Below, one piece after another: positions 1 through 64,000 of a stretch of 64,000 nucleotides of DNA (position 1 is the stretch's first letter; each line of letters begins with the position of its first letter). The position numbers and the translations under genes were made by a program. The DNA is from Bacteroidota bacterium (lineage in GTDB: Bacteria > Bacteroidota > Bacteroidia > Chitinophagales > Chitinophagaceae). The DNA is taken from contig JAFDXN010000031.1 of the NCBI GenBank assembly GCA_018267915.1, positions 248,001 through 312,000 on the forward strand, written 5' to 3'. A model generated the notes under the pieces. It saw only the letters and a program-made list of their open reading frames with translations, had not been told where the DNA came from and ran no database searches.

Positions 1-2642
1 GGAATAATAACGTAATGCCTAACGGATCAGGTATTTTAGGTGGTATTTCTGCAACGCAGGGTGCCGCGATAGTACATTCCTTTAGTAATCCCAACCAATA
101 TTATTTGTTTTGCCTTACTGAAGGCGAACATGTAAATCAAAATTCGCCTGGCCATTTGTATTACTCTTTAATAGACATGACGCTTAATGGCGGGTATGGG
201 GATATAGTCGCCGGGCAAAAAAACATAATTCTGGATGTTGGCGTATCAGAAAAAATGGTTGCCATCGCGGGTAATGGATGTTACACCTGGCTGGTAGTTC
301 ACAAGGCAGACGAACCCATTTTCGATGCATTTAAAATAGACGCAACAGGTATAAATCCTGTACCTGTGTCCTCAACGTCGGGATTTTACTCAGGCTATTT
401 TAAATATGAATGCGGAACTATCAAAAATTCACCTGATAATAAGAACATTCTACTGTCATCGTTTGAAACGCCGACCCTGGAATTGCATTCTTTTAATGAC
501 GCAACCGGCGTAATTTCTAATGCAATAAAACTAGATTCAAATATAGTTTCAGCAGGGAGTAATTACGACGTTGAATATTCTTCCGATGGAAGTAAATTAT
601 ACGTTGGGTGCATTTTCGCGGATAGCATAGCACAGTATGATCTGTCTTTTATGCCCAATATTATTGCTGTAAGGAATTCCAAATTCTTTATTAATGTCGA
701 TAGTCCAACTTCAGGTTTGCGAAGAGGCCCGGATAATAAAATATATGTATGCACAGGTAAGTACGGTACATATGTTTCAGTTATAAATAGCCCTAATGTA
801 GCGGGTGCGGGGTGCAATTTCGCGTCTAATATTTTTGGACCTCTTCAGGGCTTGTATCACCTTTCTTTGGGAAATCCAATCGCTATGAAGCCGTTGAATG
901 TCACTACACATGATACTTCTGTTTGTTTTGGTAATAGTATAAGTGTTGACGGGCCACCGGGTTTTGATTCATATTCATGGAATGATGGCATAGCTTTACA
1001 AGCCGATACATTTTCTGCGCCGGGAACAAAATGGGTGGTCTCAAAGACCGAGCAGGACTGCAAATTGCAAATTGATACATTTCACGTATATCCCGGAACC
1101 ATCGACATTAACACGAGTCATATTGACACCACTGTTTGTTTTGTAAACAATACTCCTGTTTTTACTGCAATGGCCGGTTATGACAGTTATCTCTGGAGCG
1201 ACGGGAAGACTACGCAACAAGACAGCATGAGCATGCCGGGCACCAAATGGGTGCGATGCCAGACGGGCTGCACGATGCTGGTAGATACCTTTCACGTGCA
1301 TGACTGGCGGGATACTACGAAGATGGTAACCGATACCAGCCACTGCGTGGCCTACTCGTCCATACCCGTAGTAGCTCCTGGCGGCTACACCAGCTACCTG
1401 TGGAGCGACGGCAAGACGACACAAGCAGACACCTTCTTCAGCACCAGCACCAAATGGGCAACTGCACTGAACGGCTGTAATATGCTGATAGACACCGTGC
1501 ATTTTACTGCTACGACTATTCCGCAGGATTCGGTGTTTGAGCACAATACGGACAGTACGATCTGCTTTGAGGCCAGGTCTGTTACAGTAAATGCGCCCGG
1601 GGGCTATACTTTATACCTGTGGAGTGATGGTATTACTACGCAAGGGGATGTGTTCAACAATGCTGCAACGAAATGGGTGTATGCGCAGAAGCTATGCTAC
1701 CTGCTGATAGACACATTCAGTGTGCTGGCAAAGCCTACAGATACGCTGATGGACAGGGTGGACACGATAATCTGCTTCAGCAGCGGCGTGACGCTATCGA
1801 CAATGAGCGGATATGATACTTACCTGTGGAGCGATGGTAATGCAGATATCGCCGATACCTTCAGCCAGACGAGTGTAAAAAGAGTGTATGCACACAGGGC
1901 CTGTGAGGAAAGGATAGATACCTTTCATGTGCAATTTATCAATGACCTGAGCGTGGACCTGGGCGCAGATACGGCGATATGCAAAGGGGAGTCGGTGCAA
2001 CTGAACGCTACATCGACCTACAATACTGCCAAATACCTGTGGCAGGACGGGAAGACCACCTCGACCTATGCGGTGACCGAAGGCGGGGACTACAGTGTGA
2101 AGGTGAGTGTGGGGCCATGTATTGTAGGAGACACGATAAGGGTGCATCAAAAGGTAATAGATATCAAGCTGAAGAATGCAGAGATACCCTGCCATGAGGA
2201 AAGCGTGACGCTTGATGCAGGCGTGGATAATGCGAGCTACCTGTGGCAGGACGGCAGCACCAACCGGACTTATAAGGCCACGAAAGAAGGCAGCTATAGT
2301 GTGAAGGTGACGCAGGACGAATGCAGTGCTACAGCGAGTGTAACAGTGCGCTTCGAGGGTTGCCCCTGCAATGTGGTGATACCGACGGCCTTCAGCCCGA
2401 ACAATGATGGCAGGAACGATAAATTCGGGCTGACCGTGAGCTGTGTGATCAGCAGTTTTAAGCTGATGGTCTATAACCGCTGGGGCAACCAGGTGTTTTA
2501 CAGCGAGGATGTGAACCAGAAATGGGATGGAACCTGCAAAGGCATAGCTGAGGATGGGGATGTGTTCAACTACTACCTGGAGTTCAAGGACGGTGACAAT
2601 AAGACTTACAATTATAAGGGAAATGTGACGCTGGTGAGATGA
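1..2642 (+). CDS. Secreted repeat protein with gliding-motility-associated C-terminal domain (5' end outside window)
   Basis: The frame is open from the first base, and the codons before the ATG at base 15 (reading N-N-N-V) match the interior of the next gene, so base 15 is not the true start. By comparison about 86 N-terminal residues, including a signal peptide, lie outside the window. The first ~290 residues seen resemble a beta-propeller-like domain (for example SSDGSKLYVG). Seven repeats of about 65 residues follow, each with a DTxxC start, a YLWSDG or YLWQDG core and a DTFHV-like end. The last ~94 residues (CPCNVVIPTAFSPNNDGRND onward, with YNRWG) are the CHU_C / type B sorting domain, which directs export through T9SS and surface attachment. 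Its stop overlaps the next start (ATGA), so the two genes are probably co-translated. The ligand or role is unknown; adhesin or motility-related surface protein is an inference. Confidence 0.85.
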   Translation, partial: NNNVMPNGSGILGGISATQGAAIVHSFSNPNQYYLFCLTEGEHVNQNSPGHLYYSLIDMTLNGGYGDIVAGQKNIILDVGVSEKMVAIAGNGCYTWLVVHKADEPIFDAFKIDATGINPVPVSSTSGFYSGYFKYECGTIKNSPDNKNILLSSFETPTLELHSFNDATGVISNAIKLDSNIVSAGSNYDVEYSSDGSKLYVGCIFADSIAQYDLSFMPNIIAVRNSKFFINVDSPTSGLRRGPDNKIYVCTGKYGTYVSVINSPNVAGAGCNFASNIFGPLQGLYHLSLGNPIAMKPLNVTTHDTSVCFGNSISVDGPPGFDSYSWNDGIALQADTFSAPGTKWVVSKTEQDCKLQIDTFHVYPGTIDINTSHIDTTVCFVNNTPVFTAMAGYDSYLWSDGKTTQQDSMSMPGTKWVRCQTGCTMLVDTFHVHDWRDTTKMVTDTSHCVAYSSIPVVAPGGYTSYLWSDGKTTQADTFFSTSTKWATALNGCNMLIDTVHFTATTIPQDSVFEHNTDSTICFEARSVTVNAPGGYTLYLWSDGITTQGDVFNNAATKWVYAQKLCYLLIDTFSVLAKPTDTLMDRVDTIICFSSGVTLSTMSGYDTYLWSDGNADIADTFSQTSVKRVYAHRACEERIDTFHVQFINDLSVDLGADTAICKGESVQLNATSTYNTAKYLWQDGKTTSTYAVTEGGDYSVKVSVGPCIVGDTIRVHQKVIDIKLKNAEIPCHEESVTLDAGVDNASYLWQDGSTNRTYKATKEGSYSVKVTQDECSATASVTVRFEGCPCNVVIPTAFSPNNDGRNDKFGLTVSCVISSFKLMVYNRWGNQVFYSEDVNQKWDGTCKGIAEDGDVFNYYLEFKDGDNKTYNYKGNVTLVR

Positions 2643-5600
2643 TAAAACGAGTATTAAAATATTGTTTTCTGCTACTATTGTTTAGTGGAATTGTTTACGG
2701 GCAGGGGGAGAATAATGTGTGGTGCTTTGGATATTATTGTGGTTTGGATTTTAATAATGGACCACCTGTAACTCATTTCGATAGCATGTATAGCATTGAG
2801 GGCTGCGCCAGCGTCTGTGACTTTAATGGGAATTTGTTATTTTATGCCAGTCCTGAAAAAGCCTGGGACCGGAACAATAATGTAATGCCAAATGGAAATG
2901 GCTTGCTCGGACAAAGCTCATCTACACAAGGAGCGGCGATCATACAGTCTTTTAGTGATCCTAATAAATATTATCTTTTTTCTTTGGAGTCAAACGATGC
3001 CCAAACTGGCTATTTGTACTATTCTCTTGTCGATATGAGTCTTAACGGTGGTTTGGGTGACATAGTAGCCAACCAAAAAAATATCCGAATTGACAGCAAT
3101 ATGTCTGAAAAAATGATAGTAGTAAAAGGCAATGGTTGTTGTCACTGGCTTGTGTTGCACGATAGATCAGATCATATATTCCACTCGTTTAAAATAGATT
3201 ATGGTGGTATTAACCTTTCGCCGGTAATTTCCAATTCGGGATTCACAAATTCACCTAGCTTTTACATGTTCGGCGAAATGAAAGGATCGCCGAATGACAG
3301 TAGTTTAGCCTTGGTAAACAAAGGCTCCGGTACGATAGAATTGTATTCGTTTAATGCAGCGACCGGAAGCATAAGCAACGCAATACCACTTGACACGTTC
3401 GTAAATAGCGATCCATACGGGATAACATATTCACCAGATGGGAGCAAACTATACACCGGACCGTATAGTGTTGGGGTTCTCCATTTGTTTCAGTATGACA
3501 TGTCGCTGCTTCCTGACATACAGGCGGTGAGAAATTCGCAAACAATTGTTGCCAACATCGGCGTTCACGGAACACGAATTGGTCCTGATAATAAGGTGTA
3601 CATAATTGCAAATACCGGATTAGCAGTAATAAATAGTCCCAATCTTGCTGTGCCGGCTTGCAATTTCGTTCCGAATATTTTGTCTTTTAATTCCCCGACG
3701 GCATTAAAAACGGGTCTTGGTAACAGTTTTTTCCCTAGTCCAGTTGTCCCAGTAATGCCTCAAACGCATGATACAGCCGTCTGCCTGGGGTTAAACATCA
3801 TTTCGTTGCCTGCTCCCAGCGGATACAATACTTATTTGTGGAGCGATGGTATAACTACGCAGTCTGATACGTTTTCGACGGCGGGGACTAAATGGGTAGT
3901 GTCTTCATCTTTTTGTGGCGTCCGCGTTGATACATTTCATGTGCAGTCGTTGCCGATAGTGGTTAGTAGCGGCATTACAGATACAACAATCTGTTTAGTT
4001 AACAACATCCCAACGCTTTCCGCCCAGCCTGGCTACATTGCATATTTATGGAGTGATGGTAAAACGACTCAGAGTGACACGATGAGCCAGCCCGGTACCA
4101 AATGGGCGCAGGCACAAACGGGTTGCGATATGCTGGTAGACACTTTTAAGCTACACGCGATGCCTATTGCGTCAACGAGCGTTGTGATAGATACGACGGT
4201 CTGCCTCGTCAATAATGTGCCTGTTTTTAGTGGCCCTGCAGGAAATACTTACCTATGGAGTGACGGCAAAGCCGCACAAACAGATACAATGAGCCAACCC
4301 GGCACGAAGTGGGTGCAGGCGCAAACGGGCTGCAATATGATTGTTGATACCTTTAAGTTGCACGCGATGGCCATTGCAACTACCGGCGTAGTGAAGGATA
4401 CGAATGTATGCCTGATCAATAACATTCCAATATTAACAGCAGAACCCGGTTATAACACCTATTTGTGGAGCGACGGTAAAACAATACAACAAGACAGCAT
4501 AAGCCTGCCGGGCACCAAATGGGTGCAATGCCAGACAGGCTGCACGATGCAGGTTGATACCTTTCATGTACACGACTGGCGGGATACAACGAAGATGGTG
4601 ACAGATACCAGCCACTGTGTGGCTTACTCGCCCATACCGGTTGTGGCACCGGGTGGATACACGAGCTACCTGTGGAATGATGGAAAGATAGGGCAGGCAG
4701 ATACTTTCTTCAGCACCAGCACCAAATGGGTAACTGCGCTGAACGGCTGCAATATGCTAGTAGATACCGTGCACTTTACTGCCACTACTATTCCGCAGGA
4801 TTCGGTGTTTGAACACAATACCGATACGATGATCTGCTTCGAGGCAGGGTCTGTTACTGTGAATGCGCCCGGTGGCTATACATTATACCTGTGGAGCGAT
4901 GGTGTTAATACACAAAGCGATGTGTTCAATAATGCCGGTACCAAATGGGTGTATGCGCAGAAGCTGTGCTACCTGTTGATAGATACATTCAGCGTGCTGG
5001 CGAAGCCCACGGATACGCTGATGGGCAAGGTGGACACGATGACCTGCTTCAGCAGCGGCACGACGTTATCGGCAGTGCAGGGATACGACACCTACCTATG
5101 GAGCGATGGGAATGCAGGTATCACAGATACCTTCAGCCAGACAAGCACAAAACGGGTGTATGCGCACAGGGCCTGTGAGGAAAGGATAGATACCTTTCAT
5201 GTGCAATTTATCAATGACCTGAGCGTGGACTTAGGCGCAGATACGGCGATATGCAAAGGCGAGTCTGTGCAACTGAATGCCACCTCGACCTACAACACGG
5301 CAAGATACCTGTGGCAGGACGGCAAGACCAGCCCGACCTATACGGTGACCGAAGGCGGGGACTACAGCGTGAAGGTGAGCGTGGGACCATGCAGTGTGGA
5401 GGATACCATAAGAGTGCATCAAAAAATAATAGACATCAAGCTTAAAGACGGGCTGATACCCTGCCATGAAGAGAGCGTGACCCTGGATGCGGGCGTGGAC
5501 AATGCCAGCTACCTGTGGCAGGATGGCAGCACACAGCGGACCTACAAAGCCACCAAAGAAGGCAGCTATAGTGTGAAGGTGACACAGGATGAGTGCAGTG

Positions 5601-5914
5601 CGAGTGCAACCGCAACAGTGCGCTTCGAGGGCTGCCCCTGCAATGTGGTGATACCGACTGCCTTCAGCCCGAACAATGACGGCAGGAACGACAAATTCGG
5701 ACTGACGGTGAGCTGTGCGATCAACAGTTTTAAGCTGATGGTCTATAACCGCTGGGGCAACCAGGTATTTTACAGCGAGGATGTGAACCAGAAGTGGGAT
5801 GGAACAATGAAAGGAATACCGGTGGACGGTGATGTGTTCAACTACTACCTGGAGTTTAAGGATGGGGATAATAAGACTTACAGTTATAAGGGGAATGTGA
5901 CGTTGGTGAGGTAG
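2639..5914 (+). CDS. Secreted repeat protein with gliding-motility-associated C-terminal domain
   Basis: A full-length paralogue (1091 aa) of the gene before it. It starts with a signal peptide (MIKRVLKYCFLLLLFSGIVYG), followed by a propeller-like domain to about residue 375. Nine repeats of ~65 residues follow: seven with YLWSDG/YLWNDG cores and paired cysteines, then two with YLWQDG cores that look Ig-like. A type B T9SS sorting domain of ~94 residues ends the protein. Compared with the upstream copy it has two extra repeat units. Its C-terminal half is almost identical at DNA level to that copy while the N-terminal half is clearly diverged. The start overlaps the upstream stop by 4 bases. 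T9SS export is supported by the terminal domain; adhesion or gliding is inference. Confidence 0.88.
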   Translation: MIKRVLKYCFLLLLFSGIVYGQGENNVWCFGYYCGLDFNNGPPVTHFDSMYSIEGCASVCDFNGNLLFYASPEKAWDRNNNVMPNGNGLLGQSSSTQGAAIIQSFSDPNKYYLFSLESNDAQTGYLYYSLVDMSLNGGLGDIVANQKNIRIDSNMSEKMIVVKGNGCCHWLVLHDRSDHIFHSFKIDYGGINLSPVISNSGFTNSPSFYMFGEMKGSPNDSSLALVNKGSGTIELYSFNAATGSISNAIPLDTFVNSDPYGITYSPDGSKLYTGPYSVGVLHLFQYDMSLLPDIQAVRNSQTIVANIGVHGTRIGPDNKVYIIANTGLAVINSPNLAVPACNFVPNILSFNSPTALKTGLGNSFFPSPVVPVMPQTHDTAVCLGLNIISLPAPSGYNTYLWSDGITTQSDTFSTAGTKWVVSSSFCGVRVDTFHVQSLPIVVSSGITDTTICLVNNIPTLSAQPGYIAYLWSDGKTTQSDTMSQPGTKWAQAQTGCDMLVDTFKLHAMPIASTSVVIDTTVCLVNNVPVFSGPAGNTYLWSDGKAAQTDTMSQPGTKWVQAQTGCNMIVDTFKLHAMAIATTGVVKDTNVCLINNIPILTAEPGYNTYLWSDGKTIQQDSISLPGTKWVQCQTGCTMQVDTFHVHDWRDTTKMVTDTSHCVAYSPIPVVAPGGYTSYLWNDGKIGQADTFFSTSTKWVTALNGCNMLVDTVHFTATTIPQDSVFEHNTDTMICFEAGSVTVNAPGGYTLYLWSDGVNTQSDVFNNAGTKWVYAQKLCYLLIDTFSVLAKPTDTLMGKVDTMTCFSSGTTLSAVQGYDTYLWSDGNAGITDTFSQTSTKRVYAHRACEERIDTFHVQFINDLSVDLGADTAICKGESVQLNATSTYNTARYLWQDGKTSPTYTVTEGGDYSVKVSVGPCSVEDTIRVHQKIIDIKLKDGLIPCHEESVTLDAGVDNASYLWQDGSTQRTYKATKEGSYSVKVTQDECSASATATVRFEGCPCNVVIPTAFSPNNDGRNDKFGLTVSCAINSFKLMVYNRWGNQVFYSEDVNQKWDGTMKGIPVDGDVFNYYLEFKDGDNKTYSYKGNVTLVR

Positions 5915-5918
5915 CACA

Positions 5919-6752
5919 TTAAAGATCGCTGGTCTGGCGTACTATCTCGTGTATTTTCTTATCCAATTCCAGTACCGCCTCTTCCAGGTATTGCAGGTAT
6001 TCTTTGGGCACATTGCTGCCCTCTTCCTTAATGATGTTCATAATACCCATGATCGAAGTGACAGGGCCGCGCATCTCATGGCTCTGTATATGGGCTATTT
6101 TCATCAGGGCTTCGTTCTTAACTTCCAGTTGCTGCTTTTGCAATTCTATTGACTGGGCACGTTTTTCCGCCAGTCTTTTTTCGTATTCGTAATGGTTGCG
6201 CAGGTATACGGTAATGAAGTAAACAAAGAGGATGGTTATAACGTAAGAAAGAATGATATCGGTAAAGCGCTCTGAGTAATGGCCATATGTATAGGGTACT
6301 AATTCCGGGCGCAAGTACTGGCTCAGGACCAAGGCGATGGCGATGAAGGTGTGCAATATGGCCCAAACTACGTGCGTGGATTTAGGTGTAATGGTGATGA
6401 GAAAAGGAAAAGTGAGGAAAAAGAAGAAGATACCGGGGCCATTGACACCGGAATTGATATAAAAATTGATGATGATGGCCAGGTAGCTGGCAATAGCGTA
6501 GATCGCCACGCCGGCCTGCATTTTTTTGCGGAAGCGTGAGAGGTATAGGATGGATACCTGCAGTACGATCAGTGCAGCGATCACAAGGCCTACCTTGAAG
6601 ATGCCTATAAAAATATTGGCGAGGAAAAAGAAGAGCAGCATGAACAGGGTCAATACGCCAACTGCATTAAAAGTGCGGTTCTCCATCGAAAACTCCGAGT
6701 GGCTCCCCACCAGCCTCGTCCATAGTGTTTCGCGTTTTTGCTTAAAAGGCAT
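5919..6752 (-). CDS. Membrane sensor with histidine-kinase H-box but no ATPase domain
   Basis: 277 residues. The first ~40 are polar, then roughly six hydrophobic segments (about residues 30-180) form an integral membrane sensor module. A short coiled coil (EKRLAEKRAQSIELQKQQLE) leads to a HisKA-like segment with the H-box IQSHEMRGPVTSIMG. The protein stops about 45 residues later, at a point where a HATPase_c domain would normally begin, and no N, G1 or G2 box is present. It could be a phosphotransfer-type partner of another kinase, a dimerising regulator, or a truncated kinase; no remnant of an ATPase domain is visible downstream. It converges on the T9SS repeat gene with only 4 bases between the stops. 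ATG start at 6752. Confidence 0.7.
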   Translation of the reverse strand: MPFKQKRETLWTRLVGSHSEFSMENRTFNAVGVLTLFMLLFFFLANIFIGIFKVGLVIAALIVLQVSILYLSRFRKKMQAGVAIYAIASYLAIIINFYINSGVNGPGIFFFFLTFPFLITITPKSTHVVWAILHTFIAIALVLSQYLRPELVPYTYGHYSERFTDIILSYVITILFVYFITVYLRNHYEYEKRLAEKRAQSIELQKQQLEVKNEALMKIAHIQSHEMRGPVTSIMGIMNIIKEEGSNVPKEYLQYLEEAVLELDKKIHEIVRQTSDL

Positions 6753-6847
6753 CTGGTCTAAAAAAAATGAATATTAATTATGGCGCATGGGATGGGATAA
6801 CGAATATATAAAAAGGCAGGGACTTATTTTAATCCGCCTATTACTAA

Positions 6848-6855
6848 TATATTTG
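6848..6855 (+). promoter_or_regulatory. Bacteroidota -7 promoter element for the 6875 lipoprotein gene
   Basis: TATATTTG matches the TAnnTTTG consensus and lies 19 bases before the ATG. No clear TTTG -33 box is seen. Confidence 0.55.
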
Positions 6856-6874
6856 ACAATAAATATACAGAAAA

Positions 6875-7291
6875 ATGAGACCTGTTTTGGCATTGGCTAT
6901 CGTATCACTGCTGATATTTTCCTGTAACCAGGCAGCTAACAAAGAACGCCCTTCCGCGCAGTATGAAAATAAGAAGGCGTCGCTGGCCGATATGGAGCGG
7001 GAGAACCCGATGAAATTCCTAAAGGTGAACGGCGATAGCCATGTAAACCTCATTAATAAGGAAGTGGTGGAAGGTACGATCAGCAACCAGGCGACCCTGG
7101 CTGCTTTCAAGGATATAGAAGTGCGGGTGATCTTCAAAGACAAGGGCGGCTCTGTGATCGAGAAAGACACCAGGGTGGTAAACGATGTGGTAAGGCCTAA
7201 TGCCACGGTCGACTTTAAGCTGAAGATGAAGAAGCCGAAAGGCGTTGCTTCGGTAACGCTGGATATTACAGGCGCCGTTGCGGAAAAATAG
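6875..7291 (+). CDS. Small lipoprotein, unknown function
   Basis: 138 residues with a lipoprotein signal peptide ending in the lipobox LIFSC (Cys about 17), so it is probably anchored to a membrane outside the cytoplasm. The mature part is a single small, beta-rich domain (about residues 45-138) with alternating hydrophobic strands, for example IEVRVIFKDKGG and TVDFKLKMKKPKG; this resembles FxLyD-type or transglutaminase-linked Ig-like small domains, but I do not recognise a family. It ends 4 bases before the convergent cysN stop. A TATATTTG element lies just upstream. Confidence 0.7.
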   Translation: MRPVLALAIVSLLIFSCNQAANKERPSAQYENKKASLADMERENPMKFLKVNGDSHVNLINKEVVEGTISNQATLAAFKDIEVRVIFKDKGGSVIEKDTRVVNDVVRPNATVDFKLKMKKPKGVASVTLDITGAVAEK

Positions 7292-7295
7292 TTGC

Positions 7296-8501
7296 TTAAG
7301 CCTGCAGGATAACGAATGCACCGACGGTGTTATTCGTAACGGGATCTACAAGGATACCGCGGCCATTTTCAGGCAGCGTGGCCGTATGGTCCCATGCCAG
7401 GGCTTTCTGCATACTGATACCGACCCTTGCAAACTGGTTGGCTGTAAGGGGTTCTTTGTCTGAATATTTCTCAAGGGTATCGATATCGACTTTGAACTTT
7501 AAGTCGCTGACGATGCATTCTGTTTCTGCGGTGTTGATGCGCAGGATGTAGGTTTTCTGAAGGTCGAGAGCAGAAGAACTGTCCATCCAGCAAAGGTCGG
7601 CGTCGAAGCTGTCGCTTGTCAAAGGGATATCCCGGGCATGCGAGATGATATCTCCTCTTTTTAGTATAATACCCTCCTGCAGGGTGATGCTGATATTATC
7701 ACCGGCATGAGCTACCTCAACATTATCGTAATTGTGGATGATGTTGCCTATAGTGGCAGCCTGGCCGGACGGGTGGATCAGTATTTTGTCCCCACTATGC
7801 AGGGTGCCTGAAAGTATCTTGCCTGCGAACGTGTTGTCGTCGATCCTGTATTGAAGGCACAATCTCAAGCCTGCATATTGATGCATAGGCGGCTTATAAG
7901 TTTCCAGCAATTCGAGCAAGGCGGGGCCGATGTACCAAGGCGTCTTTGGCGAGAGTGTGATCACGTTATCGCCTTGCAATGCACTGATGGGGATGAATGT
8001 GATATTGTGAAGATCGAGCTTCGCGGCTATTTGCAGGTATTCTTCTTTGATACGCTCATATACATCCTGCGAATAATCGCTAAGGTCCATTTTGTTGATG
8101 GCCACAACCACCTTGCCCAGTTTCAAGAAGGAGGCTACCATCGAATGTCTGCGCGTTTGTGCTGTGATGCCGTTTTGAGCATCTATAAGGATGATCATTA
8201 CATCGACATTGGAGGCACCAGTTACAAGGTTGCGGGTGTACTCGAAATGGCCGGGAGCATCAGTGATGATGAACTTGCGGTGGGAGGTGGAGAAATATTT
8301 ATAGGCTACGTCGATGGTTATTTTCTGTTCGCGTTCAGCCCGGAGCCCATCGGTAACATGTGCCAGGTTGAGGCCTTCATCGCCTGAGATCGTTTCAAGG
8401 ATATCGGATTTAATATTCCCGGTATCGTAGAGCAGCCTGCCGGTCAATGTGCTCTTGCCATCGTCCACGCTGCCTGCTGTTGTGAATCTTAAAATGTCCA
8501 T
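7296..8501 (-). CDS. cysN: Sulfate adenylyltransferase subunit 1 (GTPase)
   Basis: 401 residues, close to the short CysN form of Bacteroidota. CysN is the regulatory GTPase of ATP sulfurylase: it couples GTP hydrolysis to formation of adenosine 5'-phosphosulfate (APS) by CysD. The G1 loop GSVDDGKSTL is at residues 11-20, the G3 motif DAPGH and the G4 motif NKMD follow, and the C-terminal half has EF-Tu-like beta-barrel domains. No APS kinase domain is fused at the C-terminus; that activity is encoded by the gene at 9557. cysN lies downstream of cysD on the same strand, 44 bases apart, in a region containing a TTCAAAAGTCAAAA-type repeat. The neighbours gmd, fcl and a sulfotransferase suggest that the APS feeds PAPS-dependent sulfation. 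Confidence 0.93.
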   Translation of the reverse strand: MDILRFTTAGSVDDGKSTLTGRLLYDTGNIKSDILETISGDEGLNLAHVTDGLRAEREQKITIDVAYKYFSTSHRKFIITDAPGHFEYTRNLVTGASNVDVMIILIDAQNGITAQTRRHSMVASFLKLGKVVVAINKMDLSDYSQDVYERIKEEYLQIAAKLDLHNITFIPISALQGDNVITLSPKTPWYIGPALLELLETYKPPMHQYAGLRLCLQYRIDDNTFAGKILSGTLHSGDKILIHPSGQAATIGNIIHNYDNVEVAHAGDNISITLQEGIILKRGDIISHARDIPLTSDSFDADLCWMDSSSALDLQKTYILRINTAETECIVSDLKFKVDIDTLEKYSDKEPLTANQFARVGISMQKALAWDHTATLPENGRGILVDPVTNNTVGAFVILQA

Positions 8502-8505
8502 TTAA

Positions 8506-8528
8506 TTCAAAAGTCAAAATTCAAAAGC
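8506..8528. repeat. Copy of a dispersed TTCAAAAGTCAAAA-type intergenic repeat
   Basis: An A-rich sequence in the cysD-cysN gap, similar to copies near 27098, 30486-30577 and 33598-33698. Confidence 0.5.
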
Positions 8529-8545
8529 AAAAAGTCTCCATGCCA

Positions 8546-9439
8546 TTAGAAATATCCTTTCAATTTCCTGTCTTCCATAGCGGCATCGGATATTTGATCG
8601 TCGATGCGGGTGGCGCCTCGCTCGCTGATGGGTGAAGCCTCAATTTCGGCTATTATATCATCCACAGTTTGCGCCTGCGATTCGATGGCTGCCGTGCATG
8701 TCATGTCGCCCACGGTGCGGTAGCGTACTGTAGTATTCACCACCTCATCGTTGATATCGGGTGTCACGTATTCAGACACTGCCACCCATCGGCCCTGGAA
8801 AACGATGCAATCGCGCTTGTGGGCAAAATAGATGGATGGCAGCGCGATATGCTCGCGTTTGATGTATTGCCAAATGTCGAGTTCCGTCCAGTTGCTGATG
8901 GGGAACGCCCTGACATTTTCGCCCTCCCTGATCCTGCCATTGTACAGGTCCCAAAGCTCCGGGCGCTGGTTGTGTGGCTGCCAGGCGCCTGAGGGGTCGC
9001 GGAAGGAGAAGATGCGTTCTTTGGCCCTGGCTTTTTCCTCATCGCGGCGGCCACCGCCTATGCAGGCGTCGAAGCCAAATTCCCTGATCGCATCCATAAG
9101 GGTGTAAGACTGCAGCGCATTGCGGCTGGGAAATTTCCCTTGCGGGTCCGGCAGGTTCTTTTCCCGAATGGTATCTTCTACTTTTCGCACTATCAGCTGC
9201 GCATTTATTTTTTCTACCAGCGCATTGCGGAACCGAAGCGCCTCCGGGAAGTTGTGGCCCGTATCGATATGCATTACAGGGAAGGGCAGCGGTGCGGGAT
9301 AGAACGCTTTAAGCGCCAGGTGAATGAGCACTGTAGAGTCTTTACCCCCCGAGAAGAGCAGTACAGGTCTTTTAAATTGACCTGCCACCTCGCGGAATAT
9401 ATAGATAGCTTCAGCTTCGAGGATGTCCAGGTAATTCAT
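8546..9439 (-). CDS. cysD: Sulfate adenylyltransferase subunit 2
   Basis: CysD is the catalytic ATP-pyrophosphatase-type subunit of ATP sulfurylase; it makes APS from ATP and sulfate together with CysN. The PP-loop SGGKDST is at residues 30-36 and the family signatures GGRRDEEKARAKER and FPISNWTELDIWQYI are present. The frame also allows a TTG start at 9457, but the ATG at 9439 (MNYLDILEAEAI) matches the usual CysD N-terminus and is chosen; length is then 297 residues. It is transcribed divergently from cysC, whose ATG is 117 bases away, so the intergenic space may hold promoters for both arms of the island. Confidence 0.94.
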   Translation of the reverse strand: MNYLDILEAEAIYIFREVAGQFKRPVLLFSGGKDSTVLIHLALKAFYPAPLPFPVMHIDTGHNFPEALRFRNALVEKINAQLIVRKVEDTIREKNLPDPQGKFPSRNALQSYTLMDAIREFGFDACIGGGRRDEEKARAKERIFSFRDPSGAWQPHNQRPELWDLYNGRIREGENVRAFPISNWTELDIWQYIKREHIALPSIYFAHKRDCIVFQGRWVAVSEYVTPDINDEVVNTTVRYRTVGDMTCTAAIESQAQTVDDIIAEIEASPISERGATRIDDQISDAAMEDRKLKGYF

Positions 9440-9556
9440 TGTTCGAAAAGCGTGCAAAAGCGGATAAATGCTCTATTTTTATGTGATTGTAAAGATAATA
9501 CAATAGGCTTTAACGGATTGTAGGGCGCGCAGGCCTGTTAAATAGGATAAATAATA

Positions 9557-10300
9557 ATGATTGTACAGTTTTGTGGTCTTTCAGGAGCAGGAAAGTCGAC
9601 CTTATCGGGTAAGGTAAGGGATATATTGCTTGAAAAGGGCTACGATGTGGAGGTAATAGATGGTGACGAGTACCGGAAGAACGTGTGCAAAGACCTGGGC
9701 TTCAGCAAGGAAGACAGGAAAGAAAATATCCGCAGGCTGGCCTTTATAGGCAGTAAGTTCTCAGCGCATGGGGTCATTGTCTTTCTCTCTGCCATTAATC
9801 CATATGATGATGTGCGGCGCGAAGTAGCGGCAGCCTATCCGCACGTGAAAACGGTGTTCGTAGACTGCAGCCTGGAGGAGTTGATGAAACGGGACACGAA
9901 GGGCCTTTATAAAAAGGCGATGCTGCCGGAAGGGCACCCGGAACGGGTGAACAACCTGACCGGAGTCAATGACCCTTTCGACCGGCCGGAGGCGCCGGAT
10001 CTGCTGATAGAGTCGCACAAGGTGAGCGAGGAAGCAGCAACGAAAATGCTGGCCGACTTTATCATTACGCACTTGCCGGGTCATACACGCAACTACAGGC
10101 GGAAGGAAAGCCACAAAAGGAGTATTATGAAAGCGATATCTTACCGGTTACTGGGCAGCCTGGCTACCATTGCGATATCCTATGTGTTTACAAAAAAGGC
10201 CGATATTGCTCTAGGCATAGGAGGATTGGACCTGGTGAGCAAGATAGTGCTGTATTACCTGCATGAGCGGGTATGGCACAACATAAAATACGTTGAGTAA
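9557..10300 (+). CDS. cysC: Adenylylsulfate kinase fused to a DUF2061 membrane domain
   Basis: Residues 1-~178 are APS kinase, which phosphorylates APS to PAPS, the universal sulfate donor: P-loop GLSGAGKST (7-15), [16 protein letters not shown], and the NPYDDVRR segment. Residues ~187-247 form a DUF2061 domain ([20 protein letters not shown] and [20 protein letters not shown]), a small two-helix membrane domain that often occurs near sulfur-activation genes. The fusion would place PAPS synthesis at the inner face of the membrane, near the sulfotransferase or an envelope glycan; that is inference. It begins a run of tightly spaced genes: gmd starts 5 bases after its stop. Confidence 0.9.
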
Positions 10301-10305
10301 AAGAA

Positions 10306-11382
10306 ATGAAGACCGCATTAATAACGGGCATTACCGGGCAGGACGGGGCCTATCTTACGGAGCTGTTGCTCGGTAAGGGCTACGAGGTACATGGCATCAA
10401 GCGCCGCACATCGCTTATCAATACCCACCGTATCGACCACCTGTACGAAGGCCCGCAGCTGGAAGACAGGCAGATGATCATGCACTATGGCGACATGACC
10501 GATTCGTCGAACCTCATTGCCCTGGTGCAGAAGATACAGCCCGACGAGATATACAACCTCGCTGCCATGAGCCACGTGCTGGCCAGCTTCGATCTGCCGG
10601 AATATGTAGCCAATGTGAACGGGCTGGGTACGCTAAGGTTGCTGGAGGCGATCCGCCTGCTGGGACTGGAGCAAAAAACGAAATTTTACCAGGCCTCGAC
10701 ATCGGAACTCTTTGGCAGGGCCACCGGTGAAAAGCAAAATGAACAGACCCTCTTCTATCCACGATCACCATACGGAGTAGCGAAACTCTACGCGCACTGG
10801 ATAACGGTGAACTACAGGGAGGCCTATAATATTTTCGCCTGTAACGGTATCCTGTTCAACCATGAGAGCCCGGTGAGGGGTGAAACATTTGTAACAAGGA
10901 AAATAACACGCGGCATCGCCAAAATAATAGTGGGCCTGGAAGATAAGTTATGGCTGGGCAACCTGAACGCACAGCGCGATTGGGGGCACTCGAAAGACTA
11001 CGTAAGGGCGATGTGGATGATGATGCAGCAGCCGGTGCCCGACGACTATGTTATAGCGACCGGTATTACAACATCGGTGAGGGATTTTGTGACCAAGGCC
11101 TTTGCCTGTGCCGGAGTTGAAATTGCTTTTGAGGGGCACGGAGAGGACGAAGTAGCTATCGTAACTAAGGTACTGAATGACGCCTGCCGCCTGTCGGTAG
11201 GTGATGAAGTAGTAGCCGTGGATAAAAGGTACTTCAGGCCAACCGAGGTGGATACACTGATAGGCGACGCCACAAAAGCAAAGCAAAAACTTGGCTGGGA
11301 GCCTGTATATACACTTGACGAAATAATAAAGGAAATGCTGGAGGCTGATATGGAGAATGTGCACAAAAAGCAGGTGATATAA
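10306..11382 (+). CDS. gmd: GDP-mannose 4,6-dehydratase
   Basis: 358 residues, normal for the family. Converts GDP-D-mannose to GDP-4-keto-6-deoxymannose, the first step to GDP-L-fucose. Short-chain dehydrogenase Rossmann motif [10 protein letters not shown] at the N-terminus, an NLAAMSHV segment, and the catalytic YxxxK in [12 protein letters not shown]; the [20 protein letters not shown] signature typical of Gmd is present. The stop and the next start share one base (TAATG), so gmd and fcl are translationally coupled and supply the same nucleotide sugar. Confidence 0.96.
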
Positions 11383-12320
11383 TGCAGGCAAACAGTAAAA
11401 TATATGTAGCCGGGCACACAGGCATGGTAGGGTCGGCCATAGTGCGGGCATTGAAGCAGCAGGGTTTTAATAACCTGGTCACTTGTCCGTCGGAGGAGCT
11501 GAACCTTTGCCGCCAGCAGGAAGCCGAAGACTTCTTTGATACTGAAAAGCCGGACTACGTATTCGTAGCAGCTGCCAGGGTCGGGGGCATACACGCCAAC
11601 AGCGTTTACAAAGCGCAGTTCCTTTACGAGAATTTGACGATCGCGGCTAATACGATTCATGCGGCGTATAAATCGGGTGTAAAAAAATTACTTTATCTCG
11701 GCAGCTCCTGCATATACCCCAAGTTTGCCGGGCAGCCTATCAAGGAGGAATATTTACTGACAGGTGCACTGGAACCTACCAACGAAGGTTATGCGTTGGC
11801 CAAGATCGCGGGTATCAAGCTGTGCGAAACCTACTGCGACCAATATGGCTGCAATTTCATAGCTGCCATGCCCTGTAGCATCTACGGCTATGGCGACAAT
11901 TACCACAACCAGAATGCGCATGTAATACCCATGCTGATGCGAAAATTTCACGAAGCTAAGATCATGAATAGTCCTGAAGTAACACTTTGGGGCACCGGCA
12001 CACCGCTACGCGAGTTCATGTTCGTCGACGACCTGGCAGATGCCTGCTTGTTCCTGATGCAGGGTTTCGACGAGCAGCTTTTTATAAATGTGGGGACCGG
12101 AGAAGAAATATCCATAGCCGGGCTGGCGGAACTGATGAAAGATGTTACCGGCTACGAAGGTAAGCTACGCTTCGACACAACGATGCCCGACGGCACACCC
12201 CGCAAGCTCCTCGACAGCAGCAGGTTGCATGCCTTGGGCTGGCAGCACAAAACAAGCCTCGAGGAGGGGCTTAGGAAGGCCTATAAACAATTCACAGAAG
12301 CAACTGTAAGAGAAAAATAA
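11382..12320 (+). CDS. fcl: GDP-L-fucose synthase
   Basis: 312 residues, typical length. Epimerises and reduces GDP-4-keto-6-deoxymannose to GDP-L-fucose with NADPH. N-terminal Rossmann motif GHTGMVGSA (residues 8-16), the [10 protein letters not shown] segment, the SSCIYP motif and YxxxK in [10 protein letters not shown] match Fcl/WcaG. It overlaps gmd and the sulfotransferase gene by one base on each side, so the three enzymes are very probably made together. With gmd it makes GDP-fucose for a fucose-containing glycan. Confidence 0.96.
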
Positions 12321-13192
12321 TGGATACCCCTTTAGGATATAATACGGGCAACCTGTACAACGACAAACTGGTTCCTCCTGTCGGCAGCTATTTCCACCTT
12401 ACCTGGCGCTGGCGAATGGATCCCAGCTTTTTTATCATGGGAGTGCAGAAAGGAGGCACGTCAACGCTGTGCTACTACATGGTGCAACACCCCCAGGTAA
12501 TAACGCCACAGAACAAGGATGTTTTCTTTTTTAATAACACACTGAACTACAATAAAGGGATCAAATGGTATAAAGCGCATTTCGCGCTGAAAGCTTATAA
12601 GCTGTACCATGAACTTAAAAAAGGTTCGAAGAATGCCGTAACATTTGATGGCACTCCCGACTATTTCGATGTTGCGGAAGCGCCTGAAAGACTCTATAAG
12701 CATTACCCGAACGGTAAGCTTATCCTGCTCTTAAGAAACCCCATACACCGCGCGTACTCCTGTTACCAGTCATCGAAGCGCTTTGGTTTTGAGAACCTGA
12801 GCTTCGAAGCGGCGATGGAACTGGAAGAGCAGCGGTTGCAGGACGAGAGCAAATATGCACCCATGCACCCTTATCATAGTTACGTGCATGAGCGCCTTAC
12901 CTGCAAAAAAAGGGGCAGATACATTCTCTATATCAAAAAATGGAAGGAACTATTTGGAGACAATCTCCTCGTGCTCAAAACCGAAGACCTTGCAGAGCAC
13001 ACGCAGGAGCAACTGGACATTATACTGGATTTCCTTGGTCTCGATCCCTATAAAAACTTTGACCTGACCAAGCAAAACCTGGGCAACTACTCGGGCATGA
13101 AGCCTGAAACTTACCGCATGCTAAGGGAATACTATGAGCCCTACAATCAGCAACTCTATGAATATCTTGGCCGTGATTTTGGTTGGGACTAA
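12320..13192 (+). CDS. PAPS-dependent sulfotransferase
   Basis: 290 residues with a single sulfotransferase domain. The 5'-phosphosulfate loop GVQKGGTSTL is at residues 41-50 and the 3'-phosphate-binding segment LLLRNPIHRAYSCYQSSKR at about 130-150, the two PAPS contacts expected in this superfamily. There is no signal peptide or membrane segment, so it should act in the cytoplasm on a lipid-linked or nucleotide-activated glycan intermediate. The one-base overlap with fcl and the nearby APS/PAPS genes make a sulfated, probably fucose-containing, polysaccharide or lipid-linked oligosaccharide the most plausible product. Acceptor and linkage cannot be read from sequence. It ends 4 bases inside the convergent gene. 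Confidence 0.85.
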   Translation: MDTPLGYNTGNLYNDKLVPPVGSYFHLTWRWRMDPSFFIMGVQKGGTSTLCYYMVQHPQVITPQNKDVFFFNNTLNYNKGIKWYKAHFALKAYKLYHELKKGSKNAVTFDGTPDYFDVAEAPERLYKHYPNGKLILLLRNPIHRAYSCYQSSKRFGFENLSFEAAMELEEQRLQDESKYAPMHPYHSYVHERLTCKKRGRYILYIKKWKELFGDNLLVLKTEDLAEHTQEQLDIILDFLGLDPYKNFDLTKQNLGNYSGMKPETYRMLREYYEPYNQQLYEYLGRDFGWD

Positions 13193-14130
13193 TCTACGAA
13201 GAAGAACTTGATCAGTACTTCAAGGAAGCGGTTCCTGAGATCAGGATGATAGCCGCTGTCATCAATACGTTTGGTCCTTTTGAAGCCGCGACGCTTGTCT
13301 GCTTTGAAATTGGTGGGATAGTGCAGTGTGGGGTTCATCAGCCAGATAAAATGGCGCATCAGAAAGGGCTCCCACGACCAAGGCAGTTTGGCGGCATCTA
13401 AATGGGGTTCCAGTTCCCCGACCAACTCATAAAACAGGTCGTAGTTATACTTAATGATACGTTGGTTAGCCCATCCGTTATTCAGCTCCATACCCAGGTG
13501 AAAGGTCAGGTGCTTATCCAGCATCAATACCGGTTTTTCGGCAAAAGTGAACATGTTATAAAACAGGTCATTACCAAAAGGCGGGGCACCAATACAGATA
13601 TCTTTCTTTATGAATTTTGGCCAAAGCTCGCGCTTGAATACGAAAGTATCGTACCCAGAGTGCGACTTGCCCGATTCGGCATACATCAGGTCGAGGTCGG
13701 TCTCGTGAAGGAACTTATTATAAAGGCGCCTGCGGTTAATGACGATCGCGTCGTGGCCCTCGTTGATATATTTTTCTACGACCGTATAAAAAAAAGGCAT
13801 CATAGTGATATCGAGGGCGGTGTAGATTAGATATTCTGCTGTAGAGTTATCATACAGCGTCTGCATAATATCTGTAATGAAGGGGAATTTGAATTTTTCG
13901 CCCTGCAGCACATGTGTGAGATTGCGGGTAAGCGGAGGTAATTGGGTAAACTCAGCGGGAACAAAGCTGTTGTTAGCCCTCTCGTTTATGGTATATAAGG
14001 AAACGTCATTTGGCCTCCCGAAATACTCCCGGGCCCTGATGCAGGAGTTGAAAGTAACAGCCTGTGCAATGAAAAGGTTTTTCTTTTCATCTTCAGTTAC
14101 AGGATTGATCACGTGGGCAAAAGAAGCCAT
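13189..14130 (-). CDS. Unrecognised protein, possibly a glycosyltransferase of the polysaccharide locus
   Basis: 313 residues, soluble, no signal peptide. I do not recognise the family. The middle part has features of a GT-A fold: a hydrophobic strand ending in an acidic residue (AEYLIYTALDITMMPFFY), a later basic segment (AIVINRRRLY) and a conserved-looking HSGYDTFVFKREL segment, as in enzymes that read a nucleotide-sugar. It lies between the sulfotransferase and the Dlt-like operon on the opposite strand, so a role in the same surface glycan is possible. Its 3' end overlaps the sulfotransferase stop by 4 bases. Confidence 0.55.
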   Translation of the reverse strand: MASFAHVINPVTEDEKKNLFIAQAVTFNSCIRAREYFGRPNDVSLYTINERANNSFVPAEFTQLPPLTRNLTHVLQGEKFKFPFITDIMQTLYDNSTAEYLIYTALDITMMPFFYTVVEKYINEGHDAIVINRRRLYNKFLHETDLDLMYAESGKSHSGYDTFVFKRELWPKFIKKDICIGAPPFGNDLFYNMFTFAEKPVLMLDKHLTFHLGMELNNGWANQRIIKYNYDLFYELVGELEPHLDAAKLPWSWEPFLMRHFIWLMNPTLHYPTNFKADKRRGFKRTKRIDDSGYHPDLRNRFLEVLIKFFFVD

Positions 14131-14253
14131 CGGGTAAAGATATTTATTTTGGCCAAAACTAAAGATGCGGTACTGTCGCGGTTGTTATAACAGCTTCGTT
14201 TTTATTTATCTTTACCCCCTTGACATCTTACAATTATTCTGAATTAATCGCGC

Positions 14254-16725
14254 GTGTTCCAAAACTTGTTCCCTGAAATAACTGTTGAGAAACAGCATGC
14301 TAAAGCTCCGTTGACCTATGTAGTGATGTATAGCCTGGTGTTTCTTGCAGTGATGTATGTGCTCAAGACCCTCAATATCGCGGCTTCATCCGGCATCACC
14401 GATCTAACAATTATTTTCATCCCCGGTTTCGTTATTCATTCGCTGGCCCCGGTGAGGTACCGGCCTTTTATTTACTGTCTCATTTTTATTGCCAGCCTTT
14501 TTTATGTGTTTAGCTGGCTAACAGCAGTTATCATCATTTTCTTTCTTTCCATAACAGCGTATGTGATCTACAGCGGCCACAAGCTGTGGTTGAAATATTT
14601 ATATCTCATACTACTGGGTATTGCTTTTGTGTTCTTGCGGAATTCCTTTCTGCTCCGCATGCCAAGGCTGAATATGAGCATACCGTTCGTTGCGGCCATA
14701 CTTATGTTTCGTGTCATCATACTGATGTATGAAGTAAAGCACAACAAGCTGCCGGAGAACCGCTGGCTGAAGCTCTCCTACTTTTTTTGCTTTCCTAACC
14801 TTGCCTTCCTCTTTTACCCCATCATAGATTACAAGACCTATATGAGGGGATACCTTGCGGAGCCCTTTGAGACGTTGTGCAATAAGGCACTGTGGTATAT
14901 GATATCCGGTATCATGTTCCTTAGCGTGTATAAGATACTAGGCTTTTACCTCGATGTATCCTTCATGGAGGTGCATGACATTACGGGACTTATCGTGTAC
15001 ATGTTTTCCAAGTACATCCTGGTCTTTAAAATGATCGGGTTGTTGACCCTTGGCCTGAGTTTTCTCTGCATGTTCGGCTTCAATATGCCTATGCTTTTCG
15101 GCAACTTTTTTGTGGTTACATCATTCAACCACTACTGGCAACGGGTTAATATTTATTGGAAGGATTTTATCGTTAAGATCATTTACTACCCGTTATACTT
15201 CAGGTACCGGAAAAAATTGAAAAGCGCCACGGCCTTGCTGGTATTTGTCGCGGTGCTATCGTCATGGTTTTTCCATATGTACCAGCAGTTCTGGATATCG
15301 GGGCTGGTATTTTCCCGCACACAGGATTTTCTTTATTGGTTGATACTGGCCATCCTGGTGGCCGCCAATGTGCACCTTGATACCAAAGCGCCCAAAAAGA
15401 AAAAAGAAGACATGACAATGGCGCAGTGCATCGTGATGGGCATACGTTTCGTTATCGTGTTCGGCACTATGCTGGTTTGCTGGGTGCTCTGGAACTCGGA
15501 CGATGTGTCAAGCTTCAGCTACGTTATGTCGCGCGGCTGGCATGCCAGTGCGCAGCAGGTGCTGTCGGTCGTTACCTGTCTCGTTTTGATCATTACCTGT
15601 TTTGCCCTTTACCTGCGTATCAGCAGTAAAAAGGCGCTGGTGGTGCAGGCGCAAACACGTAGTCGCACGGTATTTTCACTAGTCATGTTGTGCCTGCTAT
15701 GTATCGTCAGCATTTTCAAACCTCAACTTGAAAAGAACCAATTGGTAGCCATCATATCATCGAAGAACGAAACCAACCGGGACGAGCGGAACAAAAAAGA
15801 GATCAACTATTACTCAGCCGTTACAGGAGTAAAGAATGACTGGGAAGTGGGTTTGTCCTGGGGAGATAACCGCACGATATTCGGGCAAATAGGCTCATTT
15901 TCCAACGACCTGATATTCCAGGAACTGAAGCCCAACCAGCACACTACGTTTAAAGGACAGGAAGTGATCTCGAATAACTATGGACTGAGGGACAAGGACT
16001 ATCCGCTGGTGAAAGGCCCGGGAACTTACCGGATCGCTTTGTTGGGAGGATCATATGAGATGGGTTCGGGTGTTGCAGGTAAGGACGTTTATGAGCAACT
16101 GGTGGAAGACAGCCTCAATAAACATCTCGGTGGTCACCCGAAGATAGAGATCATCAATTTCGGCATGGGCTCCTTTACCACGGTTCCCCAAATGGAGCTG
16201 CTGCGGACCAAAGTGCTCAAATTTCATCCTGATGAGGTAATAGAAGTATATCATACCGATGAGCTATCGCGCGCCACACGTTTTTTTGCGAGATACATCA
16301 GCAATGGGGTGGACCTGAAATATGATTACCTCCTGGACGTTAAAGCCAGGTCGGGCGTAAAACAGTCGATGAGTAACGAGGAAATAATCGCCAGGTTGAA
16401 CCCGTATATGCGCGATATCACCGTTTGGTGTTATCAGCAGATGGATTCCATTTGTAAGGCCAACCACTTTAAAGAAGTGGCGATATTCCTGCCCAGCACC
16501 AATGATTTGTTTACAGAAGAAAAGGTGAATGACTGGAAGGATATGTTAAAAGGTACTGGTTTTGAGCCATTTGTGCTACGTAACGTGTATGACGGGTATG
16601 AACATAGCAAGATCGCGGTGTCGGATGAGGACCCGCATCCTAATACGTTGGGGCATCACTTAATTGCAAATAAATTATTTAATTTGCTCACAGATTCAAC
16701 TACTCATATAATTCCGCTAAAGTGA
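14254..16725 (+). CDS. MBOAT acyltransferase fused to an SGNH-hydrolase-like domain (DltB+DltD-like)
   Basis: 823 residues, GTG start. Residues ~20-490 are polytopic. FNHYWQRVNIYWKDF (291-305) followed by YYPLYFRYRKK matches the FWRRWHISLS...YIPL block of AlgI/DltB-type MBOAT enzymes; H341 (in SSWFFHMYQQFW) occupies the place of the WHG histidine, and WVLWNS (~410) fits the later WVFFRA block. Residues ~590-823 are SGNH-like: block I LLGGSYEMGSG with Ser600, and a C-terminal DPHPNTLGHHL block. MBOAT proteins move acyl groups across or at the membrane, in DltB from a carrier protein. The stop overlaps the carrier-protein start (GTGA). Fusion of the two activities parallels DltB plus DltD. Acceptor unknown; an exopolysaccharide or envelope glycan is inferred. 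Confidence 0.75.
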   Translation: MFQNLFPEITVEKQHAKAPLTYVVMYSLVFLAVMYVLKTLNIAASSGITDLTIIFIPGFVIHSLAPVRYRPFIYCLIFIASLFYVFSWLTAVIIIFFLSITAYVIYSGHKLWLKYLYLILLGIAFVFLRNSFLLRMPRLNMSIPFVAAILMFRVIILMYEVKHNKLPENRWLKLSYFFCFPNLAFLFYPIIDYKTYMRGYLAEPFETLCNKALWYMISGIMFLSVYKILGFYLDVSFMEVHDITGLIVYMFSKYILVFKMIGLLTLGLSFLCMFGFNMPMLFGNFFVVTSFNHYWQRVNIYWKDFIVKIIYYPLYFRYRKKLKSATALLVFVAVLSSWFFHMYQQFWISGLVFSRTQDFLYWLILAILVAANVHLDTKAPKKKKEDMTMAQCIVMGIRFVIVFGTMLVCWVLWNSDDVSSFSYVMSRGWHASAQQVLSVVTCLVLIITCFALYLRISSKKALVVQAQTRSRTVFSLVMLCLLCIVSIFKPQLEKNQLVAIISSKNETNRDERNKKEINYYSAVTGVKNDWEVGLSWGDNRTIFGQIGSFSNDLIFQELKPNQHTTFKGQEVISNNYGLRDKDYPLVKGPGTYRIALLGGSYEMGSGVAGKDVYEQLVEDSLNKHLGGHPKIEIINFGMGSFTTVPQMELLRTKVLKFHPDEVIEVYHTDELSRATRFFARYISNGVDLKYDYLLDVKARSGVKQSMSNEEIIARLNPYMRDITVWCYQQMDSICKANHFKEVAIFLPSTNDLFTEEKVNDWKDMLKGTGFEPFVLRNVYDGYEHSKIAVSDEDPHPNTLGHHLIANKLFNLLTDSTTHIIPLK

Positions 16726-16985
16726 ACAAACAGGAACTAAAGAACGCCGTTAGAAATTATGTTACCGCAGAGGTATTCAGCGGCACCATGCCAGAGGGCT
16801 TTAATGACGATACGAAGATCATATCTACACGCCTGATGGATTCGATCGTGACACTTAACATGGTGAACCATTTTGAGGAGCGTCTTGGCATCCAGCTTCA
16901 GGCCCACGATGTGAGCGTAGATAACCTCGATTCGGTGAATATGATCAGCAGTTTCCTTTCTACAAAGGCTGGTTTAAGCGAATAG
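16722..16985 (+). CDS. Acyl/peptidyl carrier protein (DltC-like)
   Basis: 87 residues, the size of a free carrier protein. Ser41 in RLMDSIVTL is the expected 4'-phosphopantetheine attachment site; helix 2 and the acidic surface fit the PCP/DltC fold. A GTG start overlaps the stop of the MBOAT-SGNH gene, and the adenylation gene begins 6 bases after its stop, so a dedicated partner role is likely: the adenylation enzyme would load it, the dehydrogenase and flavoenzyme would act on the bound group, and the MBOAT enzyme would unload it. It is too short for the fatty-acid AcpP role to be excluded by sequence alone, but the context argues against that. Confidence 0.88.
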   Translation: MNKQELKNAVRNYVTAEVFSGTMPEGFNDDTKIISTRLMDSIVTLNMVNHFEERLGIQLQAHDVSVDNLDSVNMISSFLSTKAGLSE

Positions 16986-16991
16986 GTTTTG

Positions 16992-18467
16992 ATGCGGCTT
17001 GATGAAATAATAAATGCCTGTATAAAACAGGGAGATGCTCAGCAAGCGCTAAAGGACACTTCAGGAAATTCAAGGTCATACCTGCAGTTGCAGGACGAGA
17101 TAGCAGCTCACGTGCTGCAAATCAGTTCGCGCTTACAAAGCGACAAAAAGAACGTGCTTGCGATAGTAAGCGAACGCAATATTTTCCTGCCCGCTTTGCT
17201 TTATGCGGTTGTGAACAGCGGTGCGGCTTATGTGCCCATAGACCACCGCTTTCCCGCCGAAAGAATAAGCACCATTGTGAATGAAGCGAGGCCTAACGCA
17301 GCGATAGTGCAGAATAAGTACAGGGAAATTTTTGAATCTGCATGCGACTGTGAAATAGCCAGCTCCCTGGCGCTGAGCGAAGAACATACATTATTGGTGC
17401 TGGCGCAGGAACCCGTCGGGATTCCGGCAGACGCAGTCTACATATTATACACTTCCGGGTCAACAGGCGTCCCCAAAGGAGCGATACATACGCATAGCAG
17501 CGTAGTGAGCTTTCTACAGTGGTGCAGCGACGCTATCGACTGTAGCGATGCCAGCACTTTTATTTCCATATCGCCACTGCAATTTGATCTTTCCGTTTTC
17601 GACCTGTTTTTCCCTCTTTTCAGGACCGGGACGCTGCTTTTGGTAAAGGAGGCTGAACTGGCCAATCACCGCATGTTGGCGCAGATCATCGCGGGGCAGG
17701 GAGTGAACTGCGTATATGCAACACCGTCTTTCTTCCGGCTTTTATGCACCGGGGGCAAGCTGCAGCAATATAGCTTTGATCATGTAAGTCACTTGTTGCT
17801 CGCCGGCGAGGCGCTGCAATGGCAGTTGCTGCACGACATGAAACCCTATTTTACTAAGGCCCAGTGTTACAATCTATATGGGCCTACCGAAACAAATGTG
17901 TGCTGCTATTATAAAGTAAATGAGGCTGACGAAAGGCTTTACCCCGTAGCAGTTCCCATCGGTAAGCCATGCGGTGAAACAAAGATCCACCTTGAGGCCA
18001 GCGACGATCCGTCGATGCCGGAGCTTTGGGTAGCCGGAGGAACGCTGATGCATGGCTATGTTGCAGGGCCTGCCTCATTCCGGATGCTTGACGACGTACG
18101 CTATTATAACACCGGTGATCTCGTGCAACAGGAAGCAGACGGCAACCTGGTATTTTGCGGTCGCCGCGATAGAATGATCAAAAAAAACGGCTTCAGGGTA
18201 GAACCTGCAGAAGTAGAGAAGTACATCAGGCAGCTTGAAGGTGTGCATAATGCTGTCGCCGCGCCGGTGGTGGTGAAAAATTCAATGAAACTTGTTATCT
18301 TTATACAGTCGGATAAAGTCTATAACCTGTTGGAAATTAAGCAATACTGCCTAAGTAAGCTTCCATACTACATGGTGCCCGACGACGTGATAATGGTACA
18401 GGATCTGCCTCTCAATCTGAACAATAAAACCGATATAGGTCAACTGGTCGATAACTATGTTAAGTAA
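16992..18467 (+). CDS. Free-standing amino acid adenylation enzyme, predicted prolyl-carrier ligase
   Basis: 491 residues, an AMP-forming adenylation domain without fused carrier or condensation domain, like DltA or PltF. A3 motif YTSGSTGVPKG (153-163), A5 LYGPTET (295-301), A7 YNTGD (372-376), A8 GRRDRMIKKNGFRVEP, A10 Lys479. Aligning by eye to the GrsA pocket gives D199, L200, F203, Y242, L269, A271, L295, V303, C304, K479 (D-L-F-Y-L-A-L-V-C-K). This resembles what I recall for free-standing prolyl adenylases of pyrrole pathways and is unlike a D-alanine pocket; it needs a database check. A TTG at 16989 precedes the ATG at 16992; the ATG is chosen. It overlaps the next gene by 11 bases. Confidence 0.82.
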   Translation: MRLDEIINACIKQGDAQQALKDTSGNSRSYLQLQDEIAAHVLQISSRLQSDKKNVLAIVSERNIFLPALLYAVVNSGAAYVPIDHRFPAERISTIVNEARPNAAIVQNKYREIFESACDCEIASSLALSEEHTLLVLAQEPVGIPADAVYILYTSGSTGVPKGAIHTHSSVVSFLQWCSDAIDCSDASTFISISPLQFDLSVFDLFFPLFRTGTLLLVKEAELANHRMLAQIIAGQGVNCVYATPSFFRLLCTGGKLQQYSFDHVSHLLLAGEALQWQLLHDMKPYFTKAQCYNLYGPTETNVCCYYKVNEADERLYPVAVPIGKPCGETKIHLEASDDPSMPELWVAGGTLMHGYVAGPASFRMLDDVRYYNTGDLVQQEADGNLVFCGRRDRMIKKNGFRVEPAEVEKYIRQLEGVHNAVAAPVVVKNSMKLVIFIQSDKVYNLLEIKQYCLSKLPYYMVPDDVIMVQDLPLNLNNKTDIGQLVDNYVK

Positions 18468-19608
18468 GGCACTGCCCGATTATAAGGCTATCTATGACGC
18501 ATACTTCTCTTTTGCGCAGCAGCACTTCAGCGCCGCGGACATGGTGCATGCTGATCGCGAAGGCATTTTCAACGATACGCTTTGGCATAAAGCCGGCGAA
18601 ATGTCGCTGCATGGCTTGCCTGTTGATGAGGCATCGGGTGGGCGCGGTTATAGTGCCATGCAAAGCTGTGCAGCCATCGAAGGCTTTGCAAAAGGCTGCA
18701 CCGACAACGGGCTTACTTTTTCGATCCTCGCCCATGCCGCTGCCAGTACTGTTCCGTTGTACCTGCATGGCAGCGACGGGCAGAGGAGAGAATTGCTGCC
18801 ACTATTAGCGCAGGGCAAAGTGATCACCTGCAACGCGATCACGGAAGCGGGTTCCGGTTCAAATGTATACGAAATGTCCACCCTCGCCGAAAGAACGGCG
18901 GACGGATACACAATAAAGGGCGGCAAATGCTACATCACAAACGCCCCTGTGTCCGACTACGTACTGTTATATTGTATGACAGATGTGACGAAAGGATTTT
19001 TCGGTGGCGTAAGTGCTTTCATCCTCCCGGCTGATACGGATGGGCTGCAGCGCGGCCCGGTAAAGAGTAAAATGGGGCTCCGCACCGTGCATATGTCCGA
19101 AATAATGCTCGACAATGTTGCCGCGGCCGAAGCTCAGCTATTGGGCAAGGAGGGTGCAGGCGCAGTGATTTTTAACGAAAGCATGGTATGGGAGAAGACG
19201 ATGATGTGCGCCATGAACCTGGGCCAGCTTGAACGGGTGTACGAAAATACACTGGCCTTCTGCAAAAAACGCAAACTGAAAGGCAAGGCACTCCTGAACC
19301 TGACCAATATAGCTCACGACATGGCCGATGTAAAGGTCGCTATTAACGCGGCACGCGGTCTGGTATATGATGCCGCCTGTGCCATTGACATGCGCGCGAA
19401 GGACGCACTGCAAAGATCATCTGTCGCCAAATGTTTTGTGACAGAAAATGCAGTAAAATGCATACAGAAAATGCAGGTGATCTACGGTGGTGCCGGTTAC
19501 CTGGCTGAAAACAATATAGAGCGTGAATACCGGGATATGTATGCGGCATTGCTTTACTCCGGCACTGCCGATATACAGCGTAATATAATTATAGGACATT
19601 CAAACTGA
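18457..19608 (+). CDS. Acyl-CoA-dehydrogenase-family flavoenzyme, predicted carrier-bound prolyl oxidase
   Basis: 383 residues with the whole acyl-CoA dehydrogenase fold: N-terminal helical part, TEAGSGSNVYEM flavin/substrate segment (~129-140), and a C-terminal helical domain with VIYGGAGYLAENNIEREYRD. The usual catalytic glutamate of the C-terminal loop (YEGT in MCAD) is Ser368 in LYSGT, but Glu246 (MVWEKTMM) sits in the helix used by isovaleryl-CoA dehydrogenase. In PltE/RedW-type enzymes this family oxidises carrier-bound proline to pyrrole-2-carboxyl. The position next to a carrier protein and a predicted prolyl adenylase makes that the leading hypothesis; an ordinary branched acyl-CoA dehydrogenase is the alternative. 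Confidence 0.8.
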   Translation: MLSKALPDYKAIYDAYFSFAQQHFSAADMVHADREGIFNDTLWHKAGEMSLHGLPVDEASGGRGYSAMQSCAAIEGFAKGCTDNGLTFSILAHAAASTVPLYLHGSDGQRRELLPLLAQGKVITCNAITEAGSGSNVYEMSTLAERTADGYTIKGGKCYITNAPVSDYVLLYCMTDVTKGFFGGVSAFILPADTDGLQRGPVKSKMGLRTVHMSEIMLDNVAAAEAQLLGKEGAGAVIFNESMVWEKTMMCAMNLGQLERVYENTLAFCKKRKLKGKALLNLTNIAHDMADVKVAINAARGLVYDAACAIDMRAKDALQRSSVAKCFVTENAVKCIQKMQVIYGGAGYLAENNIEREYRDMYAALLYSGTADIQRNIIIGHSN

Positions 19609-19614
19609 TGACGA

Positions 19615-21069
19615 ATGGAAGGGAACAGTAAATTGTACGATTTTATTATTATCGGGTGTGGCCCTACCGGTGCTGCGGCTGCTACTTACCTGACGCGCCT
19701 GGGCTATTCTGTAATGGTCTTTGAGCGCACGAAGTTTCCGCGCCAGCACGAGGGCGAATCTTTGCTGCCCTTTTGCTACCCGCTTTTCAAGGAACTGGGT
19801 GTATATGAGGAAATGAAGACCAAATTTGTAAAGAAGCCGGGTGTGCGTTTCCTCAATTATACCGACACCGCGAGTGCAACATATTGTTTTCAGAATATCA
19901 TTTCCGATGAAAGTAAATTGTCCTTTCACGTGCTGCGCTCCGAGTTCGACCTGATGCTGATGAACAACGCCATTAAGAACGGTGCGGAAGTAATGCAGGA
20001 AACGAAAGTGGAAAAGGTGGACCTGCAGCGGCCGGACAAGATAGTGGATGTGGTAACCGTTGACACCGCGGGTAACAGGACAGAGTGGAAAGCAAAGTTT
20101 TTGATAGATGCCAGCGGCCAGGATACCTTCCTGGCAAAACGCTCGGGTGCTAAGACAGCCTATAAAGAACTAGACAGGACCGCATTCCTCACACATTGGG
20201 AGGACGGTGCTTACACTGATGGTATAGATGTTGGCTTGCTGCAACTCGTATACCTGAATGATAAAAAAAGCGGATGGTTCGGCATACAGCCTATTGGTAA
20301 AAACAGGCTTAGCGTGGGCCTTGTTATCAACAGGCAATACCTGAAGGAGCAAAAGAAATTATTGCTTGATAAGGGCGTCAAAGATTGGCAGATGGCCTTC
20401 TACCGGCAGGAGGTGGAGGAGTGTGCTTTTACAAAAAAAATACTTGCAGATGCACGGATTGTACAACCCTTGCTGATCGTCTCTGACTACTCTTATTACA
20501 CTGATAAGCCTTGGGGAGACAACTATGCACTGCTGGGCGATGCCGGCAAGTTCCTTGATCCGATATTCGCGTCGGGTGTGTACCTAGGTATGAACAGCGC
20601 CAAGATGTTTGCAGAGGCAATACATACTAAACTGTCGCTCGACGTTAATGCCGGTGATGCGCATCTGGAAAATGCCTATAAACATATCACGGGCGCTTAC
20701 GACCTGGTTGAGAAGTTCGTGCACATCTTCTACGATCCTAATTCCTTCAATCTTGCAGAGGTGGACCCGAGCTCCGAATCGAAGTATAAGAATTATGAGA
20801 CAGCCTTCTCGCTGGTACATTACCTGCTGGCGGGAGACTTCTTCAACAATTATGACAAATACTCCGGTTTCCTGGATATGCTTAGAAATCCCGATCAGTT
20901 CCAGCGCTGGAAGAGCCTGCTGCAAAGCAGGCCCAGCAAGAACAATGCTACCTGCGACAGCAGCTACAACGAGATCTTTGGTGACATAATTGATGCACTT
21001 GTGCCGCCTCCTCCCGGCTTACAGGAGCAGAGCGAGCTTATTTTAAAGGGTGCGGGCAACGAAGCTTAA
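19615..21069 (+). CDS. FAD-dependent monooxygenase of the flavin halogenase family (halogenation uncertain)
   Basis: 484 residues. GxGxxG FAD motif IIIGCGPTGAA at 11-21, an RQHEGESLLP segment (43-52) and GDAGKFLDPIFASG (308-321) match PltA-like flavin-dependent halogenases, in which the flavin makes hypohalous acid and a lysine guides it. A lysine pair (K73-K74, VKKPG) is present near the expected site. The halogenase signature WxWxIP is degenerate: W221 is followed by F-G-I-Q-P, so the second Trp and the Ile are missing. It may halogenate the carrier-bound ring, hydroxylate it, or do another oxidation. It starts 6 bases after the dehydrogenase stop and converges on the next gene with a 4-base overlap. 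Confidence 0.78.
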   Translation: MEGNSKLYDFIIIGCGPTGAAAATYLTRLGYSVMVFERTKFPRQHEGESLLPFCYPLFKELGVYEEMKTKFVKKPGVRFLNYTDTASATYCFQNIISDESKLSFHVLRSEFDLMLMNNAIKNGAEVMQETKVEKVDLQRPDKIVDVVTVDTAGNRTEWKAKFLIDASGQDTFLAKRSGAKTAYKELDRTAFLTHWEDGAYTDGIDVGLLQLVYLNDKKSGWFGIQPIGKNRLSVGLVINRQYLKEQKKLLLDKGVKDWQMAFYRQEVEECAFTKKILADARIVQPLLIVSDYSYYTDKPWGDNYALLGDAGKFLDPIFASGVYLGMNSAKMFAEAIHTKLSLDVNAGDAHLENAYKHITGAYDLVEKFVHIFYDPNSFNLAEVDPSSESKYKNYETAFSLVHYLLAGDFFNNYDKYSGFLDMLRNPDQFQRWKSLLQSRPSKNNATCDSSYNEIFGDIIDALVPPPPGLQEQSELILKGAGNEA

Positions 21070-21494
21070 TCGTTAAGCGGTACCGGTGGTGTAAGATATC
21101 CCTCTGCGGAGCGCTGACGGCCGATCTTTTCATATATCTCAGGGTCATCCGGGGCTATCGTAGCAAGCCCGTCCACGTACCTGTTGAACATGCAGAATAT
21201 AGCGGCGATAAGCACGGTGTCGTGTATCTCCTTTTCGCTCGCACCTTTTGATTTAGCATGATCAATATCTGCAGTGCTCACCAGTTTGCCATCCTGTTGC
21301 ACTTTCGCGGCTATGCGCAATAGCGCTTTCAGTTTGTCGCTGATGTCGGCGTTTTCCGGGTCTTGCTGCACCTGCTTTACCAGCTCCGGCTTATCGCCCA
21401 GCTGAAACCTTGCTATCGATGCATGCGTAGTAGCGCAATATTTACAGGTATTGAGTGTCGATACGTAGGTAGCTATCAGTTCGCGCTCACCTAC
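21066..21494 (-). pseudogene. Truncated carboxymuconolactone decarboxylase / AhpD-family gene
   Basis: Read on the minus strand, an open frame runs from about 21494 to the stop at 21066 and contains GERELIATYVSTLNTCKYC, with the CxxC of AhpD-like peroxidase/decarboxylase-fold proteins, then THASIARFQLGD and a second helical half. The N-terminal ~50-60 residues usual for this family are missing: upstream of the GERE residues the frame runs into sequence that on the other strand encodes dnaE2 and ends at a stop within ~25 bases. No ATG exists before the CxxC; the first start, a GTG at 21371, lies after it. So the gene is 5' truncated at the junction at ~21490. Confidence 0.75.
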
Positions 21495-22493
21495 CCGGAT
21501 GTGTTTGCTGCGGCATTATTGAACAGCCAGCCAATGGGTTTTTACCAGCCGGCACAGATAGTGGGCGATGCGAAAAAGCATGAAGTAGAAGTGCTGCCTG
21601 TGGATATTAATTATTCGCACTGGGATAATACACTTGAAGAAAAAACGGAGCAGCAAAGATATTGCCCGCTGCGATTGGGTTTCCGGCAGGTGAAAGGACT
21701 GAGAGAAGAGGATATGATGATACTGCTTGCGGGGCGCGAAAAGGCGTTTAAGAACATCAATCAGTTGCGGGATATCGGTGTTTCACCGACAGCGCTTGAG
21801 CGACTGGCCGACGCAGATGCCTTCCGGTCGATAGGGCTGGACAGAAGACAGGCACTTTGGGAAGTCTCGGCATTGAATGATCTGCCCAACGGGATGTTTA
21901 CAGGACAATCGGCTGCGAAGACCTCGGAGCAGGAAATACAACTACCCGACATGCGCCTGTCGGAACATGTGCTGCATGATTACAGTGCCTTGTCACTTTC
22001 CCTGAAGGCGCACCCGGTAAACTTTGTGCGCGGGCAACTGGATGCCCTTAACGTATCGGCGACAAGCAGGCTGTTGGAAAAAGGAGATGGTGCTTACGTA
22101 AAGGTAGCAGGCCTGGTATTGGTGCGGCAAAGGCCGGGTACTGCTTCGGGCATCTGCTTTATTACCATTGAAGATGAAACCGGCAGTGCTAACCTGGTGG
22201 TGTTTGAAAAGCTTTTTGAACAATACCGCAAAGAGATATTGTACTCGAGACTCCTGATGGTGGAGGGTACGCTACAGGTAGAAAAGGAGGTGGTGCATGT
22301 GATCGTGAATCGCTGCCATAACCTGACAGGCCTGATCAGCAGGCTGACAGAAGTAGAGATAAAAGACCCGCCCGTACAGACCTTATCCCGGGCGGATGAG
22401 AGGGATGGAGATGCAAAGACGCCTATAAAAGATGCCAGGGTGCTAAAGGTGGTGCAGGGCGAGATATTCCACGGGGGAAGAAACTTCAGGTAG
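21490..22493 (+). pseudogene. dnaE2: 5'-truncated error-prone DNA polymerase III alpha subunit (DnaE2/ImuC)
   Basis: From about 21490 the frame matches only the C-terminal third of DnaE2: AAALLNSQPMGFYQPAQIV, then LPVDINYSHWDNTLE, a helix-hairpin region and an OB-fold with GLVLVRQRPGTASGICFITI, ending in HGGRNFR. Full-length DnaE2 is about 1050 residues; here ~335 remain and the catalytic palm and PHP domains are gone. The open frame extends left to 21363, but those codons are antisense to the AhpD-family gene and do not resemble DnaE2. DnaE2 is the translesion polymerase of the ImuA-ImuB-DnaE2 mutasome; imuA and imuB are not in the window. A non-functional remnant, or one side of an assembly chimera. 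Confidence 0.82.
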
Positions 22494-22517
22494 CATTTGA
22501 ATACAAAATGAGGCTAC

Positions 22518-22527
22518 TCAGAACATT
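22518..22527 (+). promoter_or_regulatory. Possible half-site shared with the LytTR operator candidate
   Basis: TCAGAACATT, 41 bases before the kinase ATG, is identical to the second part of the two 16-base repeats at 25120-25156. The GTTCAT part is absent here. It could let the LytTR regulator act on its own operon. Confidence 0.35.
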
Positions 22528-22567
22528 TATTTTTTAAAGCCTTGCTTTGTGCTTTACTTTACCCCCA

Positions 22568-24424
22568 ATGCGTCACTGCCTGAATATGAGGTCTTTGGGG
22601 CTGATCCTATGCCTGTTATGGTGCGTGCCTGCGCATGCCCTTAATAAAGCACGTGTTGACAGCCTGGAGCGGGTTTTGAAGCAGACCAGTGGAGATACCG
22701 CAAGAGCAAGGCTGATGCTGGCCCTGGCATCGACCTACAAACCGGAAGTGGTGACACAGCAATTCTACTATGCTAACGAAGCTCTTGCATTATCGGACAA
22801 AGCAGGTTGGGATCATGGAAGAATGCTGGCCGAACAGTTTATAGGGGATAGCTACAACGATATACAGTCGTACGACGATGCGCTGGTACATTATAAAAGA
22901 TGCCTGGCGCTTGCACGGAAACTGAAACATAAGGGTATGGAAGCCTATTGCCTTCAGTTGCTGTTCCACGTATATAATAAACAAGGCGACCTGTCCAATG
23001 CCCTTAACGATCAAAAAGAGCTGGTGGACCTGGTAGATAAAGAAGGTGATCCGCGCAAGATATGTGACCAGCGCAGCGCTTATGCCATATGCCTCTCAGA
23101 TAACGGGAAACACCGCGAGGCGATCAATTGCCAGTTGCGGGATGTGACCTTGGCAAAAGCGAAGTTTGAGGGTAATGAAGAGAAGGATATGGTAGCGGGT
23201 ATACTGAATAGCCTGTCGCTGGTTTATATCAGGACAAAGCAAACGGACAGCGCCTTGTATTGCCTTTGGACAGCTGCGGCTAATGCTAAGCAAACCGGCA
23301 ACTACTCGCTGCAGACCTATATTAACTCCAGCTTTTGTGATGTGTATTCTGCCGCTAAAAACTACGACTCGGCCATAGTATATGGCCTTAGAACGGTGCA
23401 AATGGCGCAAACGATAAAGGATATAGACCTGGAGCAGCAGTATAGCAAGACGCTTAGCAAACTGTATGAAGCAAAACAGCAGCCGGCACCGGCGTTGCAC
23501 TTTTACCGGTTATCCGACTCGCTGCTGAACGTGATCAGCACGGCTCAGAAAATGGTGGACAAGGCGATGGAAGTTACACGGATCAACCTGGAGCAGCAGG
23601 CGGAGCATAGCAGGCAGGAAAAGAAATCGCTGGAGGCAGACAGGCGCAACCAGCAGGCAATATTGGTGCTTGCGATATCGGTGCTTGCGGCACTTGCAGC
23701 ACTTACCTTGTTCATATACAGTAACCTTAGAAACAAGCAAAAGGCGAATAAGACAATAAGCGAACAGGCCGCCAGCCTGCAGCGACAAAATGTGATCATC
23801 GACCGGGCGCTGAAGGATAAGGAAATGCTACTGAAGGAAACCCACCACAGGGTGAAAAATAACCTGCAACTGATCAGCAGCCTGCTGGAATTGCAAGCGG
23901 CCGGCGTAGCGGATGAAACTGCAAAAGAGGCACTCCGTAAAGCACAGGACAGGGTACTGAGCATAGCGACAGTACACAGCAAGCTATACGGCAGTACCGA
24001 AGATGAATCAATAGACTTTTCGGCATTCGTCAGCGACCTGTTCAGCAGGCTTAACAGCGCATTTAGCCCGGGACAGCATGAAGTGAGTTTTAAGAATGAC
24101 ATTCCGGTCATTCACGTGCCACTTAACACAGTCGTATTGCTAGGTATTATTTTGAATGAGCTTATCACTAACTCGTATAAACATGCCTTTGCAAATACTG
24201 TGCATCCCGCAATAAGCATAGGATTTGCGCAGTTGGGCAGTAATTATGTACTTCGATATCATGACAACGGCCCGGGACTGGGGGAGGGTGTGTTTAATAA
24301 AGAATCGGGGTCGCTGGGCTTGTATCTTGTAAGGCGGCTAAGCAAACAGCTAAAAGGCAGTGCTGAATATAAATACGAAGCAGGCAGTACCTTTACCATT
24401 ACTTTCCCATATGCAGCAAACTAA
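22568..24424 (+). CDS. TPR-containing sensor histidine kinase (HisKA_2 type)
   Basis: About 618 residues from the ATG at 22568; the frame also offers a TTG at 22547 and an ATG at 22586, just before the signal peptide core (LGLILCLLWCVPAHA). The N-terminal ~300 residues are periplasmic tetratricopeptide-like repeats, followed by a coiled coil, one membrane segment (AILVLAISVLAALAALTLFI) and a second coiled coil. The kinase core has the HisKA_2 H-box LKETHHRVKNNLQLISSLLE, the N-box ILNELITNSYKHAF and a G1 box HDNGPGLG. This architecture is common in Bacteroidota and pairs with LytTR regulators. The response regulator ATG lies 14 bases inside its 3' end. Confidence 0.88.
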   Translation: MRHCLNMRSLGLILCLLWCVPAHALNKARVDSLERVLKQTSGDTARARLMLALASTYKPEVVTQQFYYANEALALSDKAGWDHGRMLAEQFIGDSYNDIQSYDDALVHYKRCLALARKLKHKGMEAYCLQLLFHVYNKQGDLSNALNDQKELVDLVDKEGDPRKICDQRSAYAICLSDNGKHREAINCQLRDVTLAKAKFEGNEEKDMVAGILNSLSLVYIRTKQTDSALYCLWTAAANAKQTGNYSLQTYINSSFCDVYSAAKNYDSAIVYGLRTVQMAQTIKDIDLEQQYSKTLSKLYEAKQQPAPALHFYRLSDSLLNVISTAQKMVDKAMEVTRINLEQQAEHSRQEKKSLEADRRNQQAILVLAISVLAALAALTLFIYSNLRNKQKANKTISEQAASLQRQNVIIDRALKDKEMLLKETHHRVKNNLQLISSLLELQAAGVADETAKEALRKAQDRVLSIATVHSKLYGSTEDESIDFSAFVSDLFSRLNSAFSPGQHEVSFKNDIPVIHVPLNTVVLLGIILNELITNSYKHAFANTVHPAISIGFAQLGSNYVLRYHDNGPGLGEGVFNKESGSLGLYLVRRLSKQLKGSAEYKYEAGSTFTITFPYAAN

Positions 24425-25118
24425 AATAGGCGTAGTAGAAGATGAGATCATCATTGCCGACAGCATCAGGTCGGTGCTGAGGGGCATGGACTATGCCGTG
24501 CCTGAGCCCTGCTGCGATTACGACGAGGCCATAGCTATGCTGCAGCAGGAACGGCCTGATCTTGTGTTGCTCGACATTAACCTCGGGGGCAGCGAGCAGG
24601 ACGGCATTGCAGTTGCGAAATATATCAGGGAGAACCTGCAAATGCCATTGATATTCCTGACAGCTAACAGTGACGCAGGTACAGTGGCCCGCGCTAAGGC
24701 TGTGACACCTGACGCTTTTTTAGTGAAACCATTTCAGAAAGACGATCTATACGCGGCGATAGAGATAGCTATACATAATTTTTACAGTGCCGGCAAAACA
24801 GCAGGCAGACCGTCGAGGGCGTATATGTTCATTAAGGAGGGGACGCATTTCCATAAGCTGCACTTTGATGAAATACTGTACCTGGAAAGCGACCATGTGT
24901 ACGTAAACATATTCACGGAGCAGAAAAAATACCTGGTACGCACATCGCTGCAGCAATACATGGAGGAGCTGGACGAAAACACTTTTATTCGTATACACCG
25001 CGGATATATTGTGAACAAACATAAGATCGACAGCGTGGCGCCAGCCCAATTGAATATCGGCAACAAGGTCTTGCCGATCTCTAAAAAGTACCGTGATCAG
25101 TTGCTGCAACAACTGTAG
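24411..25118 (+). CDS. LytTR-family response regulator
   Basis: 235 residues from the ATG at 24411 (MQQTKIGVVEDE), overlapping the kinase gene by 14 bases; a GTG at 24360 is in frame but lies deep inside the kinase gene. The receiver domain has the acidic pair VEDE, phospho-acceptor Asp in LVLLDINLGG, Thr in FLTAN and Lys in LVKPFQ. The C-terminal ~100 residues form a LytTR DNA-binding domain (FDEILYLESDHVYVNIFT, then FIRIHRGYIVNKHKI). It should receive phosphate from the kinase encoded just upstream. Two 16-base repeats spaced 21 bases apart begin 2 bases after its stop and are the obvious candidate binding site. Confidence 0.92.
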   Translation: MQQTKIGVVEDEIIIADSIRSVLRGMDYAVPEPCCDYDEAIAMLQQERPDLVLLDINLGGSEQDGIAVAKYIRENLQMPLIFLTANSDAGTVARAKAVTPDAFLVKPFQKDDLYAAIEIAIHNFYSAGKTAGRPSRAYMFIKEGTHFHKLHFDEILYLESDHVYVNIFTEQKKYLVRTSLQQYMEELDENTFIRIHRGYIVNKHKIDSVAPAQLNIGNKVLPISKKYRDQLLQQL

Positions 25119-25119
25119 T

Positions 25120-25156
25120 GTTCATTCAGAACATTATATGGTTCATTCAGAACATT
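25120..25156 (+). promoter_or_regulatory. Direct repeat, candidate LytTR operator
   Basis: GTTCATTCAGAACATT occurs at 25120-25135 and again, identical, at 25141-25156: period 21 bases, two helical turns. Both units contain GTTCAT, which fits the GTTNAT core of LytTR sites, and each unit is itself palindromic (GTTC-N5-GAAC). It lies between the LytTR regulator and the lipoprotein gene at 25217. Confidence 0.6.
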
Positions 25157-25216
25157 CAGGCTTAAGGTCCGTAATACCCTCTTTATGTTTGCCGCAAATC
25201 CAAAAAACTACCGTTT

Positions 25217-25783
25217 ATGAAGAAAGCGTTACTCTATACTTTAGGCGCACTGACTTTTGCCGCCGTTCTGCAGTCGTGCAACAAATTAAAGGATGCTATC
25301 CCGGGGCAGGATGTAGACTTTACAGCAGCTACCGACATTGTTATTTCCCCGGCTAATGACACTACGCAACAAATAGCATTAGGGCAGGCGTCGATCACCT
25401 ACAATATTGACTCGATGATCAAGGCCCAGACCGATAACAAGCTAGGCTTTGGCGACATCAAAAGTGTAAAGATCAAGACCCTGAACCTGCATTTGACCGA
25501 TGCGAGCGCTACCAATAATTTTGCCAACTTTATCAATGCTACCGCAACTTTCAGCTCCAGTGCTAACACAAGCCCTTACACACTCGCCAACGTTCAGAAC
25601 AATCCCGATAGTTATAACGATGTGTTGTCGCCGGCTGTTGTGAGCACAAGTGATGACGTTAAAGGCTATTTCAATTCGCAAATGACCCTTAATTATACGC
25701 TGGCAGGCAAGCTGCGTCGCCCTACGACAGAGACTTTGCACTGTCATGCGGAGGTGACTTATACCATTAGCGTGAAACCATAA
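25217..25783 (+). CDS. Lipoprotein, unknown function
   Basis: 188 residues with a lipoprotein signal peptide and lipobox LQSC (Cys about 21). The mature protein is rich in Thr, Ser, Asn and Ala with alternating hydrophobic patterns expected for a beta-sandwich (for example KSVKIKTLNLHLTD and MTLNYTLAGKL); I do not recognise the family. The direct repeats at 25120-25156 lie 61 bases before its start, so it may be a target of the upstream LytTR regulator and may even be part of the signal the system controls. A rho-independent terminator follows 27 bases after its stop. Confidence 0.75.
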   Translation: MKKALLYTLGALTFAAVLQSCNKLKDAIPGQDVDFTAATDIVISPANDTTQQIALGQASITYNIDSMIKAQTDNKLGFGDIKSVKIKTLNLHLTDASATNNFANFINATATFSSSANTSPYTLANVQNNPDSYNDVLSPAVVSTSDDVKGYFNSQMTLNYTLAGKLRRPTTETLHCHAEVTYTISVKP

Positions 25784-25810
25784 CAGATTTCAAATCCCCA
25801 ATTACGAAAG

Positions 25811-25840
25811 AGCCGTGCTTTTGCGCGGCTTTTCTTTTTT
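25811..25840 (+). terminator. Rho-independent terminator after the lipoprotein gene
   Basis: Stem AGCCGTGC / GCGCGGCT with one G-T pair, TTTT loop, followed by TTTCTTTTTT. Confidence 0.85.
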
Positions 25841-25949
25841 AAAAAGAATAGGTAACGCTGAAAAGCATTAAATAAATTTCCTGTCTACGTTTGATTTTTC
25901 ATTATAAACTTCTATTTTACGTGTCTCCTTAAATGATTTTCATTTATCT

Positions 25950-27080
25950 ATGGTAATAGGTGTATTAAAAGAACAGGCTCCTGAAACCCGTGTGTCGCTG
26001 GTGCCTGAAGTGGTAACTGCTTTGGTGAAAATGAACGTGGAAGTGTGGGTGGAGCAGGGCGCAGGCGACAGCGCATTCCACAGCGATAAAGCATATACGG
26101 ATGCAGGCGCATTGATAAAAAATGCCGGTGATATTATGAGCGGCGCCGACCTGGTGCTGGCCATTAATCCCGAGAATATCAAGGGTGATGCAAAAGGGGG
26201 CGCTGTGCTCATGGGTGTTTACCAGCCACTGTTCAACGGTAGCCTGATGCAACGCTGGGCCGATAAGGGTTACAGTGTTTTCAGCCTCGACACTATACCG
26301 CGTACTACGCGTGCGCAAAGCATGGACGTGCTGAGCTCGCAGGCCAATATAGCAGGCTATAAGGCCGTGCTGCTGGCGGCCACGCAATATTGCCGTTATT
26401 TCCCGATGTTCATGACTGCGGCGGGCAGCATAGCACCTGCGAAGGTGCTGATACTGGGCGCCGGTGTGGCGGGCCTGCAGGCTATAGCCACTGCGCGGAG
26501 GCTGGGTGCAGTGGTGGAGGTATTTGATACACGCCCTGCAGTGAAAGAAGAGGTGATGAGCCTTGGCGCGAAATTCGTGGAAGTGGAAGGCGCTGCCGAT
26601 GCCTCGAAGGCGGGTGGCTACGCTGTGGAGCAGAGCGAAGATTTCCAGCGCAGGCAGCGTGATAAGATACACGAGCATGCGAAGAAAGCCGATATCATCA
26701 TCACTACAGCACAGATACCGGGCCGCAAAGCGCCGATACTCATCACCAAAGAGATGATAGCGGACATGAGAGCGGGATCGGTGATAATAGATATAGCAGC
26801 CGTTACGGGTGGTAATACCGACTATACTGAAAACAACAAAACGGTAATGCAAAACGGCGTCGCCATTGTCGGTAATTCAGCACTGGCGGCAACGGCCCCG
26901 GCTGATGCCAGCAAGCTATACTCTAAAAACGTGCTCAACTTCCTGAAACTGATCATTGACAAAGAAGGTAAGCTAAACCTGAATTTTGAAGATGATATCG
27001 TAAAAGGTACCTGCATCACCAACGGTGGCAAGATCGTGAATGAAAGGGTGCAAAGCACTTTGGCAGCGGTTAGTAATTAA
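25950..27080 (+). CDS. pntAA: NAD(P) transhydrogenase alpha subunit, part 1 (NAD-binding)
   Basis: 376 residues, the peripheral dI domain of proton-translocating transhydrogenase, which moves hydride between NADH and NADP+ driven by the proton gradient. N-terminal MVIGVLKEQAPETRVSLVP matches the alanine dehydrogenase/PntA N-terminal domain, ILGAGVAGLQAIATARRLGA is the NAD Rossmann motif, and FDTRPAVKEEVMSLGAKF follows. It is the first gene of a three-gene operon in the split-alpha form known from Rhodospirillum; part 2 starts 50 bases downstream. The operon should supply NADPH. Confidence 0.95.
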   Translation: MVIGVLKEQAPETRVSLVPEVVTALVKMNVEVWVEQGAGDSAFHSDKAYTDAGALIKNAGDIMSGADLVLAINPENIKGDAKGGAVLMGVYQPLFNGSLMQRWADKGYSVFSLDTIPRTTRAQSMDVLSSQANIAGYKAVLLAATQYCRYFPMFMTAAGSIAPAKVLILGAGVAGLQAIATARRLGAVVEVFDTRPAVKEEVMSLGAKFVEVEGAADASKAGGYAVEQSEDFQRRQRDKIHEHAKKADIIITTAQIPGRKAPILITKEMIADMRAGSVIIDIAAVTGGNTDYTENNKTVMQNGVAIVGNSALAATAPADASKLYSKNVLNFLKLIIDKEGKLNLNFEDDIVKGTCITNGGKIVNERVQSTLAAVSN

Positions 27081-27130
27081 AAGGTCGGAACTAAATCATT
27101 CAAAAGTCAATTTAAAATTTGCAATAAACA

Positions 27131-27445
27131 ATGGAAGATATAAGCATCTTTTTTGTGAGTTACTACCAGTTGATCACTATCGTGATCCTTTCGATATTCC
27201 TGGGTATAGAGGTGATATCGCGGGTGCCATCGGTGCTGCATACACCCCTGATGAGCGGCGCCAACGCAATACACGGCGTGGTGATCATCGGCGCAATCAT
27301 TGTAATGGGTGAGGCCGCTTCGGATGATTACCTGGCCTTGATACTGGGTTTCCTGGCCGTGATACTGGGTACGCTAAACGTAGTGGGTGGTTTTGTGGTT
27401 ACGGACAGGATGCTGGAAATGTTCAGCAAAAAGAAGAAAAAATAA
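27131..27445 (+). CDS. pntAB: NAD(P) transhydrogenase alpha subunit, part 2 (membrane)
   Basis: 104 residues with about three to four membrane segments (LITIVILSIFLGIEVI, IHGVVIIGAIIVMG, LALILGFLAVILGTLNVVGG), ending in FVVTDRMLEMFSKKKKK. These correspond to the C-terminal membrane part of PntA, encoded here as a separate gene, and form part of the proton channel with PntB. It lies between pntAA and pntB, with pntB 29 bases downstream. Confidence 0.94.
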   Translation: MEDISIFFVSYYQLITIVILSIFLGIEVISRVPSVLHTPLMSGANAIHGVVIIGAIIVMGEAASDDYLALILGFLAVILGTLNVVGGFVVTDRMLEMFSKKKKK

Positions 27446-27474
27446 ATTTAACCTTCAACTTTCATTAAGCAATA

Positions 27475-28887
27475 ATGGAGCAATTGAACCAACTCATAAC
27501 CAGCCAGGCCATACTGTTATTTTGTTACCTGCTTGGCTCGATAAGCTTTATCCTGGGTCTTAAAATGCTGTCGCATCCCGACAGTGCGCGTAAGGGCAAC
27601 CTCGTGGCTGCAGTGGGCATGACCATAGCGATCGTGGCGACGATATTCCTGTATCAAAAGGGGGGGGAACACCTGCACAACTACGGCTGGATATTCAGCG
27701 GCCTCATAATAGGCAGCGTGGTGGGCACAATGGCGGCCAAAAAAGTGCAGATGACGGCAATGCCTGAAATGGTGAGCCTCTTCAATGGTATGGGTGGCGC
27801 GTGCGCCATGCTTATATCGATAGTGGAATTCCATAACAACGCGAACCCATCAATGGGCATGTTGCTCATTATTGTACTGGGCATGATGATCGGTACTATA
27901 TCTTTTGCCGGCAGTATTATCGCCTGGGGCAAGCTGAATGGAAGGATCAAAGACAAGACCCTGCCTGCCGGCCAGATAATCAATTTCATATTGCTGGGTG
28001 CTATCGTGGTGATGGCGGTGTTGCTGATGGGCAATTTTATAGATGCCCCGTGGCTGATGTATGGCATACTGTTAGCAGCCGCCCTGTATGGTATCCTCTT
28101 CGTGATGCCGATAGGCGGGGCTGACATGCCGGTGGTGATATCATTGCTTAACTCATTTACGGGTGTTGCTGCGGCATTTGGCGGCTTCCTGTACAACAAC
28201 CCTGTAATGCTTACGGGCGGTATCCTGGTGGGCTCTGCGGGTACCATCCTTACCATCCTGATGTGTAAAGCCATGAACCGCTCGCTGAAGAATGTGCTGA
28301 TCGGTTCATTCGGTGGTGCTAAAGCGGGTCCTGCGGGTGCTGCGAAGGAACAAGGCAATTACAAGGAAATTTCGCTTAACGATACGGCCGTATTGATGGC
28401 ATATGCCCAAAAAGTAATGATAATACCGGGCTACGGCCTGGCTGTGGCACAAGCGCAGCACGCCTGTCATGAACTGGAAAAAGTGCTGGAAGACAAAGGG
28501 GTAGAAGTGATATATGGTATACACCCTGTTGCGGGACGTATGCCCGGCCATATGAACGTACTGCTGGCTGAGGCCGACGTGCCTTATGAGAAGCTGCTGG
28601 AAATGGAAGATGCTAACGACCAGATGGGCACCACCAGTGTGGTGCTGGTGCTGGGCGCCAACGATGTGGTAAACCCGGCAGCTAAAGACGATCCAGGCAG
28701 CCCGATTTACGGCATGCCGATACTGGAGGCAGAGAAGGCGGAGCACGTAATAGTGAACAAACGCAGTATGAAGCCGGGCTATGCCGGTATTGAGAACGAC
28801 CTGTTCTTCAGGCCGAAGACCTCAATGCTCTTTGGCGACGCAAAAAAGGTGCTTCAGGATCTCGTATCCGAACTAAAACAGGTATAA
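27475..28887 (+). CDS. pntB: NAD(P) transhydrogenase beta subunit
   Basis: 470 residues, family-typical length. Residues 1-~265 are membrane segments; residues ~290-470 are the NADP-binding dIII domain with IPGYGLAVAQAQHA, IHPVAGRMPGHMNVLLAEA and GANDVVNPAAKDDPGSPI, ending in NKRSMKPGYAGIENDLFF. It completes the three-subunit enzyme with pntAA and pntAB. No clear terminator follows; the next gene begins 119 bases on. Confidence 0.96.
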   Translation: MEQLNQLITSQAILLFCYLLGSISFILGLKMLSHPDSARKGNLVAAVGMTIAIVATIFLYQKGGEHLHNYGWIFSGLIIGSVVGTMAAKKVQMTAMPEMVSLFNGMGGACAMLISIVEFHNNANPSMGMLLIIVLGMMIGTISFAGSIIAWGKLNGRIKDKTLPAGQIINFILLGAIVVMAVLLMGNFIDAPWLMYGILLAAALYGILFVMPIGGADMPVVISLLNSFTGVAAAFGGFLYNNPVMLTGGILVGSAGTILTILMCKAMNRSLKNVLIGSFGGAKAGPAGAAKEQGNYKEISLNDTAVLMAYAQKVMIIPGYGLAVAQAQHACHELEKVLEDKGVEVIYGIHPVAGRMPGHMNVLLAEADVPYEKLLEMEDANDQMGTTSVVLVLGANDVVNPAAKDDPGSPIYGMPILEAEKAEHVIVNKRSMKPGYAGIENDLFFRPKTSMLFGDAKKVLQDLVSELKQV

Positions 28888-29006
28888 GAGCTATTTAGGA
28901 TATGAAATCTAAGAAAAGGTTTATTATATTTACTCTTCGAAGGCCCCGCCTGAATGAGAGCGGCAATGAGGCGATTTAACCCGGCCAATAAAAGACCATA
29001 CCTGAG

Positions 29007-29582
29007 ATGAAAAAAAGTTACAATAAAACATTGCTTACGGCTATCGTAACCGTATTTGCTTTTATATCGGTGACTTATGTATCGTGCATAAAGTACACTA
29101 AAAATCCTCTTTCATGCGATTATCACGCCTGCCAGAACGGCGGCATATGCTATCACGGCGTTTGTAACTGCCCTTCGGGTTATGACTCTACTTATTGCAA
29201 TACTATGTGGAGTGACAAATATCCGGGTTTGTGGACGGTATCGGAGGTGGTAACAGGCAGTAATTATCCATGGAGAAAAGGCCTGGACTCTGCTTACACC
29301 ATTAAGGTGCGTAAGGGCGGCACAATAACCTCCCTGCTGGTAGATTCCTTTATGAACAATACTTATTATCACGATATCCCCTTGCAGATCACCACGAGTT
29401 CAACTATTTCGTTCAATCCTTACTACTGTCCGTATAACACTGTACCGGCATTCGCTATCAAGAGCGGTACAGGGGCCCTGGACGTGACCACTTATACCAT
29501 GAAGGGAACCTACTACAGAGAGATCCAGGACTCGCTGGGTACCGCCCGTGATACTGTAAATTACACAATGACCAAGCTATAA
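29007..29582 (+). CDS. EGF-like lipoprotein, unknown function
   Basis: 191 residues. A hydrophobic signal segment ends in a probable lipobox (TYVSC, Cys about 27). Residues ~37-65 form one EGF-like module with six cysteines and the sequence CQNGGICYHGVCNCPSGY, unusual in bacteria but frequent in Bacteroidota lipoproteins. The rest (~125 residues) is a beta-rich domain with no motif I recognise. A paralogue of the same layout lies at 29689, so the pair arose by duplication. A strong terminator separates them. Confidence 0.75.
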   Translation: MKKSYNKTLLTAIVTVFAFISVTYVSCIKYTKNPLSCDYHACQNGGICYHGVCNCPSGYDSTYCNTMWSDKYPGLWTVSEVVTGSNYPWRKGLDSAYTIKVRKGGTITSLLVDSFMNNTYYHDIPLQITTSSTISFNPYYCPYNTVPAFAIKSGTGALDVTTYTMKGTYYREIQDSLGTARDTVNYTMTKL

Positions 29583-29606
29583 CTACATTTAAGAATGATA
29601 TTTGAA

Positions 29607-29637
29607 AGCGGCTGCATTATGCAGCCGCTCTTTTTTT
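29607..29637 (+). terminator. Rho-independent terminator
   Basis: Perfect 9-bp stem AGCGGCTGC / GCAGCCGCT, loop ATTAT, then C and seven Ts, 25 bases after the stop. Confidence 0.92.
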
Positions 29638-29688
29638 AGACAATGGGGTGACCGGGCGGTAGCCCGAAATAGCCTAATTTTATAAGCT

Positions 29689-30288
29689 ATGAAGAATAGA
29701 ACATCCCTGATACCGGCACTGCTGGGTTGCATAATGGTGTTTGCAGCGGTGCTATATGTGTCCTGCAAGAAGAAAACTACCCTATCGACCGACAACTGTG
29801 CCAATATTGCATGCAAAAACGGCGGCAGTTGCACGCAGGGGTTCTGTTCCTGTCCCGACGGTTATGAACTAGCCGACTGCAGCAAACCATCCTTAAGCCG
29901 TTACCTGGGTAATTGGAGCATGCATGATTCGATCGTTGGCAGTAATAAGGATTCGCTGCTGCATAGAAGCAATGTGTATGATGTTACTATCAAGGGTGTG
30001 CCCGGCAGCTCGATCGATTTTTACCTTGATGGTATTACAGGCAATAGCGGTTATTACAACCTGCCTTGCAGACTGGAAGATACACTGACCCGCCATTACC
30101 TGCCGCTTGAATTCAGGGCTGCCGACCTGTATGGCTACAGCACACCCCGGCCTATGATAGTTACTACATTCCTGGGCGTGGTAAATGAAGGCGGCTACTA
30201 TATACACGGCAGGTACATAAGGCAATATCCGTTGGCGGATAGCACGGTAGAAAATGATACGCTGGTATATAACGCTTTTAAGCAATAA
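29689..30288 (+). CDS. EGF-like lipoprotein, paralogue of the 29007 gene
   Basis: 199 residues with signal peptide and lipobox YVSC (Cys about 25). One EGF-like module (IACKNGGSCTQGFCSCPDGY, about residues 42-65) is followed by a ~130-residue beta-rich domain like that of the 29007 protein (LGNWSMHDSIVGSNKDS parallels LWTVSEVVTGSNYPW there). The two proteins share layout more than sequence, so the duplication is not recent. Surface or periplasmic location is expected; function unknown. It is the last gene before the tRNA cluster. Confidence 0.75.
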   Translation: MKNRTSLIPALLGCIMVFAAVLYVSCKKKTTLSTDNCANIACKNGGSCTQGFCSCPDGYELADCSKPSLSRYLGNWSMHDSIVGSNKDSLLHRSNVYDVTIKGVPGSSIDFYLDGITGNSGYYNLPCRLEDTLTRHYLPLEFRAADLYGYSTPRPMIVTTFLGVVNEGGYYIHGRYIRQYPLADSTVENDTLVYNAFKQ

Positions 30289-30351
30289 CGTGCCGCTGCA
30301 CGCTAAGAATTCCATACTGCATCTTTACTATTCAGATACAGCGTAAAAAAA

Positions 30352-30382
30352 TTTGTAAAAACCATTTTGTTCCCTACTTTTG
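30352..30382 (+). promoter_or_regulatory. Promoter of the tRNA cluster
   Basis: TTTG at 30352-30355 and TACTTTTG at 30375-30382, spacer 19, match the Bacteroidota -33/-7 consensus 36 bases before tRNA-Thr. Confidence 0.8.
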
Positions 30383-30417
30383 CAATCCCTTTCGAGGGAA
30401 GAAGTTCTTAACAGGTT

Positions 30418-30490
30418 GCCACTTTAGCTCAGCTGGTAGAGCAACTGATTTGTAATCAGTAGGTCGCTGGTTCGATTCCGGCAAGTGGCT
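30418..30490 (+). tRNA. tRNA-Thr (TGT)
   Basis: 73 nt; acceptor GCCACTT / AAGTGGC, anticodon loop TTTGTAA between CTGAT and ATCAG, intact D and T arms (GGTTCGATTCC). No encoded CCA. First gene of the tRNA cluster. Confidence 0.97.
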
Positions 30491-30577
30491 CACTTAAAGT
30501 CAAAATTCAAAAGTCAAAACACAAAAATGCGTTAGTGTTTTTCAAACTTTTTGCTTTTGAATTTTGACTTTTGAATT
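30486..30577. repeat. Inverted copies of the TTCAAAAGTCAAAA-type repeat between tRNAs
   Basis: AGTCAAAATTCAAAAG on the left is the exact reverse complement of CTTTTGAATTTTGACT on the right, with about 45 bases between. It could form a long A/T-rich hairpin between tRNA-Thr and tRNA-Tyr, possibly a processing or attenuation signal, or simply a copy of a dispersed intergenic repeat. Confidence 0.6.
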
Positions 30578-30581
30578 TTTA

Positions 30582-30664
30582 GGGCAGATACCCAAGCGGC
30601 CAACGGGGGCAGACTGTAAATCTGCTGTCTTACGACTTCGGAGGTTCGAATCCTTCTCTGCCCA
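30582..30664 (+). tRNA. tRNA-Tyr (GTA)
   Basis: 83 nt with long variable arm as in bacterial tRNA-Tyr; acceptor GGGCAGA / TCTGCCC, anticodon stem CAGAC with GTA, T arm GGTTCGAATCC. Confidence 0.96.
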
Positions 30665-30723
30665 CTTTTTTAGGTGAAAATGTGCAAATTTGAAAATGTG
30701 CAAATTTCCGTTTCACATGCTAT

Positions 30724-30796
30724 GCGGGAGTAGCTCAGTTGGTAGAGCGACAGCCTTCCAAGCTGTAGGTCGCGGGTTCGAGCCTCGTCTCCCGCT
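30724..30796 (+). tRNA. tRNA-Gly (TCC)
   Basis: 73 nt; acceptor GCGGGAG / CTCCCGC, anticodon loop CTTCCAA between CAGC and GCTG arms, T arm GGGTTCGAGCC. Confidence 0.97.
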
Positions 30797-30871
30797 CGTT
30801 AAAGAGAAGTTTTCGCCCGGTACAATACCATCATCGGCCGGAAACTTTAATTTTATACAGAAGATCTTAAA

Positions 30872-30940
30872 GCTGTTGTAGCTCAGTGGTAGAGCATCCC
30901 GCTCGCTAGCGGGAAGGTCGGCGGTTCATCGCTCAATAGC
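30872..30940 (+). pseudogene. Damaged tRNA-Thr-like copy
   Basis: The 5' half (GCTGTTGTAGCTCAGTGG) equals the intact tRNA-Thr at 30969, and the acceptor can still pair (CAATAGC). The anticodon arm is replaced by a perfect 7-bp hairpin (TCCCGCT / AGCGGGA, loop CGCT) that leaves no normal 7-nt loop, and the T arm has lost three bases (GCGGTTCATCGC). Confidence 0.7.
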
Positions 30941-30968
30941 ATGTGTTAAATTGAAGTTCTTATTTTTA

Positions 30969-31040
<72 letters not shown>

Positions 31041-31065
31041 CTTTTCTCCTCCCATAAAATTTATT

Positions 31066-31124
31066 GTGATAGAGCATCCCGCTAGTGAGCGGGAAGGTCG
31101 GCAGTTCAATCCTGCTCAACAGCT
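31066..31124 (+). pseudogene. 5'-truncated tRNA-Thr-like copy
   Basis: Starts within the D arm (GTGATAGAGC), carries the same 7-bp anticodon-arm hairpin as the 30872 copy (TCCCGCT / AGCGGGA) but with loop AGTG, then has an intact T arm and acceptor 3' strand (CAACAGC). The 5' acceptor strand is missing. The downstream flank (TCTTTTCTCCT-like) also repeats that of the intact gene. Confidence 0.7.
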
Positions 31125-31181
31125 CTTTTCTTTTCTCCTTTTTGATTTTCCTTTTTCTATTTTTACTACCCATCGATAGTT

Positions 31182-32207
31182 GTGGGTAAGCTCAAAAAAA
31201 TACTCCTGCACGAGTATGTGCTTGTTTTCCTGTTTTGCCTCGCGGCAATACAGGGGCCTGCCTTTTCGCTCATGGATAATTATGACCAGGCCGGCTGTGT
31301 GGACTGCCAGACCTACCAGGGTCTGGCCCGGTTCGACTTCAACCAGAGCCCTGTGCGCCGCTACAGGCCTATTGTACCTATGCTGGCCAGCGCCGTCTAT
31401 CATGTCCTGGGCCCGGTGTTCAGGAGGCTACAGCCCGGGAACTTCCCAGGCGATTTTGCTTTGTCTTTCAGTTTCCTGCTCATCAATTCTATATTGCTGA
31501 GTATATGGGGTGTATTGATCTACCGTTTTTGCAAAGACTATGGTATTGCTACCGTGCCGTCTCTGCTGGGGCTGCAGGTAATGCTTACCTGCCGATGGAC
31601 GCCATACATAGCAGGGACAGCCATGGTCGATTCACTGTATTGTGTAGTGGTAGCACTTGCCCTGCTGGGCATCAAAGAGAAAAGCAACGGCATGACCTTA
31701 TGTGCGATATTCCTTGGGCCCTTTGCCAAGGAGGCCTTTATCTTCATAGCGCCGGTTATCTTCTTTTTCAGCCATATCAATAAAATTAAGCTGCTGGGAT
31801 ACTTTGTACTGTCGGGGGTATTGGTGTTCGGCTTTCATTATGTCTACGATAGACTGGCCGGCTTCCCGCCCGGCAGCGGGCTTGCCGCCGACATATATCA
31901 CTTCACCTATGTGAAAGAGAACCTGCGCAAACTATTCAGTTTCCACGGTGTCTACGATATCTTATCCAATCCCGGCTTGTGGCTTATAGCGCCTTTGGCG
32001 GCACTTTGGGTGGCGCCCGGCTACAAGGCTGAGGTAAGACAGAGGCTGGAGTGGTATATGTTGTTTTTCCTGCTCAGTATATTGGTACATATGCTGTTAT
32101 CAGGCTACCTGGAACGTATGTTTTACCTCACGATGCCCCTGCTTTGTATGTTTGTTGCCCTGGCTATAGATGAGGGAAGGAAGCTATATTTCGCCCCCGA
32201 AAAATAA
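31182..32207 (+). CDS. Integral membrane protein, unknown function
   Basis: 341 residues with roughly eight to nine membrane segments, GTG start. The layout (first helix, then a long loop rich in acidic and aromatic residues, MDNYDQAGCVDCQTYQGLAR, then further helices) recalls GT-C type glycosyltransferases and related lipid-linked sugar enzymes, but no conserved motif is clear. It stands between tRNA-Thr and tuf, which are usually adjacent in this phylum, and next to a broken tRNA copy, so it looks like an insertion. It ends 6 bases before the tuf promoter -33 box. Confidence 0.65.
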   Translation: MGKLKKILLHEYVLVFLFCLAAIQGPAFSLMDNYDQAGCVDCQTYQGLARFDFNQSPVRRYRPIVPMLASAVYHVLGPVFRRLQPGNFPGDFALSFSFLLINSILLSIWGVLIYRFCKDYGIATVPSLLGLQVMLTCRWTPYIAGTAMVDSLYCVVVALALLGIKEKSNGMTLCAIFLGPFAKEAFIFIAPVIFFFSHINKIKLLGYFVLSGVLVFGFHYVYDRLAGFPPGSGLAADIYHFTYVKENLRKLFSFHGVYDILSNPGLWLIAPLAALWVAPGYKAEVRQRLEWYMLFFLLSILVHMLLSGYLERMFYLTMPLLCMFVALAIDEGRKLYFAPEK

Positions 32208-32212
32208 TTTTA

Positions 32213-32241
32213 TTTGGAGTCTAAATAATAATTTATATTTG
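32213..32241 (+). promoter_or_regulatory. Promoter of tuf
   Basis: TTTG at 32213-32216, spacer of 17, TATATTTG at 32234-32241; matches the Bacteroidota consensus and lies 48 bases before the tuf ATG. Confidence 0.88.
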
Positions 32242-32289
32242 CACACTTTTTAAAATTAAGCATATTACAAGTTTTTAAACAAAATAACA

Positions 32290-33477
32290 ATGGCAAAAGA
32301 GACCTTCAAGCGGGAGAAACCCCACGTAAACATTGGTACCATTGGACACGTTGACCATGGTAAAACCACTCTGACAGCAGCGATCACAACCATACTGGCT
32401 AACAAAGGTTTGGCTGAGAAAAAAGGATATGATGAAATTGATGCTGCTCCGGAAGAAAAAGAACGTGGTATCACCATCAATACGGCTCACGTTGAATACC
32501 AAACAGCTAACCGCCACTATGCGCACGTTGACTGTCCGGGCCACGCCGACTATGTGAAGAACATGATCACCGGTGCTGCCCAGATGGACGGTGCTATCCT
32601 GGTGGTTGCCGCTACTGATGGACCGATGCCTCAAACTAAAGAACACATCCTGCTGGCACGCCAGGTAGGCGTTCCCCGTATCGTTGTGTTCATGAACAAA
32701 GTAGACCTGGTTGATGATGCTGAGATCCTTGACCTCGTTGAAATGGAAATCCGCGAACTGCTGAGCAAATACGAATATGATGGTGATAACACACCTATCA
32801 TACAAGGTTCTGCTACAGGCGCACTGGCTGGTGAAGCTAAGTGGGTGAAAGCGGTAGAAGACCTGATGGACGCTGTGGATTCTTACATCCCGCTGCCTCC
32901 TCGTCCGATCGATCAGCCGTTCCTGATGTCTGTGGAAGACGTGTTCACGATCACAGGTCGTGGTACAGTGGCTACAGGCCGTATCGAGCGCGGTATCATT
33001 AAAGTGGGCGAGAACGTGGAAATCGTTGGTTTCAACGAAGAAGCGCTTTCTTCTACATGTACAGGTGTGGAAATGTTCAAGAAACTTCTTGACCAGGGCC
33101 AGGCAGGTGATAACGCCGGTCTGCTGCTTCGCGGTATTGAAAAGAAAGATATCCGTCGTGGTATGGTTATCTGCGCTCCTAAGAGCATCACTCCGCACAC
33201 ACAGTTCAAGGGCGAAGTTTACGTACTGAGCAAGGAAGAAGGTGGCCGTCACACGCCGTTCTTCAACAAGTACCGTCCTCAGTTCTACTTCCGTACTACG
33301 GACGTAACAGGCGAATGTACACTGCCTGCAGGTGTGGAAATGGTAATGCCTGGCGATAACGTGAACCTGAATGTAACGCTGATCGCTCCGATAGCGATGG
33401 AGAAAGGTCTGAAATTCGCGATCCGCGAAGGTGGCCGTACAGTAGGTGCCGGTCAGGTAACTGAAATCATCAAATAA
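32290..33477 (+). CDS. tuf: Elongation factor Tu
   Basis: 395 residues, full length. Delivers aminoacyl-tRNA to the ribosome with GTP. G1 GHVDHGKTT at residues 18-26, G3 DCPGHADY, G4 NKVD, G5-like SATGAL, then the two C-terminal beta-barrel domains ending [11 protein letters not shown]. Codon use differs from the neighbours (more ATC, GCT, CGT), as expected of a highly expressed gene. It has its own strong promoter and terminator, and the secE-nusG unit with tRNA-Trp follows. Confidence 0.99.
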
Positions 33478-33502
33478 GCTTAAATTGCTTATAAATATTG
33501 AT

Positions 33503-33534
33503 CGTCCCGCCCTCTGTGGCGGGACGGTTTTTTT
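33503..33534 (+). terminator. Terminator of tuf
   Basis: Perfect 9-bp stem CGTCCCGCC / GGCGGGACG, 6-base loop, followed by G and eight Ts. Confidence 0.95.
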
Positions 33535-33581
33535 ATGGCGGGATAGCAAAAATTTAAATGCCTTTTTCTTAAAAATTTCCC

Positions 33582-33589
33582 TACCTTTG
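33582..33589 (+). promoter_or_regulatory. -7 promoter element for tRNA-Trp-secE-nusG
   Basis: TACCTTTG matches TAnnTTTG. The -33 region is T-rich without a clear TTTG. Confidence 0.6.
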
Positions 33590-33597
33590 TCATCCGC

Positions 33598-33698
33598 AAA
33601 AAGGTCAAAAGGTTCGCTTTTTGACTTTTTGATTTTTAGCGGGTCATTGTCCCGGTTCTATTTGCCTTAATTTTGGCTTTTGAATCTTGACTTTTGAC
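33598..33698. repeat. Further copies of the CAAAAGTCAAAA-type repeat
   Basis: AAAAAGGTCAAAAGG and CTTTTTGACTTTTT face each other at 33598-33630 and could pair imperfectly; TTTTGAATCTTGACTTTTGAC follows at ~33678-33698, just before tRNA-Trp. Confidence 0.45.
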
Positions 33699-33704
33699 TA
33701 AAAT

Positions 33705-33775
33705 ACGGGCATAGTTCAACGGTAGAATAGAGGTCTCCAAAACCTTTGATCGTGGTTCGAATCCGCGTGCCCGTG
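33705..33775 (+). tRNA. tRNA-Trp (CCA)
   Basis: 71 nt; acceptor ACGGGCA / TGCCCGT, anticodon loop CTCCAAA between GAGGT and ACCTT, T arm GTGGTTCGAATCCGC. It lies 33 bases before secE, the usual place in Bacteroidota. Confidence 0.96.
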
Positions 33776-33808
33776 CTGAGTTTTTTTAGACATTTTTAAT
33801 TCGTTATA

Positions 33809-34006
33809 ATGAGCAAATTCGGTTCTTATATACAGGAAGCCTACGATGAGCTGATACATAAAGTGACCTGGCCGTCGTGGGACGAACTGCAGCAGACTAC
33901 CATCATTGTGCTGGTATCGCTCATCATCGTTACACTGGTGATATTCGGCATGGATATCGTGTCCGAAAAGGTGCTGACGCTGGTGTATAATATTTTAGGC
34001 AAGTAA
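33809..34006 (+). CDS. secE: Preprotein translocase subunit SecE
   Basis: 65 residues: a short amphipathic N-terminal helix (IQEAYDELIHKVTWPSWDEL, with the conserved VTWPSW) and one membrane segment (TTIIVLVSLIIVTLVIFG). SecE clamps SecY in the translocon. nusG starts 11 bases after its stop, the usual secE-nusG pair. Confidence 0.97.
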   Translation: MSKFGSYIQEAYDELIHKVTWPSWDELQQTTIIVLVSLIIVTLVIFGMDIVSEKVLTLVYNILGK

Positions 34007-34017
34007 AGCTGATCAAC

Positions 34018-34581
34018 ATGACAGAAACTGCAACAAACCAGGAGACCAAGTGGTACGTGCTGCGCGTAGTGAGCGGCAAGGAGAAGAAGGTGAAGGAATA
34101 CCTGGACAAAGAAGTGAAAATAAGCGGCTGGCAAAACTCTGTGCTCCAGGTATTATGCCCAGTGGAAAAAGTATTTAAAGTGCAGGCCGGTAAGAAGGTG
34201 CTGCGCGAGAAGATACTCTTCCCCGGCTACCTGATGCTGGAAGCAACCGACGGCAAGCTGACCGACGATATCATCCACACCATCAAGAACATCACAGGTG
34301 TGATACACTTTTTAGGTAAAGAAAATCCTACTGCACTTCGCAAGAGCGAGGTGAACAAGATGTTCGGTAAGATGGATGAAGTAAGCGAGCAGGGCATTGG
34401 CTTTGCAGAGCCTTACATCGTAGGCGAAACAGTACGTATCATCGACGGACCATTCAATGACTTCAACGGTACTGTAGAAGAAGTGAATGAAGAGAAGAAG
34501 AAGCTGAAAGTAGTAGTAAAGATCTTCGGCCGCGCTACACCTGTAGAGCTCAACTACATGCAGGTAGAGAAAATAGTGTAA
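34018..34581 (+). CDS. nusG: Transcription termination/antitermination factor NusG
   Basis: 187 residues. The NGN domain starts with [19 protein letters not shown] and contains LFPGYLMLE; the C-terminal KOW domain contains [19 protein letters not shown]. Binds RNA polymerase and couples it to Rho or ribosomes. It is followed by a terminator and a gene on the opposite strand; rplK, its usual downstream neighbour, is not here. Confidence 0.97.
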
Positions 34582-34601
34582 ATAAACCGCTCTTGATAAA
34601 G

Positions 34602-34632
34602 GAACGTCCCGCTTGCGGGACGTTCTCGTTTT
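34602..34632 (+). terminator. Terminator after nusG
   Basis: GAACGTCCCGC / GCGGGACGTTC stem with a tight CTTG loop, followed by TCGTTTT. The stem resembles the tuf terminator. Confidence 0.85.
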
Positions 34633-34672
34633 ACAATATCTTGTCACCTCCTTTTAGGAGGGCCGGGAGGGT

Positions 34673-35371
34673 TTAACCTTCTAAGTGTATCGATATCACG
34701 ATCATCCTGGTATGCAGGTCTTCGATCGCGTTGGAGAGGTTGATATGCGTATCGCGGTAATGCTGGTCTTTAAAACCCTGGCTGATCTTAAGCTCGGGCG
34801 AAAAGATGAAGTTGGGATAATAGAACTCGAAACCAAAGCCTACATCGGCCCCGAAATCGATAGGCTGCACCTTGAGCCATTCATCGGGCCTGCGCGAGCG
34901 GGCGTTCGAAGAAAGATCATAGTCGAACTTGCCGCCCAATAGTGCATAAAAGCGGAAATTGCGGATACGCTCGCTCTTGAATTTTAGCTGCAAGGGCAGA
35001 TTCATATAAATGCTCTCGATCGATCTGTCGGCCGTGCTATCGGGTGCCATGTTGTATTTAAAGCCCTTTTCAGCAAATATCAGGCAGGGCACAAAGCGCA
35101 GGTCAATGAAGCGGTTAAGCCTAAGGTTGCCCATCAGTCCCAGGTTGAAGCCGGGTTTCCAGGTGGGGCTGGCGCGCCTTATAGTATCTGTCTCGGCAAA
35201 AGACTGCGTATAATGCACTTTATACTGCGAATAATTGAACCCGAAAGTGATACCGAAGTAGTACAGCTTCTCGTCGTGCTCGGCCATGTTAAGGGCATGG
35301 CGCTGCGCCCCTGCCCTGCTAAAAAACAGGCTGAACATAACAACAAGCGGTATGATAAAACGTGCGCGCAT
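34673..35371 (-). CDS. porT: Type IX secretion/gliding outer-membrane protein PorT (SprT)
   Basis: 232 residues with a signal peptide ending FSRAGAQ. The rest is a predicted 8-stranded outer-membrane beta-barrel: YYFGITFGFNYSQYKVHY, PGFNLGLMGNLRLNRFIDL, RFVPCLIFAEKGFKY and a C-terminal MIVISIHLEG strand fit the PorT family, which is needed for T9SS function in Porphyromonas and Flavobacterium. This agrees with the T9SS cargo genes in the window. It is transcribed toward nusG; the two ends are separated by a terminator. Alternative: another porin-family outer membrane beta-barrel protein. Confidence 0.75.
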   Translation of the reverse strand: MRARFIIPLVVMFSLFFSRAGAQRHALNMAEHDEKLYYFGITFGFNYSQYKVHYTQSFAETDTIRRASPTWKPGFNLGLMGNLRLNRFIDLRFVPCLIFAEKGFKYNMAPDSTADRSIESIYMNLPLQLKFKSERIRNFRFYALLGGKFDYDLSSNARSRRPDEWLKVQPIDFGADVGFGFEFYYPNFIFSPELKISQGFKDQHYRDTHINLSNAIEDLHTRMIVISIHLEG

Positions 35372-35464
35372 CAGGCGTATCTATATAACGTAGGCTACGA
35401 AGATACAGTATGTAGCTTAATAGAAAAATCATAGGCTGCCAACACTTCGTATTTCCCCCGCCCT

Positions 35465-35472
35465 TACCTTTG
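35465..35472 (+). promoter_or_regulatory. -7 promoter element of the peroxiredoxin gene
   Basis: TACCTTTG, 47 bases before the ATG; a clear -33 box is not seen. Confidence 0.6.
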
Positions 35473-35519
35473 GACATATACGATAAAAAATATTCCATCA
35501 CTTTTTTAAACTTATACAT

Positions 35520-36158
35520 ATGTCATTACGCTTAGGGGACACAGCTCCAGATTTTAAGGCACAAACTACCGAAGGAGAAATAAGCTTTCACGACTACCTG
35601 GGTGATAGCTGGGGCGTACTTTTCTCGCACCCTGCCGACTACACGCCGGTATGCACCACCGAGCTGGGCCGCACTGCCCAGCTGAAGGATGAATTTGCCA
35701 AACGCAACGTAAAAGTACTCGCAGTGAGCGTTGACCCACTGGATAAACACCAGGGCTGGGTGAACGACATCAACGAGACGCAGAACACCACGGTGAACTT
35801 CCCCATCATAGCGGATGCCGACAGGAATGTGGCCACCCTGTACGATATGATACACCCTGAAGCAAGCGCCACTGCTACCGTGCGTTCGCTGTTCATAATT
35901 GGTCCCGATAAAAAAGTAAAGCTCACCATCACATACCCGGCATCTACCGGTCGCAACTTTGTAGAAGTGATTCGCGTTATCGACTCACTGCAGCTTACCG
36001 CCAACCACAGCGTAGCCACGCCTGCCGACTGGAAGCACGGCGAAGACGTGATAGTAGTGCCGGCTGTATCGACCGAAGATGCTGAAAAGAAATTCCCGAA
36101 AGGATTGCGGATCGTAAAGCCCTACCTGCGCTATACACCGCAGCCGGACTTGAATTAG
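35520..36158 (+). CDS. Peroxiredoxin (1-Cys, Prx6 type)
   Basis: 212 residues. Catalytic Cys45 in PADYTPVCTTELG, the Prx6 form of the motif, with Thr42 in place. The long C-terminal part (ADWKHGEDVIVVPAVSTEDA, ending KPYLRYTPQPDLN) is typical of Prx6/1-Cys enzymes. Reduces hydrogen and organic peroxides in the cytoplasm. No signal peptide. It stands alone with its own promoter; no redox regulator is adjacent. Confidence 0.95.
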   Translation: MSLRLGDTAPDFKAQTTEGEISFHDYLGDSWGVLFSHPADYTPVCTTELGRTAQLKDEFAKRNVKVLAVSVDPLDKHQGWVNDINETQNTTVNFPIIADADRNVATLYDMIHPEASATATVRSLFIIGPDKKVKLTITYPASTGRNFVEVIRVIDSLQLTANHSVATPADWKHGEDVIVVPAVSTEDAEKKFPKGLRIVKPYLRYTPQPDLN

Positions 36159-36171
36159 GTGTCCTTAAAAA

Positions 36172-36213
36172 TTCCCCCTTGTGCGAATGCATCGTGCAAG
36201 GCGGAAGGGGGTT
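36172..36213 (-). terminator. Palindrome, terminator for the minus-strand MGMT-like gene
   Basis: CCCCCTT and AAGGGGG arms flank an inner TTGTGC / GCAA region. Read on the minus strand it is followed by AATTTTTAAGG, so it fits a terminator of the gene at 36237. Confidence 0.6.
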
Positions 36214-36236
36214 AGGGGGATGTCGTTCGTGCCAGA

Positions 36237-36656
36237 CTATACAGGTAGTCCCTCCTTCTCCCGCTGCGTGTTCACAAAGTCCATTCCGAAGCTGAGTTTT
36301 TTTGCAGCTGGCGAGTGGCTATCGATCATGCGCCAGAAGGGTGTGATCTTGCTTACCGGCTTGCCTTGCATATACTCCTCGTATGCATGCTCGGCCACTA
36401 TGCGCAGGAAGATGCCCGAGGTAACCGGGCAGGTATATTCTGTGTGATATGCTGCAGCCAGGTCTTTGCGCATCTGCTGCACAGTACCGCTATGGCCTTT
36501 GGGTATGTGCCTGATGTACGCATCCACGATCTCGGGAGTGGCTATCAGCATGCTGGCGTGCTCCGGTATATCGGCAAAGGCTTTTTCCGTTTTCTCTACC
36601 TGGGGCTTTGCACCCGGTTTCATCTTCTCAGCCCATGTTTTACGTTTGTAAGCCAT
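36237..36656 (-). CDS. MGMT-family (alkyltransferase-like) DNA-binding protein
   Basis: 139 residues. The core (KGHSGTVQQMRKDLAAAYHT, then TCPVTSGIFLRIVAEHAYEE and PFWRMI) resembles the winged-helix domain of O6-alkylguanine-DNA alkyltransferases and a Bacteroidota family annotated as MGMT family protein. The classical PCHR active site is not present; instead Cys76-Pro77 reads TCPVTSG, so direct alkyl transfer is uncertain and a role in damage recognition like the Atl proteins is possible. Stand-alone gene. Confidence 0.6.
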   Translation of the reverse strand: MAYKRKTWAEKMKPGAKPQVEKTEKAFADIPEHASMLIATPEIVDAYIRHIPKGHSGTVQQMRKDLAAAYHTEYTCPVTSGIFLRIVAEHAYEEYMQGKPVSKITPFWRMIDSHSPAAKKLSFGMDFVNTQREKEGLPV

Positions 36657-36712
36657 AGTGTCTTATTTACTGCAAATGTAGGCCGATACCCTTTAGCTGT
36701 TTATGATGGAGA

Positions 36713-37426
36713 TCACTGGCCTCGTTGCTTATTCGCCAGCTTTATGGCCTTATTAAGCGTAAAGTGATACTTGTTGATTTTGTAAAAGTGCAGCGTATCG
36801 CTGTAGAAGCGTTTGTCATTCAGCCTCGCCGTAATCCGGCTGCGCACTTCCTTGCTGCTTTTCAGGTTTTTCAGCGTTTTGTCGGCTAACATGGCTGTGG
36901 TAATGGTATCGTGCGCAACTTTAATGATGCGCACTAGCAGCCAGCCTTTCTCATTTTTATCGCCCGTGTAAGGATTGTGGTAGTGAATATTCAGGAAACG
37001 GTTCTTACCGATCGTCGACAAGTGGCCATTCCATTGCTGGTACCGCAGATTAACACCATGGTTGTCGAAATAGGTGAAGTAATACAGGTATTTCCTGTTG
37101 TCTGTTTCATTGCGGAGGTCCGCGATGGTGGGGTCTGTGGCCGAATTCCATTGCGGGCCATTTTCCTTCTTTAGCCTTTCTATTTCGCTTGCCAGGTAGT
37201 TCTCTATGCCGCCGTGTTCATTCTCTTCCGTGTGATACACATCGTGGAAGTTCTGCACTTCTACGAAGTTGGTCTTATCCGTATCCTCCGCGCAGCGCCA
37301 CATACCCAGCAGGGCGGTATCGACAGCCACTTTAGGTTTGTTATCTATCGGGTAGCGCGAATAGCTTTTGCAGCCGGTAAGACAGGCGCTCAGGAAAACA
37401 ATAAGAAGAAGATAACGGTTTTGCAT
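36713..37426 (-). CDS. Lipoprotein, unknown function
   Basis: 237 residues with signal peptide and lipobox LTGC (Cys19). The mature part contains a segment with aromatic residues and charged patches (WNGHLSTIGKNRFLNIHYHN) reminiscent of beta-rich lipocalin-like domains found in many Bacteroidota lipoproteins, then a basic helical C-terminus. No catalytic motif recognised. Its start is 137 bases from the divergent kinase gene at 37564, so the two share a regulatory region. Confidence 0.72.
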   Translation of the reverse strand: MQNRYLLLIVFLSACLTGCKSYSRYPIDNKPKVAVDTALLGMWRCAEDTDKTNFVEVQNFHDVYHTEENEHGGIENYLASEIERLKKENGPQWNSATDPTIADLRNETDNRKYLYYFTYFDNHGVNLRYQQWNGHLSTIGKNRFLNIHYHNPYTGDKNEKGWLLVRIIKVAHDTITTAMLADKTLKNLKSSKEVRSRITARLNDKRFYSDTLHFYKINKYHFTLNKAIKLANKQRGQ

Positions 37427-37563
37427 ATGCCGGTATATTGTTATGAAAGTAGTAAAAAATCCCCGGGGCGGGCAATACCGCTTCGCGTTAGCGCTTTTCC
37501 GTGTTTTTCTATGTAACTATTTGACTGTTTTTCGCACACATTTCTTACAGAGTATCTATATTA

Positions 37564-39534
37564 GTGATATTCAACAAATCGCCTTCTTTGTTTCGCAAGC
37601 TGTTCATAACATTTGTCTGTACTGGCCTGTTACTGGGTTTAGCGGCCTTCGCACAGCCCAATTCGTCAAAGACAGATAGCTTGCTGAAGCTCATCGCAGG
37701 TAAAAAGACTGCCGATACGGTAACGGTATCGCTCTATACGCAGCTTGCATGGCACTACCTCGATACCGACAGCGCTAAAACAATCGCCTACTTGCAAAAA
37801 AGCAGGGCGCTTGCACAGCAGTTAAACTATAACAAAGGCATGTGGGAAGGCTACAACAACATCGGCATGGCCTACGCCAGGTATGGCAGGATCGATACGG
37901 CCATGCGCTATTTCGATTTGGGCTTGCAGCGTGCGGAGCAAGGCAAAAACGCGCAGGTAGCCGCCAAATACAGCATCAATATAGCAAGTGTGTACCTCAA
38001 CCAGGCGAAGTATGCAGATGCTATACGTTATTACATAGCAGCGCTCAGGTACCTTGATACCCTCAATGACCGGGGCCAGGTGGCCGTTACGCAACACTGT
38101 ATTGGCATTGCATACTATTTGCTTAAGAATTATCGTTTGAGCCTCAGCTACTATGCAGCTTCGATAACTACAGAAACTAAAAGCGGCAAACCGGTGATGC
38201 TGGGCTACAGTTACAACGGTATGGGCGCAGCGTACAAGGAATTGAATAATTACGATAGTGCATTGTATTACCTTCAACAAGGCCGCGAGGTAGCGATGAA
38301 AAATGGCGACAAAGCTTTGATGAGTTCGGTGCTGTCAAATATCGGTGCCATCTATGGGCAGCAGGGCCGGACACACGAAGCCCTGGATTATCTCAACAAG
38401 GCGCTGGACCTGCAAAATGCGCTGGGTGATAAACGGGGTATTGCTGAGACAAGCATTGCTGCGGGGGATGTATTCGTGAAACTGAAAGATTACAATAAAG
38501 CATTGCAATATTATGATACGGCAAAACGGATCGCCGCTGCGATAGGATTGAACGATATTTTGAAAGAAGCATGGAAGGGTTTGTCATCAGCCTATGCTGG
38601 CCTTGGCAACTATAAAACATCTTTAGAGGCGTACAGTCAATATGCAAGTATCAAAGACTCCCTGTACACCAAAGAAAGCACTGCACAGATCGCCGAGATG
38701 CAGACCCGCTATAACACAGAGAAGAAAGAACAGGATAACAAACTGCTTCAACAGGAGAACGATATAAAAGCGCTGCAACTGGCTAAAGAGCGTAATAAAG
38801 AATATCTGCTGCTCGCCATTTTTATTTTCACGTCGTTAACTGGCTTGGTATATTACAATCGTTACAGGTTGCGGCAAAAAAATGTATTGCTGCAGGAGCG
38901 CGAGTTAAGGGCACATGCTGTATTTCGTGCGCAGGAGGATGAGAAAGCAAGATTGTCCAGACAGTTGCACGATGGAGTGGGCGCCTTGCTCTCGCTTGCA
39001 AAACTGAATATATCCGGCATTGAGTCCGATCCGGTAAATGAAAAGTTGCTGAATAGCACGAAGAAGCTGGTAGGGGATGCCATTACCGAGGTCCGCGGCA
39101 TATCGCACGAGCTGATGCCGGGTACACTTGCGAAAGCAGGGCTGAAGGCTGCACTTGAGGAAATGCTGGAGCAGATAGCTTCAGGCAACACCATGAAGAC
39201 GCAGCTGAATTATCACTTGCATGAAAAAATAGCGCCCTCTGGTGAATTGAATATTTACCGCATCGCGCAGGAGGCTTGCAACAACATCATAAAGCATGCG
39301 AAGGCGCAAAATATAGAAGTATTGTTGCGGGAAGATGGTGATCAGTTGATACTAAAAATAACAGACGATGGAGTGGGGTTCGACAAAGAGGGACTAAAAG
39401 CAGGCAACGGGCTCAATAATATCTATTCCCGTGCCGATGTAATGAAAGCAAGGGTGACCATAACCACAAATACTGGTAAGGGTACCGCGCTCAGTATTGT
39501 CATACCCATGAAACAAATAGCCTATGCAGGATGA
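37564..39534 (+). CDS. TPR-containing sensor histidine kinase (HisKA_3 / NarX-LiaS type)
   Basis: 656 residues from a GTG. Signal/anchor region (LFITFVCTGLLLGLAAFAQ), then about eight tetratricopeptide repeats (for example YNNIGMAYARYGRIDTAMRY, LSNIGAIYGQQGRTHEALDY) over residues ~45-385, a coiled coil, one membrane segment (YLLLAIFIFTSLTGLVYY), and a kinase core with HisKA_3 motif RLSRQLHDGVGALLSLAKLN, N-box QEACNNIIKHAKAQ and G1 DDGVGFD. It pairs with the LuxR-type regulator whose ATG lies 11 bases inside its 3' end. The ligand sensed by the TPR part is unknown. Confidence 0.9.
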   Translation: MIFNKSPSLFRKLFITFVCTGLLLGLAAFAQPNSSKTDSLLKLIAGKKTADTVTVSLYTQLAWHYLDTDSAKTIAYLQKSRALAQQLNYNKGMWEGYNNIGMAYARYGRIDTAMRYFDLGLQRAEQGKNAQVAAKYSINIASVYLNQAKYADAIRYYIAALRYLDTLNDRGQVAVTQHCIGIAYYLLKNYRLSLSYYAASITTETKSGKPVMLGYSYNGMGAAYKELNNYDSALYYLQQGREVAMKNGDKALMSSVLSNIGAIYGQQGRTHEALDYLNKALDLQNALGDKRGIAETSIAAGDVFVKLKDYNKALQYYDTAKRIAAAIGLNDILKEAWKGLSSAYAGLGNYKTSLEAYSQYASIKDSLYTKESTAQIAEMQTRYNTEKKEQDNKLLQQENDIKALQLAKERNKEYLLLAIFIFTSLTGLVYYNRYRLRQKNVLLQERELRAHAVFRAQEDEKARLSRQLHDGVGALLSLAKLNISGIESDPVNEKLLNSTKKLVGDAITEVRGISHELMPGTLAKAGLKAALEEMLEQIASGNTMKTQLNYHLHEKIAPSGELNIYRIAQEACNNIIKHAKAQNIEVLLREDGDQLILKITDDGVGFDKEGLKAGNGLNNIYSRADVMKARVTITTNTGKGTALSIVIPMKQIAYAG

Positions 39535-40147
39535 CCCTATAAAGTTATACCTCGTTGACGACCACACGATATTTGTCGAGGGCGTCGCCAACCTCCTGGG
39601 TAATGTGCCGGGCATACAGGTAGCAGGCTGGGGCAACAGTGCGGAAGAAGCCCTTGCCTGGTTACAGCTGCACGAAGCGGATGTGTTGGTTACCGATATC
39701 GAAATGCCGGCTACGAGCGGTATAGAGCTGACACGCATTGTGAAGGAAAAATACCCGGCCACTAAAGTGATCGCCCTCTCCATGTTCGATAAAAAGGAAA
39801 TAGTGCGTGAGTTGTTAAGCACCGGGGCTGAAGGCTACTTGCTGAAAGATATTGAGAAGAAGGAATTGGTAGAGGCCATAACGGAAGTGCATGCAGGTGC
39901 TTATTATTATAGCAGCAGCATTGCCAGTGTATTGATGAAGACCGTCGTTGCCAAAGACCTGCTGACGGCGAGAGAGAAAGAAATAATAAGGCTTATCGCA
40001 TCTGAAAAGAGCAATAAAGAAATAGCCGGAACACTGTTCATAAGTGAGCACACTGTGGAAGCGCACCGCAAAAATATCTTCCGGAAAACTGAAGCCAAAA
40101 GTATAGTGGGACTCATTAAATATGCGTACGAGAACAAATTGCTGTAG
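39524..40147 (+). CDS. NarL/FixJ-family response regulator
   Basis: 207 residues. Receiver domain with DDHTIFVEG, phospho-acceptor Asp in VLVTDIEMPATSG and Lys in YLLKDIEKKE; C-terminal LuxR-type helix-turn-helix with LTAREKEIIRLIASEKSNKE and ISEHTVEAHRKNIFRK. Partner of the HisKA_3 kinase upstream, which it overlaps by 11 bases. It may regulate the T9SS protein gene that follows 111 bases later, although no operator is evident. Confidence 0.94.
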   Translation: MQDDPIKLYLVDDHTIFVEGVANLLGNVPGIQVAGWGNSAEEALAWLQLHEADVLVTDIEMPATSGIELTRIVKEKYPATKVIALSMFDKKEIVRELLSTGAEGYLLKDIEKKELVEAITEVHAGAYYYSSSIASVLMKTVVAKDLLTAREKEIIRLIASEKSNKEIAGTLFISEHTVEAHRKNIFRKTEAKSIVGLIKYAYENKLL

Positions 40148-40258
40148 CGCTTTCTCCCCGTTATAGAGCAAAAATACCTGCCGGCAGGGATTTCAGCTGA
40201 ACCTGCATTCATAGACTTTTGTGTCCGATAGATTCACTTCATCTCAAAACACAGGTTT

Positions 40259-41596
40259 ATGAAAATAATTGCTACAAAATTCAGTTTATTGATCGCAATG
40301 AGCTTATCGCTTATCGGCACAGCTTCGGCCCAATGGGTACAGGTAGGCCCTGCTTCCGGACCCGGCTTCGATGTGTACACACTCAAGAGCAAAGGCACTG
40401 CCGAACTGTATGCCGGCGGGGCGTCGCAAAACAATAAGGGTATCTCAAAATGGGACGGCACATCCTGGACCTCTCTTGGTAAAGTAACTCCCGAGCTCAA
40501 TCAAAGCCCTTTCGGCATCAACTGCATGGTGGTGTGGAACAGCGAACTGTATGTGGGGGGTGATATCGATTCGGTAGCCGGCGTCAATGCGCACCCCGGT
40601 CTCGGTGTGTGTAAATGGGACGGCACTAACTGGGTAGCACTTGGGACAACTGCCCCCAGTATAGGCGGCGCCGACTGTATGGCTATATACAATGGTGCGC
40701 TCTATGCAGGTGGACAGAACGGGGTGGCAAAATGGGACGGCACGTCCTGGACAAGCGTCGGCACTACCGATGGTGTCAGCGCCCTGGTGGTGATGGGCAC
40801 AGACCTGTATGCAGCGGGCAGCTTTTCGCACATAGGCGCCATGAATATGGCCAACGGTGCTAAAGGTTTCGCTAAATATGATGGTACCAACTGGACCGCT
40901 TTGCCGGGGTTTTACGACACCATTGCGCAGCTGCCCGGTGTCAATGTGGCTAACGCGGCAAGTATGATACTGTTCAACAACGATCTTTGCGTGATAGGTG
41001 CGCTCGAATGGTCGGGCAATGTGCGCACAAGGGGTATAGCCCGCTGGGATGGCACTGCGTGGCACGATATGAACGGAGGCCTCACAGGCAATGGCCAGCT
41101 ATCGCAGGATTGCATGACGGTGGATGACAACCACCTGTACGTAACCGGCCCCATACAGAAGGTCAATACCACCGACGATTCTGTGTACTTGTCTGCAATG
41201 TGGGACGGTAGCACATGGCACCCTATGTTTGGTGGCAATGCGGCCTACACCAGTTTTTATGCCGCCGAGAATTTTAACGGTAACATCTATTCTGCCTATA
41301 CAGGCCTGGCAAAATGGACGGGGGCAGCAGCCGTAGCTAAGGCGCCTCTTGCTATTCCACGGGTGCAGGTTTATCCCAATCCTTCCACGGGCCTTTTAAA
41401 TATTGCGTTACCCGGCGCTATGCCTGCCGAAATAAAAGTGATGGATATGTCCGGCGCAGTCATTTATGAAGAGACATTAAAGGCACAAACTAATATGCAT
41501 AGTATCAACCTGGCCGATGCAACCGCAGGCATGTACTTTGTTATTGTAAAGCAGGGCGACAATGTGCAGGTGAAAAAAGTATCAATAGAAAAATAA
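40259..41596 (+). CDS. Secreted repeat protein with type A T9SS sorting domain
   Basis: 445 residues. Signal peptide (LIAMSLSLIGTASAQ), then about seven repeats around KWDGTSWTSLG / MWDGSTWHPMFG with YAGG or YVGG strands, which fit a beta-propeller of galactose-oxidase/Kelch-like or similar type. The last ~80 residues (VQVYPNPSTGLLNIALPG, IKVMDMSGAVIYEE, GMYFVIVKQG, KKVSIEK) are a type A T9SS sorting signal, cleaved on export. Probably secreted or surface bound; function unknown. Confidence 0.85.
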   Translation: MKIIATKFSLLIAMSLSLIGTASAQWVQVGPASGPGFDVYTLKSKGTAELYAGGASQNNKGISKWDGTSWTSLGKVTPELNQSPFGINCMVVWNSELYVGGDIDSVAGVNAHPGLGVCKWDGTNWVALGTTAPSIGGADCMAIYNGALYAGGQNGVAKWDGTSWTSVGTTDGVSALVVMGTDLYAAGSFSHIGAMNMANGAKGFAKYDGTNWTALPGFYDTIAQLPGVNVANAASMILFNNDLCVIGALEWSGNVRTRGIARWDGTAWHDMNGGLTGNGQLSQDCMTVDDNHLYVTGPIQKVNTTDDSVYLSAMWDGSTWHPMFGGNAAYTSFYAAENFNGNIYSAYTGLAKWTGAAAVAKAPLAIPRVQVYPNPSTGLLNIALPGAMPAEIKVMDMSGAVIYEETLKAQTNMHSINLADATAGMYFVIVKQGDNVQVKKVSIEK

Positions 41597-41622
41597 AAGC
41601 ATACCCCTCTTTGAATCGATCG

Positions 41623-41654
41623 CTGCCCCCCAAAATGGGTGGCAGTGTCGTTTT
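41623..41654 (+). terminator. Probable terminator of the T9SS protein gene
   Basis: CTGCCCCCC / GGGTGGCAG stem with one mismatch, AAAAT loop, followed by TGTCGTTTT. Nothing else is recognised from here to the promoter at 41767. Confidence 0.55.
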
Positions 41655-41766
41655 GAGCCTATTCCTTTACAAATTTCAACCTGCTCTCGCCGGCGCAAGT
41701 ATGTCGGGCGGCTTTGTGCAGGGCATACTTGTGCCTGGAGTGCAATATAAAATGTGGATATCCTCT

Positions 41767-41798
41767 TTTGCTATGGCGCTATATCGGTTCTACCTTTG
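41767..41798 (+). promoter_or_regulatory. Promoter of the terminase-like gene
   Basis: TTTG at 41767-41770 and TACCTTTG at 41791-41798, spacer 20, fit the Bacteroidota consensus. The predicted 5' leader is about 85-90 bases long. Confidence 0.8.
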
Positions 41799-41890
41799 TG
41801 CCGGAATTTGAATTTTTATAAACCATAAACATACTCCTATCGCTGCTTACTTCCCGCCTTCAATAAATTAGCTAAAAACAAACTATCAAT

Positions 41891-42478
41891 ATGAAAAATC
41901 AAAAGCGCTTCCACGCTAAAAATCTCTATTTGAACACGGGCCTCTCCAAGTCCGAGATAGCAGCCCGTCTCCATGTCGATCGTAAAACCATCTATCTCTG
42001 GGTCCGCGAGGGCGATTGGGACAGGCTCAAAAAGTCGGCTGAACATGTGCCCGCCATCATTGCCGAGCAGTGCTATTTTCTCATCGGTCACCTTACCTCC
42101 TATCTCCTTTCCGATATCCGGCAAAATATGCCCACTACCCATAAGGAGGCCGATACCATCCACAAGCTCGCCCTCAGCATCCGCAAGCTGCAAAACCGTA
42201 ACACTATCAATGAAAGCATGGAGTTATTCACCTTCCTGCTTGAGGATATTAAGAAAAAGGATCCCGAATCTGCCAATACGCTCCTTCCCTTCATCGAGAG
42301 CTTCGTCGAAAGGCGTTGTTCTAATTATATGGGCGATTTCCTCCCCGAAGGTTATAACCAGTATGGCGTCAGGCCCCGTGTCTACCCGCCCGATAACACC
42401 GAGCAGCAACTTGACGACCAGGCTTACCGCGAAATGGTTGAAGCGGCCAACACCCGAAACTCGAAAACCACCGCCTGA
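41891..42478 (+). CDS. Orphan terminase-small-subunit-like DNA-binding protein
   Basis: 195 residues. The N-terminal ~50 residues are a helix-turn-helix of the terminase small subunit / transposase type (GLSKSEIAARLHVDRKTIYLWVREGDWDRLKK), followed by a helical segment (residues ~55-140) like the oligomerisation part of Mu-like phage small terminases. No large terminase, portal or capsid gene is near, and the gene has its own housekeeping-type promoter, so it is either a phage remnant or a domesticated regulator. Codon use is rich in C-ending codons (CTC, TCC, ACC) compared with most of the window. Three 11-bp repeats begin at its stop. Confidence 0.65.
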   Translation: MKNQKRFHAKNLYLNTGLSKSEIAARLHVDRKTIYLWVREGDWDRLKKSAEHVPAIIAEQCYFLIGHLTSYLLSDIRQNMPTTHKEADTIHKLALSIRKLQNRNTINESMELFTFLLEDIKKKDPESANTLLPFIESFVERRCSNYMGDFLPEGYNQYGVRPRVYPPDNTEQQLDDQAYREMVEAANTRNSKTTA

Positions 42479-42479
42479 T

Positions 42480-42512
42480 GGGGCAATAATGGGGCATTTT
42501 TGGGGCATTTAT
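42480..42512 (+). repeat. Three tandem 11-bp GGGGCA repeats
   Basis: GGGGCAATAAT, GGGGCATTTTT and GGGGCATTTAT follow one another without gaps, starting at the last base of the terminase-like gene's stop region. One helical turn per unit suggests a protein-binding array, possibly for the adjacent HTH protein. Confidence 0.6.
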
Positions 42513-42523
42513 TGAAAATAATT

Positions 42524-42596
42524 ATTTGGTAATCAGTATTTTAACGAAAAATAAAAAATTAGAAAAAAACTGGGTAATATCCAATGATTACCAAAT
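42524..42596. repeat. 12-bp perfect inverted repeat
   Basis: ATTTGGTAATCA at 42524-42535 and TGATTACCAAAT at 42585-42596, 49 bases apart, enclosing A-rich sequence. After it, up to 42695, lies a stretch with repeated ATCAAC/CAACC words and no gene. Confidence 0.7.
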
Positions 42597-42695
42597 CAAC
42601 TCGATCAACCCATTCAACTACCCAACAACTGTCACCTTTATGACATTATTAACCAATCAACTGATCAACGGCTCAACCAATCAACCCCCTTTCAT

Positions 42696-42703
42696 TATAT
42701 TTG
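42696..42703 (+). promoter_or_regulatory. -7 promoter element of gldF
   Basis: TATATTTG, 27 bases before the gldF ATG; nearly identical in context (TATATTTGCACACTT) to the tuf promoter. Confidence 0.7.
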
Positions 42704-42730
42704 CACACTTCCAAAGCCATATTCTGATAC

Positions 42731-43480
42731 ATGCGCAGCATTTTCATTAAAGAGATCAGCTCTTTTTTCAGTTCCATAGTGGGTTATGTGGCAGTGCTGG
42801 TATTCCTCGTGGCCTGCGGCCTCTTCCTCTGGATACTTCCCGATACCGGCATCCTCGACTATGGCTATGCCTCGCTCGATCGTTTTTTCGAGATAGCCCC
42901 CTGGTTGCTGATGCTGCTCATACCCGCCATCACCATGCGCTCCTTTGCCGATGAGTTTCGCGATGGCACTATCGAGTGGCTCTCTACCAAGCCCCTTACC
43001 GATCTCGATATCATTATCGGTAAGTACCTGGCCACGGTGGCGCTCGTGGTTTTCGCACTCCTGCCCACGCTTATTTATGTCTATACGGTTGGTAACCTTT
43101 CCGCTATTCCCCACAATCTCGATACCGGCGCCATCATCGGTTCCTACATTGGCCTGTTCTTCCTGGCAGCCGGCTTTACGGCTGTAGGCGTTTTTTGTTC
43201 TTCGCTCACCAGCAATCAGGTCGTCGGCTTCCTTGTAGCGCTTTTCGCTTGTTACTTGCTCTACTACGGCTTCGAGGCCCTGGGTAAGTTGCCGGCCCTA
43301 AGCGGCGGGCTCGACTATTACCTTGGTCTCATCGGTATCTCCTTCCATTACAATTCCATCAGCCGTGGCCTGGTCGACAGTCGCGACGTGCTTTATTTTT
43401 TATCGGTTATCATCCTTTTTATATCGCTCACGCGTCTTTCTCTTAACCGCCGCACTTGGGACACGGCACAGCAAGGCTGA
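42731..43480 (+). CDS. gldF: Gliding motility ABC transporter permease GldF
   Basis: 249 residues with six membrane segments and the GldF N-terminus MRSIFIKEISSFFSSIVGY. The cytoplasmic EFRDGTIEWLSTKPLTDLDIIIGKY segment is the ABC-2 permease EAA-like signature. GldF works with GldG and the ATPase GldA (not in window) in the ABC complex linked to gliding and T9SS in Bacteroidota. Codon use is like the preceding gene, C-rich. gldG starts 10 bases after its stop. Confidence 0.93.
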   Translation: MRSIFIKEISSFFSSIVGYVAVLVFLVACGLFLWILPDTGILDYGYASLDRFFEIAPWLLMLLIPAITMRSFADEFRDGTIEWLSTKPLTDLDIIIGKYLATVALVVFALLPTLIYVYTVGNLSAIPHNLDTGAIIGSYIGLFFLAAGFTAVGVFCSSLTSNQVVGFLVALFACYLLYYGFEALGKLPALSGGLDYYLGLIGISFHYNSISRGLVDSRDVLYFLSVIILFISLTRLSLNRRTWDTAQQG

Positions 43481-43490
43481 GCATTAGTAT

Positions 43491-45233
43491 ATGGCAACGA
43501 ACACAACCACAAGTAAACGTATATCTCAAAAACGCCAGGCTACCGTCAGGGTGCTGATACTGCTGGCTATATTGATATTGGCCAATATGCTTGCCTCCCG
43601 TTTCCACTACGGCCTTGATATGACCGGGGAGAAACGCTTTACCCTCTCGCAATCGACAAAGAAGCTGCTGCGCAACATGAAAGATGTAGCAGTGGTGGAC
43701 GTTTACCTGAAGGGAAAGATGCCGGCTGATTTTATAAGGCTGCAGGAGGCCGTGCGCGACCGTATGCAGTCCTTCAAGGAGTATTCGGGTGGTCACATCA
43801 TCGTGCATTACATCGATCCCTTTGAGGGCAAGGCCGAAGAGGAAAAGAAAGACATTTACCAGCAGTTGGCGCAGAAGGGCGTAGTGGGCCGGCCGGTGAG
43901 CGAGGGCGACGGCGCGGAGTATTCGGAAAAAATGATCTTTCCCTATGCCTTGGTCAATTACAAGGGCAAGTCATCACCTGTAGAGCTCATAGAGAACCAC
44001 ACGGGAGCCACCCGTGTCGAAGTACTGAATTATTCGGAATCGCTGCTGGAATACAAGTTTGCTTCTGCCATTAACAGGCTCGATCGCAATGTGCAGCCCA
44101 GCATAGCGTACCTCGTAGGCAATGGTGAGTCATTGGGCCTGCAAAACTGGTACATGCTGAAGACCCTGGGCATGAACTACAAAGTGGATACCCTCGATCT
44201 TACGGCCATCAGGCACATACCCTCCACTTACGATGCGGTTATCATAAATAAACCAACGGACAGTTTCAGCGATATCAACAAATTTGTCATCGACCAGTAT
44301 GTGATGAAGGGAGGCCACGTGCTCTGGTGCCTGGATATGCTGCACACCTATATGGACAGCCTGCAAAAATCGGCGCAGTTCGTTACTACCGACTTCAACC
44401 TGAACCTCGACGATATCCTTTTTCGCTACGGCGTGCGCGTTAACAGCGACTTTATCGAAGACCTGCAATGCAACCTCCAGTCGATGATCGTCGGCATGGA
44501 TGCCAACGGCCAGCCTATCTGGGATAAGAAGCCGTGGATATACATGCCCTATTTTACACCCTCCTCCAAACATCCCATTGTCAACAATATGGATGCCGTA
44601 ATGGGTGTATTCGTAAATAGCATCGACACCATTGCCAATAGCATCAGGAAGACGGTGTTGCTCTCATCTTCCAAATACAGCCGCACCACACCGTCGCCCG
44701 TCCGGGTGAATATCAGTATGCTCATGCATCCGCCCACGCCGGCCATGATGAATAAACCCTATCAACCCGTCGCCGTCTTGCTGGAAGGAAAGTTTAGTTC
44801 CATTTTCCAGAACAGGCTGCCTGCAAGCTTTCTACACCTGCTCGATTCGCTGGGACCTCAATACCATTACAGGAATGCGTGCGATAGTCCCACCAGTATG
44901 ATAGTAATATCCGATGGCGACGTATTTCTGAATGATGTCTCGCAGAGCAGCGGCCCGATGGAAATGGGCTTCTGGAAGTACACTACAAGCTTATATGCCA
45001 ATAAGTCTTTTTTGCTCAACTGCCTTGAGTACATGACCGACCATTCGGGGCTACTGGAGGCGCGCTCTAAAGACAACCGCCTGCGTTTGCTGGATGATGG
45101 CCGCGTGAAAGCAGAGCGGAAAAAGTGGCAGATCATCAATATCGGTATCCCGATAGCCTTTGTGCTGGTGTTCGCATCCTGCTATCTCTTTTTCAGGAAG
45201 CGGAAATACGAGAAGGCATCAGGAAACGCTTAA
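43491..45233 (+). CDS. gldG: Gliding motility ABC transporter substrate-binding protein GldG
   Basis: 580 residues, normal for GldG. One N-terminal membrane segment (VLILLAILILANMLASRF), a long periplasmic part with the YGLDMTGEKRFTLSQSTKKL start and the GATRVEVLNYSESLLEYKF segment, and a C-terminal membrane segment (IGIPIAFVLVFASCYLFF). Acts with GldF and GldA in the ABC complex. The gene order gldF-gldG-DUF4340 with gaps of 10 and 9 bases shows an operon. Confidence 0.94.
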   Translation: MATNTTTSKRISQKRQATVRVLILLAILILANMLASRFHYGLDMTGEKRFTLSQSTKKLLRNMKDVAVVDVYLKGKMPADFIRLQEAVRDRMQSFKEYSGGHIIVHYIDPFEGKAEEEKKDIYQQLAQKGVVGRPVSEGDGAEYSEKMIFPYALVNYKGKSSPVELIENHTGATRVEVLNYSESLLEYKFASAINRLDRNVQPSIAYLVGNGESLGLQNWYMLKTLGMNYKVDTLDLTAIRHIPSTYDAVIINKPTDSFSDINKFVIDQYVMKGGHVLWCLDMLHTYMDSLQKSAQFVTTDFNLNLDDILFRYGVRVNSDFIEDLQCNLQSMIVGMDANGQPIWDKKPWIYMPYFTPSSKHPIVNNMDAVMGVFVNSIDTIANSIRKTVLLSSSKYSRTTPSPVRVNISMLMHPPTPAMMNKPYQPVAVLLEGKFSSIFQNRLPASFLHLLDSLGPQYHYRNACDSPTSMIVISDGDVFLNDVSQSSGPMEMGFWKYTTSLYANKSFLLNCLEYMTDHSGLLEARSKDNRLRLLDDGRVKAERKKWQIINIGIPIAFVLVFASCYLFFRKRKYEKASGNA

Positions 45234-45242
45234 AAGAAAAAC

Positions 45243-46304
45243 ATGCAAAAGACCTTATTATACATCGTGCTGCTGGCCATTCTGGGTTTTGGCGTGTACT
45301 ACTTTATCTTCAACAATAAAGAGAACGGTTTTTCTTCGTCCGATGCCGCTTTCACTATACGCGACACCGGCGTACTCAGTAAAATATTCTTGTCCGACAA
45401 TTCAGGTCAGTCGGTATTGCTCGAGCGCAACAACGACAATAGCTGGACGGTAAATAAGAAATACAAAGCACTATCATCGCCAATGCACACCCTGCTTGAG
45501 ACCATGGCCATGCAGGTGGCTGCCTATCCTGTGCCCGCCAATATGCACAATACAGTAGTGAAGGACATGACGGGTAATTCCCTTAAAGTAGAACTGTACG
45601 GCAAGGGCGGACAGAAGATGAAAGTGTTTTACGTAGGCGGACAGGTGCATAAGGACGACGGGTCGTATATGCTGATAGAGGGTGCGGAAACACCTTACGT
45701 GGTTAAAGTGCCGGGCTTCACCGGCTACCTGATGCCGCGCTATCCCATTAAGCTAGAGGATTGGCGCGACCGCACGGTTTTCAACATTCCTCCAACGGAT
45801 ATTAAAAGCGTTTCGGTGCAATATCCTGCTGAACCATTGAATTCATTTACCGTTAAGCAGGATGCTGCAGGCAAAGTTGGTGTGGATGCCGATCCCGGGG
45901 TCATAAGTCACTTTCAGCTCAATGAGCGCCGGGCCAAACTCTACCTCACCTACTTTGAAAAGATCTATTGCGAGGGCTACACAAACGGTACCTATGGAAT
46001 GGACTCTGTATTACGAGTTACGCCCAAACGTTGCAGCATAGACGTGACGGATAAAAGCAACAAAACAGCGCATGTGGACATCTACTGGCGGCCCATTGGG
46101 CGGAGGAGTAAGAACATGCTGCGTTCCAACCCCCAGGTTCCCGACGAGTATGATGCAGACAGGTTCTATGCAGTGATGAACGATAACAAGGATACAGCCG
46201 TGGTGCAGATATACACTTTTTACAAGCTGTTCCACAAAGCCTTTGAATTTTACGAGGCCGATGAACCTCAGAAGGAATTTTCAGTAGTACCCGAAAGGAA
46301 ATAA
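45243..46304 (+). CDS. DUF4340 domain-containing membrane-anchored protein
   Basis: 353 residues with a single N-terminal membrane anchor (LLYIVLLAILGFGVYYFIF) and a periplasmic part that fits DUF4340 (SDNSGQSVLLERNNDNSWTV, then YMLIEGAETPYVVKVPGFTG and IKLEDWRDRTVFN). DUF4340 genes often follow GldG-type ABC auxiliary genes, and the 9-base gap to gldG supports a role in the same complex; its exact function is unknown. Transcription ends at the hairpin at 46307. Confidence 0.85.
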   Translation: MQKTLLYIVLLAILGFGVYYFIFNNKENGFSSSDAAFTIRDTGVLSKIFLSDNSGQSVLLERNNDNSWTVNKKYKALSSPMHTLLETMAMQVAAYPVPANMHNTVVKDMTGNSLKVELYGKGGQKMKVFYVGGQVHKDDGSYMLIEGAETPYVVKVPGFTGYLMPRYPIKLEDWRDRTVFNIPPTDIKSVSVQYPAEPLNSFTVKQDAAGKVGVDADPGVISHFQLNERRAKLYLTYFEKIYCEGYTNGTYGMDSVLRVTPKRCSIDVTDKSNKTAHVDIYWRPIGRRSKNMLRSNPQVPDEYDADRFYAVMNDNKDTAVVQIYTFYKLFHKAFEFYEADEPQKEFSVVPERK

Positions 46305-46306
46305 AA

Positions 46307-46337
46307 AACCTCCCGCTATTACAGGAGGTTCCCTTTA
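46307..46337. terminator. Terminator between convergent genes
   Basis: AACCTCC / GGAGGTT stem with a ~10-base loop, preceded by AAAAA and followed by CCCTTT; can serve both the DUF4340 gene and the minus-strand T9SS protein gene. Confidence 0.6.
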
Positions 46338-46349
46338 TGTGTTACGTTA

Positions 46350-48323
46350 TCAGTTCAGCTTGATCCACTGTTTGGTTTCCGTGAAGTTCTTCATTTCTGC
46401 GCTAAGGGTATAAACGCCTGCGGGCAGTTTGCTTACGTCGAATGTGATGCATGTCTTATTGCCGGGGAGATACCTGGAATATTCCTTCACCACCTGGCCG
46501 TTCACATTCATAAGCCGGAATGTTGCATTGCCGGCTTTGCCTTCAATGCTAACGCTCAAGCTTGTTTTAGCGGGGTTGGGGTACAACGTCAGGCTGCTCA
46601 TCGAAGCGATATTGCCCACCGATACTGGCTGATAGGTTACGGTTGCAGTATCTACTTCACCAAGGCCCAGGTTGTAGTAAGTGCCTGAAGGTGTAGTAGT
46701 CAATTTCACCGGGCGCACCATATAATATTGCAGCCCGTCGGTGCCCACTGTATCAAGGTATGAAGGCATTGCCAGCATGGGCGATATTTTCTGGTAGCTA
46801 CCATATGCAGTTGCGCAGCGATACACATAATAGCCATGCACCGCAGTGTCTGGTGAGGCAGTCCACGTGAGCAGCGCACCTGAATCAGCAAATGTGTTGA
46901 TCGCCAGGTTCGATACCGGTTTGATGTAATCTGTCCGTAGCGTCAGGTCACCCATAAGGCCGGCGTGCACCCAGGTGGCACCATAGTTGAAGTTCTGGCT
47001 AAGGTATAGCGTTTGGTTGTTTTGGGATACCAGCGCGTCGTAGCCAATATTTTCGCCCAATGCCATATGGTGGAAGAACCAGTGCGGCCTGCCCGACCAG
47101 CATACGGTGAGCGCCGGTACATCTGAGCATAGCGGCGCACGCATGAAGTCATTTTGCGCATTCCAGTCGCCGAAGTAGCTGCCGAAGAGCATGGTAAATA
47201 TGCCATTTACGTTATTGGTGGTGAAGTCGCTGGTGCTGCCTATGCCGCCAGCACTCTGGAAAGAACCCCCGCCACAGCCGTATGACCATTGGTAGGAATC
47301 CGTATTCAGGGTGGATATATAGGATATTGATTTTACGCTATCAGTACCTACCAGCGGCGGAAAGTTGCGGAAGCCGGTGGCTGCAAAGGCCTCGCCGCCA
47401 AAAGCGCCGAAGTTATCGCTGATGAGCGCACGGTGCACCACGGCCAGAGAGTCCCACTTGTAAACATGGTCCTTGTTCAGGTAGCTGCGCATCATGGCGA
47501 TCTCTGTTTTATTAAACAGGGGCATGTCGTAGAAGTCAATGCGGCTCACCTGCAGCCTGTTTGGCGTGGGGATGCCGTCCTGGTCCCACTTGCCGTCGCC
47601 GGGTTTGTTACGGTTGGCTACATAGCCGGCGCTGGTATCATTGACAGTATTATCTGTCCAAAGGCCGTCCATATTGCCATAGTAAAGATCGGCTGGCCAG
47701 GCACCGAGGTGGTCAGGGTGACCGTCGGGGTTGATATCACCGCTGTATGGCACGGCAATATGACCAACGATCAGCACCGCCCTCAGGCGGGGATTGGTAT
47801 TGTAGACGTTCTTAATTGTTGCCTTTACTACGGAATCAGGTACGTTCCTTGAAATATCATAGCGTATCACTTCCCAGCCATCGGCGCGGATGTCATTCTT
47901 AAGGCGACTCAGTTCTGCCGACAGCGAATCAGTGAAAGTGGAATCAACCAGCATGATAAGCGCACCTTTGCTGTGCAGGGCCGGCGATCTGATGCCGGCG
48001 AAAATATAGCCCTGCCCCGTGGCAGTGGTTCCGCTAGCAACAACCTGATACTCGTAGGCTGAATCGGCAACGACGTTATTATCAGTGTAAGTGCTATCCG
48101 CAGCTGTGAGTGTATCAATGGCTGTGCCCCATGACTGGGCTGTCTTGCTCTTGCGGTATATATAGTAGGTGGGATTGTCTGTATGTTTCACCCAAGACAA
48201 TTTGATGCCAGGCGGAGCAACCTGTACGGCAGCTGTCAGTTGTACGGCATAGTCAGCAGTAGTTTGTGCATTAACCGAGGTGTAAAAAAAGAATCCAAGA
48301 ATAATTAAGTAGAAATGCCTCAT
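46350..48323 (-). CDS. Secreted T9SS protein with gingipain-like (C25-like) fold, probably catalytically degenerate
   Basis: 657 residues. Signal peptide (LIILGFFFYTSVNAQ), a fibronectin-type-III-like domain (~25-110), a central ~350-residue domain, a second Fn3-like domain, and a type A T9SS sorting domain (LTLYPNPAKTSLSVSIEG to the end). The central part recalls peptidase C25: LRAVLIVGHIAVP and WPADLYYGNMDG. The catalytic GHG is replaced by YGCGGGSF and the expected Cys position reads FTMLFGSYFGDW, so protease activity is doubtful. Possibly a non-catalytic binding protein or a different C25-related family. Confidence 0.65.
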   Translation of the reverse strand: MRHFYLIILGFFFYTSVNAQTTADYAVQLTAAVQVAPPGIKLSWVKHTDNPTYYIYRKSKTAQSWGTAIDTLTAADSTYTDNNVVADSAYEYQVVASGTTATGQGYIFAGIRSPALHSKGALIMLVDSTFTDSLSAELSRLKNDIRADGWEVIRYDISRNVPDSVVKATIKNVYNTNPRLRAVLIVGHIAVPYSGDINPDGHPDHLGAWPADLYYGNMDGLWTDNTVNDTSAGYVANRNKPGDGKWDQDGIPTPNRLQVSRIDFYDMPLFNKTEIAMMRSYLNKDHVYKWDSLAVVHRALISDNFGAFGGEAFAATGFRNFPPLVGTDSVKSISYISTLNTDSYQWSYGCGGGSFQSAGGIGSTSDFTTNNVNGIFTMLFGSYFGDWNAQNDFMRAPLCSDVPALTVCWSGRPHWFFHHMALGENIGYDALVSQNNQTLYLSQNFNYGATWVHAGLMGDLTLRTDYIKPVSNLAINTFADSGALLTWTASPDTAVHGYYVYRCATAYGSYQKISPMLAMPSYLDTVGTDGLQYYMVRPVKLTTTPSGTYYNLGLGEVDTATVTYQPVSVGNIASMSSLTLYPNPAKTSLSVSIEGKAGNATFRLMNVNGQVVKEYSRYLPGNKTCITFDVSKLPAGVYTLSAEMKNFTETKQWIKLN

Positions 48324-48466
48324 TTATGTATTGGTTTGTACGTAATAATAAGTTTTTCTTTGCGTTTTAGCTAATAATTTGCATAACCTTTAGATAAACA
48401 TATTTGTGGTGCTTAGGTATAAAAAGCCTAAGGTTAATTAATTTGCCGTCTCTTTTCCAATAGAAC

Positions 48467-50989
48467 ATGTCAATCAACGAGCAGCATACCACTATGAACC
48501 TATTGTGCAACTGGTGTCACGGCACCTGGCTGCTACATTCAAACGACGGCCCCGTAGGGGATATAATAACGGATAGCCGGAAAGTAAACGGTCCGGAGAA
48601 TGCCCTGTTCGTAGCCTTGAAAACAAAAGTGCGCGATGGGCATACGTTTATTGCCGACGCTTATGAAAAAGGCATTCGCAATTTCCTGGTGTCGCAGGAA
48701 ATGGATGTGCATGCTTATGGAGCGGCAAACTTCATCCTTGTAAAAGATACGCTACAGGCCCTGCAGCAGATAGCTGAAGTGTATAGGAAGCGCTTCGAGA
48801 TACCGGTGATTGGCATCACAGGAAGTAATGGGAAAACAATAATTAAGGAATGGTTATACCAGTTGTTGAGCCCCGACCATAATATGGTGCGAAGCCCGAA
48901 GAGCTACAATTCGCAGATCGGTGTGCCGATGTCGGTGTGGCTGCTGGAGCCGCAGCATGAGGTGGCTGTATTCGAGGCAGGTATTTCGCAGCCGGGCGAA
49001 ATGGAGCGCCTGGAGCGCATGATAAAGCCGACGATCGGCATATTCACCAACGTAGGCGAGGCTCATGATGAGGGTTTTCTGAATAAGCGACAGAAGATCA
49101 ACGAAAAGCTGCTCCTCTTCAGGCATGCAAAGCAACTGGTGTATTGCAAGGACTATCATGAACTGAATGAGTGTGTGTCGCAATACCTGCACCAGGCAAG
49201 GACCTTTGGTAATGAGCTTCCATTGCAGCTCTTTAGCTGGTCGCACAGAATGGAGAGCGATCTTCGGATAATGCAGTTGCAAAGCGAAAACGGTAAAACG
49301 AGTATAGAAGCGCTGTATCGAAACGAGACCGTTTCCATAATCATTCCGTTTACGGATCCTGCTTCAGTGGAGAACGCGATACACTGCTGGTGTGTTATGA
49401 TTCTTATGGGTATCGGCACGGAGCAGATAAAGGAACGCATGCTGCAACTACATGCGGTATCAATGCGGCTGGAACTGAAGCATGGAATCAATGGTTGTAC
49501 GGTGATCAACGATACTTACAACTCAGATCTCACTTCGCTGCGCATTGCCCTTGATTTCCTGGATCAGCAGCAGCAGCATATTCAGCACACCGTGATATTA
49601 TCTGATATACAGCATGGTATGGCTACGGACACGGACCTGTATGTGGAGGTGACCGAATTACTACAACAACATAATATCAAGCGCTTCATAGGCATAGGAC
49701 CAGCGCTGTACAAGAACAAAGCCGCCTTCAGGAATAATAAAAGGCTGCGCAGCGTATTCTTCAAGTCAACGGAGGATTTTCTTAAAAAGTTTCACTTGAT
49801 CACTTTTGAGCACGAGGCGATACTGCTTAAGGGTTCCCGCGAATTTTCCTTTGAGAAGATCAGTATCCTGCTGGAGCAGGAAATACACCAAAGCGTGCTT
49901 ACCGTCGATCTGTCGGCGCTGTCGCACAACGTGGATGTATTCCGTTCTTACCTGGAGCCGGGAGTGAAAACAATGGCCATTGTGAAGGCTTATTCCTACG
50001 GGCACGGCAGCTATGAGATCGCGAACCAGCTACAGTATTCGGGTGTTGATTACCTGGCGGTAGCTTATACGGATGAGGGCGTGGCGCTAAGAAAGATGGG
50101 TATAACTATGCCTATCATGGTTATGAGCCCCGACATGGGATCCTTTGACAGAATGATAGCATGGAAGCTGGAGCCGGAAATATATAACATGCGTTCGTAC
50201 AAAGCATTTACGGCCATAGCCGAAATGCTGAACGTGAAGGATTATCCCATACATATCAAGCTGGATACGGGCATGCACCGCCTTGGCTTTATGCAAAATG
50301 AAACTGCAGCGCTCAAGAGGCAGCTAACCAGCAATCCGCATATAAAGATCGCCACGATCTTCAGCCATCTTGCAGCCAGTGAAGACGGGCAGCACGACGC
50401 GTACACACGCGAGCAGGCAGAACTGTTCAGGCAAATGAGTGATGATATCATTTCAGCCTTGCCGTACAAACCGCTAAGGCATATATGCAATTCGGCCGGT
50501 ATTGTGAGACATAAAGACCTGCACTTCGATATGGTGCGCCTGGGCATAGGCCTCTACGGCGTGGATAGCAGCAGTGCTATGCAAGGGCAGCTAAAGCAGA
50601 TCGGCACGCTCAAAACCATTATTGCACAGATCAAAACGCTGCATGAGGGTCAGACCGTGGGATACAGTCGCAGGGGAGTGATCAAGGGTGATATGCGCAT
50701 CGCTACCATCTGCATCGGCTATGCCGACGGTTATCCGCGCGCGCTTGGTAATGGTAAAGCTCATGTGCTGATACACGGCAAGCCTGCAAAAGTAATTGGC
50801 GCTGTGGCTATGGATATGTGCATGGTGGACGTGACCGATATTCCTGATGCAAAGGAAGGCGACGAGGCGATAGTCTTTAGTCCGGACCTGCCGCTGGAGC
50901 AACTGGCTGAATGGTCAGGCACTATTTCCTATGAAATCATGACCGGCATTTCGCAGCGGGTGAAACGCGTGTACACCCAGGACCAGTAA
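48467..50989 (+). CDS. murF-alr: Bifunctional MurF ligase / alanine racemase
   Basis: 840 residues. Residues 1-~455 are MurF (UDP-MurNAc-tripeptide:D-Ala-D-Ala ligase): ITGSNGKTIIKEWL P-loop, NSQIGVPMSVWLLEP, and the C-terminal ligase domain with NDTYNSDLTSL. Residues ~470-840 are alanine racemase: PLP-lysine in MAIVKAYSYGHGSY and the catalytic Tyr of GYSRRG region, ending with SYEIMTGISQRVKRVY. The fusion is characteristic of Bacteroidota: the racemase makes the D-alanine that MurF uses. The P-loop has Ile where Thr is usual after GSNGKT. Essential for peptidoglycan precursor synthesis. Stands alone. Confidence 0.95.
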   Translation: MSINEQHTTMNLLCNWCHGTWLLHSNDGPVGDIITDSRKVNGPENALFVALKTKVRDGHTFIADAYEKGIRNFLVSQEMDVHAYGAANFILVKDTLQALQQIAEVYRKRFEIPVIGITGSNGKTIIKEWLYQLLSPDHNMVRSPKSYNSQIGVPMSVWLLEPQHEVAVFEAGISQPGEMERLERMIKPTIGIFTNVGEAHDEGFLNKRQKINEKLLLFRHAKQLVYCKDYHELNECVSQYLHQARTFGNELPLQLFSWSHRMESDLRIMQLQSENGKTSIEALYRNETVSIIIPFTDPASVENAIHCWCVMILMGIGTEQIKERMLQLHAVSMRLELKHGINGCTVINDTYNSDLTSLRIALDFLDQQQQHIQHTVILSDIQHGMATDTDLYVEVTELLQQHNIKRFIGIGPALYKNKAAFRNNKRLRSVFFKSTEDFLKKFHLITFEHEAILLKGSREFSFEKISILLEQEIHQSVLTVDLSALSHNVDVFRSYLEPGVKTMAIVKAYSYGHGSYEIANQLQYSGVDYLAVAYTDEGVALRKMGITMPIMVMSPDMGSFDRMIAWKLEPEIYNMRSYKAFTAIAEMLNVKDYPIHIKLDTGMHRLGFMQNETAALKRQLTSNPHIKIATIFSHLAASEDGQHDAYTREQAELFRQMSDDIISALPYKPLRHICNSAGIVRHKDLHFDMVRLGIGLYGVDSSSAMQGQLKQIGTLKTIIAQIKTLHEGQTVGYSRRGVIKGDMRIATICIGYADGYPRALGNGKAHVLIHGKPAKVIGAVAMDMCMVDVTDIPDAKEGDEAIVFSPDLPLEQLAEWSGTISYEIMTGISQRVKRVYTQDQ

Positions 50990-51019
50990 TTAACTTCCAC
51001 AAAAAGCTCAAAAAAAAGA

Positions 51020-51044
51020 ACAGCCCCGCTTTAGGCGGGGCTGT
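51020..51044 (-). terminator. Terminator between convergent murF-alr and metalloprotease genes
   Basis: 10-bp perfect stem ACAGCCCCGC / GCGGGGCTGT with a 5-base loop. On the minus strand it is followed by a T-rich tail (TTCTTTTTTT), so it mainly ends the metalloprotease transcript; it may also act on the plus strand. Confidence 0.85.
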
Positions 51045-51073
51045 CTCTCATCTTTATTGTTATCTGTCAGGTC

Positions 51074-54000
51074 CTATTTTGCAATGGTCACTTTTGCTGT
51101 GCCGGTGTTGCCGGTCTCATCCTTAATAACCAGGAAGTATTCACCTGCCGGTAAATAAGAAAGATCCATTACTTTCTTTGACTGGTTAACGACATCCTGG
51201 TGCAGTAAGCCCTGGCCCGTGATGTTGAATACGTCCACTTTCACGTTAACGTTGCTGCCCCAGTCAATCACCACCTGACCGCTGGTTGGGTTAGGATAGA
51301 TCTTCACATTGTCCATGTTGTAGCTTCCGATATCCAACAAAGAGATGGTCAGTACATTGGATGGGTTAGAGCGGCAACCTGTGCTTACGTTCACGCACCA
51401 GTATGGGCCCAGAACCGTTGGGTGGTAAGTATTGGTAGTGGCGCCCGGTATCAAACCGTTAGGGCCATACCATATATAGTCACCCGAACCTGTTGCTACC
51501 AGCATATTGCCTATAAGCGATAAGAGTGGAGTAGGTGGTGTGGGCGACAATGTCATAACTATTGACTGGCTTAAAGTATCACTGGTATAGCACTCACCAT
51601 CTGTCTGGTTCACGCGGAATGTCACAACGTCGCCGTTGAGCAGGCCGGTGCTGCTGAACGTGGTGCCGGTAGCTACCTGTGTACCGTTCACCAGCCAAAC
51701 TACATTCGGGTTAGTACCGAAGTTGCTGTATGTACCGGTAAATTGCACCAGCGAATCAAGGCAGCCCGGATTATTACCGAGTGTAATAGCAGCGCTGAGC
51801 GACGGTGTAGTTGAAGGCAGTACTGTTACCGTTATCGGGTTTGATGTGTCAACGGGGTTGTAGATACAAGAATTAACGATAGAGATAACTGCCGTAACAA
51901 CATCTCCGTCGTTAAGTGTATTGGTGCTGAATGTATTATTGGTAGCGCCCGGTACATTCACACCGTTCACCTGCCACTGTATTGTTTCGCCGATGTTGAG
52001 TGTTGTAGCCTGGAAGGTAACCCAGTGCGTAGCACATACCGGCATTGCTGCCGCTGTCATTATGGTAACTGTCTGACTATCGTAGCTGATCACTACTGTT
52101 ATCGGGTTAGATACGCCGCTGTCAGGCGAAGCGCAGCTTGCACTTGAGTGCAGCGTGGAAGTGATCACATCGCCGTTGTTAAAGGTGCCGGAGAACGTGT
52201 TGGTATTGCCCGGAGCGGCTACGCCGTTCACATACCATGTATAGGTAGGGCTGCTGCCGCCATTTGTTGGTGTTGCCTTGAAGGTAAGTACCTGGTTAGG
52301 GCAGCCCGGGTTGTTGCCGTTTATAAGCGCAATACTGTTCATCGGTGTAATAGTACCGTGAGTTACCGTCATGTAGTTAGAACTGCCTGTATCCGGTATG
52401 GCGCAAGGAGAGTTTGAAGTGATCTGAACGTGTACCTGGTCGCCAGTGTTAAGTGTGCTGGAGGTGTAAGAAGCACCTGTACCAACCTGCACGCCGTTTA
52501 CATACCATTTGTAGGTCGGGTTAGTGCCGGGGTTTACCGTGGCCACTACACCGTAAGTCAGGGTATCGCCTGTACAGCTTACGGGGTTGCCGCCAGTCAG
52601 ATCAATCGTTGCACTTGGTGCAATAATGCCGGAGTGCGTGATCGTGATACCGTTTGATACAGCGCTATCACTGCCGCATGTAGTGGCAAAGTAGATCTTT
52701 GCAGTTACCACGTCACCGTTAGCGAGTGTATTGCTGCTGTAAGTGGTTGTTGTTACGCCTGTGGAAACTCCGTTCACAAACCACTTGTAAGTCGGGTTTA
52801 CAACGTTATTAGCTGTAGCTGAAAAATTAAGCGTGTCGGTATTGCAGGAAACAGGCAAGCCATTCAATTGGGTAATGGCAACTGTGCCACCGCCTGCACC
52901 AGTACCAACTATGGTAATGGAATAATCTTCAGCCTGTCCGGATACCACGTTACAGGGATCGGGATTAGTAATGGCAGCCGTACGGTCGGTAACCACGCGC
53001 ATACGCAGTGGCGTACACGTAACCAGTGAAGGGTTAGTGATAACCGAAGGCACTACCCATGAAGTGGTGTGTGTTTCATTGTTCAGTGTGCCATCGTGGC
53101 TGTAAATAAGTTCTGAAGGAGCAAAGGTGCCATCATTGTTCATATCGAGGTAGACGCGAACCTTTTCTGTCCAGAAGCCCGTTTTAACTGAGAGCGTGTA
53201 AGTGCTGCCCGCATCCAGCGTTGCACCTTCCTTGCAAGACAGGTCCATGTAAGCAAGGTTGCCATCGCCATTGTAGCCACTGGTAGAGTAGTCGAGATAA
53301 GTGTAGCTAGCATCACTGATCTTCACTTCGCGAGGGCCCGCGTTAAAGGTATTGGCAGGCTGTGCCGTAGCTGTGTTACAGGCAGCTGCTGCGGGACCTG
53401 TGCCCGTAGCAACACCGCCGAGTGAACCCGTAAATCCGCCGCGGTAGCTAAGCAGGCCATTCAGCATCCTGGTTTTCTGTCCCGGGGTAAACCTGTTCTG
53501 GCAGCTCGAGTAGTCCATGAAGTTGTGCTGAACGTTGTTATAAGAAATGCCGGTACAAGGATTGGGATCCGAAGGACAATTGAACTGAGATTGTTTCTCA
53601 GGTTCCGTATCGCAAACGAGGTCTCCGGTGCTTGCACAAGGGCCGAGTGGCGGGCAAGTAGTAGGACCACCGCCCTCGAATGTGTGATACAGTGTCATTG
53701 CGTGGCCGATCTCGTGTGGCAGGGTGATCTCACCTGCTGTCGAGGTAAGGGCAAGCATGATAGTGCCATCCTCGTTAGCAGGTGCAGGAGCCAGGTAGGC
53801 GAAGCCGGCAGTGAACGGGCCAGGGCCTGTGCCATCTTCACCATCAATTTTATTCACGATCCAGATATTGTAGTAACGATCTACGGGCCACCTCGAAAGG
53901 TTTTTGATATTGATATCGGGTGTGCCTATGCCTGTGGCGCTTTGAACGCCGCCTGACGTATAATTGGTAACACCGCTGGCGTCGATACGCTCGATGCCGG

Positions 54001-54442
54001 TAGTAGTGTTACAGTTGGAATCGCGTTTTGCCAGCACGAACTCAAATGGTATACGCGTACCACCACTGCTAGTGTCCGGGTAGCCGGCCCACTGGGCAGC
54101 ATATGCCTTATTCAGGTAGTCGATCATGCCGGTAAGCTGTGCGTCAGTAGGGTTATATAAGCTGCCTATTGGGTTAGCGCCACCCGGCAGCATTACGTGT
54201 ATCACTACCGGTATCTGGTAAGCTTTACCCGGGCCGTAGTTGGCGGGCCCTACGAGCGCGTTAGGCAGCGGACCTTGCTGTATCTGCGCCCAGGCAGCAT
54301 CCATCTGTGCAACAGCGGCAGCATAGGCGGGGTCGGTAGCCAACAGGCGATGATGGGCCGTATCGAAACCACAGTACTGAGCATTGGCCATAGAGTAAAA
54401 ACCAAAGCACGCTAAAAAGAGTAGCGTAATTTTTCGTATCAT
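51074..54442 (-). CDS. Secreted M43-type (cytophagalysin/pappalysin-like) metalloprotease with T9SS sorting domain
   Basis: 1122 residues. Signal peptide to ~residue 21 (MANAQ). Catalytic domain ~75-350 with the zinc motif HEIGHAMTLYHTF (His243, Glu244, His247, His253) and a Met-turn NFMDYSSC, as in M43 peptidases. A GEVED domain (~370-515, YMDLSCKEGATLDAGSTYTL and VYLDMNNDGTF) and about five Ig/PKD-like repeats with PTYKWYVNGV cores follow. The last ~80 residues (VKIYPNPTSGQVVIDWGS to the end) are a type A T9SS sorting domain. It should be an extracellular protease; substrate unknown. Confidence 0.92.
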   Translation of the reverse strand: MIRKITLLFLACFGFYSMANAQYCGFDTAHHRLLATDPAYAAAVAQMDAAWAQIQQGPLPNALVGPANYGPGKAYQIPVVIHVMLPGGANPIGSLYNPTDAQLTGMIDYLNKAYAAQWAGYPDTSSGGTRIPFEFVLAKRDSNCNTTTGIERIDASGVTNYTSGGVQSATGIGTPDINIKNLSRWPVDRYYNIWIVNKIDGEDGTGPGPFTAGFAYLAPAPANEDGTIMLALTSTAGEITLPHEIGHAMTLYHTFEGGGPTTCPPLGPCASTGDLVCDTEPEKQSQFNCPSDPNPCTGISYNNVQHNFMDYSSCQNRFTPGQKTRMLNGLLSYRGGFTGSLGGVATGTGPAAAACNTATAQPANTFNAGPREVKISDASYTYLDYSTSGYNGDGNLAYMDLSCKEGATLDAGSTYTLSVKTGFWTEKVRVYLDMNNDGTFAPSELIYSHDGTLNNETHTTSWVVPSVITNPSLVTCTPLRMRVVTDRTAAITNPDPCNVVSGQAEDYSITIVGTGAGGGTVAITQLNGLPVSCNTDTLNFSATANNVVNPTYKWFVNGVSTGVTTTTYSSNTLANGDVVTAKIYFATTCGSDSAVSNGITITHSGIIAPSATIDLTGGNPVSCTGDTLTYGVVATVNPGTNPTYKWYVNGVQVGTGASYTSSTLNTGDQVHVQITSNSPCAIPDTGSSNYMTVTHGTITPMNSIALINGNNPGCPNQVLTFKATPTNGGSSPTYTWYVNGVAAPGNTNTFSGTFNNGDVITSTLHSSASCASPDSGVSNPITVVISYDSQTVTIMTAAAMPVCATHWVTFQATTLNIGETIQWQVNGVNVPGATNNTFSTNTLNDGDVVTAVISIVNSCIYNPVDTSNPITVTVLPSTTPSLSAAITLGNNPGCLDSLVQFTGTYSNFGTNPNVVWLVNGTQVATGTTFSSTGLLNGDVVTFRVNQTDGECYTSDTLSQSIVMTLSPTPPTPLLSLIGNMLVATGSGDYIWYGPNGLIPGATTNTYHPTVLGPYWCVNVSTGCRSNPSNVLTISLLDIGSYNMDNVKIYPNPTSGQVVIDWGSNVNVKVDVFNITGQGLLHQDVVNQSKKVMDLSYLPAGEYFLVIKDETGNTGTAKVTIAK

Positions 54443-54583
54443 GCTATTGTATATTTAAGTAGATATTGAGTTTCGTAAAAATACGACATCCGTTCAAATA
54501 ATGGTAGAATGCCTGCAATTTTCTTTTTTTCAGTAAAAATTATGTAAACCTGCCCTGAAACTTTATTTTTTTATATTAAATCC

Positions 54584-54591
54584 TATCTTTG
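54584..54591 (+). promoter_or_regulatory. -7 promoter element of secDF
   Basis: TATCTTTG fits TAnnTTTG, 55 bases before the ATG; the -33 region is T-rich. Confidence 0.6.
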
Positions 54592-54646
54592 CCAACCTCT
54601 GATTTTTTATTAAAAAATTACATAATAGTTTAATTTAAAGACACCT

Positions 54647-57600
54647 ATGCAATTAAAAGGGTTGGTGAAATTTTTTACCGCGGCACTTATATTGATATCT
54701 CTGTACCAGCTTTCTTTTACTTCGATCGTTCGCAGTGTGGAGACAAAGATGCACCTCAGGGCTGAGCGTGCGGCTAAGGCAGATGACCCATCTGCCACAG
54801 GCAGGAAGAGGGATAGCCTTATCGAACAACATCTCCAGGGCATTACGGACAGCATGCAAGGTGAAACCGTGTTCAGCGTGCCGCTGCTGAAAAAATATAA
54901 TTACCAGGAAGCAAAGGAACAGGAACTGAACCTTGGCCTAGACCTCCAGGGTGGTATGAACGTAACGCTTGAGGTTAGCCTGGACGAGCTGGTACGTTCT
55001 ATGTCCAACAACCCGCAGGATGCATTGCTTAACAAAGCCATTGCTGATGCGAACACTGCCAAGGCCAACAGCCAGGCGAACTTCGTAACGCTTTTTGGTG
55101 AGGCCTTTAAAAAGGACAATCCCAATGCCAAGCTTGCTTACCTGTTTACCAAGCCGGCTGAGAAAGAAATAACGCTGAATTCAACCAACGACCAGGTACT
55201 TTCCAAGATCAATAAGGAAGCAAAAGATGCGATCAAGCGTACCTATAATGTACTCCTGACCCGTATTGATAAGTTCGGTGTGGCTAACCCCAACGTAAAC
55301 CTGGACGAGAACAAAGGTATCATTACTGTGGAGCTGGCAGGTGTGCGCAACCCTGAGCGTGTACGCTCTTACCTGCAGTCGACCGCCAAGCTGCAGTTTT
55401 TTGAAACCTATACTAATAATGAAGTGTTGCCTATGCTGGATGCGGCCAATACCGCACTGGCCGGATACCTTTCGGGCACGAAAGAGGACACTACCGCAAA
55501 CGATACATCTAAGACAGCCAAAGCAGCAGCCAATGACACTACAAAAACCGCGGCGGCTGCAAAAGCAGATACCGGAAGCCTTTCGGCAATGCTAAGCTCC
55601 GGCAAAGCAGCAAAGGCGAAGGATGGAACAGTAGCCAAGGGGAATGACTCAACGTCTCTGAAAGAGGCGGAAATGAAGCGAAAAAATCCATTAATGTCGG
55701 TTTGGTTCCCGAACGTGACGCGCGAGGGTGCGCCCAACGATGGGCCGGTAGTAGGTATCATCCCTAAAAAAGACACAGCTAAGCTGAACCAATATCTAAG
55801 GCTGGACGTAGTAAGGAATAAGTTCCCTAACAATATAAAATTTGTGTACGGCGCCGAAGAGAAAAAGGAACGTCGCAATCCTAATGCGCCACTTTATTTA
55901 TATGCCATTAAAACGGTGCCCGGTGAAACAGAGTCGAAACTGGAAGGCGACCACGTAACCGATGCCCGCATGGATTACAACCCTCTCTCGGGTCAACCGG
56001 AAGTAACCATGAGGATGGACCTGACGGGTGCGCGAGCCTGGAAGAAAATGACGGGTGAGAATGTGGGCCGCTACGTTGCCGTGGTACTTGACGACCGCGT
56101 TTATTCCTGCCCGGTGGTGAATGGTGAAATACCCAATGGTAATACTTCTATTGCAGGCCATTTTACCGCTGAAGAAGCAAATGACCTGGCTAACATCCTG
56201 AAATCGGGTAAACTGCCGGCGCCGGCGCACATCGTGCAGGAGCAGGTAGTTGGGCCTACCCTGGGTGCGGAGTCGATACACTCGGGTATGATATCTCTTG
56301 CGGTATCCTTCCTGGTGATCTTCCTGCTGATGCTGGTATACTATAATACCGGCGGCCTCGTGGCTGATATTTCACTGATCCTGAACCTTCTGTTCACCAT
56401 CGGTATTCTTTCGGCACTACATGCCACGCTTACTATGCCGGGCATCGCCGGCCTGGTGCTGACCATAGGTATGGCCGTGGATACGAACGTTATCATTTTC
56501 GAACGTATCAAAGAAGAGCTGACGGCCGGCAAAAGTTATGCGCAGGCAGTCACAGACGGTTATAAAAGGTCTTATTCGCCGGTACTCGATGGTCACGTCA
56601 CTACATTGATCACGGCGATCATCCTGTTCATTTTCGGCCTTGGCCCGGTATTAGGTTTCGCTACTACCCAGATAATCGGTATCCTCTTATCATTGTTCTG
56701 CGGTATCCTTGTGTCGCGCCTGATAACAGATATGTATACTAAACGTGAGCGTCACTTCAAGTATTTCACAGGCCTTTCAAAGTCGATCTTCCGTAAAGCC
56801 CATTTCAAATTTGTTGAGGTACGTAAATACACTTATGTAATATCGGGCATTGTGCTTATTCTTGGTATCGCTTCGTTCATACATGGCTTCGACTATGGTG
56901 TTGAATTCGCCGGTGGCCGTAGCTATACCGTGAAGTTCAATGACCAACACAAGGTTTCCGACGTGCGTGAAAAGCTTAAGCCATACTTCGGTGAGTATCC
57001 GGTGGTTAAGACGATCGGTACGGACAATCATCTCAACATCACCACTTCTTACCTGATCAAAGAACCCGGACAGGGAGTGGAGCGGAAGGTACAGGACCGC
57101 CTGCTGGAGGGCCTTGTGAAAGAGCATTTCCTGCCTGAAGGTACTACTGCAGATGTGTTTGCAAGCAAATACCTCCAAAGCTCTCAGACGGTATTGCCAA
57201 CCATATCGGATGACCTGGTTGCAGGCGCTAAATGGGCTACGATCATTTCGCTGATAGCGATCTCGTTCTATGTCTTGCTGCGTTTCCGTAAATGGCAATA
57301 TTCACTGGGTACCGTGCTTTCATTGCTGCACGACGTGTGCGTAACGCTTGCCGTATTCTCCTTCTTCCGGGGTGTGGTGCCTTTCGCACTCGAGATCGAC
57401 CAGCACTTCATTGCTGCGATACTGACCGTGATTGGCTTCTCGATGAACGATACAGTTATCGTGTTCGACCGTATTCGTGAATACTTCCGTAAGTCGCCTA
57501 ACGAGAGTAAGACCAGTGTGATCAACCGCGCGATCAATGATACCCTAAGCCGTACGATCATGACATCGCTTTGCGTATTCCTGACCATCCTGATCCTCTT

Positions 57601-57781
57601 CCTGTTTGGCGGGGAGGTGACCCGTGGTTTTGCATTTGCAATGCTGATAGGTGTGGTCACCGGTACTTATTCTTCTATCTTCGTTGCCGCCCCTATCCTT
57701 GTGGATATGGATAAGAAGGACAAGCTGAAGATCGAGGTGGACCGCGATGCCAGGATCGAAGAACTTAAGAAACTGGCTTAG
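54647..57781 (+). CDS. secDF: Fused protein translocase subunit SecDF
   Basis: 1044 residues combining SecD and SecF, the Bacteroidota form. SecDF uses the proton gradient to pull substrates out of SecYEG on the periplasmic side. SecD part with LGLDLQGGMNVTLEV (D1 motif), YRAVVLDDRVYSCPV-like region (RYVAVVLDDRVYSCPV) and six membrane segments from ~545; SecF part from ~735 with GVEFAGGRSYTVKF and FSMNDTVIVFDRIRE. Within the first periplasmic domain, residues ~277-340 are a low-complexity insert rich in Ala, Lys, Thr and Asp, not expected in SecD. A promoter and terminator flank it. Confidence 0.96.
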   Translation: MQLKGLVKFFTAALILISLYQLSFTSIVRSVETKMHLRAERAAKADDPSATGRKRDSLIEQHLQGITDSMQGETVFSVPLLKKYNYQEAKEQELNLGLDLQGGMNVTLEVSLDELVRSMSNNPQDALLNKAIADANTAKANSQANFVTLFGEAFKKDNPNAKLAYLFTKPAEKEITLNSTNDQVLSKINKEAKDAIKRTYNVLLTRIDKFGVANPNVNLDENKGIITVELAGVRNPERVRSYLQSTAKLQFFETYTNNEVLPMLDAANTALAGYLSGTKEDTTANDTSKTAKAAANDTTKTAAAAKADTGSLSAMLSSGKAAKAKDGTVAKGNDSTSLKEAEMKRKNPLMSVWFPNVTREGAPNDGPVVGIIPKKDTAKLNQYLRLDVVRNKFPNNIKFVYGAEEKKERRNPNAPLYLYAIKTVPGETESKLEGDHVTDARMDYNPLSGQPEVTMRMDLTGARAWKKMTGENVGRYVAVVLDDRVYSCPVVNGEIPNGNTSIAGHFTAEEANDLANILKSGKLPAPAHIVQEQVVGPTLGAESIHSGMISLAVSFLVIFLLMLVYYNTGGLVADISLILNLLFTIGILSALHATLTMPGIAGLVLTIGMAVDTNVIIFERIKEELTAGKSYAQAVTDGYKRSYSPVLDGHVTTLITAIILFIFGLGPVLGFATTQIIGILLSLFCGILVSRLITDMYTKRERHFKYFTGLSKSIFRKAHFKFVEVRKYTYVISGIVLILGIASFIHGFDYGVEFAGGRSYTVKFNDQHKVSDVREKLKPYFGEYPVVKTIGTDNHLNITTSYLIKEPGQGVERKVQDRLLEGLVKEHFLPEGTTADVFASKYLQSSQTVLPTISDDLVAGAKWATIISLIAISFYVLLRFRKWQYSLGTVLSLLHDVCVTLAVFSFFRGVVPFALEIDQHFIAAILTVIGFSMNDTVIVFDRIREYFRKSPNESKTSVINRAINDTLSRTIMTSLCVFLTILILFLFGGEVTRGFAFAMLIGVVTGTYSSIFVAAPILVDMDKKDKLKIEVDRDARIEELKKLA

Positions 57782-57804
57782 TAAGTCAAAGCAAAAAGTA
57801 TTTA

Positions 57805-57836
57805 CCGTTCCGCCCTTAGGGCGGAACGGTTTTTTT
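57805..57836 (+). terminator. Terminator of secDF
   Basis: Perfect 11-bp stem CCGTTCCGCCC / GGGCGGAACGG, TTA loop, followed by seven Ts. Confidence 0.95.
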
Positions 57837-57885
57837 ATGGGATCGTTCGGATTGTTAATGAATACACTTCAATTATCATAATCAC

Positions 57886-57893
57886 TACATTTG
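57886..57893 (+). promoter_or_regulatory. -7 promoter element just before the mlaE-like gene
   Basis: TACATTTG; only 5 bases separate it from the ATG at 57899, so transcription would start at or next to the start codon. Confidence 0.55.
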
Positions 57894-57898
57894 TATCC

Positions 57899-58642
57899 AT
57901 GTTCAGGCAATTTTTTGAACACCTCGGTAAGCTATCTCTTATGTTGAGAGGGTCTGTGTCCAGACCCGAGAATTTCAAAGTATACTGGATAGAGTTCATG
58001 GAGCAATGCAATGACATAGGCATTCGCTCTTTGCCCATAGTCCTGATCATTTCAGTTTTTCTGGGTATGGTGCTTACAGTGCAGACCGCTTACCAGCTCA
58101 TCAGCCCCCTGGTTCCCAAACCGGTTGTTGCCGGTATTGTACGGGATTCAACTATCCTGGAGCTTTCGCCAACGGTTATATGCATTGTGTTGGCAGGCGT
58201 GGTGGGTTCGAAAATAGCCTCAGAACTCGGCAATATGCGCGTGAGTGAGCAAATAGATGCGCTGGAGATCATGGGCATCAATACCAAGACTTACCTGGTG
58301 TTACCAAAGATCATCGCGGCGCTGCTAATGGTGCCCTGCCTTATTGTGCTTTCTATTGCCGTTAGTATCTGGGGCGGCTATGTGGCAGGCATGTTCTCAA
58401 GCATCCTCACCAAAGAGCAGTTTTTCCAGGGGCTTACCCAAGGCTTCCTGCCCTATAATTTGTTCTTCGCAATGGCAAAGGCTTTCACCTTCGCCTTTAT
58501 CATTTCGGTGGTGCCGGCGTATTATGGTTATTATGTGCAGGGCGGTGCGCTGGAGATAGGCCGCGCATCCACTACCTCTGTAGTGGTAAGCTGTATATTG
58601 ATACTGGTTGCCGATTACGGCCTTTCGGTACTACTGCTTTGA
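57899..58642 (+). CDS. mlaE: MlaE-family ABC transporter permease (lipid transport)
   Basis: 247 residues with five to six membrane segments. The N-terminus FEHLGKLSLMLRG and the SEQIDALEIMGINTKTYLVLPK segment are diagnostic for the MlaE/YrbE permease family, which with an MlaF-type ATPase and an MCE protein moves phospholipids between the membranes in Gram-negative bacteria. The ATPase and MCE genes are not adjacent downstream; the next gene is an unrelated small protein, so the permease is uncoupled from its partners here. Start fixed by homology to the usual N-terminus. Confidence 0.92.
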   Translation: MFRQFFEHLGKLSLMLRGSVSRPENFKVYWIEFMEQCNDIGIRSLPIVLIISVFLGMVLTVQTAYQLISPLVPKPVVAGIVRDSTILELSPTVICIVLAGVVGSKIASELGNMRVSEQIDALEIMGINTKTYLVLPKIIAALLMVPCLIVLSIAVSIWGGYVAGMFSSILTKEQFFQGLTQGFLPYNLFFAMAKAFTFAFIISVVPAYYGYYVQGGALEIGRASTTSVVVSCILILVADYGLSVLLL

Positions 58643-58794
58643 TGCGACCGATTATTTAATCGTAAATTTTTTTGCGCTTCCTTGAAACCAGGTGTTACAA
58701 AGGCCCCGCAAACCGCCGTCATACTTTTTCCTGACCATTGTCATTTTATCCGGTGCAAATCCTGCGGATTTTTGTTTCACTAAATCAAAAGGAC

Positions 58795-59178
58795 ATGCGA
58801 AAAGTAAGCATTAAGCACATGAACAATGCCCATACCGACTGGCTACGGGCCCTGGATTTTTATAAGGAAGAGATCGGTATTCTGAAGGGCCGCCTTACCG
58901 AGATAGCAGGCAAGAACACTGCGCCAGATGTGATGCGCCAGGTAGAACACTACGAAAACCAGTTCGCTATACAGCGCGACAATATTGAGCGCCTTGCACA
59001 CGATACGCGCACTAATGTTGGAAGTGCAGCCGAAGAATTAAAAAAATCACCTGAAGGTTATATCGACGCAACCCTGCTCACGAGCCACAACACGCTCGAG
59101 CAACGTTTCAGGCAGGAAGAGAAAACCATTCATGAACTGAGGCACGAATTCAACGACTTCGCAGCTGAGTGGATGTAA
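58795..59178 (+). CDS. Small coiled-coil protein, unknown function
   Basis: 127 residues from the ATG at 58795 (MRKVSIKHMNNAHTDWLRAL); a TTG at 58738 is in frame but unlikely. Almost entirely helical and charged, with heptad-like runs (FYKEEIGILKGRLTEIAG, QRFRQEEKTIHELRHEF). No signal peptide. I do not recognise the family; similar small cytoplasmic coiled-coil proteins occur in Chitinophagaceae. It converges on the DinB-like gene, 7 bases between the stops. Confidence 0.65.
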   Translation: MRKVSIKHMNNAHTDWLRALDFYKEEIGILKGRLTEIAGKNTAPDVMRQVEHYENQFAIQRDNIERLAHDTRTNVGSAAEELKKSPEGYIDATLLTSHNTLEQRFRQEEKTIHELRHEFNDFAAEWM

Positions 59179-59185
59179 GTCAGTA

Positions 59186-59653
59186 TTAGCCTTCCAAAAG
59201 AAGTTTTTTTAAAAGCGTTATCTGTCCCAGGTGGTAATGTGTGTGTTCGATAATGCCCTGTATATTGCGGTAATAGGTGCCGTACTTTTCTTCTACAAAG
59301 GTTTCCCATAGTCTGGAGTCCGGGAGCTGTTCCACCAGCTCGGCAAAGTGATTCGCGCTGGCCCAGACTGTATCAAGGAATTGCTCCCAATCCTGTTCCG
59401 ACTGTATGGGTGGATGATCGAAGCTGTACTTATCGTGCGCATCCAGCGGATTACCCTCCAGCACTTTCGCAGTCACCACAATAAAATAGTGGGTGTGGTA
59501 GACCAAGGTAGCTATAGTATTGAAAGAATGTACTTTCGTCGTTGCCTGTTGCCAGTCAACGTCTTTCAGGCTATCTTTCATGTTCACCCATGTCCAGTTT
59601 ACACCAAAGTGTACTTCCCGCAGGTTTCTGGCCAGCTGCGACGTTACTTGCAT
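59186..59653 (-). CDS. DinB-family protein (putative metal-dependent)
   Basis: 155 residues, four-helix-bundle DinB/DUF1572-like. Candidate metal-binding histidines lie in NTIATLVYHTHYF (~46-58) and IIEHTHYHLGQI (~133-144), as in this family, where three His bind a metal. Members are often thiol-dependent S-transferases such as bacillithiol transferases, or stress-induced proteins; substrate here is unknown. Stand-alone gene on the minus strand, just downstream of the phytochrome operon. Confidence 0.8.
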   Translation of the reverse strand: MQVTSQLARNLREVHFGVNWTWVNMKDSLKDVDWQQATTKVHSFNTIATLVYHTHYFIVVTAKVLEGNPLDAHDKYSFDHPPIQSEQDWEQFLDTVWASANHFAELVEQLPDSRLWETFVEEKYGTYYRNIQGIIEHTHYHLGQITLLKKLLLEG

Positions 59654-59705
59654 CTATATATCCGATTTATAGCAGCAAATTAAACTATAATCAGATTGTG
59701 TGTAC

Positions 59706-61970
59706 TTAGTTTTTAACAGCAGGGAAATACAAAGAAAAGCTAGCTCCTTCTCCCGGAGTGCCTGAAGCCTGAATATAACCTTTATGGTTTTGCATGATCT
59801 TTCTGCAAAGCGCGAGGCCGATGCCCGATCCCTCGTATTGCGATATGCCATGAAGGCGCGTAAATACTTTAAAGATGCTTTCCGCGAACGAGTTGTCAAA
59901 ACCAATACCGTTGTCTGATATGATAATACGGTTAAAGCCATCGCCGTGAGCAGCCTCGCTTGCATCTGTCGCCCAGCGGATATTTACTTCGGGTGGGATG
60001 CCGGGTCTTGAAAACTTTAAAGAATTGCGGATAAGGTTGAGGAATAGTTGCCTAAGCAGCAAAGGTATGCCTTTGACCTGCGGTAGCTCGTCGTATGATA
60101 TTGTGGCACTGTGTTCAGCTATTTCATCTTTCAATTCATCTTTCACCTCTTCTAGTACATGACCAAGTTCTATCGTTTCAAACTGCTCATGTAAGTGCCG
60201 CACTTTGTTATAAGCAGTGATATCCGATATCAACTGCTGCATTTTATTTGCTGACTTGTTTACTTTTTGCAAAGACAAGATGCCAGATTCTGATAGCCGT
60301 TCCTGCTCCCGATCAAGTAGCTTTGATGCAAACATCTGAATCTTACGTAGCGGCTCTTTCAGGTCGTGCGAACTGATCCAATTGATGTTCTCCAGTTCAG
60401 TGTTTGCCTCCTGCAGCTGTTGGGTTAATAATCTGTGCCGTTTCTCTTCCTCGCTTATAAGTATGAGTGTAACGTGTTTTTGCAGTGCGTGTGCAAAAGT
60501 TGCTGTGGCCAGCAGTTCGGGTTTGGTCCATTCTTTACTCTGGTATTGTAATATCTGTTTCCAGAGTTCAAAGGAATTGCGAGGTGACAGACCTTTTTCT
60601 GTTTTCACTATTGCAGTATCGGGATTTCCTCCCCAGTGAACCTCTTCCTTTGTCTCGGGGGCAAACCAGACTACACAGTCATTTTGAATGCCACTCAATG
60701 AGTGGTAAATAATTCCGGCGCCCGTTGATGCGAACTCTTTTGCTTCCGGGTATACATCATTAAGCCGCGATGTGGCGTACTCACCGTGTTTTGTATGTTT
60801 ATCGAGCCATGTGCAAAGCTTTTTTATTGAGTCATCACCAGGAGTTTTACCATTTTTATAAATGGTTCCTTCGAACATTATCGCAACGCCGCCTGCCCTG
60901 CAGAGTGTGAGCAATGACTCATCTTTTACTATTTTATCAAACGATTCGGGAGTCGCTTCCTGTTTATCCTCAAGCAGTTTTTCGAGAGCGGCATTTATTG
61001 CTTCACCTGCTTTGTATTCCTCATTCAACTGCCGCACATTGATCTGTGAAGTAAGAAAATATCCCTGCATTTGCGCCGCTATCCTTGCGTACAGGGGAAC
61101 GTATTTTGCTGAATAATGATGGCAGGTAATAAGCCCCCAGAGACGGTTATTGTGTATAAGTGATATGGTGAGTGTGGCGCCAACACCCATGTTTTGTAAG
61201 TACTGGATGTGTATGGGAGACACACTACGGAGGTATGACCTACTCAGGTCGAGCGTTTTGTCCGGGGTGTCATCTATAGTATAGATGGGCACCGGTTTGT
61301 CATTCACGCTTACTATCATACGCATCAGATTTGTAAGGTATAGCCGGCGCGCCTGTGCGGGAATATCGGTGTGCGGATAGTGCAAACCAAAGTAGGACTC
61401 GATACCTTCTATCTTGCTTTCTGCAAACACTTCACCGTTATAGTCCTTGTCGAAGCGGTATATCATTACCCTATCGTAGCCGGTTAAAGCCCTTGTATGC
61501 TCTGCTACCCCTTTACAAAGCTCTTGCAGCGTCTCAGCACGTTCCATAGAGCCTACAAACTGTATGGTCTGGTCATAGACGGCACTGATGGCCGGAGCGT
61601 CGGGATCGACAGACTCGAACTCAGCGACAAAGGTATTGCTTACCAAATGCATGCTACACAGCAGCTCCTTGCCATTTATCGTAAGTTCAAAAGGTGGGTT
61701 GACGGCATTCTTTTGCTGCTGTACATAAGCTACAAGTCGTTCGGCAGTATCCTCGCCTAATATTTCTTCCAGCTTTTTGCCGAGACATTGCTCATGGCTT
61801 ATCCCGATAAAGTCTTTTACATTGCCACTGCAATAGTCGATGATATGGCTATTAGCGTCTAAGGCGATAAGAAAACCATGGGGTTGGATGCTGCCGGGTA
61901 TATGGATCGGTTCCTGTTCGCAGTTGCTAAGGTTGACCAATTCCCTGTTGATGATGTCTTTTATTTTCAT
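59706..61970 (-). CDS. bphP: Bacteriophytochrome histidine kinase
   Basis: 754 residues with the full PAS-GAF-PHY-HisKA-HATPase layout. Cys17 (LSNCEQEPIHIPGSIQPHG) is the biliverdin attachment site; the GAF domain has HTDIPAQARRLYL and the PHY tongue PRNSF (~residue 470). The kinase core has the H-box ISSHDLKEPLRKIQMF, N-box NLIRNSLKFSRPG, G1 SDNGIGFD and G2 GSGIGLALCRKI. It should sense red/far-red light and phosphorylate the single-domain regulator of the same operon. Its ATG overlaps the heme oxygenase stop by 4 bases, coupling the sensor with supply of its chromophore. Confidence 0.96.
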   Translation of the reverse strand: MKIKDIINRELVNLSNCEQEPIHIPGSIQPHGFLIALDANSHIIDYCSGNVKDFIGISHEQCLGKKLEEILGEDTAERLVAYVQQQKNAVNPPFELTINGKELLCSMHLVSNTFVAEFESVDPDAPAISAVYDQTIQFVGSMERAETLQELCKGVAEHTRALTGYDRVMIYRFDKDYNGEVFAESKIEGIESYFGLHYPHTDIPAQARRLYLTNLMRMIVSVNDKPVPIYTIDDTPDKTLDLSRSYLRSVSPIHIQYLQNMGVGATLTISLIHNNRLWGLITCHHYSAKYVPLYARIAAQMQGYFLTSQINVRQLNEEYKAGEAINAALEKLLEDKQEATPESFDKIVKDESLLTLCRAGGVAIMFEGTIYKNGKTPGDDSIKKLCTWLDKHTKHGEYATSRLNDVYPEAKEFASTGAGIIYHSLSGIQNDCVVWFAPETKEEVHWGGNPDTAIVKTEKGLSPRNSFELWKQILQYQSKEWTKPELLATATFAHALQKHVTLILISEEEKRHRLLTQQLQEANTELENINWISSHDLKEPLRKIQMFASKLLDREQERLSESGILSLQKVNKSANKMQQLISDITAYNKVRHLHEQFETIELGHVLEEVKDELKDEIAEHSATISYDELPQVKGIPLLLRQLFLNLIRNSLKFSRPGIPPEVNIRWATDASEAAHGDGFNRIIISDNGIGFDNSFAESIFKVFTRLHGISQYEGSGIGLALCRKIMQNHKGYIQASGTPGEGASFSLYFPAVKN

Positions 61971-62578
61971 GGATTATAACGGGAGAAATAGTTTTCGATA
62001 CTGCTAAATGCAGCCTTGGCGCCTTCGATAACCTCCTGGGCATGGTTGCCTTTGATGGCGTACCTGCTGAAAATATCAAGGAATGTCTTCCAGTACCTGC
62101 CAGTTACATCTCCATATCCCGAAAAGAACCTGGCGCCATTGTGTTCATCAAAACCCAGTTTCTCTTTTATGTGTTTCAGCAATATTCTGCCGCCAAGTGT
62201 CGATCCTTCCATTACATACATATAACCCATCGCAAAAGGTACTGTCGCCCAGGTAGTTGAAGGGTGATATGTTTCGCCTATTTGATTTGACGCCGGCAGG
62301 GTCCGCAAATCTTCCTCTATAGCGTTAAGTTTGCTTCGCTGCGCCATGTCTGGGAAATATTGGGCGATCAGGGGTATGACGTTCTGCTCGTGGTAAGTTA
62401 TTACCTCGCGCATATAATGCAGGTAGCGGGTGTAGTCCTCGGTTGACACCTCTTCACTTAAAAGCAGTTTTGACAACGGGGCTGCTTCCAGTTTTCGATG
62501 GTTTTCCTCCGTTTCTTTTCTTAACTCTATAAGGAAATGTTCCTGTTCGGTCATTGCTGCCGATGTTTTTACCTCCAT
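61967..62578 (-). CDS. bphO: Biliverdin-producing heme oxygenase
   Basis: 203 residues, bacterial heme oxygenase size. The proximal heme ligand lies in EENHRKLEAAPLSKLLL (residues ~20-36), and GYMYVMEGSTLGGRIL is the distal-helix signature with flexible glycines. It opens heme to biliverdin, the chromophore of the adjacent BphP. The stop overlaps the bphP start by 4 bases, and the response regulator gene ends 11 bases upstream, so the three genes form an operon. It may also release iron, but the context points to chromophore supply. Confidence 0.93.
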   Translation of the reverse strand: MEVKTSAAMTEQEHFLIELRKETEENHRKLEAAPLSKLLLSEEVSTEDYTRYLHYMREVITYHEQNVIPLIAQYFPDMAQRSKLNAIEEDLRTLPASNQIGETYHPSTTWATVPFAMGYMYVMEGSTLGGRILLKHIKEKLGFDEHNGARFFSGYGDVTGRYWKTFLDIFSRYAIKGNHAQEVIEGAKAAFSSIENYFSRYNP

Positions 62579-62589
62579 AATATGATGTA

Positions 62590-63027
62590 TTATGGCGTGT
62601 ATACAAAATCTGTGCCTGCGGTCTTAAACATCTCCCAGTCAATAGATAATATATGGCGGAGGATCTTCTTTAAATCGTTGTAGGAATTGGGTTTATTGAT
62701 ATATAACGTGGCGCCTAGTGAGCGCGTGGTTTCAATGCTCGCCACATCGTTGGATGTGGAAAATACTATCACCGGCAGATTTTTCAGCCGTTCTGATTGT
62801 CTTATTTCTTTGAGCACGTCATAGCCGTTTTTTACCGGCATATTGAGATCCAGGAAAATGAGGTGTGCAGAGGGAGGCGGATTGCGAAGGACGTTCATCA
62901 ATTCCTCGCCGTTGTTTTGTGTAAAGATCAAGATGTCTTCATTGATCTCAGCGACTATTTCTCGAAACACTTCCTGGTCATCGGTGTCGTCATCTGTATA
63001 GAAAATATTATATACAAGATCGGTCAT
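62590..63027 (-). CDS. Single-domain response regulator (phytochrome partner)
   Basis: 145 residues from the ATG at 63027 (MTDLVYNIFYTDDDTDDQEV); the TTG at 63075 in frame is less likely. It is only a receiver domain: acidic cluster TDDDTDD, phospho-acceptor Asp in LIFLDLNMPVKNG, Thr in VFSTSND and Lys in YINKPNS. No output domain, as in the Rcp/BphR partners of phytochrome kinases. First gene of the operon with bphO and bphP. Confidence 0.9.
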   Translation of the reverse strand: MTDLVYNIFYTDDDTDDQEVFREIVAEINEDILIFTQNNGEELMNVLRNPPPSAHLIFLDLNMPVKNGYDVLKEIRQSERLKNLPVIVFSTSNDVASIETTRSLGATLYINKPNSYNDLKKILRHILSIDWEMFKTAGTDFVYTP

Positions 63028-63072
63028 TACTTCCGTATTAATTATGGTGGAAAGAGGTTTTAAACAGGAAGT

Positions 63073-63080
63073 CAAAATTA
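63073..63080 (-). promoter_or_regulatory. -7 promoter element of the phytochrome operon
   Basis: Read on the minus strand TAATTTTG, 45 bases before the regulator ATG. No well-spaced -33 box; spacing to a TTTG is too short. Confidence 0.45.
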
Positions 63081-63099
63081 AGGTATTGAGACAAAAAAA

Positions 63100-63121
63100 G
63101 GGAACTGTTTAAACAGTTCCC
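63100..63121. terminator. Perfect palindrome, terminator of the tRNA-Phe locus
   Basis: GGGAACTGTTTAAACAGTTCCC is a perfect 22-base palindrome, followed on the minus strand by CTTTTTTTG-like T-rich sequence. It lies 2 bases from the 3' end of the tRNA-Phe fragment and would have ended its transcription. Confidence 0.7.
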
Positions 63122-63123
63122 TT

Positions 63124-63173
63124 TGGTGGTGTGGGGCGGGATCGAACCGCCGACACAAGGATTTTCAGTCCTT
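63124..63173 (-). pseudogene. 3' fragment of tRNA-Phe (GAA), left attachment site of an integrated element
   Basis: On the minus strand AAGGA-CTGAAAA-TCCTT is an intact tRNA-Phe anticodon arm with GAA, followed by variable bases GTGTC, T arm GGCGG-TTCGATC-CCGCC, acceptor 3' strand CCACACC, discriminator A and an encoded CCA. The 5' acceptor strand and D arm are missing; upstream of 63174 the sequence is unrelated. With the integrase at 63350 this is the att site of an integrated element. Confidence 0.88.
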
Positions 63174-63273
63174 GAATTTTTGGTGTCATCTGTATTCATG
63201 TGGTCTGAAAGTGCCTATTTTACTGCATTTTAAAAATAATGACTTCAAAAAAATACAGGAAAAAACGCCAAAT

Positions 63274-63304
63274 GTTGTACCTATGTTGTACCAAATTTTG
63301 TACC
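63274..63304 (+). repeat. Three direct TTGTACC repeats before the integrase
   Basis: GTTGTACC at 63274 and 63285, and TTGTACC at 63298. They lie 46-76 bases before the integrase ATG and may be arm-type or regulator sites. TACCTTTA overlapping the third copy is close to a -7 element. Confidence 0.55.
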
Positions 63305-63349
63305 TTTATACAGTAAAATCAATACTTCCAGACTCTCAACCTTTATTTT

Positions 63350-64000
63350 ATGTCGGCACTAAAGGTAGTTCTTCGCCAGAAACAAAACAAAGACGGCACT
63401 TATCCCCTCGCGCTCCGCATCACCAAAGACAGGCGCACATCGTTTATTCACCTCGGCCATAACCTCCATGAAAGCGACTGGAATAAAGTCTTGCAGCGGG
63501 TGGAGAAATCGCATCCGAACTGGAAGCGGCTGAACAATCTTATTATCCAGCGTGTCGCCGAGGCCAGCGATAAGGCGATTGAAATGGAAACCGCCAAGAA
63601 AGAGGTTTCTTCAAGCGCGGTCAAACAAAAGATAAAGCCACAAGCCGGCTCGACCTTCTTCAAACAGGCCGACCTCTATCTTGACCGCCTGAAAGCGGCG
63701 GGCAAATACAACCGCTATACCGCCGACAAGCCGCGCGTAAAGCACTTTAAAGATTTCATGAAAAATCAGGACGTGGCTTTCTCCGACATCACACTTGGCA
63801 CGTTGGAGCGGTTCAGGATTTACCTCAAAGCTGAATTGTCCATTAGCGAAAGGACAATCATTAATCACCTTGTCGTTGTCCGTTCCGTATTCAGCCAGGC
63901 CATAAAGGAAGGTGTTGCCGATGCCAAATACTATCCCTTTGGCAAGGGCAAAATTGTTATCAAATTCCCCGAAAGCACTAAGGTCGGGATTTCAAAAGAG
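63350..64000 (+). CDS. Tyrosine site-specific recombinase / integrase (3' end outside window)
   Basis: 217 codons open to the window edge from an ATG at 63350 (MSALKVVLRQKQNKDGTYPL). The first ~80 residues match the arm-DNA-binding domain of Bacteroidota integrases (ALRITKDRRTSFIHLGHNL, WNKVLQRVEKSHPN); then the SAM-like core-binding domain (TFFKQADLYLDRLKAAGKYN, LGTLERFRIYLKAELSISER and HLVVVRSVFSQAIKEG). The catalytic domain with R-H-R-Y lies beyond the window. Located ~175 bases from the tRNA-Phe fragment, it is the integrase that very probably inserted the element. Codon use is C/G-rich compared with the neighbouring chromosome. Confidence 0.9.
   Translation, partial: MSALKVVLRQKQNKDGTYPLALRITKDRRTSFIHLGHNLHESDWNKVLQRVEKSHPNWKRLNNLIIQRVAEASDKAIEMETAKKEVSSSAVKQKIKPQAGSTFFKQADLYLDRLKAAGKYNRYTADKPRVKHFKDFMKNQDVAFSDITLGTLERFRIYLKAELSISERTIINHLVVVRSVFSQAIKEGVADAKYYPFGKGKIVIKFPESTKVGISKE

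Follow-up and report, generated by a model that had tools for sequence, protein, structure and literature searches.

A five-gene Bacteroidota operon encoding a candidate carrier-dependent system for acylation of exported glycans

The operon described here probably encodes a carrier-dependent surface-acylation machine, which would oxidise carrier-bound proline and transfer the product to an exported glycan. It lies in a stretch of 64,000 nucleotides from a Bacteroidota bacterium (GCA_018267915.1 JAFDXN010000031.1:248001-312000), hereafter called the window. An adenylation enzyme, a carrier, a DltB-fold MBOAT and an SGNH domain are encoded together, in agreement with the Dlt-like, carrier-dependent logic proposed in an earlier note on this DNA. 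Folds, pocket code, enzyme subclass, co-occurrence and invariant residues were computed; the chemistry, the acyl-Tyr step and the acceptor are what we infer.

Organisation of the operon

All five ORFs were confirmed at the following coordinates:

14254-21069, + strand: whole operon, five genes
14254..16725, + strand: MBOAT-SGNH fusion, 823 aa, GTG start; predicted transmembrane acyltransferase with extracytoplasmic SGNH transferase domain
15808..15813, + strand: codons of Tyr519-Tyr520 (GYYE in homologues); candidate acyl-Tyr shuttle, from invariance in homologues
16722..16985, + strand: carrier protein, 87 aa, phosphopantetheine Ser41 (codon 16842-16844); PP-binding, weak (E=0.011)
16989..18467, + strand: stand-alone adenylation enzyme, predicted L-proline--carrier ligase, alternative ATG start at 16992; AMP-binding, 1e-54
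18457..19608, + strand: acyl-CoA-dehydrogenase-fold flavoenzyme, predicted prolyl-carrier oxidase; three Pfam domains, 1e-29 to 1e-17
19615..21069, + strand: flavin-dependent halogenase-family enzyme with altered motif; Trp_halogenase 6e-19, FAD_binding_3 4e-15

The genes are of the types that had been named and are as tightly packed as claimed. Gene 2 starts at 16722, within the stop region of gene 1 (16725), genes 3 and 4 overlap by 11 bases, and gaps of 3 and 6 bases separate genes 2 and 3 and genes 4 and 5, respectively. Two further species of the genus keep the five-gene order, and in many phyla the first four genes are again found side by side. Therefore, this arrangement does not result from chance. 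The system is also broader than the earlier note claimed: its four-gene core is widespread and not confined locally. No separate DltX-like small ORF was found within the packed operon. Furthermore, a survey of ORFs and families in the window detected no PKS/NRPS genes and no genes for a cytoplasmic acceptor next to the module, which agrees with the claimed absence of a polyketide acceptor.

The MBOAT-SGNH fusion

The fusion has no usable Pfam or NCBIfam match, and a search of the genome with the PF03062 (MBOAT) profile gave no match; its identity as an MBOAT therefore rests on the predicted fold. In the predicted structure (pLDDT 88.7, pTM 0.86), model comparison assigns residues 42-426 to the DltB fold (Z 20.6 against 8jem over 360 residues) and residues 534-812 to the SGNH fold (Z 20.6 against 8a2n). 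According to this model, the protein is a DltB-type MBOAT fold with its catalytic His, and its SGNH domain fills the role of DltD, fused rather than separate. The proposed fusion of DltB and DltD parts is thus recovered in a single confident model. Residues H341, S600, D793 and H795 are invariant in the alignment of all 59 fusion homologues. The basic loops 319-324 and 379-388, considered with the order of the transmembrane helices, are consistent with an SGNH domain located outside the cell.

Tyr519 and Tyr520 are also present in 59/59 homologues. They are located in the linker between the last transmembrane helix and the SGNH domain, within a region (residues 519-540) that is flexible in the model; none of the 13 stand-alone SGNH relatives has the GYYE linker. 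In DltX and PatA, the Tyr of the FXYXXF motif acts as an acyl-Tyr shuttle (PMC12148441). By analogy, Tyr519/Tyr520 are candidate acyl shuttles: they occupy the place of the conserved shuttle Tyr, after two extra transmembrane helices. The GYYE motif differs from the known FXYXXF motif, which counts against this analogy. In the proposed mechanism, the MBOAT half (His341) would carry the acyl group across the membrane, with Tyr519/Tyr520 as its probable first stop, and the SGNH half (Ser600-Asp793-His795) would pass it to a hydroxyl of the exported glycan.

Activation and oxidation of proline

The modified Ser of the carrier sits in an MDS motif, and this Ser is found in 64/64 homologous carriers (DS in 63, NS in one). 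The best PDB matches of the carrier, which are weak, are prolyl carriers (Bmp1 ACP, PltL and others); its score of 21.2 bits does not reach the curated DltC cut-off (68). Likewise, the adenylation enzyme does not reach the DltA cut-offs (245.4 bits vs 476 for PRK04813 and 236.2 vs 559.85 for TIGR01734). Its specificity code, DLFYLALVC, agrees with the PltF reference (DLLYLALVC, read from the 6o6e alignment) at all but one residue, and no PDB structure matches the pocket region better than PltF. Most homologues have the PltF-identical code, and nearly all have it or close variants. The pocket thus suggests proline, as previously read, and the enzyme is a predicted L-proline ligase, which would activate L-proline and load it onto the phosphopantetheine arm of the carrier.

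Oxidation of the carrier-bound proline by the flavin dehydrogenase would then give a pyrrole-2-carboxyl thioester (or its 1-pyrroline-carboxyl counterpart). Glu246 of the dehydrogenase (codon 19192-19194) is located at the WER/WEK position. Its top NCBIfam models are PigA (326.6 bits) and RedW (275.5 bits), the next family scoring 188.9; both scores are below the curated cut-offs (500 and 650, respectively). PigA/RedW are also the best NCBIfam models in 11/11 proteins (the window protein and 10 diverse members), again below cut-offs, with scores up to 474.6 in the others. The three best PDB matches (4irn, 6cxt, 5zw0) are all prolyl-carrier oxidases: AnaB (4irn) comes first, Bmp3 is nearly as close and the third is a prolyl-PCP dehydrogenase. 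Best profiles and PDB matches are thus of the prolyl-carrier-oxidase type, in keeping with the suggested PltE/CloN-type role.

AnaB is a two-electron enzyme that stops at pyrroline. The same machine might thus transfer only a prolyl or 1-pyrroline-carboxyl group, the dehydrogenase being at most a two-electron enzyme, and display a cyclic imine or an amino acid on the surface; Dlt itself carries an amino acid (D-alanyl). We consider this unlikely, as PigA and RedW, the best profiles, are four-electron, pyrrole-forming enzymes and AnaB is only slightly closer than Bmp3. Moreover, the canonical halogenase-family genes that adjoin the module at loci L147, L150 and L051 fit an aromatic ring best. 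A literature search on the determinants of two- versus four-electron oxidation found nothing usable.

The halogenase-family flavoenzyme

The fifth enzyme is CmlS-like (191.8 bits, NCBIfam). It keeps GxGxxG as GCGPTG, and its FVKKPG aligns with YVKKPS of CmlS, the Lys of which we take to be CmlS K71. This family membership (CmlS/CndH/PltA/Bmp2) and the kept KPG lysine would fit a halogenated-pyrrole surface tag, the fifth gene chlorinating or brominating carrier-bound pyrrole before transfer, as would the module-adjacent relatives that keep the motif as GWIWAIP, GWIWMIP or GWCWMIP (the first two in L147 and L150). However, WxWxIP is lost in the window enzyme, where GWFGIQP (codons 20272-20292) replaces GWxWxIP, and in both same-genus relatives (GWFGIQP or similar). 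In addition, the Ser of FxxPxxSxG is replaced by Ala in the first copy, and the gene is found at only 10 of the 80 fusion loci, most phyla with the module lacking it. In a tree, the window enzyme belongs to a clade without the second Trp, sister to the canonical copies. Halogenation is therefore unsupported in the window genome, where we rejected it as the main reading; the halogenated product suggested earlier for the source organism finds no backing, and a halogenated tag is improbable. In this genus, the derived flavoenzyme may instead further oxidise the ring.

Distribution and co-occurrence

We identified 80 MBOAT-SGNH loci in at least 11 phyla. Within 10 kb, a carrier was found at 60 of them, an adenylation enzyme at 46 and a dehydrogenase at 39; about 31 lack both an adenylation enzyme and a dehydrogenase nearby, and four relatives encode a fatty-acyl-AMP ligase (FAAL) instead of the proline adenylation enzyme. 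Therefore, the fusion is not bound to a single donor. When the adenylation enzyme is missing from the locus, one with a Pro code is encoded elsewhere in 17/29 genomes. The fusion co-occurs with the dehydrogenase across 395 Bacteroidota genomes (P about 1e-6), including where 2.9 Mb separates the two genes: the dehydrogenase is present in 3/3 other genomes with the MBOAT vs 2/391 without it, and these two, the only ones with dehydrogenase and no fusion, have NRPS contexts and different codes. Furthermore, the trees of the MBOAT, the adenylation enzyme and the dehydrogenase are congruent with one another (r 0.84-0.89). A search of a plasmid collection returned a single match, unannotated, from Microvirga.

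Most described MBOAT/SGNH pairs use acetyl-CoA as donor (PMC12148441). The fusion could likewise be an ordinary O-acetyltransferase using acetyl-CoA (or another acyl-CoA), adjoined incidentally by a proline/pyrrole pathway, and no carrier was detected near 20/80 loci. This is very unlikely, given the carrier at the other loci, the congruent trees, the tight gene overlaps in the window and donor swaps that go to other carrier-loading ligases (FAAL). The reading as incidental neighbours was rejected on the co-occurrence of unlinked genes.

Genomic context and acceptor

Upstream of the operon, the window encodes:

7296..9457, - strand: cysN, cysD, sulfate adenylyltransferase, PAPS supply; GTP_EFTU 4e-41, PAPS_reduct 4e-43
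9557..12320, + strand: cysC (APS kinase), gmd, fcl, supply of PAPS and GDP-L-fucose; APS_kinase 5e-42, GDP_Man_Dehyd 3e-144, Epimerase 2.8e-61
12320..13192, + strand: sulfotransferase; Pfam Sulfotransfer_1, 1.8e-15
13189..14130, - strand: orphan protein, 313 aa; same presence/absence across the genus as the operon

The sulfotransferase occurs in 3/5 genomes of the genus, the same three that have the operon, and is missing from the other two; within this genus, sulfotransferase and operon have been gained or lost jointly. The orphan has no Pfam, NCBIfam or PDB match, and its predicted structure (pLDDT 32) is unusable; we do not propose it as a glycosyltransferase. The cysC, gmd and fcl genes are also found upstream at loci L018 and L019, and in genome G056 sulfotransferases, an ABC exporter and glycosyltransferases adjoin the fusion. 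Glycosyltransferase group 1 accounts for 13 of 206 module neighbours vs about 0.4% genome-wide (about 14-fold enrichment); no glycosyltransferase or exporter of known family lies beside the operon in the window. In set A3, only 2 of the 95 neighbours match ketoacyl synthase; in set A4, the 25 commonest neighbour families include neither this enzyme nor a condensation domain. Module neighbours vary between phyla.

It is from these neighbours alone that we infer an exported glycan as the acceptor. To our knowledge, teichoic acids are absent from Bacteroidota, the group to which the host belongs; in the window organism, the acceptor would probably be a sulfated, fucose-containing polysaccharide. 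Antibiotic pathways (PltF/PltL/PltE, Bmp, Pig) use the same donor genes, sugar pyrrole esters occur in clorobiocin and coumermycin, and the variable neighbours would also fit a small secreted molecule, such as a pyrrole ester or glycoside acting as antibiotic or signal, in which case the MBOAT-SGNH protein would esterify a lipid, or a small glycoside, as it is exported. However, known small-molecule pyrrolyl transfers are cytoplasmic, and the scarcity of ketoacyl synthases, the enrichment in glycosyltransferases, the sulfotransferases that travel with module genes in Bacteroidota and the NRPS contexts of the two fusion-less genomes make such a product quite unlikely. For the modules of all phyla, we lean towards an envelope modification in which a Tyr-shuttle fusion would export pyrrole-2-carboxyl groups (perhaps halogenated or further oxidised in some lineages) onto surface polysaccharides or exopolysaccharides, and in which donor modules (proline/pyrrole or FAAL fatty-acyl) would be interchangeable.

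Comparison with known systems

Like Dlt (DltA, DltC, DltB, DltD and DltX, which D-alanylate teichoic acid), the operon combines a stand-alone amino-acid adenylation enzyme, a small carrier, a DltB-fold MBOAT and an SGNH transferase, with a carrier thioester as the presumed donor. Unlike Dlt, its DltB and DltD parts are fused, a GYYE linker stands where DltX and FXYXXF are lacking, a proline code and a predicted carrier-bound oxidation are added, and the module occurs in Gram-negative and other phyla beside glycan and sulfation genes. The proline code, carrier, predicted prolyl-carrier oxidase and, sometimes, flavin halogenase are shared with PltF/PltL/PltE, PigI/PigG/PigA, Bmp4/Bmp1/Bmp3 and CloN4/N5/N3. 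Those cassettes feed pyrrole into polyketide, prodigiosin, bromopyrrole or aminocoumarin assembly, whereas the only acceptor gene of the window operon encodes the transmembrane MBOAT-SGNH acyltransferase.

With PatA/PatB, AlgI/AlgJ/AlgX and WssH/WssI, the fusion shares the MBOAT His, the SGNH Ser, two extra transmembrane helices followed by a conserved Tyr and, as predicted, extracytoplasmic transfer to polymer hydroxyls. These are separate proteins using acetyl-CoA, whereas the window encodes one fused protein with, presumably, a carrier-bound oxidised amino-acid donor. OatA-type fusions also join a transmembrane acyltransferase to SGNH with an acyl-Tyr step (proposed here), but have the AT3 rather than the MBOAT fold and an acetyl-CoA donor. 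Finally, the flavoenzyme resembles CmlS, CndH, PltA, Mpy16 and Bmp2 in fold and family, GxGxxG and the KPG-region lysine; it differs from flavin-dependent halogenases by its lack of WxWxIP, which other module-adjacent members keep. No such system was found in the open-access literature searched on MBOAT/SGNH, pyrrole, prolyl and carrier, an absence that is weak evidence.

The complete module is present in cultured Mesorhizobium spp., Methylomonas sp. SURF-2, Pseudothauera rhizosphaerae and Paraglaciecola arctica, which makes our reading directly testable. Acetyl, succinyl, pyruvyl, glycyl and alanyl groups are known from surface glycans. If the proposed transfer of oxidised proline is correct, glycans would bear a decoration of a new kind, an aromatic heterocycle produced by carrier chemistry of the antibiotic type, which could have redox, metal-binding, UV-absorbing or cross-linking properties. 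The proposal would also account for a protein family that escapes the models of Pfam and NCBIfam. The module would join Dlt/MBOAT-SGNH envelope acylation with thiotemplate pyrrole biosynthesis.

The MBOAT-SGNH fusion and its operon

The five ORFs are all found at window positions 14254-21069 (+ strand), with neighbouring genes overlapping or spaced by only a few bases, which agrees with the packed operon proposed in the earlier note. Genes 3 to 5 match the Pfam families AMP-binding, acyl-CoA dehydrogenase and Trp_halogenase/FAD_binding_3, gene 2 has a weak PP-binding match and gene 1 (823 aa) has no family match in Pfam or NCBIfam. Alignment of the gene 1 product with three homologues reveals an MBOAT-like signature (TSF..W.R.NIYWK.F..K..YYP.YF, W338/H341) and an SGNH-like signature (GGS at 600, D793-x-H795). 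Furthermore, in a confident AlphaFold2 model built from 59 homologues (pLDDT 88.7, pTM 0.86), residues 42-426 match DltB (8jem, Z 20.6, 360/417 residues) and residues 534-812 match SGNH proteins (8a2n, Z 20.6; TesA, Z ~15). A sequence-profile search of the PDB found the SGNH half alone, leaving the MBOAT half unmatched. Therefore, gene 1 encodes a real fusion of DltB-like and SGNH domains, as had been proposed, and its MBOAT half is highly diverged.

Two other ORFs border the operon on its downstream side:
21066-21371 (-), small carboxymuconolactone-decarboxylase/peroxidase-related protein, its 3' end sharing 4 bases with that of the flavoenzyme gene
21363-22493, ORF of 376 aa whose similarity is confined to the C-terminal part of the error-prone polymerase DnaE2/ImuC (HHH_6 and OB domain) and which looks like a truncated remnant

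Donor module and proposed acyl path

The adenylation pocket, read at GrsA positions, is DLFYLALVC, compared with DLLYLALVC for PltF as read from the 6o6e alignment, and in the PDB the pocket region is matched best by PltF, ahead of DltA structures. Homologues carry DLLYLALVC or close variants nearly throughout. These data support the proline-type pocket suggested previously. A DltA is ruled out since the NCBIfam scores, although DltA/NRPS-like, are well below the DltA cut-offs. The dehydrogenase likewise appears to be of the prolyl-carrier-oxidase type: in NCBIfam, PigA (326.6 bits) and RedW (275.5) score highest, the next model reaching 188.9, and its best PDB matches, ahead of any acyl-CoA dehydrogenase, are 4irn (AnaB), 6cxt (Bmp3) and 5zw0 (prolyl-PCP dehydrogenase). 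It also keeps the Glu of the WER/WEK motif. In the carrier, whose weak PDB matches are prolyl carriers, the Ser is invariant across 64 homologues and is part of a DS motif in 63 of them.

In Dlt systems, the acyl group passes from DltC to DltB, to the Tyr of DltX (FXYXXF) and then to DltD, and in PatA the FXYXXF motif is carried by two additional TM helices at the C-terminus (PMC12148441). As in PatA, two additional TM helices follow the MBOAT core of the fusion; after them comes an invariant Tyr-Tyr (GYY, mostly GYYE; 59/59 homologues) instead of FXYXXF. This segment, flexible in the model, directly precedes the SGNH domain, and the motif is absent at that place in 13/13 stand-alone SGNH relatives. 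Loops 319-324 and 379-388 are positively charged, which fits an extracytoplasmic SGNH domain. The acyl group would start as a thioester on the carrier, be moved via His341 to Tyr519 or 520, pass to Ser600 and finally be transferred to a hydroxyl group on an exported glycan. Both the acyl-Tyr and the acyl-Ser step are inferred by analogy.

Distribution and co-occurrence

The operon is present in three of the five species of the genus, in the same gene order, with one, two or three tandem flavoenzymes; the expected conservation of gene order is thus found. Two short patterns, scanned against 84,980 species genomes, gave 209 relatives of the fusion. Among the best 80, whose loci span at least 11 phyla (assigned by hand from the titles of the records), a carrier lies within 10 kb at 60, an adenylation enzyme at 46, a dehydrogenase at 39 and all three at 36. 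Moreover, 17 of the 29 genomes whose MBOAT locus was without the adenylation enzyme encode a Pro-code one elsewhere, mostly adjoining a carrier and a dehydrogenase. Trees of the MBOAT protein, the adenylation enzyme and the dehydrogenase agree with one another (r 0.84-0.89, 36 loci; 0/999 permutations as high), to which shared species history contributes.

Among 395 sampled Bacteroidota genomes, the fusion occurs in four and a PigA-like dehydrogenase in five plus the window's own. The three other fusion-bearing genomes all have the dehydrogenase (hypergeometric ~1e-6 without the window), and in one single-contig genome the two genes are 2.9 Mb apart. In the two genomes with the dehydrogenase and no fusion, it adjoins NRPS-sized ORFs whose codes differ.

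At four loci (L037, L065, L071, L088), FAAL-type ligases adjoin the fusion in place of the Pro-type enzyme. Their pocket codes are DMVWWANGA or DWVYCGVSV, and the NCBIfam scan covered three of the four. This suggests that carrier-loading donors are exchangeable, with fatty-acyl donors serving the same transfer chassis there. Rhodothermaceae MAG.022 (loci L025, L036, L090) encodes at least five MBOAT-SGNH paralogues, three of them tandem in L025, and a single donor module, a hint that one donor serves more than one acceptor.

The halogenase-family flavoenzyme

The fifth gene product belongs to the CmlS/CndH/PltA family, members of which lie beside the module at 10 of the best 80 loci. WxWxIP is kept in the copies of L147, L150 and L073 and in the second copy of L051, and halogenation by relatives' flavoenzymes is plausible. 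A clade with GWF(G/A)xQP or similar unites the window copy with every other copy in the genus and with the first L051 copy. The halogenation envisaged earlier is therefore not upheld for the window organism, whose flavoenzyme is expected to catalyse either a different reaction (hydroxylation or some other flavin chemistry) or none. Two or three tandem copies occur at two same-genus loci (L018 14763-17815, L019 15370-20328) and at L051 (14909-17723, one canonical copy adjacent to one motif-altered copy); the window has one.

Putative acceptor

Upstream of the operon, the window carries:
cysD, cysN, cysC, PAPS supply
gmd, fcl, GDP-fucose supply
sulfotransferase, after the PAPS and GDP-fucose genes
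13189-14130 (-), orphan 313-aa protein, after the sulfotransferase

The orphan, which has no recognisable family or fold, is conserved in the genus only with the operon: sulfotransferase, orphan and operon are together in the same three members and all absent from the other two. Elsewhere, the fusion of genome G056 adjoins glycosyltransferases, the ATPase of an ABC exporter and four genes or domains of the sulfotransferase type, and a galactose-3-O-sulfotransferase and a glycosyltransferase of family 2 are encoded at L051. Across phyla, 13 of 206 neighbours are group 1 glycosyltransferases, against ~4.4 per Mb genome-wide, a ~14-fold enrichment over baseline genomes that overlap the neighbour set and are not identical to it. 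Because of these sulfation and fucose genes, neighbours and enrichment, the predicted acceptor is most likely a surface polysaccharide or exopolysaccharide.

At L030, the gene after the MBOAT-SGNH gene encodes a sulfatase (12342-13745), another link between the system and sulfated glycans; in that genome the donor genes are on a different contig (L150). Upstream of the sulfate-activation genes, window 15-5914 encodes two large proteins that bear type IX secretion signals (CHU_C).

Every part of the system has a known counterpart, and the papers searched hold no description of the combination. Compared with carrier-dependent MBOAT-SGNH surface acylation, we rate as new the donor chemistry, the fused architecture and the unexpected breadth.

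Follow-up and report, generated by a model that had tools for sequence, protein, structure and literature searches.

We analyzed a window of 64,000 nucleotides from a Bacteroidota bacterium and found a prolyl-type adenylation enzyme within a cassette that also encodes a free-standing carrier protein, a prolyl-PCP dehydrogenase, a flavin-dependent halogenase-family protein and, upstream, a predicted membrane acyltransferase. Judged from the sequences, the cassette is likely to be a Dlt-like pathway in which a pyrrole made by type II NRPS enzymes replaces D-alanine and is put on a surface glycan. The adenylation enzyme itself is best explained as one part of this larger, carrier-fed acyl transfer system with a donor made from proline. 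Our searches of open-licence papers turned up no account of such a cassette.

Table 1. Cassette genes and neighboring genes, with positions in the 64,000-nucleotide window.
Feature	Position	Strand	Evidence
CysN (PAPS supply)	7296-8501	-	NCBIfam above cut-off
CysD (PAPS supply)	8546-9457	-	NCBIfam above cut-off
CysC (PAPS supply)	9557-10300	+	NCBIfam apsK above cut-off
GDP-mannose 4,6-dehydratase (sugar supply)	10306-11382	+	NCBIfam gmd 557.5 bits, above cut-off
GDP-L-fucose synthase-like (sugar supply)	11382-12320	+	NCBIfam GDPFucSynFcl 472 bits, cut-off 500
Sulfotransferase	12320-13192	+	Pfam Sulfotransfer_1 1.8e-15
Conserved GT-A-like protein (probable glycosyltransferase)	13189-14130	-	No Pfam match
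MBOAT-SGNH fusion, 823 aa (start codon uncertain)	14254-16725	+	Predicted structure
Free-standing carrier protein, 87 aa	16722-16985	+	Phosphopantetheine Ser41 in MDSI
Prolyl-type adenylation enzyme	16992-18467	+	Code DLFYLALVCK
Prolyl-PCP dehydrogenase (acyl-CoA dehydrogenase fold)	18457-19608	+	Putative base Glu246
Flavin-dependent halogenase-family protein	19615-21069	+	Best PDB CmlS 7.7e-43, PltA 8.7e-36

Pocket code of the adenylation enzyme

The reading frame of the adenylation enzyme is unbroken from an ATG at position 16992 (with an in-frame TTG at 16989) to the stop at 18467, giving a protein of 491-492 aa whose Pfam match is AMP-binding (E 1.1e-54). We placed the binding pocket through the conserved motifs FDLSVF (235, 236, 239), VYATPS (278), LLLAGE (299, 301), NLYGPTETNVC (322, 330, 331) and NNKTD (517), where the numbers are what we take to be the GrsA positions. 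The code obtained in this way, from residues 199, 200, 203, 242, 269, 271, 295, 303, 304 and 479, reproduces the ten residues D-L-F-Y-L-A-L-V-C-K proposed in an earlier note on this DNA.

We compared this code with 40 further A-domain loci, every one of them located via a different protein. All ten residues are identical in nine of these loci, and D-L-x-Y-x-A-L-V-C is kept in 38, with K wherever this position is readable (three sequences end before it). The exceptions are L071 (DLHYHALVVK) and L090 (DIFYLALVCK). Because the code recurs across loci that were found through another protein, it is no chance code. NRPS adenylation domains picked up in the same searches have different codes. Among the 18 genomes of the order that carry the acyltransferase, G561 (DIFYLAFVCK) and G776 (DLFYIAWVCK) deviate, so the prolyl-type code is not fully fixed.

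Comparison with structurally characterized adenylation enzymes

Searching the open-licence literature for the strings DLFYLALVCK and DLLYLALVCK, we found no paper and no published table of such codes, and the comparison was therefore made through PDB alignments. Among single-domain PDB chains, the two leading matches to the pocket region of the cassette homologue L085 are L-proline--[L-prolyl-carrier protein] ligases, 6o6e with 130.6 bits and 7thn with 82.1 bits, versus at most 58.6 bits for DltA-type D-Ala ligases. At the nine pocket positions visible in these alignments, 6o6e reads DLLYLALVC and 7thn reads DLFYIAWVC, a pattern that recurs in one genome of the order (G776). A profile built from 18 cassette A domains ranks the same structures in the same order (6o6e 462.7 bits, 7thn 373.1), followed by TycA (370.5), GrsA (345.7) and the best DltA (339.4). 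For the window enzyme, the profile and the L085 pocket region alike, 6o6e is the top single-domain PDB chain; the multidomain LgrA and 8xjz outrank it because two domains are summed (for 8xjz, in the comparisons with the window sequence and the profile).

In a tree of A domains (82 tips from 83 rows; the gap filter or a duplicated name removed one), a split with a support of 0.993 separates the prolyl-type domains from 24 others. L090 and L184 have DI codes and were counted as prolyl on the strength of the acyltransferase in their genomes.

Two other readings of the enzyme were rejected. The pocket code, the profile scores and NCBIfam all speak against a D-alanine ligase (DltA); in NCBIfam, the enzyme stays below both DltA cut-offs (236.2 versus 559.85 bits and 245.2 versus 476 bits). 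As for a classic NRPS, the A domain of the window stands on its own and its neighbors are not NRPS genes. Taken together, sequence comparison supports an adenylation enzyme built for proline activation. The earlier note had called the code prolyl-like and unlike a DltA pocket, and both views stand.

Carrier protein, dehydrogenase and flavoprotein

The start of the carrier gene overlaps the stop of the acyltransferase gene, and the dehydrogenase gene overlaps the 3' end of the adenylation gene. The carrier scores below cut-off for both ACP_for_OlsHI (63.4 bits), its top NCBIfam model, and DltC (21.2 bits). Its Ser41 is present in 38/38 rows, and the source genome contains a phosphopantetheinyl transferase gene.

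The top PDB match of the dehydrogenase is 4irn, a prolyl-ACP dehydrogenase (E 2.1e-70), followed by 6cxt (a butyryl-CoA dehydrogenase entry) and 5zw0, an L-prolyl-[peptidyl-carrier protein] dehydrogenase. These relatives support the earlier suggestion that the adjoining dehydrogenase fits proline as substrate. Glu246, kept in 33/35 rows, presumably occupies the place of the helix base, as in AnaB. The best NCBIfam models are PigA (326.6 bits, cut-off 500) and RedW (275.5 bits, cut-off 650), both under their cut-offs. PigA and RedW act in pyrrole formation; AnaB, the nearest solved relative, is an enzyme of the anatoxin pathway, and for this reason the oxidation might end before the pyrrole.

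The flavoprotein was examined for WxWxIP and FxxPxxxSG, which we take to be motifs of flavin-dependent halogenases. Over 17 aligned rows, the window protein retains the Lys of KKPG, and the active-site Lys region and FxxPxxxSG are present. WxWxIP is degenerate (GWFGIQP), and similarly so in the sister species, and we therefore name the protein only halogenase-family. The motif is intact in the cassette members L049-L052 and L071, and in L100. The sister species G002 and G003 have two and three halogenase-family copies, and across the 80 acyltransferase loci described below a halogenase-family gene (at least 300 bits) is found at ten, all of them Bacteroidota-type.

Downstream, within 21066-22493, a carboxymuconolactone-decarboxylase-like gene lacks its 5' end and is cut near 21505; its uncut orthologues measure 191 aa (L024) and 186 aa (L025). 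Beyond the break, the DNA encodes the C-terminal part of an error-prone DNA polymerase (positions 749-1040 of the 1047 in the NCBIfam profile). This point is a deletion or an assembly junction.

A predicted MBOAT-SGNH acyltransferase

The product of the gene upstream of the carrier has no match in Pfam or NCBIfam. Its AlphaFold model, computed with an alignment of 60 homologues, reaches a pLDDT of 88.2 and a pTM of 0.87, and predicts that a DltB-like MBOAT and an SGNH domain are joined in one chain. The best Foldseek matches are 6bug, which we take to be DltB, the DltB structure 8jem and HHAT, followed by GDSL/SGNH hydrolases. In the model, the DltB-like half (residues 42-426, with His341) is followed by two more membrane helices, a GYY linker (Tyr519-Tyr520) and an extracytoplasmic SGNH half (Ser600, Asp793, His795). 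VIA-align superposes residues 42-426 on DltB with a Z score of 19.5 (359 residues, rmsd 4.7) and residues 534-812 on CgnD with a Z score of 21.0 (244 residues); we call CgnD SGNH-fold since the GDSL esterases match this half of the protein too. His341, Ser600, His795 and Tyr519-Tyr520 are invariant in 60/60 homologues, and Asp793 is kept in 57/60. This gene, which the earlier note did not take into account, indicates the probable destination of the proline-derived group.

Two to four paralogues of the fusion, some in tandem, occur in several genomes (L031, L083, L100 and others), which suggests several acceptors supplied by one donor pathway.

The two tyrosines follow the two extra helices, at a local pLDDT below 50. 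As described in parts of PMC12148441, other MBOAT proteins have a shuttle Tyr in this position after the extra helices, within an FxYxxF motif in DltX and PatA; the motif in the cassette protein is GYYExL, not FxYxxF.

Co-occurrence of the adenylation enzyme and the acyltransferase

Of 395 sampled genomes of the phylum, the same four (G000, G086, G307 and G417) gave hits for the full-length acyltransferase (E<1e-90) and for the A domain (E<=1e-55), although in G086 and G307 their genes lie far apart or on separate contigs. Eighteen of 396 sampled genomes of the order, from five families, carry the acyltransferase, and all 18 belong to the 41 genomes that have an A domain at E<=1e-105. The chance of such an overlap is 3e-20 on the assumption of independent genomes, which they are not, so the value is indicative only. 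The 18 genomes are the 17 top A-domain scorers together with G054, in which a contig end truncates the A domain; this exact match of sets relies on a score gap (457.7 versus 433.8 bits) noticed afterwards, in a search that scored only two to three candidates per genome. None of the codes in the other 23 A-domain genomes starts with DL (0/23), the near-prolyl ones being those of G550 (DILYLALVCK) and G706 (DILYIAAVCK). Within the genus, G002 and G003 carry both genes and G001 and G004 neither; loci L047 and L048 are the contigs already counted under G002 and G003 and are thus not independent of them.

Scanning GTDB contigs with an acyltransferase alignment yielded 263 relatives, of which 80 were kept. 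Genes at these loci were called by bit cut-offs (A 120, ACAD 80, PCP 40), and several Mesorhizobium loci scored as carrier-less probably have a carrier below the cut-off, as shown for L085 and L096. An A domain lies at 40 of the 80 loci. When only loci with at least 4 kb of flank on each side are counted, drawn from many phyla, the adenylation enzyme is present at 28/41. A genome-wide A-domain search covered 20 of the 40 loci without a nearby A domain: in 12 of 16 genomes with no A domain at the examined loci, a prolyl-type domain lies elsewhere (partial in one case). The remaining four (G452, G454, G455 and G459) have the acyltransferase and no prolyl-type A domain, so the acyltransferase family may use other donors too.

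The A-bearing loci come from Bacteroidota, Rhodothermota, alpha-, beta-, gamma- and deltaproteobacteria, Acidobacteria, Verrucomicrobia, Gemmatimonadetes and Anaerolineae. Metagenome bins account for many of them; Mesorhizobium, Methylomonas, Pseudothauera and Paraglaciecola are represented by named strains or isolates, and culturable bearers of the cassette include Mesorhizobium muleiense (L109), Methylomonas sp. SURF-2, Pseudothauera rhizosphaerae and Paraglaciecola arctica. Viral contigs searched with the A domain gave three matching stretches, none confirmed, and a plasmid search with the Mesorhizobium acyltransferase gave one record (Microvirga) with no annotated gene under the match.

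Four further loci of the order (L228, L229, L230 and L231) pair an A domain (DI[ML]YLGVQCK or DILYLALVCK) with an acyl-CoA dehydrogenase, lack the MBOAT-SGNH protein and adjoin apparent NRPS genes. By sequence, these pairs look like an uncharacterized NRPS family.

Neighboring genes and the acceptor

The cassette lies next to genes for sugar supply, PAPS supply and sulfation (Table 1). The GT-A-like protein (AlphaFold pLDDT 75.6) resembles ArnC, GtrB and DPMS in Foldseek at low TM (0.35-0.40) and is conserved next to the cassette at L024, L025, L049, L053 and L210-L212. Sulfotransferases and glycosyltransferases flank the cassette at L049 and L214, as do a flippase, glycosyltransferases and a sulfotransferase at the Mesorhizobium locus L085. 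Since sugar and sulfate genes, glycosyltransferases and a flippase surround the cassette, the likely acceptor is an extracytoplasmic glycan. In the window, the neighboring genes hint that this glycan is probably sulfated and possibly contains fucose.

In the window, a DUF2061 membrane domain is fused to the C terminus of the APS kinase. At L049 (1041-4136), two KAS III-like genes and one for a short-chain dehydrogenase lie near the cassette, next to genes for a GNAT and an aspartyl hydroxylase-like protein, and by eye a similar set is found at L052 (20500-22285). This set possibly provides a second acyl or amino-sugar modification.

Proposed pathway and alternatives

From these data, we infer the following route. 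The adenylation enzyme would activate L-proline and load the phosphopantetheine arm of the adjacent carrier protein, on which the dehydrogenase would convert prolyl-S-carrier to pyrrolyl-2-carboxyl-S-carrier. The halogenase-family flavoprotein would probably modify the pyrrole ring. The MBOAT half, through His341, would take over the carrier-bound acyl group on the inner side of the membrane, and the group would cross the membrane, perhaps via Tyr519 or Tyr520, to Ser600 of the protein's own SGNH half. The SGNH half would then esterify a glycan outside the cytoplasm, which in this bacterium is probably a sulfated and possibly fucose-containing polysaccharide.

This arrangement resembles the Dlt pathway of teichoic acid D-alanylation (DltA-DltC-DltB-DltX-DltD), in which an adenylation enzyme charges a small carrier with an amino acid and a DltB-like MBOAT and an SGNH protein come next. 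The cassette differs in its prolyl rather than D-Ala pocket, its additional dehydrogenase and halogenase-family genes, the combination of MBOAT and SGNH in a single chain with no clear DltX motif, and its presence in Gram-negative phyla. A prolyl adenylation enzyme, a free carrier, a prolyl-PCP dehydrogenase and sometimes a flavin halogenase also make up the type II NRPS pyrrole modules of pyoluteorin (PltF/L/E/A) and the prodiginines (PigI/G/A, RedM/O/W). Such modules supply PKS/NRPS lines for small molecules, whereas the partner in the cassette is a membrane acyltransferase. In the aminocoumarins clorobiocin and coumermycin, a pyrrole-2-carboxyl group is built on a carrier and then esterified to a sugar, as we propose for the cassette; there, however, the acyltransferases are cytoplasmic and the sugar belongs to a small molecule. 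PatA and PatB, which O-acetylate peptidoglycan, likewise use an MBOAT and an SGNH protein for transfer across the membrane, and parts of PMC12148441 describe them as two proteins with acetyl-CoA as donor and no carrier protein, in contrast to the fused, carrier-associated protein of the cassette.

The gene set of the cassette (A domain, PCP, dehydrogenase and halogenase-family protein) is typical of pyrrole natural products, and related A and ACAD pairs with other codes adjoin condensation-type NRPS genes, as judged by eye. The cassette might accordingly make a small diffusible halopyrrole, as the pyoluteorin and tetrabromopyrrole pathways do, with the acyltransferase being a bystander or transferring a different acyl group. 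We consider this very unlikely, since no thioesterase, ketosynthase or NRPS gene lies next to the cassette in the window, and the acyltransferase and the adenylation enzyme go together even when unlinked. Alternatively, the transferred group could be proline or dehydroproline itself, forming an aminoacyl ester that adds positive charge, like the D-alanine of teichoic acids. Besides the Dlt precedent and the kinship of the dehydrogenase to AnaB, three genomes of one family (G533, G543 and G561) have the dehydrogenase outside the operon. Each of these genomes nevertheless encodes a dehydrogenase that is 51-52% identical elsewhere (with no halogenase-family gene beside it within 4.1 kb), the best NCBIfam models of the window dehydrogenase are the pyrrole-forming PigA and RedW, and a ring-halogenating flavoprotein would require an aromatic ring. 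Transfer of an unaromatized group thus seems quite improbable to us.

The esterified pyrrole that we favor might also be placed on a surface lipid, glycolipid or protein rather than on a polysaccharide, and the ornithine-lipid ACP model that heads the carrier's NCBIfam matches below cut-off points in this direction. We regard such an acceptor as unlikely in view of the sulfotransferase, glycosyltransferase, nucleotide-sugar and flippase genes that surround the cassette.

Implications

Extended beyond the window, and held somewhat less firmly, our reading is that a Dlt-like system across many phyla (Bacteroidota, Proteobacteria including Mesorhizobium, Acidobacteria, Verrucomicrobia, Gemmatimonadota, Anaerolineae and others) probably esterifies exported glycans with proline-derived pyrrole-2-carboxylate, to which a ring modification, probably halogenation, is added in Bacteroidota. 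If so, a chemical group of antibiotics and pigments would commonly decorate the surface polysaccharides of bacteria, attached by a one-protein membrane acyltransferase whose member in the window goes unrecognized by Pfam and NCBIfam models. The Dlt principle would then reach beyond D-alanine, and hundreds of MBOAT-SGNH proteins (263 found) would gain a substrate and a partner. Aromatic, possibly halogenated glycans would be predicted in rhizobia and environmental bacteria.
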